Part shown: piece after piece, positions 1 through 62,048 of the stretch
Layout of the letters: each line of letters begins with the position of its first letter
How positions within the stretch are numbered: the stretch's first letter is position 1
From: a virus
Reading direction: 5' to 3' (one strand)
Virus record (IMG/VR): IMGVR_UViG_3300027856_000009
Span: 1 to 62,048 of that record
DNA length: 62,048 nt
Notes under the pieces: model-generated
What the model was told of the DNA's origin: nothing
Database searches by the model: none
Seen by the model: the letters and a program-made list of their open reading frames with translations, nothing else
Program-made: the position numbers and the translations under genes

Positions 1-944
1 TCCAGGTAGACCTGCGTGGTCGTGGGGCTCGCGTGTCCCAGGAACGCCTGAATGTCCTGCAGCCGGACGCCGGCCTCGTCGAGGTCGCGTGCGGCCATGT
101 GGCGGATGGCGTGGATGCGGACGCCTTCCATGTCGACGTCGGCGCGGATGGCCGCGCGCTTCAGGATGTCGTTCATCATCCGGTTGCTGAGCGGCCTGTC
201 GGGATCCAGGTGCTTGGTCAGGTGGCAGGTGCGCGTCGCCGTGAAGACGCCCGCGTCGGGGTGCAGCCCGTGGAGCCGGTCCGCGGCGATCCAGTACGCG
301 CGCATGGCGTCGTAGCAGACCTCGGGCAGCTCGAACGACTGGACCCTGCCGCCCTTCGTCTTGACGGTGTAGGAGCGCGGCCGTGACCGCAGGCTCAGGT
401 CGCGGATCCTGAGCTGAGCGACCTCGGCGCGCCGCCGCCCGGTGAAGGCGAAGAAGATGAGGATCGCCTTGTCGCGCAGGCCGGCTTCGTCGGAAGGGAT
501 GTTGTCGACGATTTCGCGGAAGACCTCCCAGTCCATCGCGGTCGCGCGGGCGTAGGGTGTCGGTTGGATGTCGCTGCGCGGCACGAACTTGAACGGGTTG
601 GAGCTGAGCAGCGCGTCGCCGTCGGTGCCGTCGGGGCGGCACAGGAAGTCGAACAGGCTGCTCACCGCGCTCAGGCGACAGTAGGTCGTCGACTCGCTCA
701 CCCCGTGGTGCTCCAGCAGCCACTTCTTGAACGCGACAGCGTGGGCGACGCGCACCTTCTCCGGTGAGATCCAGTCGAACAGCTCGAAGAATTGCATGAT
801 GCCGCAGCGGTATGCGCGCCGTGTGTTGGCCGGTTTGCCTTCGAGGAAGGCGGTGACCATGAGCACGTATCGCTCGAACCGCTTCCGGTCTCCGTTCCCG
901 AAGTTGCGGATGGTCACGGGGTCCAGGGGGACGATGGCACTCAT
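1..944 (-). CDS. Tyrosine recombinase (phage integrase), 3' end cut by window edge
   Basis: I read this gene directly from the minus strand. The ATG at 944 opens a frame that runs without stop to base 1 (314 codons). The C-terminal part carries the tyrosine recombinase signature: first catalytic arginine in FTGRRRAEV, lysine in VKTKGG, H278-x-x-R281 in IHAIRH, H304 in FLGH, and the nucleophile Y313 in TTTQVYL. The N-terminal part has the helical SAM-like core-binding layout, so almost the whole enzyme is present and only the last residues are missing. It would catalyse site-specific integration or resolution. It is divergent from the + strand gene at 1025 and shares a short regulatory region with paired palindromes. 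A TAGAAT box sits 7 bases before the ATG, so the message may be leaderless. No att site is visible in the window. Confidence 0.93.
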   Translation of the reverse strand, partial: MSAIVPLDPVTIRNFGNGDRKRFERYVLMVTAFLEGKPANTRRAYRCGIMQFFELFDWISPEKVRVAHAVAFKKWLLEHHGVSESTTYCRLSAVSSLFDFLCRPDGTDGDALLSSNPFKFVPRSDIQPTPYARATAMDWEVFREIVDNIPSDEAGLRDKAILIFFAFTGRRRAEVAQLRIRDLSLRSRPRSYTVKTKGGRVQSFELPEVCYDAMRAYWIAADRLHGLHPDAGVFTATRTCHLTKHLDPDRPLSNRMMNDILKRAAIRADVDMEGVRIHAIRHMAARDLDEAGVRLQDIQAFLGHASPTTTQVYL

Positions 945-951
945 TGATCGG

Positions 952-957
952 ATTCTA
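952..957 (-). promoter_or_regulatory. -10 box for leaderless recombinase transcript
   Basis: Reading the minus strand, TAGAAT matches the sigma-70 -10 consensus at five of six bases and ends 7 bases before the recombinase ATG. No ribosome binding site fits in that gap. No good -35 hexamer is visible 16 to 18 bases upstream, so strength is uncertain. Confidence 0.5.
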
Positions 958-963
958 GCGCGG

Positions 964-1009
964 TTGACGCCGAACCGCTTGTCCGACAAGATGCAACACT
1001 GTCAGACAG
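964..1009 (+). promoter_or_regulatory. Promoter with two palindromic operators
   Basis: A TTGACG -35 box (964-969) is followed by a 17-base spacer and CAAGAT (987-992). The palindrome TTGTCCGACAA (979-989) lies in the spacer and on the -10 box. A second palindrome, CTGTCAGACAG (999-1009), covers the expected start site. Their centres are 20 bases apart, two helical turns, as expected for cooperative binding of a dimeric regulator. The site would control the + strand gene at 1025 and could also affect the divergent recombinase. The motif recurs across the window. Confidence 0.6.
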
Positions 1010-1024
1010 CCAGCCGGAGAAACC

Positions 1025-1231
1025 ATGAAGATCGCTGAACTATTGAACGGCGCGTCGAAGCGGAAGAAGAAGGTCGAGGTCCGCGTGCCGGCGAAGCTCC
1101 AGGCGAAGCTGGGGACGACCGCGAAGGGCACCGTCTTGCGGATCGTGCCGAAGGGGTCGATCACGTGGGTCGAGGTGAAGATCGGCAGGAAGACTTACAA
1201 CTTCAGGCCGCAGGATCTGAGCCCCGCGTGA
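1025..1231 (+). CDS. Small basic protein, unknown function
   Basis: Encodes 68 residues, Lys/Arg-rich in the first third (ASKRKKKVEVRVPAKLQ), ending in a beta-rich stretch. A GGAGA ribosome site sits 8 bases before the ATG. It is the first gene of a + strand run and lies directly behind the double operator at 964-1009, so it is probably an early regulated gene. The stop overlaps the GTG of the next gene. I do not recognise a family; a small DNA- or RNA-binding protein is possible from the charge. Confidence 0.75.
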   Translation: MKIAELLNGASKRKKKVEVRVPAKLQAKLGTTAKGTVLRIVPKGSITWVEVKIGRKTYNFRPQDLSPA

Positions 1232-1572
1232 CCTGGAGTCTCGACAACGTCGAGGACCGGGCGCAGCTCTACGACGACTTCGAGATCCCCCCGCGTCCGG
1301 TTCGTGAGGCGCTGGTGTTCGGTGACTCGGCCAAGCTCGTGTTCGTCCCGGAGTACCATTCGGCGGGTGCGTCCGGCGAGCGGATGTGGGTCACCGTTAC
1401 GAAGGTCACGGAGGGTCGCTACGAGGGGGAACTGGCGAACGATCCCGTCGTCGTCACGGACCTGCAGCGCGGTGCCCTGGTGACGTTCGGCCCGGAGCAT
1501 GTCTGCAGCATCGAGGAGAGCGACACCCTTGCTTCGGTCTTCGCGCGTGAGGAGCGCGGTGGCGAAAACTGA
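1228..1572 (+). CDS. DUF2314-like protein
   Basis: Starts at the GTG of a GTGA overlap with the preceding stop; 114 residues. The segment GERMWVTVTKVTEGRYEGEL, followed by ANDPVVVTDLQRGALVTF, resembles the DUF2314 domain, where a MWVxVT motif precedes a turn and an N-x-P strand. The role of that family is unknown, although it is common in small bacterial and phage proteins. The gene is translationally coupled to both neighbours. Confidence 0.7.
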   Translation: MTWSLDNVEDRAQLYDDFEIPPRPVREALVFGDSAKLVFVPEYHSAGASGERMWVTVTKVTEGRYEGELANDPVVVTDLQRGALVTFGPEHVCSIEESDTLASVFAREERGGEN

Positions 1573-1903
1573 TTCGCTGACCGTCACGGTCTGCACCTGG
1601 GAGCCGCAGCACACCCTCGATCTCATCGAGCTTCAGCAGGCGGCGGTGCGGGACGGCACCATCAAGAAGCTCGTGAAGAAGCACGGCCGGGGCACCCCCG
1701 CTCTTCGGGCTGCGATGGCGAAGGCGAAGCTCGTCTCGGTGAAGATGTCCCCGCGGGGCGAGCCGGTTTGCCCGGAGTGCGCGGCGCTGATGGAGTCGGT
1801 CGTGGCTCGCGGCGGCATCACCGACCGCGCCGAGGCCGTTCGCGATGTGGTACAGGATTTCGACAAGGCGATCGAGCGCACCAGGAAGGCGCGGAACTCG
1901 TGA
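1559..1903 (+). CDS. Small protein with a CPEC motif, unknown function
   Basis: The likely start is the GTG at 1559, inside the end of the preceding gene, giving 114 residues. A basic stretch (IKKLVKKHGRG) precedes a single CxxC (VCPECAAL) and a C-terminal helix rich in charged residues. One CxxC is not enough to form a normal zinc site, so a dimeric site or a redox role is possible. An upstream ATG at 1499 would add residues that overlap the neighbour heavily, so I prefer 1559. The stop overlaps the next GTG. Confidence 0.65.
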   Translation: MAKTDSLTVTVCTWEPQHTLDLIELQQAAVRDGTIKKLVKKHGRGTPALRAAMAKAKLVSVKMSPRGEPVCPECAALMESVVARGGITDRAEAVRDVVQDFDKAIERTRKARNS

Positions 1904-2208
1904 AGCGTCGTCAGTTCAGGCGACTGTGGTCCACGATGATCCGTCGCTGCCACAGCCCGGACGACAAGTCGTATCGCTGGTACGGCGCTCGCGGGATCGT
2001 CGTCTGCCCCGAATGGAGAACTAGCTTCGACGCCGGGGCTTCAGGGCGACGTGTTGCGCTTGGTGCGGGAGAGAGGGGAGGTTCGTCCCCCGGAGGTCGC
2101 GGAGGCGCTGGGCAGGGCGGTTCCAACCGTGAATGCTACCCTCCACAACCTGATGAAGGCTGGGCGTCTCAAACGGGTGCGTCGCGGCGTATATGCCCCC
2201 GTAGTTGA
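1900..2208 (+). pseudogene. Remnant of an AP2/HNH-type phage endonuclease N-terminus
   Basis: The first 45 or so codons, from a GTG in a GTGA overlap, read as a protein with the pattern LWSTMIRRC, YRWYGARGI and VCPEWRTSF. This is the pattern of the N-terminal module found in many phage HNH/AP2-domain homing nucleases (W..M..RC...YGGRGI.VC..W). After the phenylalanine the frame turns into Gly/Ser/Arg-rich sequence that looks non-coding, and a different frame (2051-2233) becomes coding. The simplest reading is a deletion that fused the start of a nuclease gene to a winged-helix gene. Confidence 0.5.
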
Positions 2209-2233
2209 ACTGGACACAACGTCCCCCTCCTAA
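2051..2233 (+). CDS. Small winged-helix DNA-binding protein, possibly truncated
   Basis: Sixty residues from a GTG. The pattern LRLVRERGEVRPPEVAEALG, then VNATLHNLMKAGRLKRV, is a classic winged helix-turn-helix: helix 1, helix 2 (PPEVAEALG), recognition helix (VNATLHNLMKAG) and wing (RLKRVRRGVYAPV). It overlaps the remnant nuclease frame, so its N-terminus may have been lost in the same rearrangement. A role as transcription factor or as the DNA-binding tail of a nuclease are both possible. Confidence 0.6.
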   Translation: MLRLVRERGEVRPPEVAEALGRAVPTVNATLHNLMKAGRLKRVRRGVYAPVVELDTTSPS

Positions 2234-2297
2234 GGGGAAGATGGGGATTCGATTTCTCCCGGGGGTGCTTGGTGAGGAGAGAGGCGACAAAGGACAG

Positions 2298-2519
2298 ATG
2301 CGAAAAACCATCAGCTCGATGATCGATACCGTGGCCAATGCGCCTCGCGTGCAGCGTATCCGGGGGCGCCTGTTCTTCTACCGGGTTCGGGCGCTGGTCC
2401 CCCTCGTGAGCCTGGAACAGCGGCTCGTGGACTACCTCATCGAGAGGATCGACGAGCGCCTGGACGACGCTGACGTGGAACTCTTCGAGGGCCCGGAGCC
2501 GCCGGACTACAAGCACTAG
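2298..2519 (+). CDS. Small protein, unknown function
   Basis: Encodes 73 residues from an ATG preceded by AAGGA. It has a basic N-terminal half (RKTISSM to RVQRIRGRLFFYRVRAL) and an acidic C-terminal half (LIERIDERLDDADVELFEGPEPPDYKH). No family is recognised. It converges with the minus strand gene 2516-3949, the two stops overlapping by four bases. An upstream start at 2205 would add sequence with no clear coding character. Confidence 0.6.
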   Translation: MRKTISSMIDTVANAPRVQRIRGRLFFYRVRALVPLVSLEQRLVDYLIERIDERLDDADVELFEGPEPPDYKH

Positions 2520-3949
2520 ACGAGGTAGAGCTTGCGCTTGATGCCGGTCTCGCGGAGCTGACGGGCCTGCCAGTCGGTCAGCTGATGGATCGGCGTCTGT
2601 CCCGGCGTTTCGTGGATGATGATGTTGCCGTCCGACTCTTCCTGGCAGGGGACAACGAACATGTCGATGTTCTTCGCACTTTTCGCGTGCTGGTTGCCCA
2701 GCGGATTCTTGTAGGCGAGCCCGACGACGACCGGCTTGCTGCTCCCCGTACCCGGGTTCGGTGGGTCGAGCGGACGGAAGTCGCTGATGTCCGCGTCGAC
2801 TACCGGAACGCCCCACGCGAATCGCGGCAGCTCGTGCATCTTGGTGGCGAAGACGACAGCCACGCGCCGGTTCATCTTGGCCAGCTCGTAGAGCATCTCG
2901 GGCTTGTTGTGACCGGAGTAGCTGAACGTCAGGTCGTACTCGACGTCGGCTTCTCCCTCGGGGTCGCGCCCAGGGATCTTCGTGTAGTCGTAGAACCACA
3001 TGTCCGGGTAGAGCCGGAAGATGTCGGGGAAGAACAGCTCCCACGGGATATCGCTGAAGACGTTGAGCCGCGTGAACGGCCAGATGTTCGAGCGCCGGTA
3101 GTGTCGCCCCACCGCGTCGATGAGCACCCGGCAGAAGGCCAACGGCTCCTTGATGAGCGCGCTGGTCTTGGCGAACTTGACCACGTAGTTGTACCGGTCG
3201 ACGTTGTTCTGTCCGCTGTACACGAGGCAGCTCGCGCCGCACTCGGCAGTCTTGCGGAAGCAGACGGTCCCCGAGGTTTTGAGCTGGAACTTTTTCGCCT
3301 CGCGCCGGGCGATCGGATCGTCGAACGCGGTGGCGGCCAGCTTGGCGTCGTAGGCCAGCGCATGAGGGGCCAGCGCGAGCCCCCAGGCCTCAGGCGGCGC
3401 CGCGCCTTCCAGCTGCTTGGCTAGGTAGCGAGGCACCTCGACGTCCAGCTTCTTCTTCATCTTGGCGTTCTGGGCGAGGAGAGCTTCGACCATCCCCTTC
3501 GGCGTCTGCCAGACACCCACGTCGATGTCGTGCCCCGCTTTCATCGTCTTGGATGACGGGAAGTGCGGCACGAGAGCAGCGTGCGCTGCGATGAGCCCCG
3601 GGTCCCGGTTGTCGGTGTGGTTCTCGAACACCTCCAACTGTCCTGTTTTCTTGTCGCGCTCCCACTTCAGCTTCCGCTTGGGGTAGCGCGCCAGCACCTG
3701 TTCGAGCGTGATCGGCGACAGCTTCGCCTTCGCGAGCGCACGGTACGGGTCTTCACGCATCTTGGCGTGGGAGCGCGGCCGCGCGTTTGCTGCCAAAGGA
3801 ACGCCGCTCTCCTCCAACCACTCCTCGGGCGCGTCGAACCAGACGTTCCCCAGCTTGAGGGACGCGGCGTATTCCAGAGCCTGGGCGCCGCTCGTGTCGA
3901 CGACGTCGATGAGCCCCTCTCGCCGGCCGATGATGGCGTAGGTCGTCAC
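2516..3949 (-). CDS. Phage protein with a Cys-rich centre and SDIPWE/YDYTK motifs
   Basis: A 477-residue protein starting at GTG 3949. Its centre has the layout of a family I know from many phage genomes: a cysteine cluster (CFRKTAECGASC) followed by LVYSGQN, then RLNVFSDIPWE, then MWFYDYTKIPGR and LTFSYSG, and near the end VVGLAYKNP. The biochemical role of that family is not established; the cysteines suggest metal or cluster binding. It lies alone on the minus strand between two + strand groups, and a palindrome sits upstream at 4009. Confidence in the family resemblance is moderate and in function low. Confidence 0.75.
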   Translation of the reverse strand: MTTYAIIGRREGLIDVVDTSGAQALEYAASLKLGNVWFDAPEEWLEESGVPLAANARPRSHAKMREDPYRALAKAKLSPITLEQVLARYPKRKLKWERDKKTGQLEVFENHTDNRDPGLIAAHAALVPHFPSSKTMKAGHDIDVGVWQTPKGMVEALLAQNAKMKKKLDVEVPRYLAKQLEGAAPPEAWGLALAPHALAYDAKLAATAFDDPIARREAKKFQLKTSGTVCFRKTAECGASCLVYSGQNNVDRYNYVVKFAKTSALIKEPLAFCRVLIDAVGRHYRRSNIWPFTRLNVFSDIPWELFFPDIFRLYPDMWFYDYTKIPGRDPEGEADVEYDLTFSYSGHNKPEMLYELAKMNRRVAVVFATKMHELPRFAWGVPVVDADISDFRPLDPPNPGTGSSKPVVVGLAYKNPLGNQHAKSAKNIDMFVVPCQEESDGNIIIHETPGQTPIHQLTDWQARQLRETGIKRKLYLV

Positions 3950-3978
3950 CCGCCGAGCCTAGCACGGAGGGCGAGAAA

Positions 3979-4017
3979 GTGCGTCGATGGCTCTCTTGAC
4001 ACCGGACGTGTCAGACA
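3979..4017. promoter_or_regulatory. Operator palindrome between divergent genes
   Basis: TGTCAGACA at 4009-4017 lies between the minus gene starting at 3949 and the + gene starting at 4043. AGTGCGTCGA at 3979-3988 matches part of the longer block that flanks the same palindrome at 25.9, 28.8 and 32.1 kb. TTGACA at 3996-4001 is a possible + strand -35 box, but no well-spaced -10 box is obvious. Confidence 0.45.
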
Positions 4018-4042
4018 ACAGCATAGTCCCGATGGGACAAGA

Positions 4043-4252
4043 GTGAAGGTAGAGCACGCCATCAAGGTCGCGGCCGAGCTGGTTCCGAGTCTCAAGGGCC
4101 GCGACGCCGTAGCTGTCCACGTCCTCGTCCAGCTCGCGAAGCGGGTCCGCCGTGCGCGAAGGCCCCTCCGGCAGCTCGCCGACGCCATCGCGCCCGAGGC
4201 CTCAGGGCTGAACCAAGAGCCGCTGTTCGGCGACGAGCCGGAGCCGGGGTAG
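4043..4252 (+). CDS. Small helical protein, unknown function
   Basis: Sixty-nine residues from the GTG at 4043, close behind a palindromic operator. The first fifty residues are a basic amphipathic helix pattern (VAAELVPSLKGRDAVAVHVL, then KRVRRARRPLRQLAD). The tail is acidic and Pro-rich. A longer open frame reaches upstream but overlaps the minus strand gene, so the GTG is preferred. No family recognised. Confidence 0.5.
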   Translation: MKVEHAIKVAAELVPSLKGRDAVAVHVLVQLAKRVRRARRPLRQLADAIAPEASGLNQEPLFGDEPEPG

Positions 4253-4255
4253 ACT
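4250..4255 (+). promoter_or_regulatory. -10 box for leaderless gene at 4262
   Basis: TAGACT ends 6 bases before the GTG at 4262, too close for a leader with a ribosome site. The same geometry recurs at 6852, 7957, 20102, 27898 and 32097. Confidence 0.45.
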
Positions 4256-4261
4256 GGGCGC

Positions 4262-4552
4262 GTGTCCCGTCGCCGAGAGGCTATGTGTCGTCTGGGGGCA
4301 GCCCCGCTGTGCCCCGGCTGTCGAGCGCCGCTGCCGCAGCTGAGCCCGTACCAGGACCCGGTGTGTATCCCCTGCGCGACGAAGAGCGCGCTGGCCCGTG
4401 TCGGCGACGTGGAACGCGAGATTGCCGTGATCCAGACCGATCGGCCGAGCAGTGGCTCGTACCGAGACGCGTGCGCTGCCATGCAGGATGACGTGAACGC
4501 CGCCCTCGAAGACTGGCCGATGGGCAACGGCATCGTGGGGCATCGGTACTGA
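4262..4552 (+). CDS. Small zinc-ribbon protein
   Basis: Ninety-six residues from a GTG. Two CxxC pairs (LCPGCRAPL and VCIPCATKS), about 15 residues apart, form a four-cysteine zinc ribbon near the N-terminus. A helical, acidic C-terminal half follows. Such small ribbons are often DNA- or protein-binding adaptors in phages. The start follows a TAGACT box by 6 bases, so translation is probably leaderless. The next gene is preceded by another operator. Confidence 0.6.
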   Translation: MSRRREAMCRLGAAPLCPGCRAPLPQLSPYQDPVCIPCATKSALARVGDVEREIAVIQTDRPSSGSYRDACAAMQDDVNAALEDWPMGNGIVGHRY

Positions 4553-4556
4553 TTAC

Positions 4557-4583
4557 CTGTCTGACAGCCTGACTGGCTACACT
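4557..4583 (+). promoter_or_regulatory. Operator-overlapped promoter of the lysis-like operon
   Basis: CTGTCTGACAG (4557-4567) lies over the expected -35 position and TACACT (4578-4583) is a plausible -10. A GGAGG ribosome site and the ATG at 4601 follow. Binding at the palindrome would occlude RNA polymerase, so the membrane-protein operon 4601-5812 is probably repressed by the same regulator as the other palindrome-bearing promoters. Confidence 0.5.
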
Positions 4584-4600
4584 CGTTCCCGGAGGCAGAC

Positions 4601-4957
4601 ATGGAAGAGTTCCTGCTGAAATGGGGCGCGGCGATCGGCATTTTCATCATCACGGGTGTGCTGATGGAGGCGCTCAACAAGACGATCGGTGCGGAGGCTG
4701 GCGACAAGGGGTTCAGGGGCGTCTGGTATGTCTGGCGCCGCGTCTTCATCGTCGTGGTCGGTGCCGCCCTGGGGATCGGCGGAGCGGTCGCTGGGCTGTC
4801 GAGCCCGATCGGCGACGGTGTCATCTACGGCGGTATCGACGGTGTCGTCGCGGCATGGAGCGCGAGCGGGACTTACGACCTGGTCCTGGGTAGCCTACGA
4901 GCACGCGTGCGTCACAAGCTCGCGAAGAACGGCAGCGGGGGCGACGACAAGAAGTGA
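4601..4957 (+). CDS. Small membrane protein, holin-like
   Basis: A 118-residue protein with hydrophobic segments at about residues 8-25 and 46-68 and a weaker third one around 70-90. The C-terminal tail is positively charged (RARVRHKLAKNGSGGDDKK). A GGAGG ribosome site precedes the ATG. The gene is coupled (GTGA) to a protein with one membrane span and a coiled coil, then to a signal-peptide protein. Holin plus spanins is a natural reading, but sequence alone does not prove it and the endolysin is 41 kb away. Confidence 0.55.
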   Translation: MEEFLLKWGAAIGIFIITGVLMEALNKTIGAEAGDKGFRGVWYVWRRVFIVVVGAALGIGGAVAGLSSPIGDGVIYGGIDGVVAAWSASGTYDLVLGSLRARVRHKLAKNGSGGDDKK

Positions 4958-5310
4958 CCTGGTGGCAGAAGACCTGGGCGTGGCTCAAGAAGTGGGGCTC
5001 CTGGCTCCTCGGCGGCATCGTGACGGTGCTGCTCGGGGTGCTCACGCTCGGCTGGTACGTCCGGCGTCAGAACCGTCAGATCGGCCAGCTCAAGGACCAG
5101 GTCGCGGTGGCCGACGCGATGAAGGAGATCACGCGCCTCCGCGCGCTGCGCGAGGGTGTCGCCGAGCGCGTCGGTGAAAAGGACCAGGCCATCGAGGAGG
5201 TCGACCGCGACCTGGCGGCGAACCAGCGCCGCATCGTCGAGGCGCATGAAGGTGGGAAAGGGCTCTCAGATGAGGAAGTTGCTGCCGAGTTCGTGCGCCT
5301 GGGGTTCTGA
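4954..5310 (+). CDS. Membrane-anchored coiled-coil protein, possible inner-membrane spanin
   Basis: Starts at a GTG overlapping the preceding stop; 118 residues. A Trp-rich amphipathic N-terminus (MTWWQKTWAWLKKWGSWL) leads into one transmembrane helix (about 18-36). A long charged coiled coil (about 38-105) follows. This is the topology of an Rz-type inner-membrane spanin subunit. The next gene starts inside its C-terminus in another frame, an arrangement also typical of Rz/Rz1 pairs. Confidence 0.5.
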   Translation: MTWWQKTWAWLKKWGSWLLGGIVTVLLGVLTLGWYVRRQNRQIGQLKDQVAVADAMKEITRLRALREGVAERVGEKDQAIEEVDRDLAANQRRIVEAHEGGKGLSDEEVAAEFVRLGF

Positions 5311-5812
5311 CGACCGGGGCGGCGCCTGGGCGGTCATCATGCTGGTCGGCGTTCTGTCGGCGAACTGCTCCGCGTCGGCCCAGGATGCGCTTCCCAACCT
5401 CCCCGACGTGACGGTTCCTTGCGCACCCGACGTCACAGAGAATCGCCGCCAGGTCGTCGAGCAGGATGGCCAGTCCGGCGTCTGGTTCCACATCGAGGTC
5501 GCGCGTTGCATGCTCGGCCGGCTGGCCGCGTTGCCGCTCTACGCGCAGCGCGTGTCGCTCCTCGAAGATCGCCTGCGACTCGGGGACGAGCGCACGGTAC
5601 TACTGCGCCGACAGGCGGAGCTGGCTGAGGCGGAAGCCGAAGAGGCAGCAGGGGCGCTGGAGGCGGCCACACGTCTCGCGCGAACGGCCACCGAATCGGC
5701 GCAGCGGGAGCGTGATCTCCGCTGGCTCTGGTTCGGGATCGGAGTCGTCATCGTGGTGGCCTTGGAGGCCTTGGCCATCTGGGCCCTCAGTGAAGTACGG
5801 ATCGTCATATGA
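5270..5812 (+). CDS. Signal-peptide protein with C-terminal membrane anchor, possible spanin partner
   Basis: The ATG at 5270 lies 41 bases inside the upstream gene in another frame and gives 180 residues. The N-terminus has a signal-like segment ending LSANCSASAQ, which could be a lipobox (LSAN-C) or a signal peptidase I site. A periplasmic domain with two cysteines, a coiled coil (about 100-150) and a C-terminal transmembrane helix (about 152-172) follow. A lipidated N-terminus plus a C-terminal anchor would resemble a unimolecular spanin. Other envelope roles are possible. Confidence 0.5.
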   Translation: MRKLLPSSCAWGSDDRGGAWAVIMLVGVLSANCSASAQDALPNLPDVTVPCAPDVTENRRQVVEQDGQSGVWFHIEVARCMLGRLAALPLYAQRVSLLEDRLRLGDERTVLLRRQAELAEAEAEEAAGALEAATRLARTATESAQRERDLRWLWFGIGVVIVVALEALAIWALSEVRIVI

Positions 5813-6150
5813 GCGATGAAGAGGAAGAAGCTGAGGCGACCCAAGAGCCCCCGAAGAAGGGGAAGGCGAAGACCTGGGTCGAGTCGCTGACGGTGAAGCA
5901 GCGACGACGCGGCTCGCGACCATCCACGAGTTCGGGCTCAACGAGAGCCGGGCGCGCGCGGCAGCGGCCGAGGTGCAGAGGTGTAGCCCCCCTCGGAGAG
6001 CAGCGGGGCGGCGATCACGATGCGCTCCGCGCCCACCACCAGTCTGGTATCTCGGGATACCAGACTAGCGAGCGGTCCGTAGGAGCGCCCACATGTGGGA
6101 CAAAACCGCGGGGAGTGTGCGCGGGGGCGGACGCAGACTCCTCCGCGTAG
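5809..6150 (+). CDS. Doubtful short gene with apparent frameshift
   Basis: An ATGA overlap with the preceding gene opens a frame whose first 30 codons look real (acidic start, then PPKKGKAKTWVESLTVKQ). It then becomes Arg/Ser/Gly-rich and non-coding in character. In the +2 frame from about 5895 to 5985 a helical stretch (AATTRLATIHEFGLNESRAR, then AAAAEVQR) looks coding. Either a frameshift split a small gene here, or only a short peptide is made. The rest of the frame runs into the hairpin-rich non-coding region. Confidence 0.25.
   Translation: MSDEEEEAEATQEPPKKGKAKTWVESLTVKQRRRGSRPSTSSGSTRAGRARQRPRCRGVAPLGEQRGGDHDALRAHHQSGISGYQTSERSVGAPTCGTKPRGVCAGADADSSA
6041..6066. repeat. Perfect inverted repeat
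   Basis: AGTCTGGTATC (6041-6051) and its exact complement GATACCAGACT (6056-6066) flank a TCGG tetraloop, an 11-bp stem. No T-run follows on either strand, so a protein-binding dyad or a structured RNA is more likely than an intrinsic terminator. It opens the non-coding region that reaches 6496. Confidence 0.7.
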
Positions 6151-6165
6151 GCACCCACATGTGGG
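6088..6165. repeat. Two copies of the palindrome CCCACATGTGGG
   Basis: The 12-base perfect palindrome CCCACATGTGGG occurs at 6088-6099 and 6154-6165, both followed by ACA. The spacing is 66 bases. Paired dyads in a non-coding region between opposing transcription units fit regulatory sites or replication-initiator sites. They are distinct from the TTGTC-W-GACAA operator. Confidence 0.6.
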
Positions 6166-6297
6166 ACAGGCCCACGGGGAGCGGTATTTGCTGAAATGGA
6201 GGCGGGGGTCCTCCGGTACCGCGCGCAGCAGCTCCGACGCCTTGCGACCGGCGAATCCTGGGTGCGACGGCAGTCAGCCGCGGCGCAGAGCGCCTCT

Positions 6298-6316
6298 CTG
6301 GGGGCTCCGCCCCCAG
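6298..6316. terminator. GC-rich hairpin
   Basis: CTGGGGGC and GCCCCCAG pair perfectly around a TCC loop (8 bp, nearly all GC). It is the strongest small hairpin here and could stop transcription from either side, but neither strand has the T-run of an intrinsic terminator. Confidence 0.4.
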
Positions 6317-6360
6317 CCCCCCGCCGAACGAACTTGCGGCCCGTGAGGGTCCAGCGTAAC

Positions 6361-6371
6361 TTGTCAGACAG
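6361..6371. promoter_or_regulatory. Operator palindrome in the non-coding region
   Basis: TTGTCAGACAG, one base off a perfect 11-base palindrome, lies between the hairpins. No convincing -10 box or downstream gene start is seen nearby. It may act from a distance, serve a non-coding transcript, or be a decoy site. Confidence 0.4.
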
Positions 6372-6383
6372 GCGACAAACTCC

Positions 6384-6456
6384 GCGTGACGCCCTCGTAG
6401 GTTCGTCACGCCTTGGAGGCCGGTCTTGCAGTTGTCGCTGCAATGCCGGCCGCCTC
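6384..6456. repeat. Two adjacent stem-loops
   Basis: GCGTGACG (6384-6391) pairs with CGTCACGC (6404-6411). Next, a longer hairpin at 6415-6456 has an inner TTGCAG/CTGCAA stem and an outer CCGG/CCGG plus GAGG/CCTC stem. They lie just past the stop of the minus strand gene 6497-6703, so they could end that transcript. With the dyads at 6041-6165 they make the whole of 5990-6496 structured and non-coding. I see no convincing gene in it. Confidence 0.5.
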
Positions 6457-6496
6457 ACTATCTGGGGGTCGATCTTGGCTCTCAGTGTCGTCGTGC

Positions 6497-6703
6497 TCAG
6501 GTTCGCCTAAGAGCTGCGCTCCTCCCCATGTACCAGAGGAGCCCGAAGCCGATGAGTCCGACGGCGGCGATGCCGACGATCTTCGACGGCCCCTCATTCG
6601 CGCCCAAGCCCGAGCAGCCGCAGCCAGCGAGGCCGCCACAGCCGCAGCCGCCCTGCAAGGGGTAGCGCGCCGACCGCATGCCGTTGATACGTGTGTAGCT
6701 CAC
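6497..6703 (-). CDS. Small membrane protein with MSY-type N-terminus
   Basis: Sixty-eight residues from the GTG at 6703, which overlaps the stop of the gene before it (GTGA). It begins MSYTRING, one of the MSYxxG-like starts seen in about a dozen proteins here. A Cys/Gly-rich stretch (GGCGCGGLAGCGCSGLG), one transmembrane helix (about 42-58) and a basic tail follow. The four cysteines in pairs could bind metal or be oxidised. Likely a small virion membrane protein, by analogy with the other MSY proteins. Confidence 0.7.
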   Translation of the reverse strand: MSYTRINGMRSARYPLQGGCGCGGLAGCGCSGLGANEGPSKIVGIAAVGLIGFGLLWYMGRSAALRRT

Positions 6704-6825
6704 CGGAAGCCCCCGCCCAGAGACAAGACCTGTGGTGCCTTCTTGTTCCACCACCAGAATTGCACGCCCAGGAGCCCGATGGGCCCGATGGTGGCGTACT
6801 TCCAGTTGCGACTGACTTGGTTCAT
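6700..6825 (-). CDS. Very small membrane protein
   Basis: Forty-one residues from an ATG with an AAGGAG site 9 bases upstream. A basic N-terminus (MNQVSRNWKY) is followed by one short hydrophobic helix (ATIGPIGLLGVQFWWW) and a basic NKK. It is coupled by a GTGA overlap to the MSY-type gene after it. Tiny single-span proteins of this kind are common in membrane-containing phages. Confidence 0.65.
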   Translation of the reverse strand: MNQVSRNWKYATIGPIGLLGVQFWWWNKKAPQVLSLGGGFR

Positions 6826-6851
6826 GTCCGGCTGCTCCTTCTGCCGAATGG

Positions 6852-6857
6852 TACTCT
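6852..6857 (+). promoter_or_regulatory. -10 box for leaderless gene at 6864
   Basis: TACTCT ends 6 bases before the GTG at 6864 in the short divergent gap. The -35 region is weak. Confidence 0.4.
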
Positions 6858-6863
6858 CACGCG

Positions 6864-7541
6864 GTGGGATGGCTCAAGGCGGCGTTGGGATTGGCGGCCA
6901 CCGCGGTGGTGAAGGACGCGGTGATGAAGCCGCGGCAGATCGGTGCCGTCGCCCGCTCCTACTGCGATCGGACTGGAAAGCCCCTGCTGCTCCTCTCGGA
7001 ACCTACCGTTGTGAGCAAGCTCATCGGCGCACCCGTGAAAGCCGATGTCTCCCTGGTTGGTGCGGGCCCTCTGCGCGTCCCAGACAAGACCTTTGGCGCG
7101 GTACTCGCGGTCGGTGTGCTGGAACGGGAGAAGCGTCCCGACTTGGCCTTGCAGGAGTGGCGCCGGGTGGCTGACGCCGTCTTCGTGGTCGTGCCGCCCT
7201 GGTGGTCGCCGATGACGTGGCTCGACCCCGGCAACCAGTGGTACATCGAGCCGTCCCTGAAGCGTGCCGCGCCGCTCTGGAACGACCGCCAACGCGTCTA
7301 CTTGCTCCAGGTGTCAGACAACGGCTATGGTAGGCGCTCATGGAGCCCGACGACTTCCCCGAGCCCGATCCCGATCCCGCCGCGCCCGAGCCCGCCGGAC
7401 ACCAACTCCCTCCCCGTCCCGGACCTGAGGTCCGAGAACACCGGAGCCTCGGTGCTGCCCTCCTCGGCAACACATCTCGTGACAATCGAGGGGGAGTTGC
7501 CGGACTACGACGATCTGGTGAACCAGCCTTTCGGGTCGTAG
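6864..7541 (+). CDS. Putative class I methyltransferase-like protein with Pro-rich tail
   Basis: A 225-residue protein from a GTG. The core (about 20-140) follows a Rossmann-like order: LLLLSE, VSLVGAGPLRVPDKTFGAVLAVGVLE, then a helix and ALQEWRRVADAVFVVVPP. The last element is typical of SAM-dependent methyltransferases (W-R-V-L...G-x-x-x-x-V/P). A glycine-rich SAM motif I is not clear, so catalytic activity is uncertain. After residue 155 the sequence is Pro/Ser-rich and overlaps the next gene by 200 bases, with good codon bias in this frame. Confidence 0.6.
   Translation: MGWLKAALGLAATAVVKDAVMKPRQIGAVARSYCDRTGKPLLLLSEPTVVSKLIGAPVKADVSLVGAGPLRVPDKTFGAVLAVGVLEREKRPDLALQEWRRVADAVFVVVPPWWSPMTWLDPGNQWYIEPSLKRAAPLWNDRQRVYLLQVSDNGYGRRSWSPTTSPSPIPIPPRPSPPDTNSLPVPDLRSENTGASVLPSSATHLVTIEGELPDYDDLVNQPFGS
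7302..7331 (+). promoter_or_regulatory. Internal promoter with operator, inside gene 6864-7541
   Basis: TTGCTC (7302-7307), an 18-base spacer containing TGTCAGACA (7312-7320) and TATGGT (7326-7331) precede the ATG at 7340 by 8 bases. Operator in the spacer and a near-leaderless start are the arrangement seen at 11.2, 28.8 and 32.1 kb. This supports the downstream start although it lies inside another gene. Confidence 0.5.
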
Positions 7542-7936
7542 ACCTCTGCCTGTCCGACACAGGGCAGGTCCACGCGAAGGTCATCCACGAGCTGCCGGAG
7601 AAGGTCTACAGACAGGCCACCGCGCTTCGTTTCGCCCAGTACGAGGCGAAAAAAGTCGATCGCGGCGAGTCGGTCTACGTGGTGATCCATCCGCGAGGCC
7701 GCTTTGTCGGCGTCGTCGCGTCGGGCACTGGGCGCCGGGTTCCGCCCCGCGTCGCGGTCCGCGCGAAGCGGATGGTGCGGGAGCTGCTGCCCGACCTCGT
7801 GCCGAAGCGGAGTCGCCGACGGCGAACAAGCAAAAAGCCCGCTCGGGCCAACGCTCGGGCCAACACCGCGGTGCGGAAGCGCCGCACCAGCCGCGTCCCT
7901 GTGAAGGGCCGCAAGCGCGCTCGTGGCGGCCGGTAG
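7340..7936 (+). CDS. Basic protein with Arg/Lys-rich tail
   Basis: A 198-residue frame; the first 67 codons overlap the end of the preceding gene and are Pro/Glu-rich. From about residue 68 it has a compact domain (FRVVDLCLSDTGQVHAKVI, then SVYVVIHPRGRFVGVVAS). The tail (about 130-198) is almost continuous Arg/Lys/Ala (KRSRRRRTSKKPARANARAN). The tail is like those of DNA-condensing or virion core proteins. If the 200-base overlap is not real, the start would lie further in, but no ATG or GTG is available there. Confidence 0.55.
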   Translation: MEPDDFPEPDPDPAAPEPAGHQLPPRPGPEVREHRSLGAALLGNTSRDNRGGVAGLRRSGEPAFRVVDLCLSDTGQVHAKVIHELPEKVYRQATALRFAQYEAKKVDRGESVYVVIHPRGRFVGVVASGTGRRVPPRVAVRAKRMVRELLPDLVPKRSRRRRTSKKPARANARANTAVRKRRTSRVPVKGRKRARGGR

Positions 7937-7956
7937 GCGCTCGGGCCGGAACAGGG

Positions 7957-7962
7957 TACTCT
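7957..7962 (+). promoter_or_regulatory. -10 box for leaderless gene at 7969
   Basis: TACTCT ends 6 bases before the ATG of the next gene, leaving no room for a leader. No clear -35 hexamer. Confidence 0.45.
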
Positions 7963-7968
7963 AGGCCC

Positions 7969-8574
7969 ATGATTCCGCAGCTGCCGCCATACATGCCGAC
8001 GGAGTACCTCCCCGGCTCCTACGGGCGCTACCGACAGTACCCTCGGTCGGTGCGTGCGCAGATCCCCGGAACAGGCTACGACGTCGGCCGCATGCGGTGG
8101 GCGGAGCAGCGGCTGAACCTGACGGGCAACCAGCGACAGTCCTACGGGAACTACGCCAACGTCCCGCTGCGCGGGCTCGGGGACAGCGGCGACGGCCTGG
8201 GTTTGGCCATACCGCCAGAGATGATGCGGACTGCCATGAGGACGACGGCCGCCAGGCCGATGCTGCTCACGCTCACGCTTCCTCCTCCCGGGTCTGGTGA
8301 CCAGGGCGGCGGTGATGAGGACGTGGCGTCGCAGATCGCGCGGGCGGCTGCGGAGGCCGAAGCGGCCGCGGCGGCGGCCTTCGCGACGGATGTCGTGGAG
8401 CAGCCCGTGGACGTTCCGCTCGTCGAGGAGGAGGAGGGTTTCTTCGACAAGAAGGTTGGTCCCGTGCCTGTTTGGGCCCTGGGGCTCGGCGGCATCGCGG
8501 TCGTTGGCGGCGGAGCCTTTTGGCTCATGCGCCGGAAGAAGCCCCGCAAGAACCGCCGCAGGAGGCGACGATGA
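7969..8574 (+). CDS. Single-span membrane protein with Arg-rich C-tail, putative virion protein
   Basis: 201 residues. A Pro/Tyr/Arg-rich N-terminal half (PGSYGRYRQYPRSVRAQIPG) leads to a helical, Ala-rich linker (about 113-140). An acidic patch, one transmembrane helix (about 166-185) and the terminus KKPRKNRRRRRR follow. The same order of acidic linker, membrane span and K-N-R6 end occurs in the gene at 45488, so the two are probably functional relatives. The tail would face nucleic acid. Coupled by ATGA to the next gene. Confidence 0.7.
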   Translation: MIPQLPPYMPTEYLPGSYGRYRQYPRSVRAQIPGTGYDVGRMRWAEQRLNLTGNQRQSYGNYANVPLRGLGDSGDGLGLAIPPEMMRTAMRTTAARPMLLTLTLPPPGSGDQGGGDEDVASQIARAAAEAEAAAAAAFATDVVEQPVDVPLVEEEEGFFDKKVGPVPVWALGLGGIAVVGGGAFWLMRRKKPRKNRRRRRR

Positions 8575-9071
8575 GCTACTCACTCGGCGCACCGCAGATT
8601 CTCACCGCCGCCCAGGCCAACCGCGACATGGGCTGGACGAAGGCCAAGCTCCACAGCTACTGGGACGCGCGGGCGAAGGCGTGCCAGCAGTTCGCCGACG
8701 AGGGGGAGTGCCTGGCCCAGGTGGCTCGTCACGTTCCCGTCACAATCGGCGGCATCGGCATGGGCGACACCGCCAGCGACGTATCGTCGGCGATCAACGT
8801 CGTCGCGGGCCTCCTCGCCAACCCGGACGCGACGCTCCGTGCGCGTGGCCCGGCGCTCGTCCAGGCGGTGGACACCCACCTCCTCGACCCCCTCATGGAC
8901 CGGATGGGGCAGAAGCTCGCCCCCTACGTCCTCAAGTACGTGCTGCCGCCGCTCTCGATCCTCTACGTCCTGAGCGGTCTCAGCGCCTTCTACTCCCATC
9001 AGACGGCCACCAAGGGCCGCGTGAAGTCGAATCGGCGCCGTCGCAGGCGCCGCCGTACGAGCCGCCGCTGA
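8571..9071 (+). CDS. MSYSLG-start membrane protein with Arg-rich C-tail
   Basis: 166 residues from the ATG of an ATGA overlap. It begins MSYSLGAPQ, a clear member of the MSYxLG N-terminal set. A helical domain with two cysteines (ACQQFADEGECL), a weakly hydrophobic segment (about 52-82) and a strong hydrophobic segment (about 127-145) follow. It ends in a run of arginines (SNRRRRRRRRTSRR). A longer upstream frame exists but is the shadow of the previous gene. Probably a structural membrane protein of the particle. Confidence 0.75.
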   Translation: MSYSLGAPQILTAAQANRDMGWTKAKLHSYWDARAKACQQFADEGECLAQVARHVPVTIGGIGMGDTASDVSSAINVVAGLLANPDATLRARGPALVQAVDTHLLDPLMDRMGQKLAPYVLKYVLPPLSILYVLSGLSAFYSHQTATKGRVKSNRRRRRRRRTSRR

Positions 9072-9116
9072 TTGCTGCGGACACACTTCTCAATACGCAG
9101 AATCGGGCTGGGCACC

Positions 9117-9686
9117 ATGGGCATTTCCAAGCGAGACCTCTTCAATATGAACGATCGGCAGGCCACTGCCGGCAAGCAGATGTGGCGACGCACGCAGCAG
9201 CGTGGCCGCATGGTTCAGAGCAGCTTCGACGCCGAGGAAATGGCGCCGAAGACGTGGATCCTCTTCGCCAATCCGAAGGGCGAGGAAATCTGCACCATCG
9301 AGTGCGAGCTGATGGTCGTCGCGCGCGCGTCCGACGCCAGCGAGGGCGTTCTCATGCTCCTCGCGATGTGCCCGAAGTGTGAGAACCACATCCACGTCCG
9401 CGAGGACAACAAGACGATGCACCTGGAGATGCGCCCGTACAAGAAGTGCCCGGCGTTCCTCCAGGTCAACTGGCGGTTCCACAGCCGCAACGTGCTTTGT
9501 CGCCCCTTCTCGGAGAACGATCTCATTCCGGTGATCTCCTCCCCCGAGACCTGGACGTGCGACTACTGCAAGGACTGGCGGGTGAAGGTGTTCGACGGCG
9601 TGGCCAAGCGTGACCGCAGCAAGTCGCTGAACACCGTCTACGTCCACGCGCGCGCGGCCGCCGGTGCCGGCAGCATCGAGTTCTAG
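9117..9686 (+). CDS. Zinc-ribbon protein, unknown function
   Basis: 189 residues from the ATG at 9117; a TTG at 9072 would add 15 residues. Zinc-type cysteine pairs occur at CPKCENH in the middle and WTCDYCKDW near the C-terminus, with further cysteines (ICTIECEL, KKCP, VLC) between. The fold looks beta-rich with basic N-terminal helices (ISKRDLFNMNDRQ). No family recognised; the cysteine pattern argues for a metal-stabilised structural or nucleic-acid-binding protein. It sits in a run of putative virion genes. Confidence 0.7.
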   Translation: MGISKRDLFNMNDRQATAGKQMWRRTQQRGRMVQSSFDAEEMAPKTWILFANPKGEEICTIECELMVVARASDASEGVLMLLAMCPKCENHIHVREDNKTMHLEMRPYKKCPAFLQVNWRFHSRNVLCRPFSENDLIPVISSPETWTCDYCKDWRVKVFDGVAKRDRSKSLNTVYVHARAAAGAGSIEF

Positions 9687-10040
9687 GTGTCGTACCACCT
9701 CTCAGGCGCTCCGCCGCGCCGTCCCCATCGGCCGGCACCCATGCCGTACCCGATGTACCCGCTTGCGATCGCGCCTCCGCCCCCAGAGCGGCAGGGGATG
9801 GACCCGCTGTTGAAAGCGCTGGCCGTCGCCTTGGCGATCGCGGTGGTGCTCTACCTCATCGACCGGATGACGCGCGAGCGCGCCGACGCGGAGCCCGTCA
9901 AGCCCAACCCCGGCAAGAAGATGAGCACGCGCGACATGGCGAAGAAGCTCTACGAGCGCCTGGAGAAGAACGGCGACGTGAACGACACGACCATGCGGTC
10001 GCTTGCGCAGCTCGGGCGAAGGAGGAGCACGACGACATGA
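9687..10040 (+). CDS. MSY-start single-span membrane protein
   Basis: Begins with a GTG immediately after the preceding TAG; 117 residues. The N-terminus MSYHLSGAPP belongs to the MSY set. A Pro/Tyr/Arg-rich stretch, one transmembrane helix (about 46-61: ALAVALAIAVVLYLI) and a basic helical cytoplasmic-type tail (AKKLYERLEKNG) follow. Its last codons (ACG ACG ACA TGA) overlap the ATG of a small repeated unit. Confidence 0.7.
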   Translation: MSYHLSGAPPRRPHRPAPMPYPMYPLAIAPPPPERQGMDPLLKALAVALAIAVVLYLIDRMTRERADAEPVKPNPGKKMSTRDMAKKLYERLEKNGDVNDTTMRSLAQLGRRRSTTT

Positions 10041-10124
10041 CTATCACCCATGTGAACCTGGAGAACGGGAGCACGACGACATGACTATCACCCATGTGAA
10101 CCTGGAGAACGGGAGCACGCGCTC
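10037..10124 (+). repeat. 44-bp tandem duplication at a gene junction
   Basis: A 44-base unit starting at the ATGACTATC overlap is present twice (from 10037 and from 10081), with no mismatch seen. Because 44 is not a multiple of three, the first copy now encodes only a 15-residue peptide (MTITHVNLENGSTTT). It ends in the same ACATGA overlap that starts the second, full-length gene. The duplication is recent and preserved translational coupling. Confidence 0.85.
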
Positions 10125-10305
10125 GCGGTACCTCGTTGTCGTCGAGAAGGGCGACGAGGAGGAGCTGGCGCGTTTCGAGGTATCCACCGAGGTGGACCTG
10201 GAGCACGCGCTCGCGGTACGATTGGCCGCCCTTTTCGGCGATGTCAACCTCTACCTCTACGACGACCTCGTCGTCGAAGTGCGTCGTAAGGGGGTTGTGG
10301 TTTGA
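10081..10305 (+). CDS. Small acidic protein, unknown function
   Basis: 74 residues, beginning MTITHVNLENGS, then three predicted strands (RYLVVVEKG, ARFEVSTEV, NLYLYDDLVVEV) separated by a helix (EHALAVRLAALFG). It looks like a small alpha/beta fold. The start is the second copy of the 44-bp repeat, coupled to the truncated first copy by ATGA. The stop overlaps the next ATG. Confidence 0.65.
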   Translation: MTITHVNLENGSTRSRYLVVVEKGDEEELARFEVSTEVDLEHALAVRLAALFGDVNLYLYDDLVVEVRRKGVVV

Positions 10306-10517
10306 TGCACGGCCACCCCGTCCCCAACCACCCGGGCTACTACTGGCACCAGGTCGGCGGCTCTGCCGCTCGTCCGACTCTGGCGGCGCGGTGGGGAAGG
10401 CCACGCGCCCGCGGTGCCGGTGACGTCGTGGCGCGCATGACGAGCGCGGTCGGGATCAAGCCCTGCGCCCCCTGCAAGCAGCGCCAGGCGAAGCTCAATC
10501 GCTGGTGGTCGTTTTGA
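10305..10517 (+). CDS. Small protein with CAPC motif
   Basis: 70 residues from an ATG in a TGATG overlap. The N-terminal half is His/Pro/Trp-rich and the C-terminus reads GIKPCAPCKQRQAKLNRW. That G-x-K-P-C-x-x-C-x-x-R-x-x-x-L-N pattern is common at the ends of small phage proteins of unknown role. It converges with the minus gene at 10519. Confidence 0.6.
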   Translation: MHGHPVPNHPGYYWHQVGGSAARPTLAARWGRPRARGAGDVVARMTSAVGIKPCAPCKQRQAKLNRWWSF

Positions 10518-10518
10518 C

Positions 10519-11112
10519 CTAGCGCTTGGCGATTGCGGCTTTCATCACGCCCTGGTGGTCCACCAGGCTCTCTCGGGCGCTGGCGTACCACGTCTTCAGC
10601 TCTGGGCTGAGGCCGGTGAAGCTGTCGAGGCACGTCAGCGTCAGCTCGATACCGGCGAGGATCGCCGACTGCGGATCCTCGGCTGAAGGCGCAGGGACCG
10701 CGGCACTGGTTGTGGCGCTCCCGCCGTGGAGGCCCAGCTGTTCTGCGAGACCATCGCGAAGGCTGACGTAGAACGCCTTGCGCGTGGGGTTCCGGACGAG
10801 CCCAGCGAAGCTGTCGACGGCGGCCAGGGCCTCGCCAATGCCGGTCGCGATTGCTGCCTCTGGGGGAGCTTCGGGGGGCGCCTCCGCGGGCACCTCCGGC
10901 GCGGCTGCCGGCGGGGGGACCTCGACTTCGGGGGCGGGTGCTTCGGCTTCGGCCGGCGGCTCCGTCTCGGCGGTGGGCTTGGCCTCTTCATCGGCGTCTG
11001 GTGTCACAGGCTTCTCCTTCGTCGTCTTCTTACGCGAAGAGGGCGACGATCGCGAGTGCCTCGCCGCAGCTTTGGAGGTCTTTGAGCGCTTCGAGGTCTT
11101 CTTCGTCGCCAT
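10519..11112 (-). CDS. Histone-H1-like N-terminus fused to two related helical repeats
   Basis: 197 residues. The first 35 are Lys/Ser/Arg/Thr-rich, like bacterial H1-type proteins. A Pro/Glu/Ala-rich linker (about 36-85) follows. Then come two related helical units (about 86-128 and 149-190), both with the pattern I-x-x-G-I-x-x-x-L-x-x-x-D-S-F-x-G-L. The internal duplication is visible by eye. The basic end probably binds DNA; the repeats could dimerise or bind a partner. It is divergent from the glycosyltransferase operon. Confidence 0.7.
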   Translation of the reverse strand: MATKKTSKRSKTSKAAARHSRSSPSSRKKTTKEKPVTPDADEEAKPTAETEPPAEAEAPAPEVEVPPPAAAPEVPAEAPPEAPPEAAIATGIGEALAAVDSFAGLVRNPTRKAFYVSLRDGLAEQLGLHGGSATTSAAVPAPSAEDPQSAILAGIELTLTCLDSFTGLSPELKTWYASARESLVDHQGVMKAAIAKR

Positions 11113-11158
11113 GGCTGAATCTTACACCGGACCCCGTTTTGCGACCAGACGTCAGCGC

Positions 11159-11208
11159 TTGCGGGTGTCGGACAGGGCGTGTACTGTCTGACACCCTGAT
11201 GTCAGACA
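11159..11208 (+). promoter_or_regulatory. Triple-operator promoter of the glycan operon
   Basis: TTGCGG (11159-11164), a 17-base spacer and TACTGT (11182-11187) precede the ATG at 11199 by 11 bases. Three palindromes lie on it: TGTCGGACA (11166-11174) in the spacer, TGTCTGACA (11185-11193) on the -10 and start site, and TGTCAGACA (11200-11208) on the start codon. It is the densest cluster in the window, so the glycan cassette is probably the most tightly controlled unit. Confidence 0.65.
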
Positions 11209-12533
11209 AAACCGAAGAGACGTACCAGGAGCGCACTCCGGACGAGCTGGAGGCGCTGACCCAGGGCTTCCAGCGCACGGGCGTCAACTACGTGGCGCAG
11301 CCGGCGCCAGGCTACGACGTCCACGGCCTCTGGCACTGCTTCGGCTCTCACCAGCGCACCGGGTACGCCGCCCATGGCATCGCACTGCACTGGATGCTCT
11401 CCAAAGTCCTGGGCATCACCACAGAGCTGATCCCTCACCGCCACGTGGACATCGACACCGAGAGGTTCCCCGAGGACCGGTACGACATGCTCTTCGAGTG
11501 GATGAAGTCGGCCGTCGGTTCTCCCCATCTGCTTTTCGCCAGCTACCCGCCTGAAGTGGCGATGCACATGCAGGCCGTCGGCCCCGCGCTGATCCCCTAC
11601 TGCGCGTTCGAGGGCACGCACGTCTCCGAGTTCTGCCGAGACATCTGCAACGGTCCCCTCTTCAGGCAGGTCTGGGTCGTCAGCGAGTTCGTACGCAACG
11701 CCATGCTCGCAGGCGGCGTGGAACCCGAGCGGGTGCTGACGGTGCGGCCGCCGGTTTGCGACGGTCCGTGGACGGTGCCGCCCCGGCGCAACGAGCGGGA
11801 CGGCGGCCCCTTCACCTTCGGCGTGCTCGGCACCTGGCAGAAGCGCAAGGGCATGCTCGATCTCGTTCGCGCGTACTTCGGTGCGTTCACTCGCGAGGAC
11901 GACGTGCAGCTCGTGATTCGCACGAGCCACTTCAGCGGGAATCACACCATCAAGGAGTTCAAGGAGATCCTCACGCAGGAGATCGCCGAGCTGGCGGCCG
12001 AGTTTGGGGACCACCACTTCCCCGCGTCGAAGAAAATGCCGAAGCTCCGCTTCCTGATCGGGACCGCGGCGACCGACCAGGAGATCGTCGACTGGCTGGC
12101 GTCCCTCGACTGCTACGTCAACCCCAGCTACGGCGAGGGGCTCGGTGTCCCGCACGTCTGGGCGAAGGCCAGCGGCATCCCGATGGTCTCGACCGGCTAC
12201 GGCGCCGTCGGTGAGCTTCTCGAAGAGATCGCCGACCACACCGGAAGCCTCGACGCCCGCCCCGACGTTATCGTGCCGCACCGCCTGGAGCAGGTCGACC
12301 AGGAGGTGCTCCGCATCGCCCTTATGTTTGAGGCGTCGAGCGAGTGGGGCGCCTACGACCCCGCCGAGTTTGGAGCAGCGATGCGCAAAGCCTTCGAGGC
12401 CGGCTTCACGTACGACGAGGCCGGGGCCGCCTACGTTCGCAACGCCTTCTCGCTGGACGCCTGCGTTCCCACCGTCAGGAAGGCGCTGACCGAGCTGGTC
12501 GACGCGGAGCAGGTCAAGTCGTGGGGCCTGTGA
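11199..12533 (+). CDS. Glycosyltransferase, GT4-like
   Basis: 444 residues starting MSDKTEETYQ at the ATG inside the third operator. The C-terminal half has the GT-B pattern of GT4 enzymes: FGVLGTWQKRKGMLDLVRAY (sugar-nucleotide domain entry), a D-E-I-V-D-W-L-A-S-L-D strand and YVNPSYGEGLGVPHVWAKAS, which holds the E-x-x-x-x-x-x-x-E type donor site. The N-terminal half holds the acceptor domain (FASYPPEVAMHMQAVG). It would transfer a sugar from an activated donor to a surface glycan, glycoprotein or DNA base. The next gene is a second such enzyme, coupled by GTGA. Confidence 0.85.
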   Translation: MSDKTEETYQERTPDELEALTQGFQRTGVNYVAQPAPGYDVHGLWHCFGSHQRTGYAAHGIALHWMLSKVLGITTELIPHRHVDIDTERFPEDRYDMLFEWMKSAVGSPHLLFASYPPEVAMHMQAVGPALIPYCAFEGTHVSEFCRDICNGPLFRQVWVVSEFVRNAMLAGGVEPERVLTVRPPVCDGPWTVPPRRNERDGGPFTFGVLGTWQKRKGMLDLVRAYFGAFTREDDVQLVIRTSHFSGNHTIKEFKEILTQEIAELAAEFGDHHFPASKKMPKLRFLIGTAATDQEIVDWLASLDCYVNPSYGEGLGVPHVWAKASGIPMVSTGYGAVGELLEEIADHTGSLDARPDVIVPHRLEQVDQEVLRIALMFEASSEWGAYDPAEFGAAMRKAFEAGFTYDEAGAAYVRNAFSLDACVPTVRKALTELVDAEQVKSWGL

Positions 12534-13615
12534 TCGACGTCGTCGGCCACTTCGGGACGACGTTTAGCTACGCGACCGTCGCGTCGAACGTGGCGGCCGC
12601 TCTCCTGGAGCGAGGCCTGCTCGGCAGCGTCGTGAACATGGACCCGGAGTGGCACGACGCTCACGCTGGTCTTCGCAGAGATGGGAGTGGCCAGGGGTCG
12701 CACGTCGCGGTGTTTACCGCGCCGTTCCACTACATCGACGCGTATCCCCAGATGTACGGCGATCGGTCTGCGATCTTCATGAGCCCGAACACCGACCAGC
12801 TGAGCGAAGAGCATGCGAAAACGTGCGCAGCCTTCGGGTTGGCACTCGCGCCTTCGGCCTGGTGTGAGGCGACGGTGCATAGAGCACTCCCCGACATGCC
12901 GGTGGCGGTTCTTCCGCTCGGTGTCGAGCCAGGCTATGCGGCCGAGCGCCCGGAGCGCGTCGCGCGTCTGCTCAGCCGCGTGTGGAATCCTCCTCACGTC
13001 TTGCACTTCAGCACCGACCAGTTCTGGCCTGGGCGCAAGGGCACCTGGGAGCTGCTCTGGGCGTGGAGGCTGCTCGAACGTGACGGGCTTCTGCTCGGCG
13101 CGCGGCTGACTCTGCACGTGCCCCCGGCCCTACAGGCGGACGCCATGTACCGCGTGCGCGATCTCCACCTGGAAGCGTCGGTGAGCGTGGTGACGGGAGC
13201 GACCCGCGGCTCGCCCCACGCTCCTCTGCTGGCGCTGTTGGAAGAGGCAGACCTGGTGCTGGCCCCGTCGCGTTGCGAGGGTTTCGGCATGATGCTGCTG
13301 GCATCCCTCGTCGCTGGCGTTCCCCTGGTCTGCACCTACGTGACGGGGCACGCCGATTTCCTCGCGGAGGCGCGCGGCTGGCTCGGGATCCCGACCGCCC
13401 ACACGGCGCCGCTGGCCGGCGAGGAAGGGGCAGCTCCCCGGGTCGACGGCGGTGCGGTGGCGCAGGCGCTTTCGGTGGCGCTTCGAGCGGAGGCACGGCA
13501 GGCGCTGCTCAGCCCTCTTCTCCGCGACGACATCGCGCGGGACTGGGGCACGTGGAACGAGGCTGCCCCGCTGTGGGCCGAGCGGCTCGAAGAGTGGACG
13601 AAGGAGACGGCATGA
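12530..13615 (+). CDS. Glycosyltransferase, GT4-like (second)
   Basis: 361 residues from a GTG overlapping the previous stop. It opens with VIDVVGHFGTTFSYATVASN, a GT-B N-terminal strand and helix. In the C-terminal half ADLVLAPSRCEGFGMMLLAS, then VAGVPLVCTYVTGHADFL, is the donor-binding region of GT4 enzymes. It is shorter than the first enzyme and different in sequence, so the two probably act in sequence on one glycan rather than being redundant. A longer upstream frame is a shadow of the first gene. Confidence 0.82.
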   Translation: MIDVVGHFGTTFSYATVASNVAAALLERGLLGSVVNMDPEWHDAHAGLRRDGSGQGSHVAVFTAPFHYIDAYPQMYGDRSAIFMSPNTDQLSEEHAKTCAAFGLALAPSAWCEATVHRALPDMPVAVLPLGVEPGYAAERPERVARLLSRVWNPPHVLHFSTDQFWPGRKGTWELLWAWRLLERDGLLLGARLTLHVPPALQADAMYRVRDLHLEASVSVVTGATRGSPHAPLLALLEEADLVLAPSRCEGFGMMLLASLVAGVPLVCTYVTGHADFLAEARGWLGIPTAHTAPLAGEEGAAPRVDGGAVAQALSVALRAEARQALLSPLLRDDIARDWGTWNEAAPLWAERLEEWTKETA

Positions 13616-13920
13616 GTATGAGCAGAGCGCTGCGCGAGCTGAACGGAGAGGGGCCTGTCGAGGTGATGACGCGCCTCAAGGACTTCAACGTCCAGACGAT
13701 GCAGGACGCGAAGGGGCAGATGATCGACGTGACCGCGGACACGTTGGTTGCGTTCCGGGCCGGCTCCTTTCGCGAGCTGAAGACCGAGGACGGCGAGTCG
13801 ACTGACGTGTGGGAGTTTCGCACGTCGCGTCCTCTCGAAGCGGGTGCCGTCGCTCAGGACAAAATCTACCTCCGCGGCGCCGACATCTTCATGCTGCGAA
13901 CCCCGAGCCTGGCGACCTGA
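13612..13920 (+). CDS. Small protein in the glycan operon, unknown function
   Basis: 102 residues from the ATG of an ATGA overlap. Mixed alpha/beta composition with a segment VMTRLKDFNVQTMQDAKG and no membrane span or cysteine. No family recognised. It sits between the second glycosyltransferase and a small basic protein and is certainly co-transcribed. Confidence 0.65.
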   Translation: MSMSRALRELNGEGPVEVMTRLKDFNVQTMQDAKGQMIDVTADTLVAFRAGSFRELKTEDGESTDVWEFRTSRPLEAGAVAQDKIYLRGADIFMLRTPSLAT

Positions 13921-14126
13921 TGGCGGAGACGGGCGACCAGAAGCGCGAGGCCTTCACCGTCCGTCTTTCCACGCGGACAACTCGCGCCAACTTCGAGAAG
14001 CTCGTTGCCGTCGCGAAAGCGAAGGGCTGGATGAACTCGAAGGGGAAGCCCAACATCAGCAAGGTTCTGAATCACATCATCGGTCGCTTCTGCGTGCCGA
14101 AGGAGAAGAAGCCAGATGGCGGATGA
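13920..14126 (+). CDS. Small basic protein, possibly ribbon-helix-helix
   Basis: 68 residues from an ATG in a TGATG overlap. A short strand-like start (REAFTVRLST) is followed by two helices (ANFEKLVAVAKAKGW and NISKVLNHIIGRF). The order strand-helix-helix would fit a ribbon-helix-helix DNA-binding protein, but the match is only structural. Overlaps the next gene by 11 bases. Confidence 0.5.
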   Translation: MAETGDQKREAFTVRLSTRTTRANFEKLVAVAKAKGWMNSKGKPNISKVLNHIIGRFCVPKEKKPDGG

Positions 14127-14622
14127 AGATGTTACGGTCCACCCGGACGTCCCCACGACCGGCGCGATCGTCAAGACCGGGAGCGGCGCAAATGCGCTCG
14201 CGAAGAAGATCGCCGGCAAGCGCCCCCCCGACGAAATGCGCTTCGCCTGCGTAATGTGCGGGTGGGACAAGACGCTGAAGTTCGAGGCGGACGAGCTGGT
14301 CGCACTGGGCGACGACATCACCAACTACAACGGCCCGTGCCCGAAGTGCGAGTCGATGACGTTGGTGCCTCGCGACAAGCTCCTTGGCGACGACTTCAAG
14401 CCCGCCGCCGACCGTGCTCGGGAGTCGCGCCGGGAGGAGTATTCCGAGGCCGCGGACATCATCATCGACAAGGTCACCGACAGGGTCGGCGGCATCATGG
14501 CTGGGTCCACCCTTGCCCAGCCTCCCGAGGAAGAGGTCGTCGGCAAGGCTTCCGATCGCGACGATCTTCCGAGCGTCGAGGGTATCGACCAGAGCGACAT
14601 GAAGCCGCGCGGAGGCGGTTGA
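14116..14622 (+). CDS. Zinc-ribbon protein in the glycan operon
   Basis: 168 residues. Two CxxC pairs (FACVMCGW and GPCPKCESM), about 34 residues apart, make a classic zinc ribbon at residues 47-85. An acidic helical C-terminal half follows. Function unknown; an adaptor or regulator in the glycan operon is possible. Ends in a TGATG overlap with the methyltransferase. Confidence 0.65.
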   Translation: MADEDVTVHPDVPTTGAIVKTGSGANALAKKIAGKRPPDEMRFACVMCGWDKTLKFEADELVALGDDITNYNGPCPKCESMTLVPRDKLLGDDFKPAADRARESRREEYSEAADIIIDKVTDRVGGIMAGSTLAQPPEEEVVGKASDRDDLPSVEGIDQSDMKPRGGG

Positions 14623-15308
14623 TGAAGACCGAGACCATTCGGGTCAACGGGGTCGAGATGAACGTGCGTCCCGGGACCTGGGACCACAACATCGTGCGTG
14701 AGGTCATCCAGGGGGACTGCTATCGAGTCTCGGCGTGGACGCCGACGAACCCGGTCGTCATCTTCGACGTCGGCGGTCACATCGGCAGCTTCACAAGGTG
14801 GATGGCGACGCGCTTGCCCAAGGCGAGGGTCTTCACGTTCGAGATGGACGCAGCGAACGGCCAGCTCTGCGAGATGAACTTCGAGGGGCTCCCGAACGTC
14901 AGCCTGTTCAAGGGCGCGCTCGGCCCTCGCACCGGGGAGGTCGTTCGCGGTCCGGTCCACGAGAAGAACACGGGCGGCGGCCACGTGGACTGGCACGCGG
15001 AGAGCACCGAGGAGAACGAGTCGGTGCGATCGGTCGGCGTGGTCGACTTCCTGGCCGACAACGACATCTATTACATCGACTGCTTGAAGCTCGACTGTGA
15101 GGGCAGCGAGTTCTCCATCATCGACGAGATGGTGAAGCTGCCGGGCGGTCTGCGGAAGTGGGTCGGCTCGATACGCGCGGAGCTGCACGCGCTCAAGGGG
15201 AGCCCCGAGTACGACAGGATCGTGGGGCAGCTCGAAGAGGCGTTCCCGTTCGTGACGGTCACGCCCACTCCTTCCAAGCACCAGCACTATCTGTTCGCGT
15301 GGCGATGA
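14622..15308 (+). CDS. FkbM-family methyltransferase
   Basis: 228 residues. SAM motif I is VIFDVGGHIGSFTRWMA (about 45-61), the following acidic strand is FTFEMDAANG, and the FkbM signature LKLDCEGSEF lies at about 160. FkbM enzymes O-methylate sugars or small molecules; many methylate surface glycans. Next to two glycosyltransferases, a sugar O-methylation is the likely role. Coupled on both sides (TGATG, ATGA). Confidence 0.85.
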   Translation: MKTETIRVNGVEMNVRPGTWDHNIVREVIQGDCYRVSAWTPTNPVVIFDVGGHIGSFTRWMATRLPKARVFTFEMDAANGQLCEMNFEGLPNVSLFKGALGPRTGEVVRGPVHEKNTGGGHVDWHAESTEENESVRSVGVVDFLADNDIYYIDCLKLDCEGSEFSIIDEMVKLPGGLRKWVGSIRAELHALKGSPEYDRIVGQLEEAFPFVTVTPTPSKHQHYLFAWR

Positions 15309-16093
15309 ACCGGGTGCAGATCGAGCGGTTTGCTGAGGCGGGTGCGCGGAGCGCCTACCTCGGCGACGGCCGCCTCGTTGCTCGCGTGCTCGGCAAGTAC
15401 ACGATGGTTCTCGACGGGACCGATCTTTCGCTCACGCCGCATCTCGCGCTCAGCGGGTTCTGGGAGTCCTGGGTGACGTCCTGGGTGATGTCTCAGTCGC
15501 TGACGGGACAGCGCATCATCAACGTCGGCGCCAACTGCGGCTACTTCACGATGCTCTTTGCCGATCTCGTGGGGTCGACGGGTCGTGTCGTTGCGATGGA
15601 GCCTCAGGCACACCTCGCCGCCATGTGCGCCGAGTCGGCCCTCCTCAACGGGTTTCACGATCGCGTGAAGGTGGTTCCGTTTGCAGCCGGCGCTGAGACG
15701 AAGACCGCGACGCTGCACGTTCCCGTGTCGACCAACGCGAGTGCGCAGCTGGAGCGCGCGCCCGACCTGCTGATCGGGGAGATGCGCGAGGAGGAGGTGA
15801 CGGTCGTTCGCGCGGAGTCCGTGATGCCTGACGCGACGTTCGCGTTTGTCGACGCCGAGGGTTACGAGCCCGAAGTGTGGGCGGGGATGACCGAGATGAA
15901 GCAGCTTCGCACGCTCGTGTTGGAGTGGACTCCCGGCCGCTACAGAGACGCCCGTGCGTTTTACGATGCCCTTTGCGCGGCCGGCTTTCGGACGAGCTAC
16001 ATCGACCCACAGAACGGCGAGACACCAGCAACGGGGGCCGACGTGTTCGGGGCCGATCCGGACTACTGGTGCATGCTTGTCCTTCGCCGGTGA
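15305..16093 (+). CDS. FkbM-family methyltransferase (second)
   Basis: 262 residues from the ATG of an ATGA overlap. SAM motif I is IINVGANCGYFTMLFA (about 75-90), followed by RVVAMEPQ and the FkbM signature FVDAEGYEPEVW (about 182-193). The C-terminal YWCMLVLRR strand is typical of the family. It is more divergent from the first methyltransferase than a recent duplicate would be, so a different hydroxyl is probably methylated. Confidence 0.85.
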   Translation: MNRVQIERFAEAGARSAYLGDGRLVARVLGKYTMVLDGTDLSLTPHLALSGFWESWVTSWVMSQSLTGQRIINVGANCGYFTMLFADLVGSTGRVVAMEPQAHLAAMCAESALLNGFHDRVKVVPFAAGAETKTATLHVPVSTNASAQLERAPDLLIGEMREEEVTVVRAESVMPDATFAFVDAEGYEPEVWAGMTEMKQLRTLVLEWTPGRYRDARAFYDALCAAGFRTSYIDPQNGETPATGADVFGADPDYWCMLVLRR

Positions 16094-16096
16094 CCG

Positions 16097-16816
16097 ATGA
16101 CAAAGAAAGAGAACAGCAGCCCCTTCTCCACCAAGCACTTCGTCTGGGTCCATGTGCCCAAGACGGGCGGCACCTGGCTGTACCGGGTCTTGGTCGACAC
16201 GGCTCCGGCTTCGTGGGAGGCGGTCTTCGCTCCCCCGCTCCACGTGTGCTTCCGCGACCTGTCTGACAGGCTTGCTGACGCCGGCGTTCCGGAGCGCTTC
16301 TCCCTCCCCATCCTCGCCGGTGTTCGCAACCCGTGGGACTGGTACGTGTCGCTCTACTTCTTCATGGAGCAGCATTACCACAAGCGGATGGGCGGCTTCC
16401 GCCCGCCCCCCGCGGAGTGGTCGCCTGGCTGTCGTGCCTGGAAGGAGTTCTACACGCGTGGCAACCACGTTGACGGGTTCCGCGAGGCGCTCCCCGTTCT
16501 CCTGTCGAAGATGCACGACGAGGGGAACGAGGCTGTCGTCCCTCCGCAGAGCGTCTTCCTTCGTACGCCGGCGGGGCAGCTCGGAGTGACGCCCGTTCGC
16601 TTCGAGGGGCTCCGTGAGAACATCATCGAAGCGATCGAGGCGACCGGTGCTCAGGTTCCGGATCAGATGCGTCGTCTCCTCACGGGTCGCCAGTCGCTCA
16701 ACGCGTCCACCCACGGGCCGTACCAGGACTACTACAACCCCGAGCTGCGGAAGATGGTTGCCCAGCGCGAGGCGTGGCTGATCGAGACCCTGGGCTACAC
16801 GTTCGAGCAGCCCTGA
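16097..16816 (+). CDS. Sulfotransferase
   Basis: 239 residues. The PAPS 5'-phosphosulfate loop VHVPKTGGTWLYR (residues 18-30) is a textbook match. The 3'-phosphate site GVRNPWDWYVSLYFF (75-89) has the required Arg and the RNPxD/R-x-x-V-S layout. It would transfer sulfate from PAPS to a carbohydrate, and its place at the end of a glycosyltransferase and methyltransferase operon points to sulfation of the same glycan. A palindrome match at 16260-16268 lies inside this coding sequence and is probably chance. Sulfotransferases are rare in phage genomes. Confidence 0.85.
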   Translation: MTKKENSSPFSTKHFVWVHVPKTGGTWLYRVLVDTAPASWEAVFAPPLHVCFRDLSDRLADAGVPERFSLPILAGVRNPWDWYVSLYFFMEQHYHKRMGGFRPPPAEWSPGCRAWKEFYTRGNHVDGFREALPVLLSKMHDEGNEAVVPPQSVFLRTPAGQLGVTPVRFEGLRENIIEAIEATGAQVPDQMRRLLTGRQSLNASTHGPYQDYYNPELRKMVAQREAWLIETLGYTFEQP

Positions 16817-16824
16817 GCGGGTGT

Positions 16825-17790
16825 TCAGGCGAAAGTCGCAGAAAGGCCAGCGGACCCCGTCCACGAGCGCATCAGATTGGCGGCCGTCACGGTGAGGTGG
16901 TTGTCGTAGTCATCGTAAGGTCGGCGCCCACGCAGCGTGACGTAGTTCGACCCGATGACCTGGACCTTTCCGGTCCACCTAGACCGGTTCCGGAACGTGT
17001 CCCCCAGCGCGACATCATCGAAGCCATCGGGCACGCGGTTCAGTCGCGAGACGTGCCCCTCGTAGCGCCCGGCCGCGATCATCCGCTTGGCCTCCGCGAC
17101 CGCCGCCTTCTTGGTCTTGGCCCCCACCACGAAGGGGTCGTCTGCGCGGTTCCTGACGATCCACAGCTTGTCCTCGGTGTCCTGCCCGACGACGACGGAC
17201 TTCCCGGAGATCGTTCCGCTGTACCATGGCGTGCCGAACCCGAAGTTCCTCAGCGACACCTCGGGGACCGGGTGGCGTGCCACGTACTCGTCCACCTCTC
17301 TGGTGGTCATCTCTTCGGCAGAACCGTCCGGCTCTATCCGAAAGAACGTGACGTCGTCGGTGGAGACGACCATCGAGCAGCCGAGCCCCGTGCTGCACAA
17401 CGACAACGGCATCAGAGCGGGCTGCACTGCTGCACCCTCGGGGTCGAAGTCGACTTCGCGCCCGCCACCCTCCCGGAAGAACATGTGCCCCTGGGCGTCC
17501 GCGACAGCCACGAAGAGAGACTTGCCCAGCCGCTTGCTCTCGACCCATCTCGTGGCCCACTCCGCCACGTCTTCGAGCGAGCTGGAGGCCCACGACGCGC
17601 CCCAGTGCCGTTCCTCGGCCGTGGCGAACATGCCGCCCTCGAACCGGCCCATCTCGTTGACGATGGCGAGTTCGACTCCGTCGAACGCTCGGTACAGGGG
17701 AAAGCTGTCCTCGAACTGGGCCACGAGGCCGTGGGGCCCGGTCAGCGACAGGGTGAGGTCCCGGTCGATCAGGATGCGAACCTCGTCCAT
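16825..17790 (-). CDS. Protein of unknown function
   Basis: 321 residues starting MDEVRILIDRDL at 17790 in a TGATG overlap with the previous stop. Beta-rich N-terminal region (LTLSLTGPHGLVAQFED) with an internal segment SLFVAVADAQGHMFFREGGG, and a C-terminal TAKKAAVAEAKRM-type helix followed by small strands (TGKVQVIGSNYVTLRG). It reads like a multi-domain soluble protein. No catalytic motif stands out. It is the last gene of the minus MSY operon and converges with the sulfotransferase. Confidence 0.7.
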   Translation of the reverse strand: MDEVRILIDRDLTLSLTGPHGLVAQFEDSFPLYRAFDGVELAIVNEMGRFEGGMFATAEERHWGASWASSSLEDVAEWATRWVESKRLGKSLFVAVADAQGHMFFREGGGREVDFDPEGAAVQPALMPLSLCSTGLGCSMVVSTDDVTFFRIEPDGSAEEMTTREVDEYVARHPVPEVSLRNFGFGTPWYSGTISGKSVVVGQDTEDKLWIVRNRADDPFVVGAKTKKAAVAEAKRMIAAGRYEGHVSRLNRVPDGFDDVALGDTFRNRSRWTGKVQVIGSNYVTLRGRRPYDDYDNHLTVTAANLMRSWTGSAGLSATFA

Positions 17791-18056
17791 CACGGCGCGA
17801 TCGGCGCGGTCCAGATGTAGTGAGCGGCCCAGGCCGTGACGCCACCGGCGACCGCTCCGAAGATCGGCCTCTTGATGAGTGCGCCGAGGAGTCCGGCGGC
17901 GAGGCCGCCGACGAGGGCGGCTTGGGCACCGGTGTTGATCCCGGCGCTCATCCGCTCTTGCCACGAGGCGTTGTGGGCGGCCTGGTCACACGCCCAGTCC
18001 GTGAGCGTGTCGCCCATGCCCTGGGCCTGAACGTAATAGGGTCCTGCGTAGCTCAC
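17790..18056 (-). CDS. MSY-start membrane protein with glycine zipper
   Basis: 88 residues from a GTG. Begins MSYAGPYYV. Its C-terminal half has two short hydrophobic segments (AALVGGLAAGLLGALI and IFGAVAGGVTAWAAHYI) with small-residue zippers typical of helical hairpins that oligomerise in membranes. Likely a virion or host membrane protein. Coupled to the next gene by TGATG. Confidence 0.7.
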   Translation of the reverse strand: MSYAGPYYVQAQGMGDTLTDWACDQAAHNASWQERMSAGINTGAQAALVGGLAAGLLGALIKRPIFGAVAGGVTAWAAHYIWTAPIAP

Positions 18057-18063
18057 CGTTTCC

Positions 18064-18654
18064 TCACAGTACGGCCGGGATGCCCCTCAAGCCACCACCC
18101 TGGATGACGTCATCCACGGCGCCCTGGACGGCCCCTCTGGCGGCGTCACGAGCGAAGAGGCGCCAGCCTAAGTATCCGAGGAGACCACCGCCCGCTGCCC
18201 CCGCCAGGCCGCCCCAGAGGGCCTTGCCGAAGAGGCCCCCCGCGATACCTCCCGCGGCGCCCGTGACGACCCCGGTGAGGATCATGACGGTCGGCGGGAG
18301 GGCGGTACGGATGGTGTCGCGGACGGTACCCTCGATGACCTCCTGGGCGGCACGGGCGCGCTCTTCCATCGAGCGCGAGCCGCCTTCGCACTCTTGCGTC
18401 GTGCGGTTCCAGCGACCGCCACCGGCGACGCAGTGCATGTCCACGTCTGCCGGGTCGAAGCCGAGCCCCCGGTAGGGGTCGCGGCCGTAGCGGGCGATGT
18501 CGGGTCGGCCTGTCGTCCAGCTCCCGTGCTCGATGTATGGGGCGTACGGGAGCCCTGCCTCGATGAGGGGCTGCAGCGACGGGAGGCGCCCGGTGCGGGT
18601 CGTCTGGAACGCGATCTGCCCGGGGATCAACTTGGTGCCGAGTGCGTAGCTCAT
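18064..18654 (-). CDS. MSYALG-start membrane protein with glycine zipper
   Basis: 196 residues. Begins MSYALGTKLIPGQIAF, the archetype of the tag. A Tyr/Arg/Pro-rich region with two cysteines (HCVAGGG and TQECEGG) precedes a helix (RARAAQEVIEGTVRDTIRTA). A Gly/Ala-rich double membrane segment follows (about 120-172: MILTGVVTGAAGGIAGGLFG, then WGGLAGAAGGGLLGYLGW). The GxxxG spacing suggests tight helix packing. Coupled to the gene before it by ATGA. Confidence 0.72.
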   Translation of the reverse strand: MSYALGTKLIPGQIAFQTTRTGRLPSLQPLIEAGLPYAPYIEHGSWTTGRPDIARYGRDPYRGLGFDPADVDMHCVAGGGRWNRTTQECEGGSRSMEERARAAQEVIEGTVRDTIRTALPPTVMILTGVVTGAAGGIAGGLFGKALWGGLAGAAGGGLLGYLGWRLFARDAARGAVQGAVDDVIQGGGLRGIPAVL

Positions 18655-18938
18655 CGTCGCTTCCTACTCGTTCTGCGCCGCCGCTTCCGCCGCCGCTTCC
18701 TGTTGACCCGAATACGAACGTCCGGCTCGCGCCGATAGGTCGTCCACGAGCCTCGTGGCGCCTTCCAGATGAGGAGGCCGAAGAGGCCGATCATGGCCAC
18801 GCCGATGATCAGCGCGTTGCGCGACTCCTCGGCCGTCGGCGGCGTTGTTCGGATGTAGGTCGGCGGCGGCCGGTAGTACGGGTCGTAGCGCCGCCCGGTG
18901 AGGTCGATTTCGACGGTTCCGATTCCTGCGTAGCTCAT
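18651..18938 (-). CDS. MSY-start single-span protein with Arg/Lys tail
   Basis: 95 residues from the ATG at 18938. MSYAGIGTVEIDLTG is followed by a Tyr/Pro-rich stretch, one transmembrane helix (about 43-58: ALIIGVAMIGLFGLLIW) and a tail of nearly pure Arg/Lys (NRKRRRKRRRRTSRKRR). The topology is tag, membrane span, then a nucleic-acid-binding tail, repeated in several genes here. Confidence 0.75.
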   Translation of the reverse strand: MSYAGIGTVEIDLTGRRYDPYYRPPPTYIRTTPPTAEESRNALIIGVAMIGLFGLLIWKAPRGSWTTYRREPDVRIRVNRKRRRKRRRRTSRKRR

Positions 18939-19261
18939 CGTGTCAGCCTCCAGACGCCGTACCCAGCACCGGCCACCGTAGTCGCCGCGATCCCCCACAT
19001 CCACCATGGCCAGCACCGGGGTCCCATGAACATGCCGATGCAACTGCGGTCGCCGGTAGAGACGGCATCGCTTTGCTGCTGTGGGAGCCCGGCTCCCGGG
19101 AGGCAGACGGGCCTTGTGGCTGACGTCTGCCCCATCACGAGCCGCTCTCCAGGCGGGCAGCTGTAGCACCGTGACGGGGCCGGGATCGTTCCGCACTCAA
19201 GCTCTGCCGTGTTGAACGTCGGCGTCGACGAGGAGAGGGTTCTGCCGAGTGCGTAGCTCAT
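18935..19261 (-). CDS. MSYALG-start Cys-rich membrane protein
   Basis: 108 residues. MSYALGRTLSSST, then several cysteines (ECGTI, RCYSCPPGE, VCLPG, SCIGMF, RCWPWW) and one C-terminal transmembrane helix (WMWGIAATTVAGAGYGVW). Even-numbered, scattered cysteines before a membrane anchor suggest disulfides on an oxidising side or a metal site. ATGA overlaps on both sides. Confidence 0.7.
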   Translation of the reverse strand: MSYALGRTLSSSTPTFNTAELECGTIPAPSRCYSCPPGERLVMGQTSATRPVCLPGAGLPQQQSDAVSTGDRSCIGMFMGPRCWPWWMWGIAATTVAGAGYGVWRLTR

Positions 19262-19389
19262 CAAATACCCACTATCCAGGTTTTGTTGTGGTCCCACCAG
19301 CTCCCGGTGTCCGGCACGAGCGTGCCGCCGGGACCAGTCCGGTAGACGGTGACGGCGCCGAGAGATGCGTATGGGATGGCGTAGCTCAC
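19261..19389 (-). CDS. Tiny MSY-start protein
   Basis: 42 residues from the GTG at 19389. MSYAIPYASLGAVTVYRTG, then a short Trp-containing end (GSWWDHNKTWIVGI). Overlaps the neighbours by GTGA and ATGA. Too short to assign, but the tag and perfect coupling argue that it is translated. Confidence 0.6.
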   Translation of the reverse strand: MSYAIPYASLGAVTVYRTGPGGTLVPDTGSWWDHNKTWIVGI

Positions 19390-19451
19390 TCGATGTCCGT
19401 CATGAAGCCGCAGAGCAGCGCTTCGAGCAAACGGAGGCAGAAGCACCTCAC
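19386..19451 (-). CDS. 21-residue peptide gene coupled on both sides
   Basis: GTG at 19451 overlaps the stop of the previous gene and its own TGA overlaps the GTG of the next. The product MRCFCLRLLEALLCGFMTDI plus Glu is a single hydrophobic helix with three cysteines. It could be a real membrane micro-peptide, or only a translational bridge that keeps ribosomes moving. Confidence 0.4.
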   Translation of the reverse strand: MRCFCLRLLEALLCGFMTDIE

Positions 19452-20095
19452 GGGCTTTCCCATCCCATCAGGACGTTGTGCCGGTTCCTGATGACGTGCT
19501 TGATGGCACCGGCGAGCGTGGTGAACTCGCGGACCGGCGCGTCCCAGCTCGCGGGCACGGCGCGAAACCTGGTGCCGGCGTCGTAGACGGTGCCCATCGG
19601 CGACTTCAGTAGCGGTGCGTCTTTGGTGGGCTTCCTGCGCTCGGCCCCAACGTGAACCGCCCCACGGTCGATGATCACGTGGCGGTAGCCCCCCGGCATC
19701 TTGACCCAGTCCTCGTATCTGGCCACAGCCTTCACCGTCGGACGCCCACGCTTGCGCTTCCGGGCCGTCGTGCGTCGCTTGCCGGCGTTGCGTCGGACCC
19801 GCCGCCGACGGTTGCCCAGGATCTTGGTGACCGGTGCGACACGCTTGCCGCCCAGGATGTCGCCCAGGATGGCCCCGACGGTGACGCCGACGCCGAAGCC
19901 GATCGCGGCGACCATGAATTGCGTTTGAACGTACTGGCGGACGTCGAAGGTCGGCACCGCGACCCAGCCCCGCCGACGCTGGAGCGGGGAGACGATCTGG
20001 TGGACCGCGCTGGTGGCCACGTCGTCCGGGAGGGCGGGGGTAGCGGTACCCCCGTTCTCTGGGCTAGGCTCAGCTCCGAAGGCCGTGTACGACAC
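19448..20095 (-). CDS. MSY-start membrane protein with basic loop and C-terminal domain
   Basis: 215 residues from a GTG. MSYTAFGAEPSPE, then a region with one membrane helix (about 60-84: QFMVAAIGFGVGVTVGAILG). A strongly basic stretch follows (NRRRRVRRNAGKRRTTARKR), then a folded C-terminal domain (about 125-215) with VKMPGGYRHVIIDRGAVHVG. A TATGCT box ends 6 bases before the GTG, so the operon 20095 to 16825 probably starts with a leaderless gene. Confidence 0.72.
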   Translation of the reverse strand: MSYTAFGAEPSPENGGTATPALPDDVATSAVHQIVSPLQRRRGWVAVPTFDVRQYVQTQFMVAAIGFGVGVTVGAILGDILGGKRVAPVTKILGNRRRRVRRNAGKRRTTARKRKRGRPTVKAVARYEDWVKMPGGYRHVIIDRGAVHVGAERRKPTKDAPLLKSPMGTVYDAGTRFRAVPASWDAPVREFTTLAGAIKHVIRNRHNVLMGWESP

Positions 20096-20101
20096 GGGCT
20101 G

Positions 20102-20107
20102 AGCATA
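20102..20107 (-). promoter_or_regulatory. -10 box for the MSY operon
   Basis: On the minus strand TATGCT ends 6 bases before the GTG at 20095. It would drive the whole MSY run down to 16825. No good -35 box. Confidence 0.45.
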
Positions 20108-20157
20108 CGCGATTCTGCGACTTCAGCCCACAGGCCAGACACAGGTTGTCCACACCC

Positions 20158-20982
20158 ATGCGTGACCACGAGGACCACTACTCGCAGCCGTCGACCTTCT
20201 CGCGGCTGACGACGCAGCCCCACTACCCTGTCGGACACGTCCTGCTGCAGAACATGGGCGCCTTCACTCCCCTGGGGATTCACGATCCGATTGCTCAGCA
20301 GCTCGGGAAGGGGTCCTTTGGGACCGCCTACGAGGTCTCCCTGCACGGCAAGAGCGTCCTGAAGCTCACCCGGGACCCCACCGAGGTCCAGGCGGCCTGC
20401 CTGCTCCTCGGGAAGACCCCCGAGCGCATCGTCAAGATCCACGGCGTGTGGGCGATGAAGGGCACCTTCTCGCGGGGGCTCCGCGGCTGGTACGCCATCC
20501 ACCGCGCCTACCTCACGCCGCTGAGCAAGCGCGACATGCGGCTCGTGGACGCCATCTTCCACGTCTACGACGACACGTCGCTCGACCTCGTCATCCCGCG
20601 GCGTCGGAACCACGCGATGCTCGACAAGTGGCGCGGCTACCTTCGTGAGGAGCTGCAGGCTCCGGAGGGCGGCGTACCGGTCGACGAGGAGGGTATGCGC
20701 ATCGCTTCGTTCGGCGGCCGGAAGGCGGTCACGCGGACGATGGACTTGCTCGTCAAGATCGGCAAGGGCGTCAACGAGATGCACTCGATCGGGGTCGACT
20801 GGGAGGACATTCACAGCGGCAACATCATGCGCAACGCCGAGGGGCGCATCGTCATCGCTGACATTGGCTGGGGACTCGTCCACGAAGAGTTCGACGAGGA
20901 CGTAGCTTTCCTGACCCCGAAGAACGCCCAGGCCTATGCAGCGCCTCGACCCGGGGCTGCAGACACGGCCGCCGAGGCCTAG
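20158..20982 (+). CDS. Protein-kinase-like protein
   Basis: 274 residues from the ATG at 20158 (a TTG at 20146 would add four). The order of motifs is that of a eukaryotic-type or ABC1/RIO-like kinase. There is a Gly loop QQLGKGSFGTAYEV (48-60), a lysine in SVLKLTRDP (K69) and a catalytic loop IGVDWEDIHSGNIM (D217, N222). A metal-binding Asp follows in IVIADIGWG (D235). The loop is DxHxxN rather than HRDxxxxN, as in atypical kinases. It stands alone between the MSY operon and the helicase operon. Possible roles are host takeover or phosphorylation of virion proteins. Confidence 0.75.
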   Translation: MRDHEDHYSQPSTFSRLTTQPHYPVGHVLLQNMGAFTPLGIHDPIAQQLGKGSFGTAYEVSLHGKSVLKLTRDPTEVQAACLLLGKTPERIVKIHGVWAMKGTFSRGLRGWYAIHRAYLTPLSKRDMRLVDAIFHVYDDTSLDLVIPRRRNHAMLDKWRGYLREELQAPEGGVPVDEEGMRIASFGGRKAVTRTMDLLVKIGKGVNEMHSIGVDWEDIHSGNIMRNAEGRIVIADIGWGLVHEEFDEDVAFLTPKNAQAYAAPRPGAADTAAEA

Positions 20983-21024
20983 TCCCGACGCCTCAGGAGC
21001 ACGTGGGTGCGTGAGTAGTCGGTG

Positions 21025-21807
21025 TCAGTGCGAAGATGGCATCGGAGAGGCCCTGAGCGAGTCAGCGAGCGGCGCCTTCTCGTCCCGCGCATCGAGCAGC
21101 TTGGCGAGCCGCGCGAGCGCGCCGTGGGCCCAGTAGAGCCGCGGCGCCGTCACCATCCCGATGCCGGCCAGCTCCTCGGAGTCGACCTCGTCGATCTCGT
21201 AGAGTTTGTGCAAGACCGCGTGGCGCCCGTCGTCCAGGTAGCACTCGCGAACGTGCGCGACCTCGTCGGCGGCCTTCTGGTTAGGCTCCATGGGCCAGTC
21301 CTCGTCCTTGCCGAGGAAGCGCGTCTCCATCGCGCGGAGGTCGTCGGCGGCGACCCCTTGGTCCCACACCTCGGTGATGTCGTGGAAGCGACCGCCCATG
21401 CCGATCGAGGCCTTCTCCCGGAAGTAGTGGTCGTGCGCGTACTTTCGGTTGCCCATCCAGCGCACGCGCGCCTCGGGGTTGGCGGGTCCGTAGCGGAAGA
21501 CGACAGGGTCGATGTCGCCGTCGACGAGGAGCCCCTTGTGGTGGAGCGCGATGATCTCGGTCCACATGTTGCTGTCCCAGCCCCCGTCCTTGTGACGCTG
21601 CTGGATGAGCCAGCGATCCTCGCTCGACTTTTTGATCTCGTGTTTCGAGTAGGCCCTCGTCGCGAGCTTGCTCATGTTCATGCGGTGCTTGTCGCGAGCA
21701 TCCATCACGGCCACGCCGCCGCACTCGCAGTCCTGGAACTCGACGTCGGGCCAGAGCGACACGAGGGTGTAGCCGTCGCCGTTGCACTTCTCGCACTTCT
21801 TGCTCAT
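21025..21807 (-). CDS. Protein with N-terminal zinc motif, unknown function
   Basis: 260 residues. An N-terminal CEKCNGDGYTL and DCECGG pair (residues 5-31) resembles a DnaJ-type CxxCxGxG zinc module. The rest is a soluble, mainly helical domain with no recognised signature (WTEIIALHHKGLLVDGD, RLYWAHGALARLAKLLD). It shares a one-base overlap with the helicase gene and is probably in its operon, so a role in replication or repair is possible. Confidence 0.65.
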   Translation of the reverse strand: MSKKCEKCNGDGYTLVSLWPDVEFQDCECGGVAVMDARDKHRMNMSKLATRAYSKHEIKKSSEDRWLIQQRHKDGGWDSNMWTEIIALHHKGLLVDGDIDPVVFRYGPANPEARVRWMGNRKYAHDHYFREKASIGMGGRFHDITEVWDQGVAADDLRAMETRFLGKDEDWPMEPNQKAADEVAHVRECYLDDGRHAVLHKLYEIDEVDSEELAGIGMVTAPRLYWAHGALARLAKLLDARDEKAPLADSLRASPMPSSH

Positions 21808-24800
21808 CAGACCAGCTCCATCTGGGTGCCCACCGCGACCTGGCCGGGCATCGCGATGCCGACCCGGTACTCTTTCTCTTCCACGAGCCCCGCCTCGGCA
21901 ATGGTGAACCGGCTCTCGCCTGCTTCTTCGCCGCGGATTTCACACGGCATCGACACCCACAGCTCGTCCTTCGGTCGGGTGCAGGCGACGTAGAAGAGCC
22001 GGCGCTCCTCGTTCAGGTCGGACCGCGAGCCGGGGAAGAACCCACTGGCGACGTGGATGAGGTAGACGACCTGCCACTCCATGCCCTTGGCCTTGTGGAC
22101 GGTCGAGATGGTGACGGCGTTCCGCTTGCGGGCGTTCGCAGCACGGTGGCGATCGATCGCGTCGATCGCGTCGATCATGGCGTCCACGGTCTCGTAGTTG
22201 CGGGCGAAGGCGACCACCTCGTTGAGGTTGTCGACGGCCTTGCTGTCCTCGCCCTCGTCGACGTTGCGCGAGAGCCACTCGTCGAGCTTCACGTCCTTGC
22301 GCACGAGGTTGAGCAGGTCGGCGGGGCCGAGCCCTCTCGTGCGCCAGACCTCGACGAGACGGGCCCAGCCCACCGCGTTGCGGGCCTGGTAGGCGCTGGT
22401 GCGCTGCGCCGTGGCTTTCACCGCCGGCACCCAGTCCCCGTTCTTGGCGCCGTGCTCGACGACTTGCTTGACGAACGCGCGCCCGATGCTCCGGCTCGGG
22501 TACATCAGCGCGTCGCCGATGGTGTCGGCGGTGGCGCGGCTTCCGATGGCGCGGAGGTAGCCGAGCAGGATCTTCGTCTCCTTCATCGTGAAGAACGACT
22601 GCCCCGACACGAGCTTGTACGGGACGCCGCGCGTGGCAAGGGACATCTCGATCGCGCGAGTCATGAAGTTCATGCGCATGAGGACGGCTTGCTCGTCCCA
22701 GCGCACTCCCTGTTTGTTGTGGGCGACGATGTTGTTGGCGACTGCGTCGGCCTCGTCTTCAGGGCTCTCGAACGTGTGGTAGCCGACGTAGGAGTGGACC
22801 TGTCGTTCGCTGGTCATGTCGGCGGCGACGCCCATGTCGTCGGTGATGACGGTGGAGGCGGGCATGTGGCCCATGATGCGGTTGGCGAGGTCGACGATCT
22901 CGATGCCGCTGCGGTAGTTGCGGTGCATGATGACCGTCTTGGCGCCGGGCCACTGTTCCTCGAAGCCGAGCATCTTCTCGGGACGGCTGCCGCGGAACCC
23001 AAAAATGGCCTGCGCGGGATCTCCGACCACCATGTAGTTCCGGTGCTTGTGGACCAGCGCCTCGGCGATGGCGGCCTGCGCTTCGTTTTCGTCCTGGCAG
23101 TTGTGGATCAGCATCCCGTCTGCGTAGAAGGCGTGCGTGCCGGAAACCCCGATGTCGTAGACCCATGGTTCGTTGGGAATCCACGGCTCGGCCTTGAGGA
23201 CAACGGCATCCGAGGGGCACCCCTCTCCCAGGGCTCGGCAGATGTCCTGTTCGATCATCTGGTCGGTCAACGTGTAGCTCTCAGCGTTGCTGTAGCGAAG
23301 CAGCAGCCATCCGCGGTCACGGAGTAGCAGCTCTTTGCGCAAGTCTGCTTCCCTCCGGGACGGGCTGTTGTGGCTGTTACCGTCCAGCTCGATTCCCACG
23401 CGACGCTCCGGGTCTGCGATGTCGAGCTTGTAGCTGCGTGGGTACCCGCTCCATCCCAGCGGGACCGTGATGTTGTGCTGCCAGCAGCTGTTCAGCTTGG
23501 CGAGCAGCGCTTCCTCGGCAGGGGCCACGTGGCCGTTACCTCCGCGGGTGGGAGGTCCACTACTTCCGCGTTGGTTGGTACCGCACGTTCCGTCAGCGTT
23601 GCGCTGTGAGATGAGGGCGCCCAGAATCTCTCGGCCTCGGACTCCGATCTTGTACTTGTTCAGGTACGCGAGGTTGGCCTCCGCGCCCGTCTCGTGCTGC
23701 ACGTGGTCGCCGGGGCGCAATTCGCCCGCCGGAACCCAGCCCCGGTTGACCGTCCACACAGGGTGGTCGTCGGTGCAGACGAGGTATCGGGTGCAGATGT
23801 TGTTGGCACGTGTCCAGCTGTTGCTTCTGTACGGTGTCAGAGAGCCGTCTTTGTTGCGGCTGGCTCGCTTTGTGACGATGCGGACCATGGGCTTTGTTAC
23901 CGGCTTTTGCGCCCAGCTGATGATGGGGCGCGCCACCGTTCCGGTTGACGGGGACCACGTCGTAACGTCGCCCCCGCACTTCTCCGCCACAAGGTCTCGG
24001 ATCGCTCGCTGCGTGCCGTCTGCCATCAGGACGGGGGTGTCCCCCACGACGCACTCGTCCTGGAGCACGTGGCTCCAGCGCTCGCCCCAGCGCTCGCGGA
24101 TGTCCTTTTTCGCGAGCAGCATCGCGGCCTGATAAATCATGTCGTCGAAGGTGACGAACGTGACCGGCATCCCGTTGTACTCGACGCCGGTGTGCTCGCG
24201 GATCTTCTCGGTCGCGAAGTAGGCCTCGATGATCATCGCCGCGTCGAGCGCCTCGCCCTGCGCGAGGTCTTCGGCGATCCGCACCATGCGACCGTCGAGC
24301 CGCCCGAGTCGGCGGAGTGTCTCCGTCGTGCCGAGGAGGTTGTTCTTCACCTGTCCCGCGAAGGCTTTCGCGATGCGCTTCTCGGGTTCGAGGTGGAGCG
24401 CCTTGTAGGCCTTGGTGATCGCCTTCAGGTAGAGCAGCCCCGAGGTGTCGATAGTCTTCTCGTCGTGGGGGTCGCCCTCTGCCTTGAAGATGCGGAGCCC
24501 GATGCTGTGGAAGGTCTTGGCACACTGCCCGGCGTCGTAGCCCGGGAGCCGCTTCTCGATGCGCCGCTTCATCTGCTGGGCGGCGCTCTTCGAGAAGCTG
24601 ATCATCAGGATGCGCTTCGGCTGCACGTGCTTCTTGCGCACGAGGTGGACGACACGCTCGACGAGCGCGGTGGTCTTGCCGGCACCGGCAACGGCGCCGA
24701 CGCGGAGCGGCCCACTGCCGTGGGCGACCACGAGCTGCTGCTCGGGGTTGAGGTCGGGAACGTCGCTCACGCCATCACCGCGGGAGGTCTTCTCGGCGTA

Positions 24801-24809
24801 GCGGCTCAC
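21807..24809 (-). CDS. UvrD/Rep-type superfamily 1 helicase interrupted by an intein
   Basis: 1000 residues as encoded, about 682 after splicing. SF1 motifs are all visible: I VGAVAGAGKTTALVERV (37-53), Ia MISFSKSAAQQMKRRI (69-84), II VLQDE (248-252) continuing after the intein as CQDENEAQ, III MVVGDPAQAIFGFRGS, IV HRNYRSGIEI, V STVHKAKGMEWQVV and VI EERRLFYVACTRPKDEL. The intein splits motif II, so the helicase cannot work until it splices. The protein would unwind DNA 3' to 5' in replication or repair. It is coupled to a two-domain winged-helix protein upstream (ATG/TGA overlap) and to a zinc-motif protein downstream. Confidence 0.93.
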   Translation of the reverse strand: MSRYAEKTSRGDGVSDVPDLNPEQQLVVAHGSGPLRVGAVAGAGKTTALVERVVHLVRKKHVQPKRILMISFSKSAAQQMKRRIEKRLPGYDAGQCAKTFHSIGLRIFKAEGDPHDEKTIDTSGLLYLKAITKAYKALHLEPEKRIAKAFAGQVKNNLLGTTETLRRLGRLDGRMVRIAEDLAQGEALDAAMIIEAYFATEKIREHTGVEYNGMPVTFVTFDDMIYQAAMLLAKKDIRERWGERWSHVLQDECVVGDTPVLMADGTQRAIRDLVAEKCGGDVTTWSPSTGTVARPIISWAQKPVTKPMVRIVTKRASRNKDGSLTPYRSNSWTRANNICTRYLVCTDDHPVWTVNRGWVPAGELRPGDHVQHETGAEANLAYLNKYKIGVRGREILGALISQRNADGTCGTNQRGSSGPPTRGGNGHVAPAEEALLAKLNSCWQHNITVPLGWSGYPRSYKLDIADPERRVGIELDGNSHNSPSRREADLRKELLLRDRGWLLLRYSNAESYTLTDQMIEQDICRALGEGCPSDAVVLKAEPWIPNEPWVYDIGVSGTHAFYADGMLIHNCQDENEAQAAIAEALVHKHRNYMVVGDPAQAIFGFRGSRPEKMLGFEEQWPGAKTVIMHRNYRSGIEIVDLANRIMGHMPASTVITDDMGVAADMTSERQVHSYVGYHTFESPEDEADAVANNIVAHNKQGVRWDEQAVLMRMNFMTRAIEMSLATRGVPYKLVSGQSFFTMKETKILLGYLRAIGSRATADTIGDALMYPSRSIGRAFVKQVVEHGAKNGDWVPAVKATAQRTSAYQARNAVGWARLVEVWRTRGLGPADLLNLVRKDVKLDEWLSRNVDEGEDSKAVDNLNEVVAFARNYETVDAMIDAIDAIDRHRAANARKRNAVTISTVHKAKGMEWQVVYLIHVASGFFPGSRSDLNEERRLFYVACTRPKDELWVSMPCEIRGEEAGESRFTIAEAGLVEEKEYRVGIAMPGQVAVGTQMELV
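23100..24053 (-). mobile_element. Intein with a Vsr/DUF559-like endonuclease domain
   Basis: Residues 253-570 of the helicase (318 residues). Block A is CVVGDTPVLMADG with the Cys1 nucleophile. Block B includes CTDDHPVWTV. Block G is THAFYADGMLIHN, ending in His-Asn and followed by a Cys at +1. The insert between the splicing blocks lacks LAGLIDADG and HNH motifs. It carries VAPAEEALLAKLNS, then SYKLDIADPERRVGIELDG, NSH and RDRGWLLLRYS. That is the D-x(n)-E-x-D-G-x-x-H pattern of the PD-(D/E)XK DUF559/Vsr-like nucleases. It therefore looks like a full homing intein with an unusual nuclease. Confidence 0.9.
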
Positions 24810-25441
24810 ACGATCTCCGGGTGGAAGAAGGGCAGCACGTAGACGACCGTCGGACGCCGGCTGCTGCGACGCGGACGGGACCCGTTAGTCATGATGAGGT
24901 CGGACTTCAGCAGGTCGTTGACCTGCTTGCGCACCTGGCTCGGGGTCAGGCTGGACGCCAGCTGAATCTCATTGACGGTCGCGCCCCCCTCTTCACGGGC
25001 GCCGATGCTTTGGTAGACGAGGTCGCGCGGCGAGAGGGGGATGTTGGCCGGGTCCTCCAGCTCCCAGATCGCGACCGGGCGGCGGTGGCTGCCGGTCTGC
25101 TCCCAGCCGCGTCGGCGCCAAATCTTTTCGCGGAAGATGACGCCTATCCAGCGGGGGTCGACCGCGTTGAGGTCTTCGTCGTATCCGCGAGCGCGCATCT
25201 CGGAGAAGACCTCGACGCTGGTGATGCGACCGCGCAGCTTGGTCAGCTCGATGGCGATCTCGCGCCCCGTCTCGCAGAGCGAACCTCGGTGGGCTTCGAG
25301 GTTGTCGAGCGCGGCGTCACGCCCCGCCGTCTCGATGTCCGGCGGCCCCGGCGACCCGATCTTTCGCTGGGGCGTGAGCCGCGGCGGGAATCGGTGTCGC
25401 GGAGGGAACAGGTCGCCCTGCCGGTCGTCGGCGCCGGCCAT
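24806..25441 (-). CDS. Protein with winged-helix C-terminus, helicase operon
   Basis: 211 residues from the ATG at 25441, preceded by a GGTGAGG site. The middle (about 45-105) is helical (IAIELTKLRGRITSVEVFSE). The C-terminal third contains ARDLVYQSIG-type and ATVNEIQLASSLTPSQVRKQ followed by VNDLLKSDLI, a winged helix-turn-helix. The tail is Arg-rich. Coupling to the helicase suggests a replication-initiation or loading role, but that is inference from position. Confidence 0.6.
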   Translation of the reverse strand: MAGADDRQGDLFPPRHRFPPRLTPQRKIGSPGPPDIETAGRDAALDNLEAHRGSLCETGREIAIELTKLRGRITSVEVFSEMRARGYDEDLNAVDPRWIGVIFREKIWRRRGWEQTGSHRRPVAIWELEDPANIPLSPRDLVYQSIGAREEGGATVNEIQLASSLTPSQVRKQVNDLLKSDLIMTNGSRPRRSSRRPTVVYVLPFFHPEIV

Positions 25442-25443
25442 CC

Positions 25444-25833
25444 TCACCACCTGATGTCGAGCTGGTTGCTCACGCCGAAGTCCAGCGGGTCAGCGCGGAA
25501 CATGATGACGGTGCCGATGTTCGTGATGTCGATGTCGTTGCGGGCGAGCACCTCCAGCACCTCCTTCTTCTTGGGTTCGCACCGGGTGATGCTGTACTTG
25601 GAGGGGTCTTTCCGGGAGATGATGTCGCCGCTCTCCTCGTCGACGTCGGCCACCTCTTCCCACTCGACCGGGATGCAGACCCAGATGGGCTTGCGGCGCG
25701 CGGTCTTCTTCTCCTCGGGAGCCGCTTCTGCGGTCTCGGTCTCCTTGCTCTCCTCGGTCTTCTCCTCGGACTCGGCCCCCTTGGATTCTGCGGATCCGTC
25801 GCTCTCGTTGCTCTCGGTAGTCACGTCGTTCAT
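25444..25833 (-). CDS. Acidic-N-terminal protein, unknown function
   Basis: 129 residues. The first 45 are Glu/Ser/Thr-rich and probably disordered. A compact C-terminal domain (about 48-129) begins RRKPIWVCIPVEWEEV and ends in LDFGVSNQLDIRW. A GGGAGGA ribosome site precedes the ATG. It is first in the helicase operon, under the operator promoter at 25874-25901. No family recognised. Confidence 0.65.
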   Translation of the reverse strand: MNDVTTESNESDGSAESKGAESEEKTEESKETETAEAAPEEKKTARRKPIWVCIPVEWEEVADVDEESGDIISRKDPSKYSITRCEPKKKEVLEVLARNDIDITNIGTVIMFRADPLDFGVSNQLDIRW

Positions 25834-25873
25834 GTGTTCCTCCCGCGCCCAGCGGCTCTAGTAGAGTGTGTCG

Positions 25874-25901
25874 AAGGTACCTGTCTGACAACCCTCGTCA
25901 A
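25874..25901 (-). promoter_or_regulatory. Operator promoter of the helicase operon
   Basis: Reading the minus strand: TTGACG (25896-25901), a 16-base spacer holding TTGTCAGACAG, then TACCTT (25874-25879). The bases after the -10 (TTCGACACACT) match those at 28.8 and 32.1 kb. A leader with a ribosome site leads to the ATG at 25833. The palindrome sits in the spacer, so binding would block open-complex formation. Confidence 0.65.
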
Positions 25902-26065
25902 CCCAAAAAGTTTGGGTCGGCGGAGCGGTGTGCCAGGTACAGGAAAGCGGCCCCGCTCAGGGCCACAGAGAAGGCGCCGGCCCAGTCGCCGAAGACCAGG
26001 GCGCCGATGCTCCAGCCGACGCTCACGAGCGTCATCAGGAGCCAGAACCGAACGAGGTTTCTCAC
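25898..26065 (-). CDS. Small two-span membrane protein
   Basis: 55 residues from the GTG of a GTGA overlap. Two hydrophobic segments (about 6-24: RFWLLMTLVSVGWSIGALV, and 29-45) leave a short C-terminus. Its end overlaps the -35 box of the helicase promoter. Function unknown. Confidence 0.65.
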   Translation of the reverse strand: MRNLVRFWLLMTLVSVGWSIGALVFGDWAGAFSVALSGAAFLYLAHRSADPNFLG

Positions 26066-26727
26066 CGCTTGCGCAGCGCGGTCTGGATGATGCCGAGGAT
26101 CTCGTTGAGCAAGTCCTCGGGCCCGGTGTAGGTGAAGACCGCGTCGCACTCCCGGCAGCGGATCTCGAACTCGTCGTCGCTATCGTGGTTGGTGTGGTTG
26201 GTGTCGCGCCCGTGGTCTTCCCACATCTTCCAGACGACGCCGCGGAACCCGCTGTCGAGGGCCCGGTCGGCGAGGAGCATGACCTCGACCCGCAGCATCG
26301 CATGGTGCAGCACGGACGGGGACACGTCGGCCGCGATGGCCGCCTGCAGCGCGGACTTGAAGCCTGCCTGGGCCGCGACGTCCCACCCGTCGGTCTCGGG
26401 GTTCCCGGTCTGCCAGTTGATGTTCATCGCGGCGCAGGCTCGCTCGAACAGCTCGGGGGTCCCGTGCTCCTCGATGATCGTCAGGAGGGCACCGGCCTTG
26501 TTCTGCCACATGCGGGATCGGAACTCGACGGTTTGCGCGTCCGTGTGTCGCTCGGGGAGCTTCCGCATGATGACGCGGCAGACGGCGACCATGAGGTTGC
26601 GGTTGGCCTCGGGCACCTCCTCCCAGGGCTTGGCGCTTGCCTCGCGCGTCTCGTACCCGAACGACGGCGCGAGTGCTTCGTAGGTCTCGTGGAACTGGCG
26701 AGCCAGGTCTTCGGCGGCATCACTCAT
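26062..26727 (-). CDS. Phage-type protein with C-terminal zinc motif
   Basis: 221 residues starting MSDAAEDLARQFHETYEAL at 26727. The first 60 residues (ETREASAKPWEEVPEANRNL, then MVAVCRVI) follow the W-E-E-L/V-P-E-x-x-R-x-x-M/W pattern of short phage proteins. The rest is helical, and the C-terminal RCRECDAVFTYTG has a CxxC. Role unknown. Coupled to its neighbours. Confidence 0.65.
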   Translation of the reverse strand: MSDAAEDLARQFHETYEALAPSFGYETREASAKPWEEVPEANRNLMVAVCRVIMRKLPERHTDAQTVEFRSRMWQNKAGALLTIIEEHGTPELFERACAAMNINWQTGNPETDGWDVAAQAGFKSALQAAIAADVSPSVLHHAMLRVEVMLLADRALDSGFRGVVWKMWEDHGRDTNHTNHDSDDEFEIRCRECDAVFTYTGPEDLLNEILGIIQTALRKR

Positions 26728-26974
26728 CGACGTCAACGATCCAGACCGGGGTGTTCTCACCCACCCATGCGCCGACCACGTTGAACTCCATGTACTCGGT
26801 CGCCTCTTCGTGAGACAGCCCCTGTTCGCACAGGATCGCGACGGCCTTCGAGTAGCTGTAGGCGACCAGCGTGGGCTGGCTGCAGCGTCGCGCGACACCG
26901 ATGATGGCGTCGTCGAACCCGTCCGCGAAGAGGGCGGCGGGGTTGTCCTCCATGAGTGTTTCGCGGATGCCCAT
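26720..26974 (-). CDS. Conserved-type small phage protein
   Basis: 84 residues, MGIRETLMEDNPAALFADGF. The pattern ADGFDDAIIGVARR, then VAYSYSKAVAILCEQGL, and EATEYMEFNVVGAWVGENTP matches a small family found repeatedly in phages and proviruses (DGF-D-A-I-G, Y-D-x-x-x-I-x-I-L, E-F-N-x-x-G-A-W-V-G). No function is established. Ends inside the start of the next gene. Confidence 0.7.
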   Translation of the reverse strand: MGIRETLMEDNPAALFADGFDDAIIGVARRCSQPTLVAYSYSKAVAILCEQGLSHEEATEYMEFNVVGAWVGENTPVWIVDVDE

Positions 26975-27255
26975 CAGTTGCCCGCCGTCGTGAAGCGGGC
27001 GATCTCGGAGTCGGCGATGCGCCACGGGTCAGAGCCCCCGCCCTTGCCGAACTTCACGGCCTTGATCTTCTTCTCGTAGATCCACTTCTTGAGCGTCGAG
27101 CGTCCGATGCTCAGTCGCTCGGCGACCTCCGAGAGCTTGCAGTAGCGCTCGGACGGGTTGGGGGTTGGGGGCGCAGTTTCGGCCGCCTCGACCTCTACGG
27201 TGAAGCCGTGGTTGCAGTTGGGGCAGGTCACGTCGACCTCGTCAGTCTCGGTCAT
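26974..27255 (-). CDS. Zinc ribbon plus excisionase-like helix-turn-helix
   Basis: 93 residues. VTCPNCNHGFTV is half of a zinc ribbon. The segment CKLSEVAERLSIGRSTLKKW, then KIKAVKFGKGG and WRIADSEIARF, is a MerR/excisionase-type winged helix (HTH_17-like): helix-turn-helix, wing and final recognition strand. It may be the directionality factor for the recombinase or a regulator. It is one candidate for the protein that binds the recurrent palindrome. Confidence 0.78.
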   Translation of the reverse strand: MTETDEVDVTCPNCNHGFTVEVEAAETAPPTPNPSERYCKLSEVAERLSIGRSTLKKWIYEKKIKAVKFGKGGGSDPWRIADSEIARFTTAGN

Positions 27256-27356
27256 GGGCTCTCTTTCTTGGTGCGGATGGGCGGGAGTTTGGTGTGGTGC
27301 CTGCGGCACTCGCCATCGGGGATCGGGTCGAGCCCGTTATCTTCAGGGGGCTCATC
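27252..27356 (-). CDS. Possible small protein without an obvious start codon
   Basis: Between the genes at 27352 and 27255 one frame reads DEPPEDNGLDPIPDGECRRH and continues HTKLPPIRTKKESP, with good codon bias and an ATGA overlap at its end. No ATG, GTG or TTG precedes it in frame, so either a rare start is used or it is a remnant. Confidence 0.3.
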   Translation of the reverse strand, partial: DEPPEDNGLDPIPDGECRRHHTKLPPIRTKKESP

Positions 27357-27891
27357 GGTTCCGTCCCATCCCGAGCCGCTCCATCGCCTTTAGGCGCTTC
27401 ATCGCCTTCGTGTATCCGACGAACGACTTCTCGCAGGCGCGAAGCTGGGTCACGAGGTTGGTGCGCACGTCGTCGAGTAGCTCGTACCCCGGGACGTGGC
27501 CGAGGTGCTCCTCACTGGTGACGCCCACGAGCGCAGCGAACTGACGGAACGCCTTGACGTACGCGGTGAAGTCCCAGCGCAGAACCGACCGCGGGCCGGG
27601 GCGCTTCATCTTCCAGTCGGTTACGCGGTCGATCGCGTTGCCAGCATCGGCCGCGAGGGTGCGCACGTCGGGTTGGTGGCACAGCTCCAGCACTCCGATG
27701 ACCGTGTGGGCCGCGGGGATCACCTCGCGCAGCGCGCGCCACGCCAGATCGGCCTCGCTCGGGGTGGCGACTACGTCGGCGTCACCCTGGCCGCCGTACG
27801 GCGGGGTGGGCAGCCAGTCGGGAGCTGCGTCTTCCTCGGCGCCCATGCTGGCACGGCGGTCTTTGAACGGGTTGCGGTGGCGTCTGGCCAT
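27352..27891 (-). CDS. Protein of unknown function under a strong leaderless promoter
   Basis: 179 residues. A basic start (ARRHRNPFKDRR), a Pro-rich linker and a helical C-terminal domain (about 45-175: LAWRALREVIPAAHTVIGVL, FTAYVKAFRQFAALVG). No motif recognised. It has the best sigma-70-like promoter in this half of the window, with only 6 bases before the ATG. Confidence 0.7.
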   Translation of the reverse strand: MARRHRNPFKDRRASMGAEEDAAPDWLPTPPYGGQGDADVVATPSEADLAWRALREVIPAAHTVIGVLELCHQPDVRTLAADAGNAIDRVTDWKMKRPGPRSVLRWDFTAYVKAFRQFAALVGVTSEEHLGHVPGYELLDDVRTNLVTQLRACEKSFVGYTKAMKRLKAMERLGMGRNR

Positions 27892-27897
27892 GGCCGC

Positions 27898-27925
27898 AGT
27901 CTAACATCAGCTCATAGCGTGTCAA
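27898..27925 (-). promoter_or_regulatory. Strong leaderless promoter
   Basis: On the minus strand: TTGACA (27920-27925), a 16-base spacer, TAGACT (27898-27903), then 6 bases and the ATG at 27891. It lacks the TTGTC-W-GACAA palindrome, so it may be constitutive or differently regulated. Confidence 0.7.
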
Positions 27926-27947
27926 CCCGTATTTCAGATAAGAGACA

Positions 27948-28031
27948 TTATCGGAAGTAACTCAGACCGTGGGGAAGGCGCTCGCGCGCAGTTCGGGGCC
28001 CATGTTCCACCGGGTCCCTTAGTTCCGTCAT
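27948..28031 (-). CDS. 27-residue peptide gene
   Basis: ATG at 28031 in a TGATG overlap with the gene before it; product MTELRDPVEHGPRTARERLP plus HGLSYFR. Basic, Pro/Arg-rich, no membrane span. Short but well coupled, and the last gene of the operon starting at 28802. Confidence 0.45.
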   Translation of the reverse strand: MTELRDPVEHGPRTARERLPHGLSYFR

Positions 28032-28225
28032 CAGCCTGGGCTCCCTTCTTCTTCGCCGAGCGCCGCGCGCAGGTCGTTCGCGCAGTTGACGAGGATGTGC
28101 CACGCGCCGGGACCCTCCTCGTGCGGGTTGTTCTGCCAATCCTCGGCGAGCTGGAGAAGCTGGGCGCGCTGGGCGCGCAACCGATCGACTTCCGCGAGCA
28201 GTGCGAGACCGAACGCGGTGCTCAG
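28031..28225 (-). CDS. Small helical protein, probable CTG start
   Basis: The frame reads LSTAFGLALLAEVDRLRAQR, then AQLLQLAEDWQNNPHEEGPG and AWHILVNCANDLRAALGEEE. It is clearly coding, with strong heptad-like leucines. No ATG or GTG is available; the only start in a coupling position is the CTG at 28225, whose CTGA overlaps the previous stop just as ATGA and GTGA do elsewhere. About 64 residues. Function unknown. Confidence 0.5.
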   Translation of the reverse strand: MSTAFGLALLAEVDRLRAQRAQLLQLAEDWQNNPHEEGPGAWHILVNCANDLRAALGEEEGSPG

Positions 28226-28491
28226 GCCTCGCTCGGCCGCGAGGTCTTCGCGGATTGCTTCTGTGCGGCCTCAGCCTTGGCCTCGATGTCGTCGCAGTAG
28301 TGAGCGAGGTACAGCATCGCCGCATGGTCGGCGCTCTGCGCGCTGAAGCTGAACTCGCGCGTCGGCCCGAGCACTGCCCAGTGGCCTGGCGCAGGATGCC
28401 TCTGTGTCGGTTCGTTGGGGCCGAGCACCTCGATGCCACGCACGAGGCGCTGCAGCCGCAGAATCCACCGCCCCTGTCCGACGCTGCTCAT
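28222..28491 (-). CDS. Small protein, unknown function
   Basis: 89 residues from the ATG of an ATGA overlap. MSSVGQGRWILRLQRLVRGI, a segment HWAVLGPTREFSFSAQ and a charged Ala/Lys-rich C-terminus. No motif recognised. Part of the operon beginning at 28802. Confidence 0.6.
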   Translation of the reverse strand: MSSVGQGRWILRLQRLVRGIEVLGPNEPTQRHPAPGHWAVLGPTREFSFSAQSADHAAMLYLAHYCDDIEAKAEAAQKQSAKTSRPSEA

Positions 28492-28802
28492 GTTGTCTTC
28501 GCGTCGAGGTTGTCGCGCATCTTCTTGAACTTTGCCCACACCTTGCTGCACGGATCGCTCCGGACGATGGTGCTCACGTCGCCGCCCTTGTAGAGCTTGT
28601 CGAAGAGCTGGAGCATGGCGTTCACCTCCTCGTCGCGGAAGGAGTTGGAGGCGCGGTACTTGTTCTTGGAATCGTCGGCAGTGGTCACCCGGGGCTCCTC
28701 GCTGCAGTTGGGACACGGTTCGTTGCTCGTAGCGTGAAGCAGCTCCACCGTCACCCACCGCTTGCCGCCGCAGGTGCGGCAGGGCTCGTTCTCGCCCGCC
28801 AT
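28488..28802 (-). CDS. Zinc-binding protein, first gene of an operator-controlled operon
   Basis: 104 residues from the ATG at 28802 (MAGENEPCRTCGGKRWVTVE). Two CxxC pairs (CRTCGG and CPNCSE) within the first 35 residues form a zinc ribbon. The rest is a charged helical domain. The ATG lies 9 bases behind a TACCTT box, so the transcript is close to leaderless. A start further upstream would read through the operator itself and is unlikely. Confidence 0.65.
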   Translation of the reverse strand: MAGENEPCRTCGGKRWVTVELLHATSNEPCPNCSEEPRVTTADDSKNKYRASNSFRDEEVNAMLQLFDKLYKGGDVSTIVRSDPCSKVWAKFKKMRDNLDAKTT

Positions 28803-28811
28803 TGTGCGTCG

Positions 28812-28850
28812 AAGGTAGTCCTTGTCAGACAACCGGTCAAGCGCTAGTGT
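28812..28850. promoter_or_regulatory. Bidirectional promoter sharing one palindromic operator
   Basis: The perfect palindrome TTGTCAGACAA (28822-28832) serves both directions. Plus strand: its left half TTGTCA is the -35 box, then a 17-base spacer and TAGTGT (28845-28850), followed by a GGGAGGAG site and the ATG at 28874. Minus strand: TTGACC (28835-28840), a 17-base spacer containing the palindrome and TACCTT (28812-28817), with the ATG at 28802. One bound dimer would silence both units. Confidence 0.7.
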
Positions 28851-28873
28851 TTCGGCCTCTTGGGAGGAGACGG

Positions 28874-29374
28874 ATGGCGAACCTGTACGAGCTGATGGGC
28901 GACTACGCAGCCCTGCAAGACGCGATCGACGCGGGTGCGTCGGACGAGGAGATCGGTGCCCTCATCGCGACGATGGATGACGCAAAGGGCACGCTCAAGA
29001 CGAAGGTCGACAACGTATGCCGCGTCCTCAGGAACATCGCCGGCAAGGTTACGGCGGTGAAGAACGAGGAGAAGCGCCTCGGGGCACGCCGCAAGGCGTT
29101 GGAGAACAACAAGGAGCGCCTGCGGAGCTGGGTGCGCGAGTCGATGGACGTGCTCGACGTCCCGAAGATCAAGACCGACCTCAACAACGTGACGCTCGGG
29201 GACGCCGGGGACACGGTGACGATCCTCGACATCAACAAGGTGCCCGACGAGTACAAGACGAAGCAGGACCCGAAGCCGCTCAAGAAGGCGATCCTCAAGG
29301 CGTACGAGGACGACGGTGAGATCATCCCCGGCACCGACATCGTCAAGGGCGTGCGCCCGCTGACCATCCTGTGA
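28874..29374 (+). CDS. Gp157-family phage protein
   Basis: 166 residues. The pattern matches the Siphovirus Gp157 family: LYELMGDYAALQDAI at the start, a long helix with KTKVDNVCRVLRNIAG, KNEEKRLGARRKALENNKER, then VTILDINKVPDEYKTKQDPK and LKKAILKAYEDDGE with IIPGTDIVKGVRPLTIL at the end. Gp157 has been linked to superinfection resistance, but its role in other phages, where it often sits among recombination genes, is unsettled. Driven by the + side of the shared operator. Confidence 0.85.
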   Translation: MANLYELMGDYAALQDAIDAGASDEEIGALIATMDDAKGTLKTKVDNVCRVLRNIAGKVTAVKNEEKRLGARRKALENNKERLRSWVRESMDVLDVPKIKTDLNNVTLGDAGDTVTILDINKVPDEYKTKQDPKPLKKAILKAYEDDGEIIPGTDIVKGVRPLTIL

Positions 29375-29387
29375 GCGCTCAGCGCCC

Positions 29388-29588
29388 CTGGAGTCAGTAG
29401 AGGAGCGCGAGGCCGCCGCTGATGGTCACGCTGACGGCCACCGACGTCTTCAGTTCACCGTCGAGCTGTGCGAACGACTCGCGCAAGTCGAGCAGCGCGA
29501 GGACGAAGCAGCCGCCGAGAACATGCGACTGCGAGGCGCGCTGAGAGAGCTTCGAGATTCCATCGACGTAATCCTGCGTCGAGAGTAA
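29388..29588 (+). CDS. Small coiled-coil protein, probable non-ATG start
   Basis: After the Gp157 stop one frame reads FTVELCERLAQVEQREDEAA, then AENMRLRGALRELRDSIDVI, plainly coding and coiled-coil in character. It has no ATG or GTG upstream; the CTG at 29388 would give 66 residues starting LESVEEREAADGH. The minus strand frame over the same bases looks like a shadow. Confidence 0.45.
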   Translation: MESVEEREAAADGHADGHRRLQFTVELCERLAQVEQREDEAAAENMRLRGALRELRDSIDVILRRE

Positions 29589-29634
29589 CCGTGTATGGAA
29601 CTGCGATATGACCAACCAACATGGAGACCGCCAA

Positions 29635-30363
29635 ATGTCTATTCGAGTAAGCGAGGCCCGTACTGCTACGGGGCGCCATTATCCGTTGACCCGCATCGGA
29701 CCGTTCGTCCGATCCGTCCGCAAGGACCGGAACCTACCGCAATGGAAAGTTGCCAAAGAGTGGGCCGCGCTCGGAGGCAACATCCGAGACACGCAGTCGA
29801 TCGTCTCCGAAGTGGAGACGAGCAAGAGCACGCCGGACGAAGACCTGCTGCTTGTAATCGCGCAGTGGGTGGGCGGTAACGCGCCGTTGTACACCCTCCC
29901 CGGCGAGCGCCCGCCGAAGAAGGTCACGCTCGCCGTGCTCATGGAGTGGCGCGACAAGGATCTCGCCGAGCGCAAGGCGTGGGCCGTGGAAGGTCGGAAG
30001 CGCGGCGCGCGAAAGAGCGGCGCGCGGCGGACCGCCAACGCGAGGAAGGAAGCCGAGAAGCGGCGCAAGCTGACTGCTATTCGTACGGCTGCGACTCAGC
30101 AAGCGCTGCGAGAGGCGAACATGGCGCAGCCCGATCCCGTCGTTCAGCGAATCGTCAACAACCTGCACGGCGAGGGTGAGGAGGTCGAGACCGCCGCACG
30201 GGAGCCCGGTGCCCGGAGCAAGATCGCGGTGACGAGCCGTGACAGCGACCTGGAAGAGATGCGCGCGATGGTGCGCGTCACCGACGTGCTGACGCCGCTC
30301 TCCAACGAATCGCGAGCGAAGGTTCTGTCGTGGGCCGCGCGCGTGCTCGGAGTCGAGCTGTGA
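29635..30363 (+). CDS. Helix-turn-helix protein, candidate regulator
   Basis: 242 residues from the ATG at 29635, which has GGAGA 9 bases upstream (an ATG at 29608 is also possible). Residues 20-80 (GPFVRSVRKDRNLPQWKVAK, then TQSIVSEVETSKSTPDEDLL and LVIAQWVGG) follow a Cro/CI-type helix-turn-helix. A Lys/Arg/Ala-rich coiled linker (about 95-160) and a C-terminal helical region follow. Of the DNA-binding proteins here this is the best candidate for a palindrome-binding repressor, but no data link it to the site. Confidence 0.7.
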   Translation: MSIRVSEARTATGRHYPLTRIGPFVRSVRKDRNLPQWKVAKEWAALGGNIRDTQSIVSEVETSKSTPDEDLLLVIAQWVGGNAPLYTLPGERPPKKVTLAVLMEWRDKDLAERKAWAVEGRKRGARKSGARRTANARKEAEKRRKLTAIRTAATQQALREANMAQPDPVVQRIVNNLHGEGEEVETAAREPGARSKIAVTSRDSDLEEMRAMVRVTDVLTPLSNESRAKVLSWAARVLGVEL

Positions 30364-30470
30364 CCGAACCAGGGGGAGAAGTCCGACTGCACGACGGTGT
30401 CGAAATCACCTCGCTGGACCAGTACCTGGAGCTGCTTGGGCTCCCGGATCCCTGGGTGCCCGCGTCTTGA
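30360..30470 (+). CDS. 36-residue protein coupled to the HTH gene
   Basis: GTG in a GTGA overlap; product begins MTEPGGEVRLHDGVEITSLD and continues QYLELLGLPDPWVPAS. Acidic and well coupled. It could be a small partner of the HTH protein. Confidence 0.5.
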   Translation: MTEPGGEVRLHDGVEITSLDQYLELLGLPDPWVPAS

Positions 30471-30514
30471 TTTCGCGAGCCGTGGTGGGTTCTTGAGGAG
30501 TGTGTAGGCCACAG

Positions 30515-31222
30515 CTAGTACCAGCTGGGGATCCGCGTACGGATCTTCACTCCTCGCTTGCCGCGCGCCATGATGCGCTTCTTCGCGTCGGTCTTCGAGC
30601 TGGCCTTGACCAGTCCGTAGCGCCCCTCGCTGTCCTCCCAGAAGAACTCCTTGAGCTTCTTCTTGGCGATGGCAGCGCGGCGTTCGGCCAGGTGGCGCTT
30701 CTTCGCGGCGCTGGGCTTCCGGCTCGTGCGCCGCGCAGGCTTCTTGGCGGCCTTCTTCGTGGTGCGGCGCTTTGGCTTCTTCGGCCAGCCATGCTTCTCG
30801 CGAGCCCCCTCCTTCTTCAGCTCCGCCGCAAGCCACGGATCGTCCTTGGCGATCTCGCGAAGCGCCTTGTCGACCTCCTTGTCGAGCTGCGCCGCGCTCA
30901 GCCGCTTCGGCTTCGGCTTCATGACGCCGATGGCCTTCCCTCCGGCGCTGGGCGTCTTCGGCCCGATGCCCTTGCCCATCGAGCGCACGAGGTCTTCCGA
31001 GAGGACCGCGGGGACGCCCAGGTCACGAGCCTTGCTGACCTTTGTCCTCCCGGGACGGGTGCCGATGATGAGCAGGTCGGTGGTGAGCTGCACGCCCCCC
31101 TGCACGTTGATGCCGCGCTTGCCGAACGCGGCCACGACCTTCTTCCGCGGGGCCACTGTCGTACCCGTGAGCACGACGTTGTTGATGCGGTACTTCTTGC
31201 CGGCGATGGTCAGCGTGGCCAC
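30515..31222 (-). CDS. BRCT-domain protein with Lys/Arg-rich tail
   Basis: 235 residues from a GTG. The first 85 residues form a BRCT domain of the DNA-ligase/RFC1 type: VVLTGTTVAPRKKVVAAF, then GINVQGGVQLTTDLLIIG, KVSKARDLGVPAVLSEDLV. The middle and C-terminus are rich in Lys/Arg (KKPKRRTTKKAAKKPARRTS). BRCT domains of this class bind DNA ends or phosphopeptides, and here it may tether the basic tail to particular DNA. A free-standing BRCT with a histone-like tail is unusual for a phage. Confidence 0.8.
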   Translation of the reverse strand: MATLTIAGKKYRINNVVLTGTTVAPRKKVVAAFGKRGINVQGGVQLTTDLLIIGTRPGRTKVSKARDLGVPAVLSEDLVRSMGKGIGPKTPSAGGKAIGVMKPKPKRLSAAQLDKEVDKALREIAKDDPWLAAELKKEGAREKHGWPKKPKRRTTKKAAKKPARRTSRKPSAAKKRHLAERRAAIAKKKLKEFFWEDSEGRYGLVKASSKTDAKKRIMARGKRGVKIRTRIPSWY

Positions 31223-31224
31223 GA

Positions 31225-31698
31225 CTACCGCCGCTGCAGGAACTGGTCGATCGCGTAGCCGGCGACGGCGCCACCGAGCGCACCGAGCATCCGGTTCTTG
31301 ACGAGCAGCGCGCCAGCGACGGCGCCACCACCGACGGCCAGGGCCATCCGCGGTACGCGCTGGGCCTCGCGGGTCATCTGCTCACCGACCTCGACGGCAG
31401 CCTGGTCCAGGTCCCTGACCGCCGCCTCGGCGGCGCTCCGGTCCTCCTGGAAGAGCTGGCGTGGGCGACCGCTGGGATCGACGTCGACCATGACGTTCTC
31501 GGAGCCGGGCGGGCTCACGATGTAGGCGCGCGCGCCGAGCCGGCGGTGGGCCATGATCATGGCGTCCATGGCGCCGGCCATGGTCTCGTAGGTGTTCGGG
31601 CCCGGGTCGCGGGTCTGCCCCTGGACGACCAGCTCGAAGAAGATGGGCTCGTCGCCGTTGCCGTTGCCGTTTGTCCCGAGGGACCGGTGGTAGGTCAT
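31225..31698 (-). CDS. MTYHRSLG-start membrane protein
   Basis: 157 residues from the ATG at 31698, with AGGAG upstream. The N-terminus MTYHRSLGTNGNGNG is a variant of the MSYxxG tag with an Asn-Gly linker. A soluble domain (about 20-100) with IVSPPGSENVMVDVDPSGRP is followed by a glycine-zipper membrane segment (MALAVGGGAVAGALLV, MLGALGGAVAGYAIDQFL) and a short basic end. Probably a structural membrane protein. TAG stop lies just before the BRCT gene. Confidence 0.72.
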   Translation of the reverse strand: MTYHRSLGTNGNGNGDEPIFFELVVQGQTRDPGPNTYETMAGAMDAMIMAHRRLGARAYIVSPPGSENVMVDVDPSGRPRQLFQEDRSAAEAAVRDLDQAAVEVGEQMTREAQRVPRMALAVGGGAVAGALLVKNRMLGALGGAVAGYAIDQFLQRR

Positions 31699-31748
31699 GG
31701 ATGCTCTCCTGGTAGTCCAGGCGCCCCGTAGCCCCGCCAGGGTAGCAC

Positions 31749-31904
31749 TCAGAGGGCGCAGGGCTCCAGCCGGTTGACAGCGGGGGGCTTGCTCCAGCCG
31801 GCTTCGAGATCGATGACGAGGTGGTCGTCGCCCAGCTCCTCGGCTTCCTCGGCCGCGACCTTCAGCGCCTCCCGATAGTCTTGGCAGAGAACGGTGCTCC
31901 TCAC
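31749..31904 (-). CDS. Small acidic protein
   Basis: 51 residues from a GTG overlapping the previous stop (GTGA): MRSTVLCQDYREALKVAAEE, then AEELGDDHLVIDLEAGW and a Pro-containing end. Helix followed by a strand. No family recognised. Confidence 0.5.
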   Translation of the reverse strand: MRSTVLCQDYREALKVAAEEAEELGDDHLVIDLEAGWSKPPAVNRLEPCAL

Positions 31905-32038
31905 TCGTGCCCCTGGGCGCCACGGCACGGCCCGTCGCAGAACACGCAGCACTCGCAGTGATGCTTCTGGCACTTCTGGCACTTCACCGGGAGCTTCGTT
32001 TCCTGTGTCGGCTCGTCGTCGCGCTCGGTCTCCGACAT
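31901..32038 (-). CDS. Tiny Cys-rich zinc-knuckle-like protein
   Basis: 45 residues from the ATG at 32038. An acidic N-terminus is followed by eight closely packed metal ligands, VKCQKCQKHHCECCVFCDGP plus CRGAQGH. Seven cysteines and three histidines in about 25 residues must bind metal or redox-react. It is divergent from the zinc-motif protein at 32110, across the operator at 32074-32084. Confidence 0.65.
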   Translation of the reverse strand: MSETERDDEPTQETKLPVKCQKCQKHHCECCVFCDGPCRGAQGHE

Positions 32039-32066
32039 GGCGGGATCGTATCACGATAGTGCGTCG

Positions 32067-32102
32067 AAACTACTTGTCTGACAACGCGCCGATGCGTATG
32101 GT
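32067..32102. promoter_or_regulatory. Bidirectional operator promoter
   Basis: The perfect palindrome TTGTCTGACAA lies at 32074-32084. Plus strand: TTGTCT (32074-32079), exact 17-base spacer, TATGGT (32097-32102), then 7 bases to the ATG at 32110, a leaderless layout. Minus strand: TAGTTT (32067-32072) is a possible -10 with no good -35, followed by the conserved TTCGACGCACTAT block. Confidence 0.68.
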
Positions 32103-32109
32103 CTTCGGC

Positions 32110-32532
32110 ATGTTCGAGCGTGGCCAACTCGTGATGGTGCGCCTGCGAGCGCGCGACAAACCGGTGAAGGCAGAGGTAGTGCTCGACGTTGGTGACGAGA
32201 CCGTGCTGGTGGACCCCTACGGCGACCCCACGCGGTTCGCACGGGTCCCCCGACGCGCCGTCACGAACGGGGTGCAGCAGGAGCCCCCGCGCGCCAAGAA
32301 GACACCCGTGTTCACGCCGCACGAACTACCGTCCGTGACCGCCCTGAGCTGCATGGAGACCGACCACGGGTGGTGTGCTACGCAGGTCCAGGCGCGGAAG
32401 CTGACGAAGGCGGAGGTGATCGCCGGGGTCTGGACCCTGTGCGGTACCTGGGCCGAGTCGCGGACGCTGCCGCTGAAGCGTGAACCCACCTGCCCCGAGT
32501 GCCGGGCGCAGCTGAAGATGGAGCCGACGTGA
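32110..32532 (+). CDS. Protein with C-terminal CPEC motif
   Basis: 140 residues from the ATG 7 bases behind the TATGGT box. The N-terminal third is a small beta domain (GQLVMVRLRARDKPVKAEVV, then VLVDPYGD). The C-terminal part has a set of cysteines (ALSCMETDHGWC, TLCGTW, TCPECRAQL) that look like a zinc site. The longer frame upstream reads across the promoter and is unlikely. Confidence 0.6.
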   Translation: MFERGQLVMVRLRARDKPVKAEVVLDVGDETVLVDPYGDPTRFARVPRRAVTNGVQQEPPRAKKTPVFTPHELPSVTALSCMETDHGWCATQVQARKLTKAEVIAGVWTLCGTWAESRTLPLKREPTCPECRAQLKMEPT

Positions 32533-32852
32533 CTGCCGCCACCAAGATGTACCAGTTCGAGCGCAAAGACCTCGTCGAGGCACTGCGTGAGACGGTGGGT
32601 GCCGAGCCCACGGTCTGGGAGTGCGAGTGCGACTGCAACGGGCAGTTTGCGTTCGTCCGTGACGACCGCGCGCTCTGGTTCGCGTCGGCGCTCAACATCC
32701 ATCCGACGATCAACATCGTGGGGATGCAGAACGAGGTCGAGCTGACGACCTTTCTGATGTTGCTGGCCATCAGCCTCAACGAGGAGACGATGGTCCCGCT
32801 CGCCGCCGCGGTGCGTGCTGCGTGGGAGCAGAAGGAGCAGACCCCCTCCTAG
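32529..32852 (+). CDS. Small protein, unknown function
   Basis: 107 residues from a GTG in a GTGA overlap. Sequence ECECDCNGQFAFV contains three alternating cysteines. A C-terminal helix (VELTTFLMLLAISLNEE) is amphipathic. Converges with the SNF2-type helicase gene, whose stop overlaps by four bases. Confidence 0.6.
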   Translation: MTAATKMYQFERKDLVEALRETVGAEPTVWECECDCNGQFAFVRDDRALWFASALNIHPTINIVGMQNEVELTTFLMLLAISLNEETMVPLAAAVRAAWEQKEQTPS

Positions 32853-35410
32853 AGCGGGTCGTACCAGGAGTCGAGCGCGTCTGCGGTGACCTCTTCTTCG
32901 GCACGGTTCGGCTCCAGCCGCTCGACCTCTTCGCCGTAGACGTCGACCCAGTCGCCATCCTCGTCGAGGTCGTCGTCGGACTCGCCGTAGATGGAGTTGG
33001 GCTCCATGTGGCGGTCGAACTCCCGGTTGCCGGTGAGGGGGAACGCGCCGGGGTTCTCGAACACCTCGTCGGCCTCGGGATCGTCGAACGTCATCGCGGC
33101 GCCCTCTTCGCTCCCGAGGTCTTCGTTGTCGAACGCCTCGCCCACGAGCGCCGAAGCGTCGTCGAGGATGTCGGAGAGCCCGCAGATGAATCCGGCGGCC
33201 ATTCCGATCATCTCGCCGAAGACGAGCATGGACGCCATCTCGGAGGACAGGTCGACACCGTCGATGGCGCCGGCCGCTGTGACTGACTTTTCCATGAGGA
33301 GCATGGCGAGTTTGGCGTCGATGGTTCCTGCGCCGTCTAGGTAGACGATCTTGCAGGTGTTCGTCTGGCTGAGCCGGTGAATACGGTCCTCGGCCTGCAC
33401 CTGGTCCGCAGGGCGCCAGAGGCGCTCGAAGAAGACCATGTCCTGGCTACGCGTGAGCGTGGTCCCCGTCGCGATGTGGATCGAGTAGAGGATGACGTCG
33501 AGGTCGCCCCGTACCTGGAAGTCGTCGATGGCCTTCTGGCGTGCCGTCTTGGACATGCCACCCATCACCTTCCCGTAGCGGATGGGGCGGGGGATCGAGG
33601 GGAGCTTGGCGTTGACGCGGCCGCCTTTCTGGCCACGCTCTCGTCGCTTCACGATTTCGTGGTTCTCGTTGATCGCGTCGAGCGCGCTGGCGATTGCCGT
33701 GAACGCCTGCTTGTGGACGCCCATGACGACGAGGGGGCGCTGTGTCGAGGTAAAGAACTCGACGATGTAGTTGGTCGTCGCAGCCGCCTTCCCGACGGCG
33801 CTGATCTGCCGAAGCCGCGTCAGCTCCGTCAGGGCCGCTGCGCGCTGCGCTCTTGCGACCGCCTGGGCGCCGCCGTTGCGCTGCACCCACGCCATGAAGT
33901 TGGCGGCAGCCTCCGCGTACATCTTGCGGAACTTCGGGGACAGCGAGACCTCGCGCGTCGAGCGCTCTTTCGGGGGCAGCTCCGTGAGCACCTCCGCTTT
34001 CGTGTGGCGGACCATGAAGATGTTCTTGATGCGCGCGTGCAGCTCCTGCACGTTCGTGCGCCCGTTGGCGTTGAAGCCGAAGCGCCCCTTGTGGCCGCCG
34101 CAGTAGCGTTTCCAGAAGTTGAGCTGGGCGTACGGGCCGCCCCAAATCTGGTTGTCGATGAAGTAGAGGAGCGGGTACAGCTCTTTCGTTCGGTTCAGGA
34201 TGGGGGTGCCGGTCAGCAAGATCGGACGACCGCCCGGCGGCATGCCGAAGCGCAGGTCGTGGAACGCCTTGGTGCGCCGCGAGGTCTTGCCCGGACCCAT
34301 CTGGATTTCGGTCTTCCGCGACTCCTTGTTGAAGCGCGTCTGGAACGTCTTGAGATAGTGCGCTTCGTCGGCGATGACGGTCTTGTTCTGGCGCGCGAGC
34401 AGCCACTCGATGTGGCTGTGCAAGATGTCGTAGTTGATGACGATGACGTCGGCACGGCGCGCTATCTCGTCGACCATTTCGGGGCGCCCGCCCTCGATCT
34501 CGGCGACCGTAAGCTCGGGCCTGAACTTCGAGTACTCTTTGCCCCAGTTGACCTTCAGGAGCGCGGGGACGACGGCGACGGCCGGGGGGACCGTGCAGAC
34601 GATGGCGGTGAGCGTCTTGCCGAGTCCCATCTCGTCAGCGACCAGGCCACCGCCCCAGTGCAACTGTGCCTCCTCGACCTCCGCATGCCCGACCAAGAAG
34701 GTCTGCCCGTCGGCACTCTCGAAGCCGTAGCGCGAGCCTCCCGTGTGCTTGTCCTTGCCGATCCAGAACACGCGCCCTTGCGCCCCCTCGTCGGGCCCGG
34801 AGATGATGCGGACCTCTGTGCCCTTCCCGAACGCCTGGCCCGGCGCCGTCGGTGGCCCGATGGATGCGGACTTCGGGCGCATGATGAAGTCGATCGACTC
34901 CATCTGGAACGGGTACGGCCAAGCCTTGCCGGTCTCCGGGTTGATGGGAATGTCCGGCATGTAGTCGCCGGTGAGCACCTCTTCGGGCGGTACCACGCCG
35001 CCCGTCTCCTCGATCTCGTGCGCGATCTGTTTGGCCTTCTTGCGCCTCTCGGCCGAGACCTTCTTGCCGCTCATGGTCTCGATCTCGGCGAAGCTGAAGA
35101 AGACGCAGTTGCTCTTCTTCTTCTTGCCGAGCCCGACCCGCTGCTTACCGGGGTCGACCCACTGCACCTTCATCTTCTTGCCGCCCGGGATCGTGACGAG
35201 GTCGCCGACGCGGATGGCATCGATCTCGGGGCCGATCTCGGCAACCTCGCCCGTCTCTTCGGTCGGGTGGCCGACGGGGGGAGTCTCGGGGATCTCCTGT
35301 TCGAGCAGCGGCATCGACGGAAGGGGGAACAGGTTTCCGTCGTCGGCCGCTGCCTGCGGGAGTCCCGTCTCGAAGAGCGCTTCGAGGTCGGTCTCATCGG
35401 CTGGGTTCAT
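32849..35410 (-). CDS. SNF2-family (SMARCAL1-like) DNA translocase/helicase
   Basis: 853 residues from the ATG at 35410 (a GTG at 35416 also fits). Residues 60-250 hold two small barrel-like segments (IRVGDLVTIPGGKKMKVQWV and GTEVRIISGPDEGAQGRVFW) before the motor. SF2/SNF2 motifs are clear: I VADEMGLGKTLTAIV, Ia VVPALLKVNWGKEY, II VIADEAHYLKT, III ILLTGTPILNRTKELYPLL, V VILYSIHIATGTTLT and VI ADQVQAEDRIHRLSQTN. Such proteins remodel DNA or forks using ATP. The last 150 residues are acidic. Phages often carry a helicase of this type for replication restart. Confidence 0.93.
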   Translation of the reverse strand: MNPADETDLEALFETGLPQAAADDGNLFPLPSMPLLEQEIPETPPVGHPTEETGEVAEIGPEIDAIRVGDLVTIPGGKKMKVQWVDPGKQRVGLGKKKKSNCVFFSFAEIETMSGKKVSAERRKKAKQIAHEIEETGGVVPPEEVLTGDYMPDIPINPETGKAWPYPFQMESIDFIMRPKSASIGPPTAPGQAFGKGTEVRIISGPDEGAQGRVFWIGKDKHTGGSRYGFESADGQTFLVGHAEVEEAQLHWGGGLVADEMGLGKTLTAIVCTVPPAVAVVPALLKVNWGKEYSKFRPELTVAEIEGGRPEMVDEIARRADVIVINYDILHSHIEWLLARQNKTVIADEAHYLKTFQTRFNKESRKTEIQMGPGKTSRRTKAFHDLRFGMPPGGRPILLTGTPILNRTKELYPLLYFIDNQIWGGPYAQLNFWKRYCGGHKGRFGFNANGRTNVQELHARIKNIFMVRHTKAEVLTELPPKERSTREVSLSPKFRKMYAEAAANFMAWVQRNGGAQAVARAQRAAALTELTRLRQISAVGKAAATTNYIVEFFTSTQRPLVVMGVHKQAFTAIASALDAINENHEIVKRRERGQKGGRVNAKLPSIPRPIRYGKVMGGMSKTARQKAIDDFQVRGDLDVILYSIHIATGTTLTRSQDMVFFERLWRPADQVQAEDRIHRLSQTNTCKIVYLDGAGTIDAKLAMLLMEKSVTAAGAIDGVDLSSEMASMLVFGEMIGMAAGFICGLSDILDDASALVGEAFDNEDLGSEEGAAMTFDDPEADEVFENPGAFPLTGNREFDRHMEPNSIYGESDDDLDEDGDWVDVYGEEVERLEPNRAEEEVTADALDSWYDPL

Positions 35411-35418
35411 GCGCACGG

Positions 35419-36660
35419 CTACTTGTCCTTCACGATGCGGTAACGTCCCGGCTTCTTCTTGCTGTCGACGGTCTCGTACTCGCTGCCCTTGACGAGTCGG
35501 TCAGCGACCTCCTTCGAGAACAGGCGAGAGGTGCCCGTGGAGACGTCGAGGACGCAGACCTTGCCTTCGCGTTCGCGGATCTTCCGCTTGCGGTCTTCGA
35601 CCGTCAGCATCTGGCGCGTGATGCACATCTGGTCGCCGAAGACGCCCGAGATGATGTTCACGACCTGACGCAGGTCGCGCTGGTTGAAGTAGCGCCAGTA
35701 CATCGCCTCAGTCTTGGCCAGCGCGTAGCTCCACGCGCCCTTCTCACCCTCGCGACCGAAGAAGATGTCCTTGTTCTCCCACGCGAGGTCGTTGAACTCC
35801 TGGCTGTAGGGAACGTGAACGCGCATCGCGTGCTCTCCGACAGCCATGACCCGCTTGCGCCGAGCCTGCGTGTCCCACTGCTCGACCTGGTAGTCCGCGG
35901 GCACGTGCTCGAAGACGATGCCCTTCTTCGCGCTCGCCTTCTTCGTCGCCTTCCGCTGCGCTTGGATGTACTTGACCATCTTGGCGCCGTAGAACTCGGT
36001 CATCCGGTTGGCGGCGCCAGGCAGGCCGACGGCACGCGCGAACCGCTGAACGGACGCTACGACCATCCACTTCGGGTCGACCTTCTGGGCAGAGACGACG
36101 TCGCCGTCGAACCCGAACGAGACCGCGCGGCTCGCGTACCAGATGCCGTTCGAGACCATCGTGCGCCGCAGGTCGATGTCGTGACGCCAGGGGGCGTTCG
36201 GGTCGTCGGCGTTGCCGCCCTTCTTCTCCCAGTAGTCGCGCAGAGAGCCGGGGCGTAGCGGCTTCGTCTTGGTGACGATCTCGCCGCCTTGCGCCTTCGT
36301 GCCGTCAGGCAGCTCCTCGCCCTTCTTGAAGATGCGCTCGATGTAGGGCTTGCCCGTCGACGGGTTGAGGATCGGCTCCAGCCACCGCATGGGTTCGATG
36401 AGGGGCGCCTCGCGCATCGCCGCCGCGGCGGCCTCGGGATCGAAGTCACGCTCCATCTGCTGCCAGACGCGCGCGTGGCCGGAGCCGCCGACGTACTTGT
36501 CGTCGCAGATGGGCCCCCACCCGCGCTCCAGGCTCACCGGGTCACGCAGGGGTCGCCCGCAGATGGCGCAGCCCATCCTGAGGAGCTGGGTCGAGATGTC
36601 CTTCTCGTAGCCCTCCGCGTTGCGGGCCAGCTCGTCGGCCAGGTGGTAGTGCAGAGCCAT
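35419..36660 (-). CDS. DUF6011-like zinc finger protein
   Basis: 413 residues. N-terminal MGCAICGRPLRDPVSLERGW, then GPICDDK (about 29-53), is the C-x-x-C-G-R-x-L-x-x-P-x-S-x-x-x-G-x-G-P-x-C finger of the DUF6011 type. The long rest is a soluble domain with segments SFGFDGDVVSAQKVDPKWMV, YRYFNQRDLRQVVNII-like YWRYFNQRDLRQ and ISGVFGDQMCITRQ. Role unknown; coupling to the SNF2 protein suggests they work together. Confidence 0.75.
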   Translation of the reverse strand: MALHYHLADELARNAEGYEKDISTQLLRMGCAICGRPLRDPVSLERGWGPICDDKYVGGSGHARVWQQMERDFDPEAAAAAMREAPLIEPMRWLEPILNPSTGKPYIERIFKKGEELPDGTKAQGGEIVTKTKPLRPGSLRDYWEKKGGNADDPNAPWRHDIDLRRTMVSNGIWYASRAVSFGFDGDVVSAQKVDPKWMVVASVQRFARAVGLPGAANRMTEFYGAKMVKYIQAQRKATKKASAKKGIVFEHVPADYQVEQWDTQARRKRVMAVGEHAMRVHVPYSQEFNDLAWENKDIFFGREGEKGAWSYALAKTEAMYWRYFNQRDLRQVVNIISGVFGDQMCITRQMLTVEDRKRKIREREGKVCVLDVSTGTSRLFSKEVADRLVKGSEYETVDSKKKPGRYRIVKDK

Positions 36661-36672
36661 CAGGAGGCCACC

Positions 36673-37075
36673 TTACTCCGGAGCGTGCGAGAGGGCTACG
36701 ATTGCGCGTGCTACGGCCTCGGGCACCTGGTCGTCAGCAAGCCCCCGCCCCCCGTAGCAGGGCAGACGTGCAGCGACGAAGCAGCGCGTCAGGGTGTCGA
36801 CTGTCTGGTCGGGGTTGAGGCTGTGGTTCAGGAGCGCCATTGCGGCGTTCCGGGCGCGCTCGTGGGCGACCTCTTCCCCGAGGTACCCGCTCCACGCCTC
36901 CGCGATGGCGTGGTAGATGCGGATGGCCATCATCGGTTGCTCCAGATCGACGGGTCTCGGTGCGGCCGGCGGCCCAGTCGAGCACGAACGCCATCATCGT
37001 CTCGTAGAGGTCGTGAAGCTGGATCGTGAAGTTGCGCCACACCTGCTTGCGAGCTTCCTGGTACTCCCTGCGCAG
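36673..37075 (-). pseudogene. Small conserved-type gene split by a +1 frameshift
   Basis: One frame (37075 to about 36955) reads RREYQEARKQVWRNFTIQLH, DLYETMMAFVLDWAAGRTE with strong codon bias. Near 36950 that frame loses coding character. A +1-shifted frame then reads DLEQPMMAIRIYHAIAEAWS, GYLGEEVAHERARNAAMALL down to IVALSHAPE at 36673. Joined, they make one coherent helical protein of about 130 residues. Either a base was gained (mutation or sequencing error at a C-run), or a programmed +1 shift occurs. If separate, the second half starts at the ATG at 36933. Confidence 0.6.
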
Positions 37076-37096
37076 ACTGTGCGTACTTCCGCGGCA

Positions 37097-38170
37097 TCAG
37101 AACAGCTCTTGCTGCGCGCGATCGAAGCGGCAGCGGTAGCGCTCGTCGGGCCCGTACTTGCCGAGGTACTCCAGGCGCCCCGAGGCCACCTTCTTGTCGA
37201 GGAACGCCTGTCCCTCATCGCCGACCGCGCGCGCGTGCCAGTCCGCGGAGCCGTATGCCTGCATCAGCTCGCACCAGAGGTCGAGGACGCGGCTCCCCGC
37301 GCCGCGCTGCTTCTCCTTCGCGATGATGAAGTAGAGGACGCCGAGCGCGCCCTCGTCCGTCCGCATGATGTAGCCGCTCGCGTAGGCGTCCCCCTGGCGT
37401 TCGATCCCGTGAGCGTCCATGCGGGTGGAGCCGGTGATGGGATCGATGCGCTGCCCCATGCCCCCGGTGGCGCCGATCTCGATGATGGCGGTGTTGTCCT
37501 TCCCCCGCGCCTTCTCGACCGTGATGGTGTACTCGATGCCTTCGTGCGGTTGGTCCCACTCGACGGGTCCGACGTCGACAAGGAGGGGCGCGAACGGGGG
37601 CTCCTGGATGTTGAAGAGGTCTTCGACCGACGGCAGCGTTCCGCCGAAGCGTCGGAGTGCTTCGAGCTGCTCCATATGCATGTCGAAGGCGCGCTTGATG
37701 TCGGGGGGCGGACGCCCGCTCGCGTGCCACTCCGCAAACTCCAGCGGCATCTCAGCGGCGACCATGTTGAGGGCGATGCGGCGCACCTCTTCGTGCGCAC
37801 GCTCCAGCTCCCGCTGCTTCGCCTGCTTCGCTTTCTGCTCGCCGCGCTTCGTGCGCGCGCCCTCCAGTCGCTCCAGGACGGTGGCGTCGTCGGTGGCCCG
37901 CGCGGACTTGATGAGGAGGTTGGTGGCCGCCTCGATGAGCGACGTGGTGCGGACGTTGCTCCAGCGACCGCCGCCGTACTTCTTCTGTCGCTGCAGCCGC
38001 TGCTTGCTGAAGTGGTAGCGCTCGCCGCTCGGCATCAGGAAGTTGCCGTAGTGGTCCTCGCGGTAGCCCTTCGCACGCAGCCACGCCTGGATGACGCGCC
38101 TGGCGTTCTTGCCTGTGATCTTCTTCCGATCCCAGGCCGCGAGGATCGCGTTGGCGACCTCGGGGTTCAC
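37097..38170 (-). CDS. Protein with GNAT-like C-terminus, unknown function
   Basis: 357 residues from a GTG at 38170 (MNPEVANAILAAWDRKKITG). The N-terminal half is helical and basic (KGYREDHYGNFLMPSGERYH, KQRLQRQKKYGGGRW). The C-terminal part (about 210-355) has YTITVEKARGKDNTAIIEIG, ALGVLYFIIAKEKQRGAGSR and a helix, then FLDKKVASGRLEYLGKYG. That is an N-acetyltransferase-like order with a R-G-A-G-S pyrophosphate loop. The assignment to GNAT is tentative. Shares its first residues with the next gene. Confidence 0.6.
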   Translation of the reverse strand: MNPEVANAILAAWDRKKITGKNARRVIQAWLRAKGYREDHYGNFLMPSGERYHFSKQRLQRQKKYGGGRWSNVRTTSLIEAATNLLIKSARATDDATVLERLEGARTKRGEQKAKQAKQRELERAHEEVRRIALNMVAAEMPLEFAEWHASGRPPPDIKRAFDMHMEQLEALRRFGGTLPSVEDLFNIQEPPFAPLLVDVGPVEWDQPHEGIEYTITVEKARGKDNTAIIEIGATGGMGQRIDPITGSTRMDAHGIERQGDAYASGYIMRTDEGALGVLYFIIAKEKQRGAGSRVLDLWCELMQAYGSADWHARAVGDEGQAFLDKKVASGRLEYLGKYGPDERYRCRFDRAQQELF

Positions 38171-39186
38171 GCTGTCCCCCTCCCCGACAGGCACACCTCT
38201 TCGGGAACCGACCGCCATGCGCCGTCCTGGTCCCGGTAGAAGGCCGCTTCGCAGAGGCTCAGCGCGCCCTGAACCATCAGCTCGGGACGCTCGAACGAGG
38301 GGGCCGTGAGCAGCCGCGTCGGGAAGTTCGGGAACGGCTTCACAGGGTCGCCGAACAGGTCCACCCACGACTCGACGAGCGACTCGATCTGCCGCTCAAT
38401 GAAGAGGTCGCGCGCCCACTCGACATCGTCCTGCTCCAGGATGCACTCCGGGAACAGAAACTCTGCCTCCGAGAAAATGCGGACACGCTCGGGGTCGTCT
38501 GCCGGGACCCACATGGACTCCTGGCGGAACGACCCCATCAACTGCGCGTAGAGGTGCGTCAGCTGCAAGGCGGCTTCTGTGTCGTACTGAGTGCCGCACT
38601 CGGCAATTGCTTTGAGCTGCTCCTCCACGGCGACAGCAATCTCCTCCTCAAACTGCCCCTGCAGTTCTTCGGGGCTCATGTCCTCCCACTCCTCCTCGTC
38701 AATCCCGAGCGAGTCCGGGTCGGACACGAGCAGTTCCGCCTCCTTGTACGACGGCTCCAGATCATGCACGCGGAACGCCATCCCCTTCGCTACCGACGCC
38801 ACGTAGTTGAGACGGAAGGCGACGGCCGGGTTGCTTCTGGCCTTCTCGTGATGCTCAGCAAACACATTGCAGGGCGTCGTGAATAGGTACTCGTTGTCGC
38901 CCGCAATCCGGTCGCGAGCGAAGATCATGCTGCTCTCGTCGCCCCACCGCTCCTCCGCTTCCGAGGCGGGCATGAGGGAGCCGCCATCGCGCATGATCTG
39001 CAGCAGCTCATCGCCGCCGCTGAGGGTGGTGAGGACATGGAAGATCAACGGGTCCTTCATGTCGAACGGGAGCTGCCGGTGGCGTACGACGTCGGCGTAG
39101 TCCGGCCTGAATCCAGACACGTCCGGCTCATGGGGCCACCTGATACCAATCCGCTCGACCATGCCGTTTCCCACCTCGGGGTTCAC
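38167..39186 (-). CDS. Large soluble protein, unknown function
   Basis: 339 residues from a GTG in a GTGA overlap, starting MNPEVGNGMVERIGIRWPHE. Acidic, mostly helical, with segments FHVLTTLSGGDELLQIMRDG, SMIFARDRIAGDNEYLFTTP and a Glu-rich middle. No motif recognised. The start MNPEV is shared with the downstream gene (38170), including the same codons, which suggests duplication of a start region. Confidence 0.6.
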   Translation of the reverse strand: MNPEVGNGMVERIGIRWPHEPDVSGFRPDYADVVRHRQLPFDMKDPLIFHVLTTLSGGDELLQIMRDGGSLMPASEAEERWGDESSMIFARDRIAGDNEYLFTTPCNVFAEHHEKARSNPAVAFRLNYVASVAKGMAFRVHDLEPSYKEAELLVSDPDSLGIDEEEWEDMSPEELQGQFEEEIAVAVEEQLKAIAECGTQYDTEAALQLTHLYAQLMGSFRQESMWVPADDPERVRIFSEAEFLFPECILEQDDVEWARDLFIERQIESLVESWVDLFGDPVKPFPNFPTRLLTAPSFERPELMVQGALSLCEAAFYRDQDGAWRSVPEEVCLSGRGTA

Positions 39187-39812
39187 CGGAGACCCGCCAT
39201 CTGCTGGTTGTCCTGAGGGACGAAGGCGAGGAGGTTGACCTTGTCGAGCAGTTCGTAGATTTCCCTCTGGTGCGGCGCGAGCGTCGCGTACGGCAGGTTC
39301 GCGAGCCACCCGGCCTGCATCACGGTGAGCACGTAGCCGTCGTCGTCGTCGGTGCCGTGTTGGTCTTCGCCGATGAGCGTGTTGAGCGTCATCTCCAGGT
39401 CGGAGCCCTTGGGCACGGCGAGCGAGACGGTCCGGGCCGACGGGTCCCACGGCGGCGGCGGCTTCATGAGGTCCGCGCGCAGGCGCTGACCGCCCTTGTC
39501 GTACTCCTCCTCCGCCTCCCAATCGTCGAAGATCGCGATTTCGGGCTCGTCGTCCGTGAAGCTCCACCGCGTCGGGTCCAGAACGCCGCCGTCGGCAAGC
39601 TCGACCCAGCCGTGCTGGATGAAGGGGTTGTTCCTGTAGTCGCGCCAGTATCCGTGGGGGTCTACCGGCCCGCGGTAGTGCCCGTAAACGGCCTCGCCGC
39701 CGTCAACCAGCGACGCAGCGGCGACGGCGACCTCGTGGCAGCGACCGGGCCACGTGTCGGCGGGCCCCACAATGTCTTCGAGGTCTTCGATGTCGAGGTG
39801 GTAGCTCTTCAT
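39183..39812 (-). CDS. Possible cysteine-protease/transglutaminase-fold protein
   Basis: 209 residues from the ATG at 39812. The N-terminal half carries C25 in WPGRCHEVAVAAASLV, H67 in PFIQHGWVELADGGVL and D79 in LDPTRWSF. Cys-His-Asp in this order, with His-Gly-Trp-Val-Glu before a Leu-Asp-Pro-Thr-Arg strand, is the layout of transglutaminase-like and papain-like folds. The C-terminal half is acidic and unassigned. Whether it is an active peptidase is unknown. Confidence 0.55.
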   Translation of the reverse strand: MKSYHLDIEDLEDIVGPADTWPGRCHEVAVAAASLVDGGEAVYGHYRGPVDPHGYWRDYRNNPFIQHGWVELADGGVLDPTRWSFTDDEPEIAIFDDWEAEEEYDKGGQRLRADLMKPPPPWDPSARTVSLAVPKGSDLEMTLNTLIGEDQHGTDDDDGYVLTVMQAGWLANLPYATLAPHQREIYELLDKVNLLAFVPQDNQQMAGLR

Positions 39813-41233
39813 GCGCGCACTTCCTCGCCCTGCTCCCGGATCGCGTCGGCGACGTGCCAACCGTACTCCAGGTTTGCCCACCCCTGGACAGCGAGCTTCT
39901 GGTGGATGTCCATGTCGGCAGGGCGCCACTCGGGAGCCATGACCTCGGCGATCTCATCGGGCAGATCGACCGTCACGAGGCGCCCCGTGAACCCCACGTC
40001 GGCGAGAAAGTTGCGAAACCCGTCGACCGCCTGCGCGGGCGCCACCGCCATCGGGAAGCTGCTCATCGGCATCACGCCGTTGGCCTTCGCTTCGAGGTAC
40101 GGGTAGCGGAGCTTCGAGGTGCTGACGGCCTCTCGCTCGAAAATCTCCTGGGCCTCCTCGGGACCGAGCCCGCGGTAGTAGACGCGGCCGCGGTCCTTCA
40201 CCTCACGCTTGAGCTGCGTCACGCGCGTCAGCCGACTCGCGACGCCGGGGCCGTGCAGCTCAGGAGCCTGCGGACTGCCGAGCGGCCAGACGTTCATGTC
40301 GAGGTAGTACATCCACTCGGAGTCGCCGGTGAGTTGCTCGAACGCGCTGATCGCACCCTCCCTGTAGAACGTCCCGGTCGTCATGCTCCAGACGTCGGTG
40401 TCGTAGACGAACGTCGGCGGCTGCTGTCCCTTCCTCATGTTGGGCTTGAGCGAGCGCAGCACCGCGCCGACGTCCGCGACCATCACGAAGGGCCCGAAGT
40501 TGGTGGCTGGGATCTGACCCACCGCCAGCGACGGGAACAGCAGCCCTCCGCACGAGTTGATGTGCGCCGCGTTGTCCGCCCAGCTGCCCTGGCGCGTCAC
40601 GTTGTCCATCGAGCCCATGGCATGCGTGACGACGAAGTAGTCGCTCCGTCCCCAGGCCGCGACCTCTCCCCCCGCCTCGTAACCTTCGAGCGGGCCGATC
40701 AACTCGCAGAAGTCGACGCCAGGACTGTTGAGCGCGTGCGCCGCGTCGACGATGGGTTCGGGGAGCAGCCACGGCGGGCGCTTGCCCCCGTCCTGCATGC
40801 GCCCCTTCTTGGCCGAGTAGTAGTCGTGGGGCCACGGGTAGCCGGGCTCGGGGATGAAGGTCGCGGCGAAGTCCTCGTAGGGCTCGCCCCAGCCCAGGAC
40901 GTGGCCGCCGAGGTTCGGCATCTTCATCACGAACTCGGTGACGCTGGCAGGTCCACGGTCCCAGCTGAAGCCGTCGAAGCCCTCGATTCCAGCCTCGCGT
41001 AACGCGTACTGTACGTACTCCCACTGGAAGGGCAGTCGACCGGTCTCGTACTCCCCGTCGATGAGGCCGAGCGCGACGGCACGGCGGAGCTTCTCTGGCT
41101 CCATTACCCACGCCCACCGCACGGAGTTGTCGCTGGTCTCCCAGGCGTACACGTCCTTCACGTAGCCGCGGGGGAAGAGCGCCTTGCCGAAGCGGAGCAT
41201 CGTGTCCCCGAGCTGCTTCAGCTCCGGGCGCAT
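39809..41233 (-). CDS. Large protein, unknown function
   Basis: 474 residues. Tyr/Trp-rich soluble protein with segments VYAWETSDNSVRWAWVMEPE, YPWPHDYYSAKKGRMQDGGK and VTEFVMKMPNLGGHVLGWGE. The middle (about 210-330) is beta-rich, the C-terminus helical (MDIHQKLAVQGWANLEYGWH). No signal peptide, membrane span or motif. Coupled on both sides. Confidence 0.6.
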   Translation of the reverse strand: MRPELKQLGDTMLRFGKALFPRGYVKDVYAWETSDNSVRWAWVMEPEKLRRAVALGLIDGEYETGRLPFQWEYVQYALREAGIEGFDGFSWDRGPASVTEFVMKMPNLGGHVLGWGEPYEDFAATFIPEPGYPWPHDYYSAKKGRMQDGGKRPPWLLPEPIVDAAHALNSPGVDFCELIGPLEGYEAGGEVAAWGRSDYFVVTHAMGSMDNVTRQGSWADNAAHINSCGGLLFPSLAVGQIPATNFGPFVMVADVGAVLRSLKPNMRKGQQPPTFVYDTDVWSMTTGTFYREGAISAFEQLTGDSEWMYYLDMNVWPLGSPQAPELHGPGVASRLTRVTQLKREVKDRGRVYYRGLGPEEAQEIFEREAVSTSKLRYPYLEAKANGVMPMSSFPMAVAPAQAVDGFRNFLADVGFTGRLVTVDLPDEIAEVMAPEWRPADMDIHQKLAVQGWANLEYGWHVADAIREQGEEVRA

Positions 41234-43038
41234 CAGTTCATCGCCTCGTCTTGGAGGAGGTCTTCGGGCCAGTCATTGCTCTCGCCACGCTTTTCGCCCA
41301 TCCCCCGCCAGAGTTCCGAGGCTGAGTGGTAGCCCATCCCCGACATGTTTGAGCGGTCGATGTGAAGTAGCTGCCAGGCGTTGTTGCGAAGCGTCAACCC
41401 GTCCATGTCGGTGAAGTCGAACGAGACGTTCTGCGCCCTGCTGCCTTCGATGACAGCGTCGGTGAAGTCGCACCCGCTGAAGTCCACGTTCGCCAGCACG
41501 CACCGGTCGAAGTGCGCCTCGACGAAGCTGCAGTCGTTGAAGCTGTTTCCCTCGAAACGGGAGTCACGAAACAGTGCGTCCTCAAAAGAGCAGTCCTTGA
41601 TGCCCGAGCCGTCGGGCGTCCACCATGCGCCGGTCGCTACGCCCTCGTCCAAGACGGTGTTGTTGAAACTCGCCTTGTCAAAGGAGCAGTCGAAGAACTC
41701 CATGAGAGAGCAGCTCTGAAACGTCGTTTCCTCGAACCTGACGCCTTCCCACCCGTCACCACCTACGTTGCACTTCACAAAATGAGCGCCGCGGAAGTCC
41801 GCCTGGTCGAACGGCACGTCTTCCCACGCCCACTCGTCGGTGAAGTCGATGTCTCTGATGGTGTGCCCCTTGAACTGGATGGTCTGGTTCGGCATCGCGA
41901 CCATGAGGAGCCCGAGTGGGTCGGCGTCGAAGTATTCGTTGATGAACGCCTGGGCGTAGACCCGGTACTTCTCAGCCGGCATCTCGTTCTGCTTGCCACG
42001 GATCTGTACGAACTGCCCGAACTTGGTCAGCCCCGACCGGATGAAGTCGGCGGGGCGATCCCATACGTCGCGCGCGCCCAGCGGAACCGGCTCGATGACA
42101 GTGTCGGCAACGTCCTGGTCAAAGCCCCATGGCGCCGCCTCCCCCACGGCAGCGTCAAGCGCCTGAGTACCTTTGATCCAGCCCTCGGACTTGATGTTGG
42201 GGCGCCACTCGATCGTCGTGTGCGGCTTCCCCTTCGGGTCACGGAGCGAGTAGATGCGTACCTCGCCGTGCTGAACCTGCTCGCAGTACCCGCCGACGCA
42301 GTGGCCCATCACGTCGCCCTCGGCTTCGAGTTGCTCGCGCGACGTCAGGTCTTGAATCGTGTAGCCGTCGTCGAACTCCATGACGACTACGCCCTGCGGA
42401 ACACCGCTGCCGTAGTCGACCTCGAAGTCCTCGACGGCGGCGAGCGCGGTCGCGAGGTCCGTCTTGTTGAGGTCGACCTTCTCCTGTTCGGCCCACATGC
42501 CGATGACGGGCGCCTTCTTCTGGAGCGCCGCGACGGCGTCGTAGTAGTCCTGCGGCGTCACCTCGTTGTAGAAGTCCGCGCGGTCTGCCCACTCCCCATG
42601 GCGCTTCCCTGGGCCGTATTTCTTGTAGCTCTTGGCGACCGACTTATCGAGGCGTCCTAGCTCGCGCGCGACCCAGGGGATGACCACGTCGTGTGCGTGC
42701 CGCTCAGGAAGTGTCCCCTCCAAGAAGCCCGACATGATCGTCAGGATGGAGTCGTACTCGCGCCAGCCCTGGGGCGACAGCTCTTGCTGCGCGCCGCCGG
42801 GAACCACATCAAACCCACGCAAGGCCTGGTCCGCGCGGGAAATCCCGGCTGGCGATGGATACAGCTTGCGCAACGGGGTGTCGAACCGGCGCTGGTACTC
42901 CGAGACAGCGGAGTCGCGGCCGGTCAGGAGGAGTGCGACGGTGCCCACGTCAGGGATGATGCCTCTCCGGGGCGTGTCCTTGTACGCCTTGATGACGTGC
43001 TTCATCCGGCCGATCGGCTTGTTGGGTACGAGCGTCAT
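41233..43038 (-). CDS. PcfJ-like domain fused to pentapeptide repeats
   Basis: 601 residues from the ATG at 43038. The N-terminal third is helical. Residues 235-280 (EGDVMGHCVGGYCEQV, then EVRIYSLRDPKGKPHTTIEW) match the PcfJ signature of M-G-H-C-V-G-x-Y ... I-Y-S-L-R-D ... T-I-E. From about 400 to 565 there are pentapeptide repeats with [AS]-[DN]-[FL] steps (FDQADFRGAHFVKCNVGG, FQSCSLMEFFDCSFDKASFN, FEDALFRDSRFEGNSFNDCS, VLANVDFSGCDFTDAVIEGS), a right-handed quadrilateral beta-helix. PcfJ is a phage/conjugative-element protein of poorly known role. The fusion to a long pentapeptide helix is notable. Confidence 0.85.
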   Translation of the reverse strand: MTLVPNKPIGRMKHVIKAYKDTPRRGIIPDVGTVALLLTGRDSAVSEYQRRFDTPLRKLYPSPAGISRADQALRGFDVVPGGAQQELSPQGWREYDSILTIMSGFLEGTLPERHAHDVVIPWVARELGRLDKSVAKSYKKYGPGKRHGEWADRADFYNEVTPQDYYDAVAALQKKAPVIGMWAEQEKVDLNKTDLATALAAVEDFEVDYGSGVPQGVVVMEFDDGYTIQDLTSREQLEAEGDVMGHCVGGYCEQVQHGEVRIYSLRDPKGKPHTTIEWRPNIKSEGWIKGTQALDAAVGEAAPWGFDQDVADTVIEPVPLGARDVWDRPADFIRSGLTKFGQFVQIRGKQNEMPAEKYRVYAQAFINEYFDADPLGLLMVAMPNQTIQFKGHTIRDIDFTDEWAWEDVPFDQADFRGAHFVKCNVGGDGWEGVRFEETTFQSCSLMEFFDCSFDKASFNNTVLDEGVATGAWWTPDGSGIKDCSFEDALFRDSRFEGNSFNDCSFVEAHFDRCVLANVDFSGCDFTDAVIEGSRAQNVSFDFTDMDGLTLRNNAWQLLHIDRSNMSGMGYHSASELWRGMGEKRGESNDWPEDLLQDEAMN

Positions 43039-43742
43039 TCGAGGTCGTCTTCCGTGAGCCCGAGCCGCTTCATGTCCGAGGCGCCGCGGACGATGACCCA
43101 CAGGTCAGGTTCACCCGCGAGGTAGGCGCCGTAGGCCCGGTGGTTCCCGTCCCGCAGCTGGGCCGTGATCTTCCCGAGGTCACCCAGGTTCTGCTCGACC
43201 GCCTCGTCCGCGCGCTCGGTCATGTCGGCACGAATGGTGTCGGCGTCGTCATCGTCCGCCGCGTAGGTCTCGATGTAGTCGTCGGGGTTGGCGATGTACT
43301 CGTCCAGCTCCTCGTCCCCCGCCGTGAACGGGCGGGTCATCCCGTGCGACGCGAACAGCTCCTCGCGAGCCAACGCATGCAGCGACTCCTCGACGTCGTC
43401 TAGCGTGACGTCGCTGAGTAGTACCGGAGGCGCGTTGATGAGCGGCTTGTCGCCGGAGCCAATCAGCTCGGCGAACGCGAGGACTTTCCCGGGCTCGAAC
43501 GGGTTCCCGGGGGCAGCGTGGATCTGGTCCCAGTCGAGCTTCATCATGCGGCCCTCGGTGCCGACCCAGCGGACCTTCCGCCCGTTGTAGATGGCCCCGG
43601 GGTCAACGTCGTCCTCTTCGGGCAGCCAGCCCTCCTCCTGCATGCGGATCAGCAGGTCGTAGTCGGGCGACACGGAAGCGAACGCCTCACCCGCGTCGAA
43701 GAGGGGGTCACCGGCGTCTGGATTCTCGACCAGACGGGTCAC
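43035..43742 (-). CDS. Possible ParB/sulfiredoxin-like domain protein
   Basis: 235 residues. The C-terminal part reads ITAQLRDGNHRAYGAYLAGE, then PDLWVIVRG. The DGNHR-x-x-A/Y motif is the catalytic signature of ParB-like CTPase/nuclease domains and of sulfiredoxin. Only this motif is clear; the rest is acidic and unassigned. Coupled to the PcfJ-like gene and to a membrane metallopeptidase. Confidence 0.5.
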   Translation of the reverse strand: MTRLVENPDAGDPLFDAGEAFASVSPDYDLLIRMQEEGWLPEEDDVDPGAIYNGRKVRWVGTEGRMMKLDWDQIHAAPGNPFEPGKVLAFAELIGSGDKPLINAPPVLLSDVTLDDVEESLHALAREELFASHGMTRPFTAGDEELDEYIANPDDYIETYAADDDDADTIRADMTERADEAVEQNLGDLGKITAQLRDGNHRAYGAYLAGEPDLWVIVRGASDMKRLGLTEDDLE

Positions 43743-44338
43743 CCGAGCAGGCCTTCTTGCTGCTCTCGGTGTTCGTCACGCAGATCATCCCAGCTCTTGC
43801 CGACCGAGGTCTGGCGAACGTAGTCGGTCTGCGCGTACGCGCTCCGCTCGTGCTCGGTGTCCCGGTAGATTCCCTTCGGCCCGTAGCGCAGCATCGCGGT
43901 CAGAAAGTTGGTCGCCTTCGTCGCGACGCCGAGGACCCAGCCGATTCCCCAGACAGCGAAGAACTCGCCGACGTCGATCCCCGCCAGCAACGCGGCCAGC
44001 GTCGCCGTCAACAGCCCCGCGAGGAACGACCACGCGAGCGCGTCCTCCCACTGCTTGATGTGGACGAACTCGTGGCGCTCGGTGCGGTTGTCGACCTCGG
44101 GCGTCTCGTCGTAGGCGTGCGGGTGGTAGAGGATCGCGCGGCCGAGCGTGGTGCTGTAGCCCCAGAACTTCGCGGCCCACTTCCGTGTCCGCGTCGTGAG
44201 AACGCCCGCGCCCTGGAACCTCAGCGACTTCCACTCCGCCATGAAGAGGAGGCAGAGCAGGATGAGCCAGACGTAGCCGAGCACGACTGCGGGCAGCGCG
44301 AACGCGAACAGGACCCAGCCCTGCGGATTGTTCTTCAT
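43739..44338 (-). CDS. Membrane zinc metallopeptidase-like protein
   Basis: 199 residues from the ATG at 44338. A double hydrophobic N-terminal segment (10-34) is followed by RTERHEFVHIKQWEDA with the zinc motif HEFVH (residues 89-93). A second membrane pair lies at about 103-145 (WSFLAGLLTATLAALLAGID and WGIGWVLGVATKATNFL). The third ligand could be the Glu in YRDTEHERSAYAQ. This is the layout of small integral membrane peptidases. Possible roles are virion protein maturation or membrane remodelling. Adjacent to a second HExxH protein. Confidence 0.72.
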   Translation of the reverse strand: MKNNPQGWVLFAFALPAVVLGYVWLILLCLLFMAEWKSLRFQGAGVLTTRTRKWAAKFWGYSTTLGRAILYHPHAYDETPEVDNRTERHEFVHIKQWEDALAWSFLAGLLTATLAALLAGIDVGEFFAVWGIGWVLGVATKATNFLTAMLRYGPKGIYRDTEHERSAYAQTDYVRQTSVGKSWDDLRDEHREQQEGLLG

Positions 44339-45483
44339 CGTCGCCTCCTCCTTCGGTTCGGGAGCACGCGCGGACGTGAGCGCCCGGCGTCTTCGATCTC
44401 GAACGCTGCCATGTCGTAGATGGCCCGTGCCACTCGTCGCTGGTTCGTGTCGTCGAGGCGCGGCCACATCTCGCGGACCGACGTGCTGTGCTGCCGTGCC
44501 CACTCCAACAACACCCGGCCAGTCGGGCCTTCCTCGTCACTGAGGCGCAGGCGTAGCTCCAGGAGCGTAAACTCATCGGCCAGCTGGTCGACAGCCTCGG
44601 TGAGCCGCGCCGCGACCTCGTGGGGAAGGTTGTAATAGGCACCCCACTGCTCGGGGGTCCACGCCTCGTCTTCCTGGCCCCTGATTTGAAACCCGTCGAT
44701 GGGGGGGGAGGAGAACTCTACGCCCATCAGCTCGGCGATGTTCTCGGTGCAGAGTTGCAGGTCTTGGAGCTGCTGATTGTCGCGGTCCTGCGCCCGGAGC
44801 CCCTCATCCATCGCGTGGGCCAGCTCGTGACGCAGCACCGATTCGAGCGTCCTGAAGAGCGCGTCGGGCTTGTAGGGCTGGTTGAACTTGACGCGCATGA
44901 CGATCTGATAGCCCTGCACAGACGTCCACATACAGGCTCCGGCCAGCTCATCCGGGTCGATGCTCTTCGCGTCGCGCCGAGTCATCCCCAGCGCGCGAAA
45001 CGCCTCGCGTTCCACGGCGCGACGCTTTGTCGCGGACAGCTGAACGACTTCAAAGTCGGAACCCAAATAGCCCGTCCCAACAACCCGGCTGCCGCTCTGG
45101 GAGGGCGAGTACCCCGGAGCGTTCGGATCGACCAGGGTGAGCGACACCTTGGCGTGGGGAGCGCGAGGCTTGATGCTAGGCACCTTGTAGGTGCCGACGG
45201 TCACGGCGACGCTGTCACGCAGCATCCGCTTCTGGACCTCCGGCGGCAGCATCCGCACGCTGTCGCGCTTGTACTGCGACACCGGCCGAGGGACGATTCT
45301 GACCGTCGGACCGGACGACACCTGCTCTCCGAAAATCGCCGCCAGGAGTTCGTCCTCGCCGCTCGGAGCGACGCTCTCGAACGCCCCCCTGACCGCCCGC
45401 ATCATGCGAGCGACCAGTGGCTCGGGCAGCTCGATGCCGCCGGTGCGCCGCCCCTTCCGGCGAGTCGTCCTGCGCCGAGCCAT
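44335..45483 (-). CDS. Zinc metallopeptidase-like protein with Arg-rich ends
   Basis: 382 residues. Both ends are basic (ARRRTTRRKGRRTGG at the start, VLPNRRRRRR at the end). LESVLRHELAHAMDEGLRAQ has the HExxH motif at 219-223; the next ligand could be the Glu of ENIAELMG. The Arg-rich termini are of the kind seen in putative virion proteins here, so this peptidase may be packaged. ATGA overlap with the membrane peptidase. Confidence 0.7.
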   Translation of the reverse strand: MARRRTTRRKGRRTGGIELPEPLVARMMRAVRGAFESVAPSGEDELLAAIFGEQVSSGPTVRIVPRPVSQYKRDSVRMLPPEVQKRMLRDSVAVTVGTYKVPSIKPRAPHAKVSLTLVDPNAPGYSPSQSGSRVVGTGYLGSDFEVVQLSATKRRAVEREAFRALGMTRRDAKSIDPDELAGACMWTSVQGYQIVMRVKFNQPYKPDALFRTLESVLRHELAHAMDEGLRAQDRDNQQLQDLQLCTENIAELMGVEFSSPPIDGFQIRGQEDEAWTPEQWGAYYNLPHEVAARLTEAVDQLADEFTLLELRLRLSDEEGPTGRVLLEWARQHSTSVREMWPRLDDTNQRRVARAIYDMAAFEIEDAGRSRPRVLPNRRRRRR

Positions 45484-45487
45484 CGTC

Positions 45488-46144
45488 TCAGCGCCTGCGT
45501 CGCCTGCGATTCTTCTTCGGCGCCTTCTTCCTGCGCGTCAGCCACCAGCCGAGTCCGACGAGTCCGACGACGCCGACCCCGGTCGCGATCCAGATGGCGT
45601 AGTTGGTCTCCGCGTAGGGGTTGCGGATGTCGGTGGGGAGCGGCGCCGCTTGCTGAACCTGTCGGACGCTCTGGACGGCCGCCCGCTTGGCCGCGAGGAG
45701 AGCGGGGGGAAGCTCCGCGGGCGGCGCGGGAGCGCCTCCGGCGAACTCCCTTGCATGCGCGGACGTCTCCTCGGCAGTGAAGGTCATGTCGGTGGGACGC
45801 GCCGCAAGCTCCATCGCCGCCTGCACCTCGGCGAGCTGCTCCTCCACCTGGCCCCGTCGGTCCCCGTCGGGGTTCTCTCGGAGGTAGCGAATGTATCGGT
45901 ACGACGCGTCCCGAAAGCGGCCGAGCCGCTGCATCGTCAGGCCGATGATGACCAGCATGTTGGCCGTCGGCAGCAGGATGAACGCCTCATCGTAGCGCCG
46001 GTTGGCCGTCGCGTAGTCCCCCGCACGGAAGGCCGCGTTGCCCTCGTCGACGCGCTGCTGCGCCAGGGCGCGCACCCCCTCGTCCGCGGTCTCGACCGCG
46101 TGGCGACGGCGCTCCAGCTCCAAGATTCCGAGTGCGTAGCTCAT
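45488..46144 (-). CDS. MSYALG-start TPR-like membrane protein with Arg tail
   Basis: 218 residues. MSYALGILELERRRHAVETA, then two or three TPR-like helical hairpins (about 28-110: ALAQQRVDEGNAAFRAGDYA, NRRYDEAFILLPTANMLV, LQRLGRFRDASYRYIRYLRE). A Pro/Ala linker, one transmembrane helix (about 185-202) and KKAPKKNRRRRRR at the end follow. The tail is nearly identical in form to that of the gene at 7969. A TPR suggests protein-protein contacts in assembly. Confidence 0.75.
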   Translation of the reverse strand: MSYALGILELERRRHAVETADEGVRALAQQRVDEGNAAFRAGDYATANRRYDEAFILLPTANMLVIIGLTMQRLGRFRDASYRYIRYLRENPDGDRRGQVEEQLAEVQAAMELAARPTDMTFTAEETSAHAREFAGGAPAPPAELPPALLAAKRAAVQSVRQVQQAAPLPTDIRNPYAETNYAIWIATGVGVVGLVGLGWWLTRRKKAPKKNRRRRRR

Positions 46145-46158
46145 GGTGCTCCAGGGTA

Positions 46159-46362
46159 TCAGAGGAACAGGTCGTCGATGGCGTGGCTCAGCGCCGACCC
46201 GAACGATCGACCGCTGCGACCGACCCCGCCACCGCTCCGCTTGCCCTTCTCCCGGATGATGACCACCCAGCCATCGTCGCGGTTCCAAGACAGCTCGGCC
46301 CGGTAGTCCTTCTCCTTGACGAGGGTCGCCAGGTCTTTGAGGTTGGTGGTGAGGTTCGCCAT
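46159..46362 (-). CDS. Small basic protein, unknown function
   Basis: 67 residues, MANLTTNLKDLATLVKEKDY, then an ELSWNRDDGWVVIIREKGKR strand pair and a Gly/Ser-rich end. Between the endolysin and the MSYALG/TPR gene on the same strand. Confidence 0.55.
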   Translation of the reverse strand: MANLTTNLKDLATLVKEKDYRAELSWNRDDGWVVIIREKGKRSGGGVGRSGRSFGSALSHAIDDLFL

Positions 46363-46372
46363 CGTCTTCTCC

Positions 46373-47479
46373 TCAGGCCGCAGCGGCCTGGCGAGCCCGG
46401 TTCACGGCCAGCGTCTGGTGCTTGCCCGGCCCGAGCGAGTCGTTCCAGCCGACCGTCCCGTTGCTCCGGTGGCGGACGCTGTACGCCTGGGGCAGCAGCA
46501 GGTCCATGAGCGGCGCGAGCTTCGCGCTGCTGCTGTTCTCGACGTGGTACGTGAAGGTCGTCAGCTCCAGGTGACCGTCGTCCCCCACCAGCTTGCGCAT
46601 CTCCTGCGCGAGGTACTCGGACGCCTCCTGCATGTTCTTGAAGCCGCTCAGGAACTTGCTGTTCCAGTTGCCCTCGGTGTCGACCTCGAAGGTGGTGCTG
46701 CCGATGAGCGGAAGGATCCACGCCATGTCGGCGCACATCGCGTCGATCTGGCTCTTGCTCGGCCGCGGCCAGCACGTCGCGACGCACTCGATGCCGCGGG
46801 AGTGGAAGAGGTCCGCGACCGCCTTCAGGTCGTCGCTGTCCCAGCGCAGGGCCCACGGCACCTGGCTCGACTGCGTGTTCGACTTGTTGATCATCAGCGC
46901 GGCGCGACTGACCTGCATCCGCACGAGGTGGTCGGCGAACTCGGGCTTCTTGACGTCGTGGACCGGGTCGTCGATCCACGCTCCGACGATGACGCCCTCG
47001 GGGATGGCCTTCTGCTCCAGCCACGCGCCCGAGTAGTCGTTGCCCTTGTTGCCGCCGTGCGACAGCTCCTCGGGGATGAGCCACTCGGAGGACCAGAAGC
47101 GGATCTCCTTGCAGCCCTCCTCCACGGCCTGGTCGAAGGCCTTGTCGAGCGCCTCCTCGGGTGTATGGCCGGGCCACGTCTGGTCGTAGGCCGCGAGCCC
47201 GCAACCGATCTCCGTGACGCCCGTGTCGGGCGGGTCCGTCGGGTCGACCGGGATCAGCTCCCAGCTGTCCTTGATGGCCGTCCACGTCTCGGGGCCGCAC
47301 TTGCCGTCGGAGGTCAGCGCGTTGGCCGTCTGCCAGTCGGCCAGCTTGGTGACCGTCTCCGGCCCCCAGATCCCGTCCTCGGTCGCGCCGACGGTCTTCT
47401 GGATGAGCTTGATCTCGCTCTCGCAGTAGCCCTGCTTCTTGTTGTACGCGATCGCGTCGTTGATCTCGTCGTGCGTCAT
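46373..47479 (-). CDS. Endolysin: peptidoglycan-binding domain plus TIM-barrel-like hydrolase
   Basis: 368 residues. The N-terminus (about 1-72) is a PG_binding_1 domain: three helices with KLIQKTVGATEDGIWGPETV and LTSDGKCGPETWTAIK. From about 85, LAAYDQTWPGHTPEEALDKA, EGCKEIRFWSSEWLIPEEL, VIVGAWIDDPVHDVKKPEFA, RAALMINKSNTQS and VATCWPRPSKSQIDAMCADM look like successive strands and helices of a TIM barrel. Acidic residues end several strands, as in glycoside hydrolases of endolysins. It would cut the cell wall for exit or entry. No signal peptide, so release needs a holin or virion delivery. Confidence 0.82.
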   Translation of the reverse strand: MTHDEINDAIAYNKKQGYCESEIKLIQKTVGATEDGIWGPETVTKLADWQTANALTSDGKCGPETWTAIKDSWELIPVDPTDPPDTGVTEIGCGLAAYDQTWPGHTPEEALDKAFDQAVEEGCKEIRFWSSEWLIPEELSHGGNKGNDYSGAWLEQKAIPEGVIVGAWIDDPVHDVKKPEFADHLVRMQVSRAALMINKSNTQSSQVPWALRWDSDDLKAVADLFHSRGIECVATCWPRPSKSQIDAMCADMAWILPLIGSTTFEVDTEGNWNSKFLSGFKNMQEASEYLAQEMRKLVGDDGHLELTTFTYHVENSSSAKLAPLMDLLLPQAYSVRHRSNGTVGWNDSLGPGKHQTLAVNRARQAAAA

Positions 47480-47706
47480 CAGACCGCTCCCCGCCAGACA
47501 CGCCGGCCCGTGTAGGTCTTCGTGGTGATGCCGTACCAGAGGCCAAGCCCGATGAGCCCGGTTGCGCCGATCGCCAGAGCCATCTTGAGCCCGCCGGCCG
47601 GAGCGGGTCCCGCGGTCTCCTCGACGGTCTCGGCGATCACCTCCTCGGTGGTGCCGAACCCGTGGAGCATCGTGCGGTGTTGCCGCCTGTAACTACGTCG
47701 TCGCAT
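47479..47706 (-). CDS. Small single-span membrane protein
   Basis: 75 residues. Basic N-terminus (MRRRSYRRQHRTM), an acidic linker, then one transmembrane helix (about 40-57: LKMALAIGATGLIGLGLWYG) and a basic end. Directly coupled to the endolysin gene, so a holin or anchoring role is conceivable. Confidence 0.65.
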   Translation of the reverse strand: MRRRSYRRQHRTMLHGFGTTEEVIAETVEETAGPAPAGGLKMALAIGATGLIGLGLWYGITTKTYTGRRVWRGAV

Positions 47707-47715
47707 CGTCTCTCC

Positions 47716-48135
47716 TCACACCCACCGGAACCCGAGGGTCCACATCAGAAACTCGCCTGCCTGCCGGGCCACGTGATCGATGCTCGACTGGGCCGCGAGC
47801 GTGATCAGGAATACGTGGAGCGCGGCCAGGTCGGCGAAGCGCACCTCGTACGAGTCTCTGCTCAGGCCATCCTCGCTCTGGCGCGCGGCGACCCCGATGC
47901 GCTTGGGGTCGAGCATCGGGTGTGCGCACGAGGCCTGCACGGTCGCGACCGCCTCGATGACCGCGAATACCGTGCCCACCTCCTCGGCGTCCTCGAAGAG
48001 GACGGTGTAGACCCACGGCGGCGGCACGACAGCACGGGCGCCGTCCTCGTCTGCATAACGCCAGACATGGCGCACGAACGTCGCGTAGTCCGGGACGATG
48101 CCCATCGGCACATCGAAGCGAGCTGCAGCCTTCAT
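47716..48135 (-). CDS. Protein of unknown function
   Basis: 139 residues with a central alpha/beta core (PPWVYTVLFEDAEEVGTVFA) and a C-terminal helix (LHVFLITLAAQSSIDHVARQ). Two cysteine-free ends, no motif. ATGA overlap with the next gene in the operon. Confidence 0.6.
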   Translation of the reverse strand: MKAAARFDVPMGIVPDYATFVRHVWRYADEDGARAVVPPPWVYTVLFEDAEEVGTVFAVIEAVATVQASCAHPMLDPKRIGVAARQSEDGLSRDSYEVRFADLAALHVFLITLAAQSSIDHVARQAGEFLMWTLGFRWV

Positions 48136-48344
48136 CGGGCTCGTGCTTCCTGTCGTAGACGCACGATCTCGTGGTTGCGTGCGTTGTAGATGATGGTGGT
48201 GAGGCCGAGCAGCGCGAGTACCGGACCGGCGTAGGGATGCCCCTGGTCATTGAGCGCGAGGCCGCCCCAGATCATGAGCGGCCCGATGAAGAAGACGTCG
48301 AGCAGGCGGACGGGCTGGGACTTGACCTCGGGGTCCATGGTCAC
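48132..48344 (-). CDS. Small two-span membrane protein
   Basis: 70 residues from a GTG in a GTGA overlap (an ATG nine bases later is also possible). Two hydrophobic segments (about 16-30 and 36-52) with a short loop between and a charged C-terminus (NHEIVRLRQEARAR). Holin-like size and topology, but no proof. Confidence 0.6.
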   Translation of the reverse strand: MTMDPEVKSQPVRLLDVFFIGPLMIWGGLALNDQGHPYAGPVLALLGLTTIIYNARNHEIVRLRQEARAR

Positions 48345-48673
48345 CACTTCGGGTAGATGCTCTTCACGTCGAGCTTCCCGTGTACGCGAGCATCTTCGAG
48401 CTTGCCCTTGTCGTCGTACTCGACGAAGGCAATCACCTGGCCCTCCTCGGTCATCGTGACCGTCTGAGCCTGGCCCGCGAAATACTCCTCGGGGTCACCC
48501 GGAAGGAGCATGTAGCCGCGCTTCATGTCGGCCTTGGCGCGTCTGTTCATCTCGTTCATCGCCCGCATGGCCGAGCCCAACCGAGCGTACTCGCGCACCT
48601 CCACGTCCTCGATGACACCGGTGGCACCCCAATGCAGCGCGTTGCGCGTCACTACGAATTGCTTGGCCATCAT
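48341..48673 (-). CDS. Small protein, unknown function
   Basis: 110 residues starting MMAKQFVVTRNALHWGATGV with a GGAGGG site upstream. Likely beta-alpha fold with helix RLGSAMRAMNEMNRRAKADM. Overlaps the end of the J-domain gene by four bases. Confidence 0.6.
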   Translation of the reverse strand: MMAKQFVVTRNALHWGATGVIEDVEVREYARLGSAMRAMNEMNRRAKADMKRGYMLLPGDPEEYFAGQAQTVTMTEEGQVIAFVEYDDKGKLEDARVHGKLDVKSIYPKW

Positions 48674-49239
48674 CCCTCCGGCGGCTGCCGCACCTTCAGC
48701 ATCACGTTGTAGGCCCGCATGACCTCCTGGAACTTCAGCTGCGCCTGCGCCTTCTGCGCTGACGTCGCGCTCGGCGGCAACCGGTCCGGGTGCCACTCCA
48801 TCGCGAGCTTGCGATAGGCCTTCTTAATCTGCTCGACGGTCGCGTCCTGCTTCACGCCGAGCACCTTCCAAGGGGGAGCCCCGGGCGGGCGTTGACGCTG
48901 CGGCTGCGGGCGGGCGCCCTGCGTCGGTGCAGTGCGGCGTGCGGCACCTTTCCCGAGGCGGGCGATCTTCTCCTTGGTGGCCAGCCAGAAGAACTTGAAG
49001 CAGTTGCGGCAGAGCCCGAATCCGTTGTCGGGATGCACCATCTCGATGTCGCCGAGCGCAAACTGGTTGCCGCAGCCCACACACGCGAACGCCTGGCGCT
49101 TGTACTCCTCCGAGAGTACTTCGACCTGCCCCGCCCGCAAGCCGGCCACGAAGCCAGACGCTTTGTGGAAGAGGCTGTCGACCGCCATGTCGACGGCTTC
49201 CTCCATGAAGTCGAGCCCGGCCGTCGGCCGCTTCGCCAT
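48670..49239 (-). CDS. J-domain co-chaperone with N-terminal zinc finger
   Basis: 189 residues from the ATG at 49239. C53-x-x-C56 (ACVGCGN) and C77-x-x-C80 (GLCRNCFK) form a zinc finger in the middle. A Pro/Arg linker leads to a C-terminal J domain (about 122-185): PPWKVLGVKQDATVEQIKKA, YRKLAMEWHPDRL with the HPD triad at 150-152. J proteins recruit and activate Hsp70. A virus-encoded one with a zinc finger probably directs host DnaK to virion assembly or to replication proteins. Confidence 0.88.
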   Translation of the reverse strand: MAKRPTAGLDFMEEAVDMAVDSLFHKASGFVAGLRAGQVEVLSEEYKRQAFACVGCGNQFALGDIEMVHPDNGFGLCRNCFKFFWLATKEKIARLGKGAARRTAPTQGARPQPQRQRPPGAPPWKVLGVKQDATVEQIKKAYRKLAMEWHPDRLPPSATSAQKAQAQLKFQEVMRAYNVMLKVRQPPEG

Positions 49240-49532
49240 CAGGGCGCCTCCAGCTCCCGTGCGAGAGCAATGATGAGGAGGTCGATGTCCTCGTCCGCGC
49301 CCACTGCCAGCTCGGGAACCAGGTGACCCTCGTCCTGGCGGTAGGGGGTATCTCCGAAGATGCCCCTCATCTGGTCCGCAAACGCAACCGCGTCCCGGAA
49401 GTGTTCGAGCATGAGCTTCGCGTTGCCGCGCCGCGCCGCCCCAAGAGCTAGCTGAGCGGCCTTCCTCATCCGCTTGTTGAGGCTCTTGATTTGACGGGTC
49501 GCCCGCCTGTCGTCTTTCTGTGTCCAGGCCAT
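49239..49532 (-). CDS. Small helical protein, unknown function
   Basis: 97 residues from the ATG at 49532, MAWTQKDDRRATRQIKSLNK. Basic N-terminal helix (NKRMRKAAQLALGAARRGNA) then an acidic C-terminal helix. One-base overlap with the J-domain gene. Confidence 0.6.
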   Translation of the reverse strand: MAWTQKDDRRATRQIKSLNKRMRKAAQLALGAARRGNAKLMLEHFRDAVAFADQMRGIFGDTPYRQDEGHLVPELAVGADEDIDLLIIALARELEAP

Positions 49533-49831
49533 CACAGCACTCCAATCACGCCCGTCAGCTGGGCATAGCTTGCGCCTCCGGGCACTCCCCCGCTCCACGT
49601 GCCGCTGAGCGTATCGTACGTACCAGGCGGAAGGGGGACCCGCTCGTAGCCGATGTGGTGCGAGTAGTTCATGGGCATGCCGACGTTGAAGCCGGGTCCC
49701 CAGCCGTAGGGGGAGTACACGGCGCCCGGCGGCGAGAAGCGCTGCGAGTACGGGTCGACGGCCTGCGCGAAGAGCTGCGTCGAGGTCATCGGGGGAAGCG
49801 GTCCCATTCCGAGTGCGCGGTGGTAGCTCAC
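49532..49831 (-). CDS. MSYHRALG-start Pro/Tyr-rich protein
   Basis: 99 residues from a GTG in a GTGA overlap. MSYHRALGMGPLPPMTS, then a Pro/Tyr/Gly-rich sequence (YSPYGWGPGFNVGMPMNYSH) without a membrane span. The composition suggests a surface-exposed extended structural protein. It carries the tag seen on membrane proteins but no membrane helix, which argues that the tag is not simply a membrane signal. Confidence 0.65.
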   Translation of the reverse strand: MSYHRALGMGPLPPMTSTQLFAQAVDPYSQRFSPPGAVYSPYGWGPGFNVGMPMNYSHHIGYERVPLPPGTYDTLSGTWSGGVPGGASYAQLTGVIGVL

Positions 49832-50076
49832 GGGAGGTCGTCCAGGTCGATGTCTCGGGAAGGCTTGCTGAGCACCCAGCCCCAGTCGTCGACGGCGTTG
49901 TCGTCGATGGGAATCGTCGCGTCGGCACCGCACTCGCGGCAGTGGCAGCGGACCTGCCAGCTGTGCTCGCCACCGTACTGGACGTGGAGGTCGTGCGGGT
50001 TGATCTCGTGGCTCTCCCCCGTCACGGGACAGACCGTCTCGTCGTCGTACGCGTACTCGGGCCAGTCTCTCGCCAT
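49828..50076 (-). CDS. Small zinc-ribbon protein
   Basis: 82 residues. TVCPVTGESHEINPHDLHVQ is followed by WQVRCHCRECGADATI: C-x-C-x-x-C plus an earlier cysteine and several histidines give a zinc site. Acidic C-terminus. ATG at 50076. Confidence 0.6.
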   Translation of the reverse strand: MARDWPEYAYDDETVCPVTGESHEINPHDLHVQYGGEHSWQVRCHCRECGADATIPIDDNAVDDWGWVLSKPSRDIDLDDLP

Positions 50077-50144
50077 GCTACAGCTCCACCGTGATCTTCA
50101 TGCCGCTCGCGGCGATGTCCTCTTGATCGTCATTCGCGCTGGCA

Positions 50145-51110
50145 TCAGGCCACCTCCTCCAGTTTCACTTCGATACCGTGGCGGCGGAGCGCGTCCTCGA
50201 CCTTGTAGATCGTCCGGCCACCCTGGCCGTAGCGGCGCGGCACCACGGGCCACTCGCCGTCCCAGTCGATGAGTACGACCTCGCGGCCCTTGCGGCCGAG
50301 CGCCCGGCCATCGGTCATCGCCGCGCACAGCTCCGCCCGGATGTCGAGCGCCTCGCCGTAGGCCAGGTAGATGCCGGGGGGCATTCGCTTCAAGCGTCGA
50401 CGCGCACCGCTGGGCAGCCGCTGGGGTAACTCGGCCTCGCGAGCGGCGTTGATGGAGAATCGGACGCGCTTCACGACCGACGAGGAGGCGGAGAGAGCGC
50501 CTTCGTCGACCTCGACAGTCTCGACCACCTCCACCGGGGGAGCGGGGGGCGATTCTGCGACTGCTAGGGGCAGAACCGGCTCGGGCGCCGGAGACAGGTA
50601 CTCGATGCCCGCAGTGGGCAGGAGGGGCTCGACGGCGACCGGCTCGGGCTCGGGGGCGCAGACGGGGAGGCAGCGGCGCCGCATCTCAGCCGCGGTGATG
50701 CGCGTCAGCTCGGTGAGCCGCGACACCGCGATCATGTGCTTGCGCTCCAGCTCGCGCTCGTCGGCCTTGTGCCACTTCAGCGGCGGCGTGGCGAGGTCGC
50801 CGAGCAGTTCGGGCGCATCGACGAAGCCCTCCGACGCCAGGGCGTCCGCTGCAGCCTCACGCACCCGGCGGGCGTCGGGCAGCTGGTCGATGTCGAAGCC
50901 CAGCTCGTTCGCCAGCTCGATGAGCGACGGGGGGTAGCCGATCTCGTCGATGTTGCAGACGAAGAAGGTGCCGTCGTCGTAGCCGTAGATGCGGTCGTGC
51001 CACTGCATCCGGCGCCCCACGTACTGCAGGATGACGCTGTTGGTCGGCCGATCCGTCTTCTGGCGGATTTCGGAGCGGTACAAGATTCGTTGGCGCGGTT
51101 GTCGGGGCAT
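50145..51110 (-). CDS. Protein of unknown function with Pro-rich middle
   Basis: 321 residues. The N-terminal half (about 20-150) is alpha/beta with MQWHDRIYGYDDGTFFVCNI. A Pro/Glu/Val-rich linker (about 150-215) follows. The C-terminal domain (about 218-320) has GREVVLIDWDGEWPVVPRRY and GRTIYKVEDALRRHGIEVKL. Between 50077 and 50144 only very short peptides are possible. It lies just past the capsid genes and the long hairpin at 51123-51238. Confidence 0.6.
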   Translation of the reverse strand: MPRQPRQRILYRSEIRQKTDRPTNSVILQYVGRRMQWHDRIYGYDDGTFFVCNIDEIGYPPSLIELANELGFDIDQLPDARRVREAAADALASEGFVDAPELLGDLATPPLKWHKADERELERKHMIAVSRLTELTRITAAEMRRRCLPVCAPEPEPVAVEPLLPTAGIEYLSPAPEPVLPLAVAESPPAPPVEVVETVEVDEGALSASSSVVKRVRFSINAAREAELPQRLPSGARRRLKRMPPGIYLAYGEALDIRAELCAAMTDGRALGRKGREVVLIDWDGEWPVVPRRYGQGGRTIYKVEDALRRHGIEVKLEEVA

Positions 51111-51122
51111 GGTGTTCCGGGT

Positions 51123-51238
51123 CGGGCCACGGAAGCGAGGTCGGCACCCTCCGCTACGGGCTGGGCGCCTGGGAGGGACCTCGTCACTTGGGTGGAGTCG
51201 GATCCTCCAAAGGGGACCGGCCCCGCTTCCGTGGCCCG
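51123..51238. repeat. Long imperfect inverted repeat between capsid and downstream genes
   Basis: CGGGCCACGGAAGCG (51123-51137) is exactly complementary to 51224-51238. The next seven bases on each side pair with one mismatch and one wobble, giving a 22-bp arm around an 80-base loop. It lies in the 140-base gap after the capsid-type gene 51251-51943. It could be an attenuator, an RNA-stability element or a packaging signal. Confidence 0.7.
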
Positions 51239-51250
51239 AAAGGCTATGAC

Positions 51251-51943
51251 CTACCTCTTCAAATGGTCAATGATCTTGTCCATCTCCGTTTCGTTAGCGA
51301 GCCAACCGCTGATCTCGACCTCGAAGAGACGGAGGTCGAAACTCGGCGGCCGAAGGACGACCGCCGTAGCCTGAATGGTGTCGCCGGGCTGCGCGTACGC
51401 GGCAAAGTTCTCGTTGGGCATCCTCGGGGTAATGGACCCGGTGCCCTGGTGGATGCTGCCCTGTCCTGCGCGCGGCGCCGTGCCGCCCGCGGTCTGCGGA
51501 TTCACGAGGTCGATGGGCACACCGGTGCCAGGCAGGTTCGTCTGGAAGTCGGTGAGCCCGCGGTTCCCGAGGTTGAACTTGAAGCCGAGGTAGGTCTTCG
51601 ACCTCGACTCGGGCACCGCCACGATGTCCTCGATCCCAATCCCCGAGTGCTGGTAGGCGCTGAACTTCACCTCACGGAGGATGATCCCCTGGTGGGTCGG
51701 CGCCTGGATAGTGGCGATGGGGACATCCCGCGGGAAGGGCGGGAGCCCCGCGGCCTGGATGGGACGCGGGTACGTGGAGAAGAACTGCCGCTGGAAGAAG
51801 AGGCGCGTGCGGCCGGGAAGCGAAAAGGTGAAGCCGTTGACGATCCGAACCGCCACCGGCGTCTTACTCGGACGCGGATACCCCTGCGGCAGCGGCGACC
51901 GCTGCGTCGGAGAGGTGTTGCCGCGTCCGTCGTGGCGTCCCAT
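51251..51943 (-). CDS. Putative minor capsid protein, beta-rich
   Basis: 230 residues from the ATG at 51943. Beta-strand patterns dominate: IVNGFTFSLPGRTRLFFQRQ, VPIATIQAPTHQGIILREVK and FSAYQHSG, KTYLGFKFNLGNRG, GDTIQATAVVLRPPSFDLRL, then FEVEISGWLANE. No helix-rich or enzymatic motif is seen. With the two genes upstream it forms a group of three beta-rich proteins of jelly-roll size. Role as capsid, penton or spike protein is inferred from composition and context. Confidence 0.6.
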   Translation of the reverse strand: MGRHDGRGNTSPTQRSPLPQGYPRPSKTPVAVRIVNGFTFSLPGRTRLFFQRQFFSTYPRPIQAAGLPPFPRDVPIATIQAPTHQGIILREVKFSAYQHSGIGIEDIVAVPESRSKTYLGFKFNLGNRGLTDFQTNLPGTGVPIDLVNPQTAGGTAPRAGQGSIHQGTGSITPRMPNENFAAYAQPGDTIQATAVVLRPPSFDLRLFEVEISGWLANETEMDKIIDHLKR

Positions 51944-52221
51944 CAGCCCTTCACCACCTTGACGATCATGGCGTAGGGACGGTCCTTCTCGCGACCGTTT
52001 TCGTCCTCGGTGACGCTGAACCGCACGGGCACGAGGTGGCCCCCGTGCTTGCGGCTGTACCCCAAGGACCGCTGGGCCCAGATGCTGAAAATCATGAGCC
52101 GGTCGTGCTTCGCTTTGCGCGCGTTGATGTACCTCTCCAGCGCACGCTCCGCCGGACGGAGCAGGCGGTGGCGGCTGATCACCCGCCCCCTGCCGCTCGT
52201 CATGAGAAGAAAGTGCTGCAC
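51943..52221 (-). CDS. Small basic protein in the capsid cluster
   Basis: 92 residues. Arg/Lys-rich first half (GRGRVISRHRLLRPAERALE, RYINARKAKHDRL) then a strand-rich end (GGHLVPVRFSVTED, AMIVKVVKG). Coupled to the beta-rich protein downstream by a one-base overlap. Possibly an accessory capsid or scaffold protein. Confidence 0.55.
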   Translation of the reverse strand: MQHFLLMTSGRGRVISRHRLLRPAERALERYINARKAKHDRLMIFSIWAQRSLGYSRKHGGHLVPVRFSVTEDENGREKDRPYAMIVKVVKG

Positions 52222-52226
52222 GGTGC

Positions 52227-53153
52227 CTAAACCGCGGGGCTCTGGGCCTGAAGGATTTTGTAGCCGAGCATGGTGAAGTAGAGCGTACCGCCGATCGAGA
52301 CCGACACGCGGCCGATCTCGCCAGCCTGCGTCGGATCGGGCTGCGGCACCTGACCACCCTCGGCGAAGCCGTTGGCGAGCAGCGGGTAGTTGACCTCGGC
52401 GAAGCCCAGGTCCCGCGTCAGCGTCGCCGAGAAGCGCATCGTCGAGCCACGCTCGAAGAAGTCGCTCACCGGGAGGTAGAGCGGACGGTCGAACTCGCTG
52501 AAGAGGTAGCGCGACGGGATCGGCACCTGGTTCTGACGCAGGCGATCGGTGCCCTCGTCGGCGATCTCGAACAGGAAGTCGATCAGGCCGGGGCGGAGGG
52601 TCTGCACCGTCTGCGCGCCCGCGATGGTCTGAGGACCCATCGAGCCGCCGATGTACGCACCGGCGAACGGGTCGGCGGTTGACGCCACAGGGCGCCAGCG
52701 CCCCGTCAGCGGCGTGATGACCTCGGTACCCACCGGAGGGTCGTTCGGACGCCCGCTGTTCTGGTCACCGTACGGACCGAGCGAGTACGTCTTCATCAGG
52801 AAGGCGCTCAGGTAAGTCGTGCAGACGAACGGCCCGTCCATCGACACCTGCTTGGTGTCGCTGAGCCGCTGACCGGCGACCGTGGTCGCGGGCGCGGTCG
52901 GACCGGGGATGTTGATCTGGAAGGTCTGGAAGTAGGGCACCCGCTTGCCGGGGATGTCCTCGATGTACCGGATGCGCGCGGCGGCCTTCTTCAGGGCCTT
53001 GCGGAGCTTGCTCAGCTCGATCTTGTCGTCGGCCTGCTCACCGGCCATCGCCTTGTAGCGACGCAGGAGAGCTTCCATCTGCGCCTCGACGCGCTCGGTC
53101 CGGCTCGCCATCTTGCGGAGGTATTCGGCCATCCGCGGATCATCGTTCGCCAT
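52227..53153 (-). CDS. Putative major capsid protein (A)
   Basis: 308 residues with a GGGAGG site before the ATG. Residues 1-60 are a coiled coil (YLRKMASRTERVEAQMEALL, KIELSKLRKALKKAAARIRY). From 70 on the protein is beta-rich: YFQTFQINIPGPT, SMDGPFVCTTYLSAFLMKTY, GLIDFLFEIADEGTDRLRQN, VPIPSRYLFSEFDRPLYLPV, SDFFERGSTMRFSATLTRD and VSVSIGGTLYFTMLGYKIL. Length and strand pattern fit a jelly-roll capsid protein. It is flanked by structured DNA and by a second beta-rich gene. Confidence 0.62.
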   Translation of the reverse strand: MANDDPRMAEYLRKMASRTERVEAQMEALLRRYKAMAGEQADDKIELSKLRKALKKAAARIRYIEDIPGKRVPYFQTFQINIPGPTAPATTVAGQRLSDTKQVSMDGPFVCTTYLSAFLMKTYSLGPYGDQNSGRPNDPPVGTEVITPLTGRWRPVASTADPFAGAYIGGSMGPQTIAGAQTVQTLRPGLIDFLFEIADEGTDRLRQNQVPIPSRYLFSEFDRPLYLPVSDFFERGSTMRFSATLTRDLGFAEVNYPLLANGFAEGGQVPQPDPTQAGEIGRVSVSIGGTLYFTMLGYKILQAQSPAV

Positions 53154-53373
53154 CTGTCAACCTCCCGGACCTGCGTCCCCTACCCGGCTCCTCGCCACTC
53201 AGGGATGGGCAAACCGCTCGTACCCCGAAGGGCACGGTCAATCCCACTCTTGACTCACGTCAATCGCGGCCTCTCACGCGGAACTTGGCTCCGTATCAGA
53301 GGCCGCGAGACGAGCACCGGGGGAGGGGCTGGTGCTCGCCACGCGACCCGGGTCAAACCCGGAAGCTGGGGTC
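53154..53373. other. Structured non-coding gap between two capsid-type genes
   Basis: 220 bases with no coding frame of note. Three perfect stem-loops follow each other: CGCGGCCTCT with AGAGGCCGCG, then CGAGCACC with GGTGCTCG around a G-rich loop, then CCGGGT with ACCCGG. On the capsid transcript (minus strand) they form the 5' leader of the gene at 53153. Ribosome binding, attenuation or packaging are possible functions. Confidence 0.6.
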
Positions 53374-54171
53374 CTAGAGGACGTCCCTGCTGTGAATACC
53401 GTCGATCAAGTACTTGATATCTTTGGCGATATCGTCGGACCCGGGAACGGTGAGACCATCGGTGCCCTGGACACCGCTGGTGATGACGGAAGCGGGGTCG
53501 AGATCAGACACCTGACCGTTGAGCTGCTCGATGAGTGAGGCGCCCACCGTCTGCCCGATGTTCGATGCGATCGCCACGACCTGGAAACCCTGCCGCGGCG
53601 GCACGAGAATCGGACGGGCCAGGCGCATGAGCGCGGCCGAGGTCGGGACGCCGTTGTTGGCGCGCGGGAGGCGCGTGTCGGCGAAGAAGCCGTCGAGACC
53701 ACCGGCCGCGGGGGTGTACGCGGTGAAGGTGGTGAGCTGCGGCTTGTCACCCGCGATGAACTGCCAGAAGAGCTGGTTCTCCGCCTGGTGGTAGAGCTTG
53801 TGTACCCTCTGGATGCGATCCGCCGTGACGGTCCCGATGGCACCGGCGACGTTCGCGATCTGCGGCTGGCTGCCGATCGGCTGCTGCGCCGCGGCCGCGT
53901 TCGCACGGGGGCTCTCCGCGTTGAAGCGGAAGTAGGTCCAGACGCGCACCGCGAGGGTGACAAAAGTCTGGTCGCTGGGAAAAAATCCCCCAGTTGTTAA
54001 ATTGGAAACCGCGACGTCGGCTCCCTGGCGCACGAAGAGCTGCGAGCGGGACTGGACCGCTCCGAAGACACCGACGTTGCCGGCGCGCAGGTCTCCCGCT
54101 CCATCTATGCGGATGAGGGAGTCGTAGAAGGGCTGGTGAACGCGCTCGCGCGTTCCGACGATCTTGGGCAT
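53374..54171 (-). CDS. Putative major capsid protein (B)
   Basis: 265 residues, MPKIVGTRERVHQPFYDSLI, with a purine-rich leader before the ATG. Beta-rich throughout: VGVFGAVQSRSQLFVRQGAD, TFVTLAVRVWTYFRFNAESP, LFWQFIAGDKPQLTTFTAY, RLARPILVPPRQGFQVVAIA. The only long helix is RIQRVHKLYHQAENQ. The absence of an HK97-type helical spine, and strands joined by long Pro/Gly loops, argue for a jelly-roll. It is the first gene of the capsid group and may be the most abundant product. Confidence 0.62.
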   Translation of the reverse strand: MPKIVGTRERVHQPFYDSLIRIDGAGDLRAGNVGVFGAVQSRSQLFVRQGADVAVSNLTTGGFFPSDQTFVTLAVRVWTYFRFNAESPRANAAAAQQPIGSQPQIANVAGAIGTVTADRIQRVHKLYHQAENQLFWQFIAGDKPQLTTFTAYTPAAGGLDGFFADTRLPRANNGVPTSAALMRLARPILVPPRQGFQVVAIASNIGQTVGASLIEQLNGQVSDLDPASVITSGVQGTDGLTVPGSDDIAKDIKYLIDGIHSRDVL

Positions 54172-54373
54172 GTTACTGATCTCTCCCCTGGGGCTCCATC
54201 ATGGTTTCTTCCCCCAGGATCTTCGCAGTCGCCGCTATCAACTGCATCCCCGCTGATCGATGGACAGTCTCTCAGATTGAAACTGCCCCCGCAACCCGAA
54301 ACCTCCCAGCGGTAGGAGACTTTCACCCGTCAGCTATCGGGTTGCGGAGTGACTTTGTTCTGTGCTCCTGGAG
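54172..54373. other. Structured leader upstream of the capsid gene
   Basis: About 200 bases without a gene. CCGCAACCCGA and TCGGGTTGCGG (11 bp) close a loop that contains an inner CTCC/GGAG stem. A second hairpin pairs CCTGGGG with CCCCAGG closer to the start codon. As the 5' leader of capsid gene B it would fold into a branched RNA. Confidence 0.55.
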
Positions 54374-55090
54374 CTACCTCATCCCTGCGAAGAGGTGACG
54401 AGAGAACATCCCGCCTGTGTATCCGAGGCCGCTCGTGGCCGTGGTGTTCTCGGCGACCGCCGCGTGCGTCAGGAGATGGCGGGGGGGACGTCCTCGCGGA
54501 CCCGCCTCGGGGGTCGGTGCCGACGCGATGACCTGCGGCAGTATCAGCGCGGGATGATCCAGGACGACTCGCTCCATCTCGCCCGGCCTCATCGGCATGG
54601 GCGCGGTGCCAGGAAGCGGCGCTGGAGCAGACGGAGGCCACGGCGCAACACCGGGATCGCCGACCACCTGACAGGCCGGGTCCGCCCGACACGCGGCATC
54701 GTCAGCAGCGCGCTGGGCTGCCATCTCCGCCTGAGCTGCGGGGCTCGCAGTGGCGGTCATCGCCAGAGCCATGAACTCCCCCATCATCGGGGCGAGCACC
54801 GGCATGCACTCCGGCGGCGGCTCGGAGCCAATCAAGTCAACGAAACAGCGCTTTCGGTCTCCGGCGCCCGAACAGTGGCGCATGTACATGGCCCGAAGCG
54901 TCGCGATGTCCATTCCCGGAGGGATATCGGCTGCGTCCTTCGGCAGGGCGTCCCACTGGGCGGCGCACTGGGCGTCCTCGACGGGAACGCCGTTGCCGTT
55001 GGCGCCGTTCTCACTGCTCTTCTTCCAGAGCCACCAGGCCCCGACGCCCGCGGCGCCGACAAGCAGCCAGTTCATTGGGGTCATCTTCAT
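54374..55090 (-). CDS. Membrane-anchored virion-type protein with GYxGG...RHLFAGM tail
   Basis: 238 residues. N-terminal transmembrane helix MNWLLVGAAGVGAWWLWKK, an Asn-Gly linker and a Cys-containing domain (about 40-150: AQCAAQWDALPKDAA, RHCSGAGDRKRCF, PPECMPVL, DAACRADPACQVV). A Pro-rich stretch contains PLPGTAPMPMRPGEMERVV, and the final tag is GLGYT-GGMFSRHLFAGMR. The helix, linker, PGEM motif and tag are shared with the next two genes. Likely a spike or membrane-linking virion protein. Confidence 0.75.
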   Translation of the reverse strand: MKMTPMNWLLVGAAGVGAWWLWKKSSENGANGNGVPVEDAQCAAQWDALPKDAADIPPGMDIATLRAMYMRHCSGAGDRKRCFVDLIGSEPPPECMPVLAPMMGEFMALAMTATASPAAQAEMAAQRAADDAACRADPACQVVGDPGVAPWPPSAPAPLPGTAPMPMRPGEMERVVLDHPALILPQVIASAPTPEAGPRGRPPRHLLTHAAVAENTTATSGLGYTGGMFSRHLFAGMR

Positions 55091-55363
55091 GTCATCCCCG
55101 CGAAGAGGTGTCGGGCGTAGATACCGCCCGCGTAGCCCATGCCATCAGGCGTGGACCGCACGACATCGACCATCTCGCCCGGCGCCATGTCGGGCGGCAC
55201 GGGCACGGGCGGCACGGGCACGGGCACGGGCGGCACGGGCACGATCGCCGCGCCGTTACCGTTGCCGTTGCCGTTGCCGTTCTGGCTCTGCTTGTAGAGC
55301 CACCAGGCCCCGACGCCCGCAGCGCCGACAAGCAACCAGTTCATTGGGGACATCTTCATGTCA
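55027..55363. repeat. 68-bp direct repeat encoding the same membrane helix
   Basis: 55027-55094 and 55296-55363 differ at only three of 68 bases. Each copy encodes the start of a protein, from the ATG codons to MNWLLVGAAGVGAWWL. The genes at 54374 and 55087 therefore arose by a recent duplication of at least their 5' ends, while the rest has diverged. Confidence 0.85.
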
Positions 55364-55368
55364 GCCAC
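55087..55368 (-). CDS. Small membrane-anchored protein with YAGGIYARHLFAGM tail
   Basis: 93 residues (a start at 55359 removes three). N-terminal helix MNWLLVGAAGVGAWWLYK, an unusual NGNGNGNGNG linker, a Val/Pro repeat (VPVPPVPVPVPPVPVPP), then PDMAPGEMVDVV and the C-terminal GYAGGIYARHLFAGMT. It is the minimal version of the modular architecture: anchor, linker, PGEM motif and tag. The repetitive linker could be a stalk. Confidence 0.78.
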   Translation of the reverse strand: MADMKMSPMNWLLVGAAGVGAWWLYKQSQNGNGNGNGNGAAIVPVPPVPVPVPPVPVPPDMAPGEMVDVVRSTPDGMGYAGGIYARHLFAGMT

Positions 55369-56203
55369 CCATCATCCCGGAGAAGAGATGCCGGGCGTAG
55401 ATGCCGCCCGCGTGACCACGATCACCGCGCGAGCCGGCGAAGCGCTCCGTCACCCGCCGGACCTGCGGGAAGTTGGTGGCCGGGAGAGCCCAGCCGGTGG
55501 GGATGACGGTGGAGACGGGCTCGACCCGGTCCATCGTCGCCTCGACCGCGGCCTGATCGGCGGGGTCGCCGAGCGAGCCGAGCATCGACTGCGAGTAGTA
55601 CGCGGAGAGCCCGTCGCCGGACTCCTCGGCCGACTCCGCGGCGGGGGCGACGACGTCGACCATCTCACCCGGCGCCATGTCCAGGGGAGCGGTGCCGGGG
55701 AGCGGTGCCACACCGTTCCCGTTCCCGTTCCCGTTGGTCAGCGCTGCCGCCGCGCGACCTCCGCCGAGCATCGGGGTGTCGCGAAGGTAGGCCTCGGCCG
55801 CCGCGAGTCCCATCCCGAGCACGATGGCCCCGGAGTTCTTCGCGAGCATGCCGCCCTTCATCGAGCGGGCGCCCGCGAAGACGGCCGGGATGCCGACCGC
55901 CGCGGCGATCAGCTTCCCGGTCTTGGGGTCGGTGGTCCCCCAGTCCTCCATCGCCACCATGTTGCCCAGGTAGCGCGCGGCCATGAAACCGGCCGTCGCA
56001 CCGAGTACCGGCACGACAACCGTCTTCACGAGGTCGGCACCGAAGACGTTGCGACGCAACCTCCGGCGACGACTGCTACGCCGCTTGCTGCTGCGCCGAC
56101 GCCGACGCCGATTGGCGACCACGTACCTGGGGTTGCGCGTGGACCGCCTCCGCCGGCTGCTCCGGCGGCGGCTGGTCCTACGACTGCGACGACGACGTGC
56201 CAT
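55361..56203 (-). CDS. Arg-rich virion-type protein with YAGG...RHLFSGM tail
   Basis: 280 residues. The first 55 are Arg/Ser-rich (SRRTSRRRSSRRRRSTRNPR, then YVVANRRRRRR). A membrane segment follows (about 56-75: DLVKTVVVPVLGATAGFMAA) with glycine zippers. Then come an NGNGNGNG linker, PLPGTAPLDMAPGEMVDVV, a helical domain, and the tail HAGGIYARHLFSGMMGG. The Arg region plus the ADLVKTVVVPVLG helix is paralogous to the C-terminal part of the 921-residue protein. Probably binds the genome to the membrane. Confidence 0.75.
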   Translation of the reverse strand: MARRRRSRRTSRRRSSRRRRSTRNPRYVVANRRRRRRSSKRRSSRRRRLRRNVFGADLVKTVVVPVLGATAGFMAARYLGNMVAMEDWGTTDPKTGKLIAAAVGIPAVFAGARSMKGGMLAKNSGAIVLGMGLAAAEAYLRDTPMLGGGRAAAALTNGNGNGNGVAPLPGTAPLDMAPGEMVDVVAPAAESAEESGDGLSAYYSQSMLGSLGDPADQAAVEATMDRVEPVSTVIPTGWALPATNFPQVRRVTERFAGSRGDRGHAGGIYARHLFSGMMGG

Positions 56204-56237
56204 GGGTTCTCCTCAGAAGGTTCTCAGCGCGGAGCGC

Positions 56238-59003
56238 CTAGAACATCCCCGCGAAGAGGTGCCGAGCGTAGAGGCCACCGGCGTAGCCCTTGCCCTCGGG
56301 GGTCACCAGGCTGGTCGGGACCGGACGCGCGTAGGGCATCGTGCGGTTGACCGGCAGCGCCAGGTCGGTGGGGGTGTGGATGGACGCGAAGGGAGGCTGC
56401 TCCCGGGCGTACATCTTCTTGAGGCGCTGGTCCTCTTCCGCGCCGAGACCGGCAGCGGCGTAGAGGGTTCCCATGCCCGCGGCGGCTTCCATGACCTGAC
56501 CGGTGCCGGCGGCGGCCTCCATCACGTCCATGAGGCCGTCGACGCCCGCCATGTTGGCGGGATCGACACCCTCGGCGTACCCCGCGGTGGCGTACTCGGT
56601 ACCGAGGCCCGCGGCGGCGTAGAGCGTGTTGCCCAGGCCGCTGAGGGGCTGGTCGACATACTCACCGAAGCCGGGGGTCTCGACGTACGCGCCGAGGCCG
56701 TTGAGAGGCGAACTGACGTACTCGCCCAGGCCGTTGAGAGGCGAACTGACGTACTCGCCCATGCCGTTGAGCGGCGAGCTGACGTACTCGCCGAACCCAC
56801 CGCTGAGGTAGGCCGCGGCGTCACCGGTCACGCGGCCGAGCAGCCGGTCGGTGAGCGCGAGGCCCATGCCGGTGATCAGCGCACCCTGGTTGTCCTTGAT
56901 CACCTTCACCTTGGTCGAGAGACCGAGAGTGGCGATGATGCCGAGCACGTTCGCGGCGATCTTCGTGTTCTCCGCGTCGGCGGCCGGCTTGTCCTTGTCG
57001 AGGATGCCCCGGATCGCCTCGATGTTCGCGAGACCGTTCGAGAGGAAGCGGGCCGCGACGAAGCCTGCGGTGCCACCGATGACCGGCGTCACCACGTCCT
57101 TCATCAGGTCGGCGCCGAAGAACTGGTTGCGACGCAACCTCCTCCGCCTGCCACGACGCCGGTTCGCGACCACGTACCTGGGGTTGCGCCGCGTCCTACG
57201 GCGCCTGCTGTTCCTGCGCATGCTCGTCCTCCGGTTCTTCGACACGCGACGCCGCGGGTGCCTCTTGCGCTCCGCGTAGCCAGAAGTCTTGGCCCTGCGG
57301 TGCGAATCCTTGGCCGCCCCACCGAAGCGATACTTGCGCACGTACGCGCGCTCGCTGACGCTGGCGGGAATGAGCACGGGGTAGCCCGTGAGCCTCTTGC
57401 GACGCCCCTTCTTGTCGGGGCGCCCCTTGCTCTTGGGGCCGTACTCCACGACCTGATAGAGACGTCCGCGCGCCCGGCCCATCCGGTACTTCCCGCGTCC
57501 GCCGTACTTCACCTTCGAGGCAGCCAGCATGTTGCGACTCAGCCTCCTCCTGCTCCGCCTGCGGCGGCTGCCGCGACGGCTCGTGCGACGCGACCTGCGC
57601 CGACGGTTCCTGTAGAGCCCAGGCCTGCTCCTGCGACGCCTGCTGCTCCGACGCCTGCTGCTCCGACGCCGACGCCGGTTGGCCGTCATGCGACGAGCGC
57701 GAGTCCCGCGGTGGCTTGCACCGATCGCGCGCGAGCGGCGACCGCCCTTGCGCGAGGTCCGGCGCTTCGAGAGCCGTCCGCGCCCCTTGGCGATCGGGTA
57801 GCTGAGGATGGAGGGACGTCCCGAGCGATGCTTCGAGGAGCGCCGCACGCGAGCGACGGCCGGCATGTACCCCTTGCTCAGATACTTGTCGACGTATTCG
57901 CGACCCGTGCGCCTGACGCGCCGCCGACCCATGTAGTAGCCGCTCGACGCCCGGCGCCTGCTGCCACGACGCGAGCTGCGCCTCCGACGCGCCTTGCCGC
58001 GCGACGTACGCCTCTTGGGTGCCGTTCCGGCCCGACGCGAGCGGGCCGCCTTGCTCGTCCGCTTCTTGTACGCCGCGACACCGCGGCGAGCCTCCGAGCG
58101 AGTCACGCGGAGCTTGGTCCCCTTGACCCGACGCGTCGAGCGCCTCTTCCGCCACCCCTTCAGAGCTGCGGCGCGCCGCGAAGCCTTCGTCGACCGACGC
58201 TTGCTCCCGCGCCTGCTGGTGCGCGCCTTGCCCTTGCCCGACGCCCGACGACGCTTCGCCCAGCCCTTCTTCGCGGCCGCGCTACGCGACGCCTTCGTCA
58301 TGCGACGCTTGCCTCCGCGTTTGCTGGTGCGCTTGGAGGACCTCCTCTTCTTCTTGCCGAAGGTGCGCTCCCAGCCACCGCGATAGGCCGCGCTGTTGCG
58401 CCTCACGCGACGACGCCCACGGCGGCTCGTCCGGCGACGGCCGCTGCGCCTCCGCCTGCTGGTCCGCTTGCTCGTCCGCCTCCGCCTGTTGGCCGTGGGC
58501 CTCCGACGACGCGTGCCGCTGCGCTTGGTGTTGCGCTTCGGCTTACGCCGACGGCCAGGGGACGAGACCTTGACGCCCCGAGACCCCGCCCGCTCCGAAA
58601 CGGCGCTTCCGCTCCGTCCGCGAGGGTTGGACCGCATGGCGCGACGCAGGGCTCCGATGTTGTAGGCCATTCCGCTCCTCCTGTTACTCAGCAGCTTCTT
58701 GCTGACGGGACGTGTAAGGATCGTGCCCTTGTCGTCCACGGGATAGAGACGAGCGTCCGACTTCGGATGTCGCTTCTTCCAGCCCAGCGCCTGCTTCAAC
58801 GATTTGTACTTTGGACTCGCGTGCCGATGCCGCTGTCCGCGCCCCTCGACCCACTGAAGAGGGTTCTCGGACACCCGGCGCCGACGGCGCCCGCTCGGGT
58901 TCACCACCGTGAGGTGCGAGACCCCCGGATTGGGCTCCATGCCTGGAGAGCGCTCGTAGGCTCGCGCCTTCGTCGTGTCGCTCGATTTGTAGACCAGTGC
59001 CAT
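56238..59003 (-). CDS. Very large Arg/Lys-rich protein, three in-frame modules, YAGGLYARHLFAGM tail
   Basis: An uninterrupted frame of 921 residues. Module 1 (1-111) is basic, ends KKLLSNRRSG. Module 2 starts at M112 (AYNIGALRRAMRSN), a variant of the MSY tag, and is Arg/Lys/Ser-rich with two copies of KASR-x-AAA-x-KGW-x-KRR. Module 3 starts at M595 (RRNSRRRRTRRNPRYVVANR), has the ADLMKDVVTPVIGGTAGFVA membrane segment, 11-residue repeats (GEYVSSPLNGL) and ends in GYAGGLYARHLFAGMF. Strong ribosome sites (AGGAGGAG before 58670, GGAGG before 57221) lie in frame, so 810- and 327-residue forms could also be made. It resembles a histone-like genome-condensing protein. Confidence 0.75.
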   Translation of the reverse strand: MALVYKSSDTTKARAYERSPGMEPNPGVSHLTVVNPSGRRRRRVSENPLQWVEGRGQRHRHASPKYKSLKQALGWKKRHPKSDARLYPVDDKGTILTRPVSKKLLSNRRSGMAYNIGALRRAMRSNPRGRSGSAVSERAGSRGVKVSSPGRRRKPKRNTKRSGTRRRRPTANRRRRTSKRTSRRRRSGRRRTSRRGRRRVRRNSAAYRGGWERTFGKKKRRSSKRTSKRGGKRRMTKASRSAAAKKGWAKRRRASGKGKARTSRRGSKRRSTKASRRAAALKGWRKRRSTRRVKGTKLRVTRSEARRGVAAYKKRTSKAARSRRAGTAPKRRTSRGKARRRRSSRRGSRRRASSGYYMGRRRVRRTGREYVDKYLSKGYMPAVARVRRSSKHRSGRPSILSYPIAKGRGRLSKRRTSRKGGRRSRAIGASHRGTRARRMTANRRRRRSSRRRSSRRRRSRPGLYRNRRRRSRRTSRRGSRRRRSRRRLSRNMLAASKVKYGGRGKYRMGRARGRLYQVVEYGPKSKGRPDKKGRRKRLTGYPVLIPASVSERAYVRKYRFGGAAKDSHRRAKTSGYAERKRHPRRRVSKNRRTSMRRNSRRRRTRRNPRYVVANRRRGRRRRLRRNQFFGADLMKDVVTPVIGGTAGFVAARFLSNGLANIEAIRGILDKDKPAADAENTKIAANVLGIIATLGLSTKVKVIKDNQGALITGMGLALTDRLLGRVTGDAAAYLSGGFGEYVSSPLNGMGEYVSSPLNGLGEYVSSPLNGLGAYVETPGFGEYVDQPLSGLGNTLYAAAGLGTEYATAGYAEGVDPANMAGVDGLMDVMEAAAGTGQVMEAAAGMGTLYAAAGLGAEEDQRLKKMYAREQPPFASIHTPTDLALPVNRTMPYARPVPTSLVTPEGKGYAGGLYARHLFAGMF
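56700..56798 (-). repeat. Tandem 33-bp repeat encoding GEYVSSPLNGL units
   Basis: Three consecutive 33-base units, nearly identical, encode the 11-residue pattern G-E-Y-V-S-S-P-L-N-G-L/M. Diverged units (GAYVETP, GEYVDQPLSGL) flank them. The repeats lie in the C-terminal half of the large basic protein and could form an extended beta or spike-like element. Confidence 0.8.
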
Positions 59004-59079
59004 GCACGCAACTCACCTGTTCGACCCGCCCGTAGCGATGGGGGAAACAGGGTTGCGGCGCCCTGGGTCTTCGAGAGGG

Positions 59080-59109
59080 AGATTAGGCAGAGACCCGTGG
59101 TCACGTCAA
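59080..59109 (-). promoter_or_regulatory. Strong sigma-70-like promoter of the structural operon
   Basis: On the minus strand: TTGACG (59104-59109), an 18-base spacer, TAATCT (59080-59085). It lies about 75 bases upstream of the ATG at 59003 and would drive the basic-protein and capsid genes down to about 51 kb. No TTGTC-W-GACAA palindrome is near, so late expression may be controlled separately. Confidence 0.65.
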
Positions 59110-59188
59110 GCCGGAAATGGATTCCGCGAGCGACCCTAAAAGAAGGAAGGTTCTATTGGTCGGTCGCGGAATGCGATTCTGGCCGGTC

Positions 59189-59677
59189 TCAGGTCTTCGG
59201 CTCAACACCGCCGCCCACTGCCGCCGGCATGAGCGAATCGGCACTTCGAGGGCGCGTAGCGGAACGCGGAAGCGAGCGCTCGATGGACGCCATCCGCCTG
59301 TTCATCTGCTCGATGGCTTCGCGCATCTTCTGGGTCTCGTCGCGGTCCGACCACCACTTCGGGCGGAGATTTTCGTCGAGCGCTTTCGGTCCCAGGTGGA
59401 TCGCGTGAAGCTCGTCGGTCTGGTCGGCAATCCTGATCACACGCTCGCTCAGGGTGGCCAGGACAGTCGACACGCTGCCGAGCGCAGTCGTGATGTTGGC
59501 GAGCGAGGTGGCTACCTCGCCCATCACCGCCTCGGCCGTCTTCGGCGCGCCGTCGCGCTTGTCGGCCTGCGTCTTCTGCCACTGAATGATCTTCCCGACG
59601 AACTGGAAGGTCAGGAAGAGCACGGCCAGGACGAACATGCCCCACGCTGGAATCTCGGCCCCGTCGATACCACTCAT
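59189..59677 (-). CDS. Single-span coiled-coil protein
   Basis: 162 residues from the ATG at 59677. N-terminal membrane helix (about 9-27: AWGMFVLAVLFLTFQFVG), then a Ser/Thr/Ala-rich helix (VMGEVATSLANITTALGSVS, TVLATLSERVIRI) and a further coil (QKMREAIEQMNRRMASIERS). Topology like fusion- or assembly-type coiled-coil membrane proteins. ATGA overlap with the gene before it. A GC-rich stretch and the structural promoter follow. Confidence 0.7.
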   Translation of the reverse strand: MSGIDGAEIPAWGMFVLAVLFLTFQFVGKIIQWQKTQADKRDGAPKTAEAVMGEVATSLANITTALGSVSTVLATLSERVIRIADQTDELHAIHLGPKALDENLRPKWWSDRDETQKMREAIEQMNRRMASIERSLPRSATRPRSADSLMPAAVGGGVEPKT

Positions 59678-60444
59678 CCGTCGATCCCGTCCTTCAGCAC
59701 GCGCAGCTTGCCGCCGGCCATCGCGCCGAGGAATCCCGACGAACCGTCCGGCTGCTTCTGCGGCGAATACAGCAGAAGAAGATTCCCCGACGGAGAGCTG
59801 AAAAGATAGCAACCCCGAGGGTTTACCTCGTACGTCTCACCGTCATCATCGCGGCGGATGAAGACGCCCAGGCAGTAGCCCAGGAGCGCGATCGCCTTCG
59901 GACGCGCGACCGGCAGGCGCTGGCCACGGGCCGAGCTGCGGCGCTGACGACCGACGCGGCTCCGCGGCGCCTCCGCCGCCGGCTCGTAGAAACGCACCCC
60001 TTTCGCGACGGGGTAGGGCTTGTCATCGCCGGCATCGTGGAGGTGCTTGTAGTCCTCGTCGGTGCCATCGGACTTCCACTTGTCGGTCCGGTACATGACC
60101 CCCAAGGCGTCCCCCACCCGCACCCACTCGGTCGGGACATCGTGGTCCAGCTCGGCCACGCGGATGGGGGTCTTGTCGTGGAAGATCTCGTAGCGATCCA
60201 TGGCCGCGTCGAGCGCGTTGCCGCGGACCGCATCGGGGTCGATGTCGTCGCCGAAGCGCGTGTCCATCGAGGCACCACGGAGGCGGCTCGCGCGGTTTGG
60301 CGTCATGCCGTCGGCAGCTGTCGAATCGACCAGGCGTTCGGCCAAGGTCATCGGCCGCCGCCAATGTCGGGGGGCTGAGCGCGACGGAGGCGCGCTGTTG
60401 GGCTCCAGAAGGGGACGGGATGTACGGCGGCGACGGATCTTCAC
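59674..60444 (-). CDS. Protein of unknown function with Arg-rich N-terminus
   Basis: 256 residues from a GTG in a GTGA overlap. A basic start (MKIRRRRTSRPLLEP) precedes a soluble domain (about 40-256) with VAELDHDVPTEWVRVGDALG, VMYRTDKW and a Gly/Tyr-rich part (YEVNPRGCYLFSSPSGNLLL). No motif recognised. Between two membrane proteins. Confidence 0.6.
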   Translation of the reverse strand: MKIRRRRTSRPLLEPNSAPPSRSAPRHWRRPMTLAERLVDSTAADGMTPNRASRLRGASMDTRFGDDIDPDAVRGNALDAAMDRYEIFHDKTPIRVAELDHDVPTEWVRVGDALGVMYRTDKWKSDGTDEDYKHLHDAGDDKPYPVAKGVRFYEPAAEAPRSRVGRQRRSSARGQRLPVARPKAIALLGYCLGVFIRRDDDGETYEVNPRGCYLFSSPSGNLLLLYSPQKQPDGSSGFLGAMAGGKLRVLKDGIDG

Positions 60445-60782
60445 TTCTTGTCCTTCCACCAGAACCAGCCAGTAGCCACGGCGACGCCGACAGCGAACAT
60501 GAGCCACCCGTTGCCCGTGACGCCGGTGGAGCGGCCCGCGTCGTCACCGTTGTCGCCGAGAGCGCCCGACCGGCGCCTCACCTCGCCGCGCGCGAGGTGG
60601 TCGTAGCCTATGAGGCGCGCGTTGGAGGGGAGCGCCTTCACGCCGGTGCTCGGGGCCGCACCGATAGCGGAATCGCCGGAGGAGCTGTGCGGCAGGGGGT
60701 CGTCGCCGACGCTGACGGGAGTGGGCGTTCGATAGACGCCCCACGCGTTGCGATCCCAGTCCCAGACAGAGTAGAGGGCCAT
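60441..60782 (-). CDS. Single-span protein, putative virion membrane protein
   Basis: 113 residues with GAGGAATCTAAG before the ATG. MALYSVWDWDRNAWGVYRTP, then a Ser/Gly/Pro-rich stretch and a C-terminal transmembrane helix (about 92-108: GWLMFAVGVAVATGWFWW) ending in KDKK. The start resembles the MSY tag only loosely. Confidence 0.65.
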   Translation of the reverse strand: MALYSVWDWDRNAWGVYRTPTPVSVGDDPLPHSSSGDSAIGAAPSTGVKALPSNARLIGYDHLARGEVRRRSGALGDNGDDAGRSTGVTGNGWLMFAVGVAVATGWFWWKDKK

Positions 60783-60817
60783 CTTAGATTCCTCAGTTCA
60801 GACGCCCACGCTCAAGG

Positions 60818-61189
60818 CTACCACGCAGACAGCAGGGGGAGCATTCCTGGATGCAGCGGATCGGGCAAGTCGCCGGCCGCAAACCACCCGGCGCGATCGT
60901 TCTCCCAGTTGAGACGCGGGCGGAACTCGCGAGGCACACTCCCGACGAAGTGGTGGAAAACACGCTTCTTCTCGTGCTGGGTGCCAGCCGGCTCCAGGCG
61001 CATCGGACCGCCGTACCGCGTCTCCTCGCGAAACTCACGCACCGCGGCCTGGAGCGGGTTCTCGCCCCGGTCCAGTCGACCCGCCGGGCAGGCCCACAGG
61101 CCCGACTTCGGCACCTCACGACTGCGCCTGAGCAAGAGGATGCGGCCCGTCGTGTTCGCGACGACGGTGATGCCTGCTGCCGACCGCAT
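60818..61189 (-). CDS. Nudix hydrolase
   Basis: 123 residues. The Nudix box lies at residues 37-57: GRLDRGENPLQAAVREFREE, with G37, E43, R51, E52, E55 and E56 in place, though the usual Gly after the box is replaced by Arg. The N-terminal GITVVANTTGRILLLRRS is the first strand pair of the fold. It would hydrolyse a nucleoside diphosphate linked to another group, for example an oxidised nucleotide, ADP-ribose or a capped RNA end. Phages use such enzymes to clean nucleotide pools or alter RNA ends. Confidence 0.9.
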   Translation of the reverse strand: MRSAAGITVVANTTGRILLLRRSREVPKSGLWACPAGRLDRGENPLQAAVREFREETRYGGPMRLEPAGTQHEKKRVFHHFVGSVPREFRPRLNWENDRAGWFAAGDLPDPLHPGMLPLLSAW

Positions 61190-61191
61190 GC

Positions 61192-62046
61192 CTACCGCCG
61201 GTTCGCGGCGAGCCTGCGCGACGTCCTACGCTTCGTGCCACGGCGCGTCCCGCGCCGCTTGCGCTTGGCCTTCTCGACCTTCGGCCAGGAGGGGCCGCCG
61301 CAGCTGCGCCAGAAGTTCGCTCCGTAGAGCCGGATGATGGCGCTGCGGATCGCAAGGTAGTCGGCGCGGCGCTTCACGCGGCCCATGCGTAGGTAGCGGA
61401 TGGCCTGGAGCGCCTGCCACTTGTCGCGCTCGCGCGATGACCCCGGCGGTCCCTTGACGGGGAAGCGCTTGCCAGGCAGCGCGAAGCTCGACGGGGGCAT
61501 CCGCTTGCGGGACGCGGCGCTGAGCGCCTTGTAGCGACGACCCGGGTTCGCAGCTGCGTAGGCCTGGACACCGCCGACGATTTTCGGGTTGCGGGACAGA
61601 CGGCGACGAACGGCCGAACGCTCGGTCCACTTCATCTGCTTCGTCCGCAGGCTGTACTGCCTGGCGAGGCTCTTGGCGGTGCGCTTCGCCTCGGCCTGGG
61701 AGTAGAAGAGCTGGCTCCCATTGGGCGACTCGACGTACCAGTTGCGCGGCATCGAGATCGTCAGGTGATCGCGTGGGCCGTAGTAGATCCTCTTGTTCCA
61801 GTTGGACGGCTTGTTCCGCTCCCGGTCCCAGTCGCGAGGCGTGTTCACGTACCGCACGTCGGCGGCGGTGGTGCGACGGCGGGCGTTGCGACTGACCCTG
61901 CGGCGCGACGTCCGACGCGACCGGCGACGACGCGTGCTGCGACGACGCTTCCTGCGGTTCGCACGCACGGGCGCCGGGGCACCCTTCGCGGTGAACCAGA
62001 AGATGCCCGCCGCGACCGCGACGACAGATCCCCAGCCGACGACCAT
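61192..62046 (-). CDS. Arg-rich DNA-binding virion-type protein, start near window edge
   Basis: The first ATG in the window is at 62046, but the frame may begin beyond the edge. N-terminal membrane helix (about 3-18: GWGSVVAVAAGIFWFTAK), then ANRRKRRRSTRRRRSRRTSR and a folded middle domain (about 64-145: KRIYYGPRDHLTISMPRNWY, KSLARQYSLRTKQM). A C-terminal domain follows (YKALSAASRKRMP, AIRSAIIRLYGANFWRSCGG), ending RRTSRRLAANRR. The Arg-Ser runs and the ANRR end are shared with other proteins of the structural operon. Likely core protein. Confidence 0.7.
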   Translation of the reverse strand: MVVGWGSVVAVAAGIFWFTAKGAPAPVRANRRKRRRSTRRRRSRRTSRRRVSRNARRRTTAADVRYVNTPRDWDRERNKPSNWNKRIYYGPRDHLTISMPRNWYVESPNGSQLFYSQAEAKRTAKSLARQYSLRTKQMKWTERSAVRRRLSRNPKIVGGVQAYAAANPGRRYKALSAASRKRMPPSSFALPGKRFPVKGPPGSSRERDKWQALQAIRYLRMGRVKRRADYLAIRSAIIRLYGANFWRSCGGPSWPKVEKAKRKRRGTRRGTKRRTSRRLAANRR

Positions 62047-62048
62047 CG

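Follow-up and report, generated by a model that had tools for sequence, protein, structure and literature searches.

The 62,048-nucleotide viral sequence IMGVR_UViG_3300027856_000009 from IMG/VR (here, the window, analysed over its whole length) carries four neighbouring minus-strand open reading frames, A1, A2, B1 and B2, which have in common a 15-residue C-terminal tag, GY[AT]GG[ILM][YF][AS]RHLF[AS]GM (Table 1). An earlier note on this DNA had described four adjacent proteins of 93 to 921 residues that end in one tag; all four frames, their ends and their sizes were confirmed. GC3 is 79-88% in the tagged frames, as coding DNA here should show, and an overlapping plus-strand frame of 1141 residues is probably spurious because its GC3 is 63%. 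Three capsid-type genes lie 3' of the tagged cluster, and two further conserved genes lie upstream of it.

Table 1. Features of the tagged cluster and its flanking genes (positions in the window).
Feature	Position	Strand	Length	Description
Conserved upstream gene	60444..60782	-		Hydrophobic C-terminal end; 28 relatives, order kept
Conserved upstream gene	59677..60507	-		...LRVLKDGIDG; 28 relatives, order kept
A1	56238..59003	-	921 aa	Arg/Ser-rich N part, hydrophobic helices, GEYVSSPLNGLG and AAAGxG repeats, C-terminal tag
A1 tag	56244..56288	-	15 aa, 45 nt	GYAGGLYARHLFAGM, then F and stop
A2	55361..56203	-	280 aa	Arg-rich head, hydrophobic domain, linker, tag; shorter paralogue of A1
A2 tag	55373..55417	-		GHAGGIYARHLFSGM, then MGG; leading G present here also
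B1	55087..55368	-	93 aa	N-terminal hydrophobic head MKMSPMNWLLVGAAGVGAWWLYK, NG/Pro linker, PGEM, tag
B1 tag	55093..55137	-		GYAGGIYARHLFAGM, then T
B2	54374..55090	-	238 aa	Head nearly as in B1, own middle part, PGEM, tag
B2 tag	54380..54424	-		GYTGGMFSRHLFAGM, then R
Capsid-type protein 1	53374..54171	-	265 aa	First gene 3' of tagged cluster; lowest identity among relatives 28%
Capsid-type protein 2	52227..53153	-	308 aa	N-terminal coiled coil and beta domain; 35 relatives
Capsid-type protein 3	51251..51943	-	~230 aa	31 relatives 3' of protein 2; start provisional (longest ORF starts at 52357)

Placement and distribution of the tag

The profile search that had been proposed for the tag was run as a PSSM scan over the window plus the contigs of four relatives (approximately 0.83 Mb, 1.29 million frame positions), together with a relaxed pattern search of IMG/VR. 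In the scan, 12 tags scored 44-55 bits and all were C-terminal; the best non-tag sites, at 25.7 and 22.5 bits, were both internal. High scores are expected of a PSSM trained on the same 12 tags, and the informative results are the score gap and the C-terminal placement. The tag is no chance match. Between 0 and 3 residues separate it from the stop in every scored case, which upholds the claim that it always stands at the extreme C-terminus, and C-terminal placement recurs in further relatives (L010, L011, L026, L087 and L088). Across IMG/VR, the relaxed pattern was C-terminal solely in contigs of one viral clade, where the true tags adjoin capsid-type genes; matches outside the clade, such as the toprim-like AGGLFGRDLF, were internal and were judged to be chance. 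No other gene carries the tag across four contigs of 150-298 kb.

The tag falls outside every recognised domain, so that it is not the internal part of a known fold, which the earlier note had allowed for, and the statement that it belongs to no described family stands: searches of the tagged and capsid-type proteins against Pfam, PHROGs and PDB sequences gave no convincing or significant match. Likewise, tblastn of proteins 1, 2 and A2 against 50,697 phage records, and of protein 2 against 72,556 plasmid records, returned no match, and no cultured member of the virus group was found in the collections searched.

Two types of carrier

Two types of carrier can be distinguished from the paralogy of A1 and A2 and from the N-terminal head common to B1 and B2. 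The description of the four proteins as otherwise different therefore holds for their sizes and not for their relationships. A1 and A2 are paralogues, with an Arg-rich, hydrophobic and tail layout in both, and the hydrophobicity of A1 is modest. A2 was found in L009, L010, L011, L012, L013, L014 and L087, and seven related sequences bear the tag on both A1 and A2; the only match to A2 from the database search covered 16 residues of a contig that is unrelated and has no tag. The heads of B1 and B2, which score under the hydrophobicity threshold used, are identical at 69 of 75 nucleotides and recently duplicated; A1 has little in common with B1 and B2 except the terminal ~16 residues. No B1 was seen among the relatives read and no relative of B2 was found in the viral contigs searched, and judged by these comparisons B1 and B2 are private to the window, whereas A1 and A2 are not. 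The motif PGEM-[VE]-x-VV, previously remarked upon in three of the four proteins, is indeed present in A2, B1 and B2; it is a local duplication, private to the window because none of six A2 relatives read has it.

The C-terminal third of A1 is homologous between two clades (hhalign E 2.4e-23), and A1 of the distant clade ends in a conserved terminal peptide of its own, e.g. PAGILQGPGGNGVLSG. Homology of the two tails was not supported, the alignment covering the C-terminal third and stopping before the tail. Nor was a tail common to several proteins supported in the distant clade, where one carrier was seen in each of the 20-kb loci; hence sharing of a tag is shown for one clade only.

The capsid-type module

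In more than 30 contigs, mostly of 60-300 kb, A1 adjoins three capsid-type genes, and in nearly all of the 30+ loci an orthologue with the same anatomy lies immediately upstream of the protein 1-type gene. Protein 2, modelled by AlphaFold at pLDDT 77, gave weak Foldseek matches (best PDB E 0.015, TM about 0.25), many of which are jelly-roll capsid proteins, including HHIV-2, SH1 and vaccinia D13; a single jelly roll is probable from this model. The AlphaFold model of protein 1 (15 sequences) was beta-rich and, at pLDDT 42, unusable. Frames with hydrophobic segments are commoner near the module (28/124) than elsewhere (88/812; Fisher p 6e-4). In L021, two genes with SLT transglycosylase domains and hydrophobic C-terminal ends lie just upstream of it.

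None of terminase, portal and FtsK/HerA motor was consistently found. The FtsK/HerA-type ATPase (PF01580) was absent above cut-off from 13 records; for PF01935, 22 virus records yielded a single match above cut-off, in G014 of the distant clade, and two MAGs also matched, whereas the window and the close-clade virus records did not. The terminase large subunit (PF03237) was absent from 13 records, with phrog_2, a second test for terminase, matching weakly in 1 of 22 virus records (E 1.4e-4), and the portal (PF04860) from 19 records.

Selection, co-variation and function

The tag is under purifying selection. Its pN/pS is 0.24 in A1 and 0.37 in A2, compared with 0.39-0.88 in upstream segments, and constraint covers all 15 residues. 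Where tags have the same residue, synonymous codons are identical in 0.52 of cases both within and between genomes; since they differ equally in the two comparisons, the A1 and A2 tags were not recently copied from one another. A1 and A2 tags are more alike within a genome (11.8 of 15 residues) than between genomes (10.5 of 15; 16/720 permutations, or 50/5040 with L010 added); the 6-7 genomes compared lack phylogenetic independence. Co-variation is mainly at position 10 (H/H, N/N, N/N, H/H), which is H in all four tags of the window. Residues that are alike within a genome without matching codons are as would be seen for two ligands of one receptor; self-association among the tagged proteins would also be expected to produce co-variation.

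With moderate confidence, we favour reading the tag as a C-terminal docking peptide, a short linear motif that would fasten virion proteins to one capsid or vertex site. The co-variation of A1 and A2 tags within genomes makes docking on a common partner the best fit among the three functions suggested in the earlier note. An inherited tail of the A1 family, serving for instance in its own fold or oligomer interface with no partner in trans, and passed to A2, B1 and B2 as these were built from pieces of A1, we think unlikely. The paralogy of A1 and A2, the PGEM linker common to A2, B1 and B2, the conservation of an A1 tail in both clades and the adjacency of the tag-bearing genes would all suit such descent, but it does not readily account for the retention of the tag by B1 and B2 with little else of A1, for a peptide kept despite turnover of synonymous codons, or for co-variation within genomes.

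It is more improbable still that the tag is a sorting signal, directed to the host or to a membrane, which would send its carriers to a membrane or assembly site and stand outside the particle lattice. Hydrophobic segments do occur in the carriers and are enriched around the module; however, these modules also encode hydrophobic-segment proteins that are untagged, as is every other gene of the four large contigs, and signals of the sortase and PEP-CTERM type consist of a hydrophobic helix and a basic tail, which the tag lacks. A maturation site near the C-terminus, cut or removed by a protease during assembly, was another of the suggested functions and is very improbable: proteases of this kind are frequent in large virus particles and the motif is Gly/Ala-rich, but the site fits poorly because so few residues follow the tag that a cut in or after it would free almost nothing, and constraint is not confined to one scissile pair. 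That the tag reflects recent duplication or gene conversion in one element, with no selected function, is barely credible, for although the near-identical heads of the private B1 and B2 would agree with it, it is contradicted for A1 and A2 by the tags in seven related sequences, and further opposed by codons no more alike within genomes than between them, by B1 and B2 tags identical at merely 35 of 45 nucleotides and by a tag pN/pS lower than in any of the upstream segments measured.

If the tag is a docking peptide, the Arg-rich N part of A1 and A2 may bind and condense the genome, with their hydrophobic helices embedded in an internal membrane or lying against it. The flexible Gly-rich repeat tail would reach out to the capsid shell or vertex and present the terminal peptide to a single receptor site there, so tying core to shell during assembly. 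That the tagged proteins are part of the virion, that there is a membrane and what serves as the receptor are the inferred elements of this scheme. A2 derives from A1, or both from a common ancestor, and the small B1 and B2, with their N-terminal hydrophobic heads, would have gained the same peptide in this lineage, a gain that suggests a portable tag.

Relation to known systems

Encapsulation via short C-terminal peptides has been described for enzyme cargos and shells of the HK97 fold (PMC8346489). As in family 1 encapsulins, where it recruits to one shell protein, a short conserved C-terminal peptide is found here on several proteins; the carriers in our case are instead Arg-rich or hydrophobic-segment proteins near probable jelly-roll capsid proteins. 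In PRD1/PR772 (Tectiviridae), P16 is the membrane anchor of the vertex complex, and the extended P30 contacts vertex proteins through its C-terminal Gly84, with a hydrophobic interaction with P5 (PMC6750898). By analogy we propose a comparable anchoring role, although P16 has a single transmembrane helix, P30 has about 84 residues, and PRD1 builds its capsid from a DJR protein and possesses a packaging ATPase.

Helvetiavirae and Sphaerolipoviridae have SJR capsids and an FtsK/HerA-type pATPase (PMC8328091); viruses of the Helvetiavirae kind are marked by a pair of MCPs, both single jelly rolls. Likenesses are the several adjoining capsid-type genes, one a probable single jelly roll, and the putative internal membrane; in contrast, the window and its close relatives have no FtsK/HerA ATPase above cut-off, the contigs are mostly 60-300 kb, and no significant sequence match was found in solved structures. 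Borgs, which are large, encode SJR capsid-like proteins that are often nearest HCIV-1, and in most of them no packaging ATPase was confidently found (PMC12660748). They differ in being archaeal, of megabase size and bounded by inverted repeats at their termini, and the passages of that source consulted mention no tag. The collections searched yielded no identifiable Borg sequence. The virus group resembles Helvetiavirae and Borgs, but no packaging ATPase was consistently found in it.

It is possible, if doubtful, that these contigs come from large viruses, probably tailless, whose lineage has not been described and which have jelly-roll capsid proteins and no recognisable packaging motor, and in which a DNA-condensing core is held to the shell by a universal, exchangeable C-terminal peptide. 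This raises the question of how DNA is packaged in contigs of up to 298 kb without a consistent terminase or FtsK/HerA motor, and we speculate that packaging might be driven by condensation, with the Arg-rich A1 as one candidate component. If the tag is a portable means of particle entry, any protein that gains its 15 residues would enter the particle, such that new virion components, as with B1 and B2, could be added; proteins could be loaded into a jelly-roll shell as encapsulin targeting peptides load theirs, and the tag would predict which uncharacterised proteins belong to the virion.

Results

A terminal peptide confined to the ends of its proteins

The four tagged genes of the window (A1, A2, B1 and B2) are real open reading frames that terminate, as the earlier note had said, in a shared 15-residue C-terminal peptide (the tag). 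The window, a virus record of IMG/VR, has a G+C content of 66.5% over 62,048 bases, and third-position G+C (GC3) of 79–88% supports the four minus-strand frames; a plus-strand ORF of 1141 aa that overlaps them is probably spurious. We built a position-specific matrix from 13 tags and used it to scan the window and the contigs of four relatives (160, 298, 153 and 162 kb) in all six frames. Twelve sites scored 44.1–54.8, each 0–3 residues from a stop, and the runner-up sites reached 25.7 and 22.5, at 258 and 122 residues from a stop; the matrix being derived from these very tags, the evidence lies in the score gap and the position rather than in the height of the scores. Four tagged proteins were found in the window and exactly two in each of the four relatives. 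A pattern scan of IMG/VR returned five stretches from four contigs, all of the same clade, and a relaxed scan returned 13, of which seven came from the clade and were all C-terminal (read or previously known). In the other six relaxed matches the motif lies 83–424 residues ahead of the frame end.

Coordinates of features in the window and its relatives
Sequence	Feature	Position	Strand
Window	A1, tagged	56238-59003	-
Window	A2, tagged, shorter paralogue of A1	55361-56203	-
Window	B1, tagged	55087-55368	-
Window	B2, tagged	54374-55090	-
Window	Capsid-type gene 1	53374-54171	-
Window	Capsid-type gene 2	52227-53153	-
Window	Capsid-type gene 3	51251-51943	-
Window	NUDIX hydrolase	60818-61189	-
Window	DnaJ-domain protein	48670-49545	-
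Window	PcfJ-like protein with pentapeptide repeats	41233-43101	-
Window	UvrD-type helicase	21807-24809	-
Window	tRNA-Arg gene	2195-2268	+
Window	Tyrosine recombinase fragment	3-989	-
L009	ORF similar to NUDIX hydrolase	4018-4392	
L009	LAGLIDADG-like ORF	10831-12117	
L010	LAGLIDADG-like ORF	8740-10410	
L011	LAGLIDADG-like ORF	6877-7998	
L012	LAGLIDADG-like ORFs	9323-9928, 10807-11865	
L026	LAGLIDADG-like ORF	9383-9982	
L021	SLT transglycosylase-domain genes	6047-6727, 6733-7401	

Conservation of the gene module

The product of capsid-type gene 1 has IMG/VR relatives down to 28% identity and is also matched in four contigs from MAGs, whose labels (Deltaproteobacteria, Planctomycetota, Methanomicrobiales and Pseudomonadota) may stem from binning and are not read as hosts. 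The gene order of the surrounding module is conserved: two upstream genes come first, then A1, which in most close-clade members is followed by A2, and finally three consecutive capsid-type genes. In the close clade, comprising the window and the related loci L009–L014, L025/L026, L087 and L088, the A1 tag is of the GYAGG[ILV][FY] type or has drifted from it (GYESGLFSGTIFSGM, GHAGGIFGANLFAPM); A2 was not found in the L026 and L088 stretches read. In the remoter relatives of the distant clade A1 carries a different conserved terminal peptide, for example PAGILQGPGGNGVLSG or SAGIMETGGNQGVFG. The C-terminal thirds of A1 are homologous between the clades (hhalign 99.5%, E 2.4e-23), but the match ends ahead of the tails and so does not show these to be homologous.

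The NUDIX hydrolase of the window has a similar ORF in the same place in L009, and the DnaJ-domain gene lies near the capsid-type module. Several relatives have ORFs resembling LAGLIDADG homing endonucleases (WLAGI[VI]DGEGCF, LGA[VI][FY]GDG; family assigned by eye), placed either in the interval from A1/A2 to capsid-type gene 1 or in the one separating capsid-type genes 1 and 2.

Anatomy of the tagged proteins

The N-terminal half of A1 is basic (R+K 0.27–0.44 across relatives). Next come a helical part of moderate hydrophobicity, a tail of low charge whose repeats include GEYVSSPLNGLG and AAAGxG, and finally the tag; A2 follows the same plan, shortened. B1 and B2 consist of an N-terminal hydrophobic head, a linker, PGEM and the tag, their heads being identical at 69 of 75 nucleotides. 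The PGEM motif, previously noted in three of the four proteins, is indeed common to A2, B1 and B2 in the window, but is missing from the A2 relatives read. No B-type genes were seen between A2 and the capsid genes in the relatives read, and no relative of B2 turned up when one was searched for.

A second recurrent motif, D[IV]xxxGxPYxGM-like (e.g. YDISHAGAPYKGMLGLG), occurs in the A2 linker of L010, L012, L013 and L014 and in A1 of L088, and is missing from the A2 of the window. A hydrophobic-segment start, [PTM]NW[LM]xxG[AG][AG], is common to L018, L030, L032, L033, L088 and window 54377-55368; it is N-terminal in B1/B2, but in the relatives it belongs to other proteins and lies close to their C-terminal ends.

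Selection on the tag

Across six genomes the pN/pS of the tag is 0.24 in A1 and 0.37 in A2; four upstream segments give 0.39–0.75 and 0.55–0.88 respectively. Codons for the same residue are identical in 52% of cases both within and between genomes, so recent gene conversion does not account for the likeness between the A1 tag and the A2 tag of one genome. The reading of the tag as a product of recent duplication is contradicted for A1/A2. The two tags agree at 11.8 of 15 positions within a genome and at 10.5 between genomes, a level reached in 16 of 720 permutations (50 of 5040 with L010 included). Most of this excess comes from position 10, where each of the four window tags has H. Such co-variation is the pattern expected of two ligands of one receptor and, given a small sample of related genomes, is taken as suggestive.

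Capsid-type genes and the search for packaging genes

The model of capsid-type protein 2 was usable (pLDDT 76.9). The structures it matches best in PDB score weakly (E 0.015 and up, TM about 0.25), but many of them are capsid or scaffold proteins with a jelly roll (vaccinia D13, papillomavirus L1, polyomavirus VP1, HHIV-2, SH1), and its BFVD matches include many capsid proteins (best E 5e-4); the modelled fold is probably a jelly roll, short of proof. Packaging genes were sought in 13 records (terminase PF03237; FtsK/HerA PF01580), 19 records (portal PF04860) and 22 virus records plus two MAGs (phrog_2; PF01935). Bar a sub-threshold PF01580 match in record G004 (E 4.7e-4), neither the window nor any close-clade virus record searched gave a terminase, portal or FtsK/HerA; this is no proof of absence, since the records may be fragments. 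One distant-clade contig, G014, matches phrog_2 (1.4e-4) and PF01935 (1.2e-9).

ORFs with hydrophobic segments are enriched at distances of up to 12 kb from capsid-type gene 1 (28/124 versus 88/812, p 6e-4). In the relative L021, tandem SLT transglycosylase-domain genes directly upstream of A1 have identical hydrophobic, basic C-terminal ends (GAYLAWRKMRKAQRLPVPV).

Other genes of the window

The UvrD-type helicase scores weakly for an intein splicing domain (E 1.4e-4, below cut-off) and has a DUF559/MTES_1575-type nuclease domain in that stretch; it probably carries an intein with a Vsr/DUF559-like endonuclease. At one end of the contig a fragment of a tyrosine recombinase lies close to the tRNA-Arg gene, a possible integration module. 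A PcfJ-like gene is also present.

Discussion

The simplest account is that the tag is a docking peptide that would bind a common shell or vertex site. The basic domain would engage DNA and the hydrophobic domain a membrane, with a flexible repeat tail between the latter and the terminal peptide; we infer the binding, as we do incorporation into the particle, the membrane and the receptor. There are precedents for both elements of this scheme: PRD1-type P16 and P30 provide bridging and C-terminal vertex contact (PMC6750898), and in encapsulins short C-terminal peptides bring different proteins to one shell (PMC8346489). Rival readings take the tag for a family tail acting in cis, for a sorting signal or for a protease site, or see in it the trace of recent duplication, which is contradicted for A1/A2.

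Phage and plasmid records gave no match, Pfam, PHROGs and PDB no convincing one, and the open-access literature searched no description of the tag or module. Helvetiavirae are defined by having two capsid proteins with a single jelly roll (SJR), and an FtsK/HerA pATPase is present in Sphaerolipoviridae (PMC8328091); this ATPase was looked for here and not found at threshold in the window or the close-clade records searched, hence the element is not filed under Helvetiavirae. Borgs, too, have SJR capsid-like proteins and for the most part lack a confidently identified packaging ATPase (PMC12660748). The tag is a real, selected, clade-wide C-terminal peptide of docking type, whose partner would be a common site, and the element that carries it apparently belongs to an undescribed virus group.
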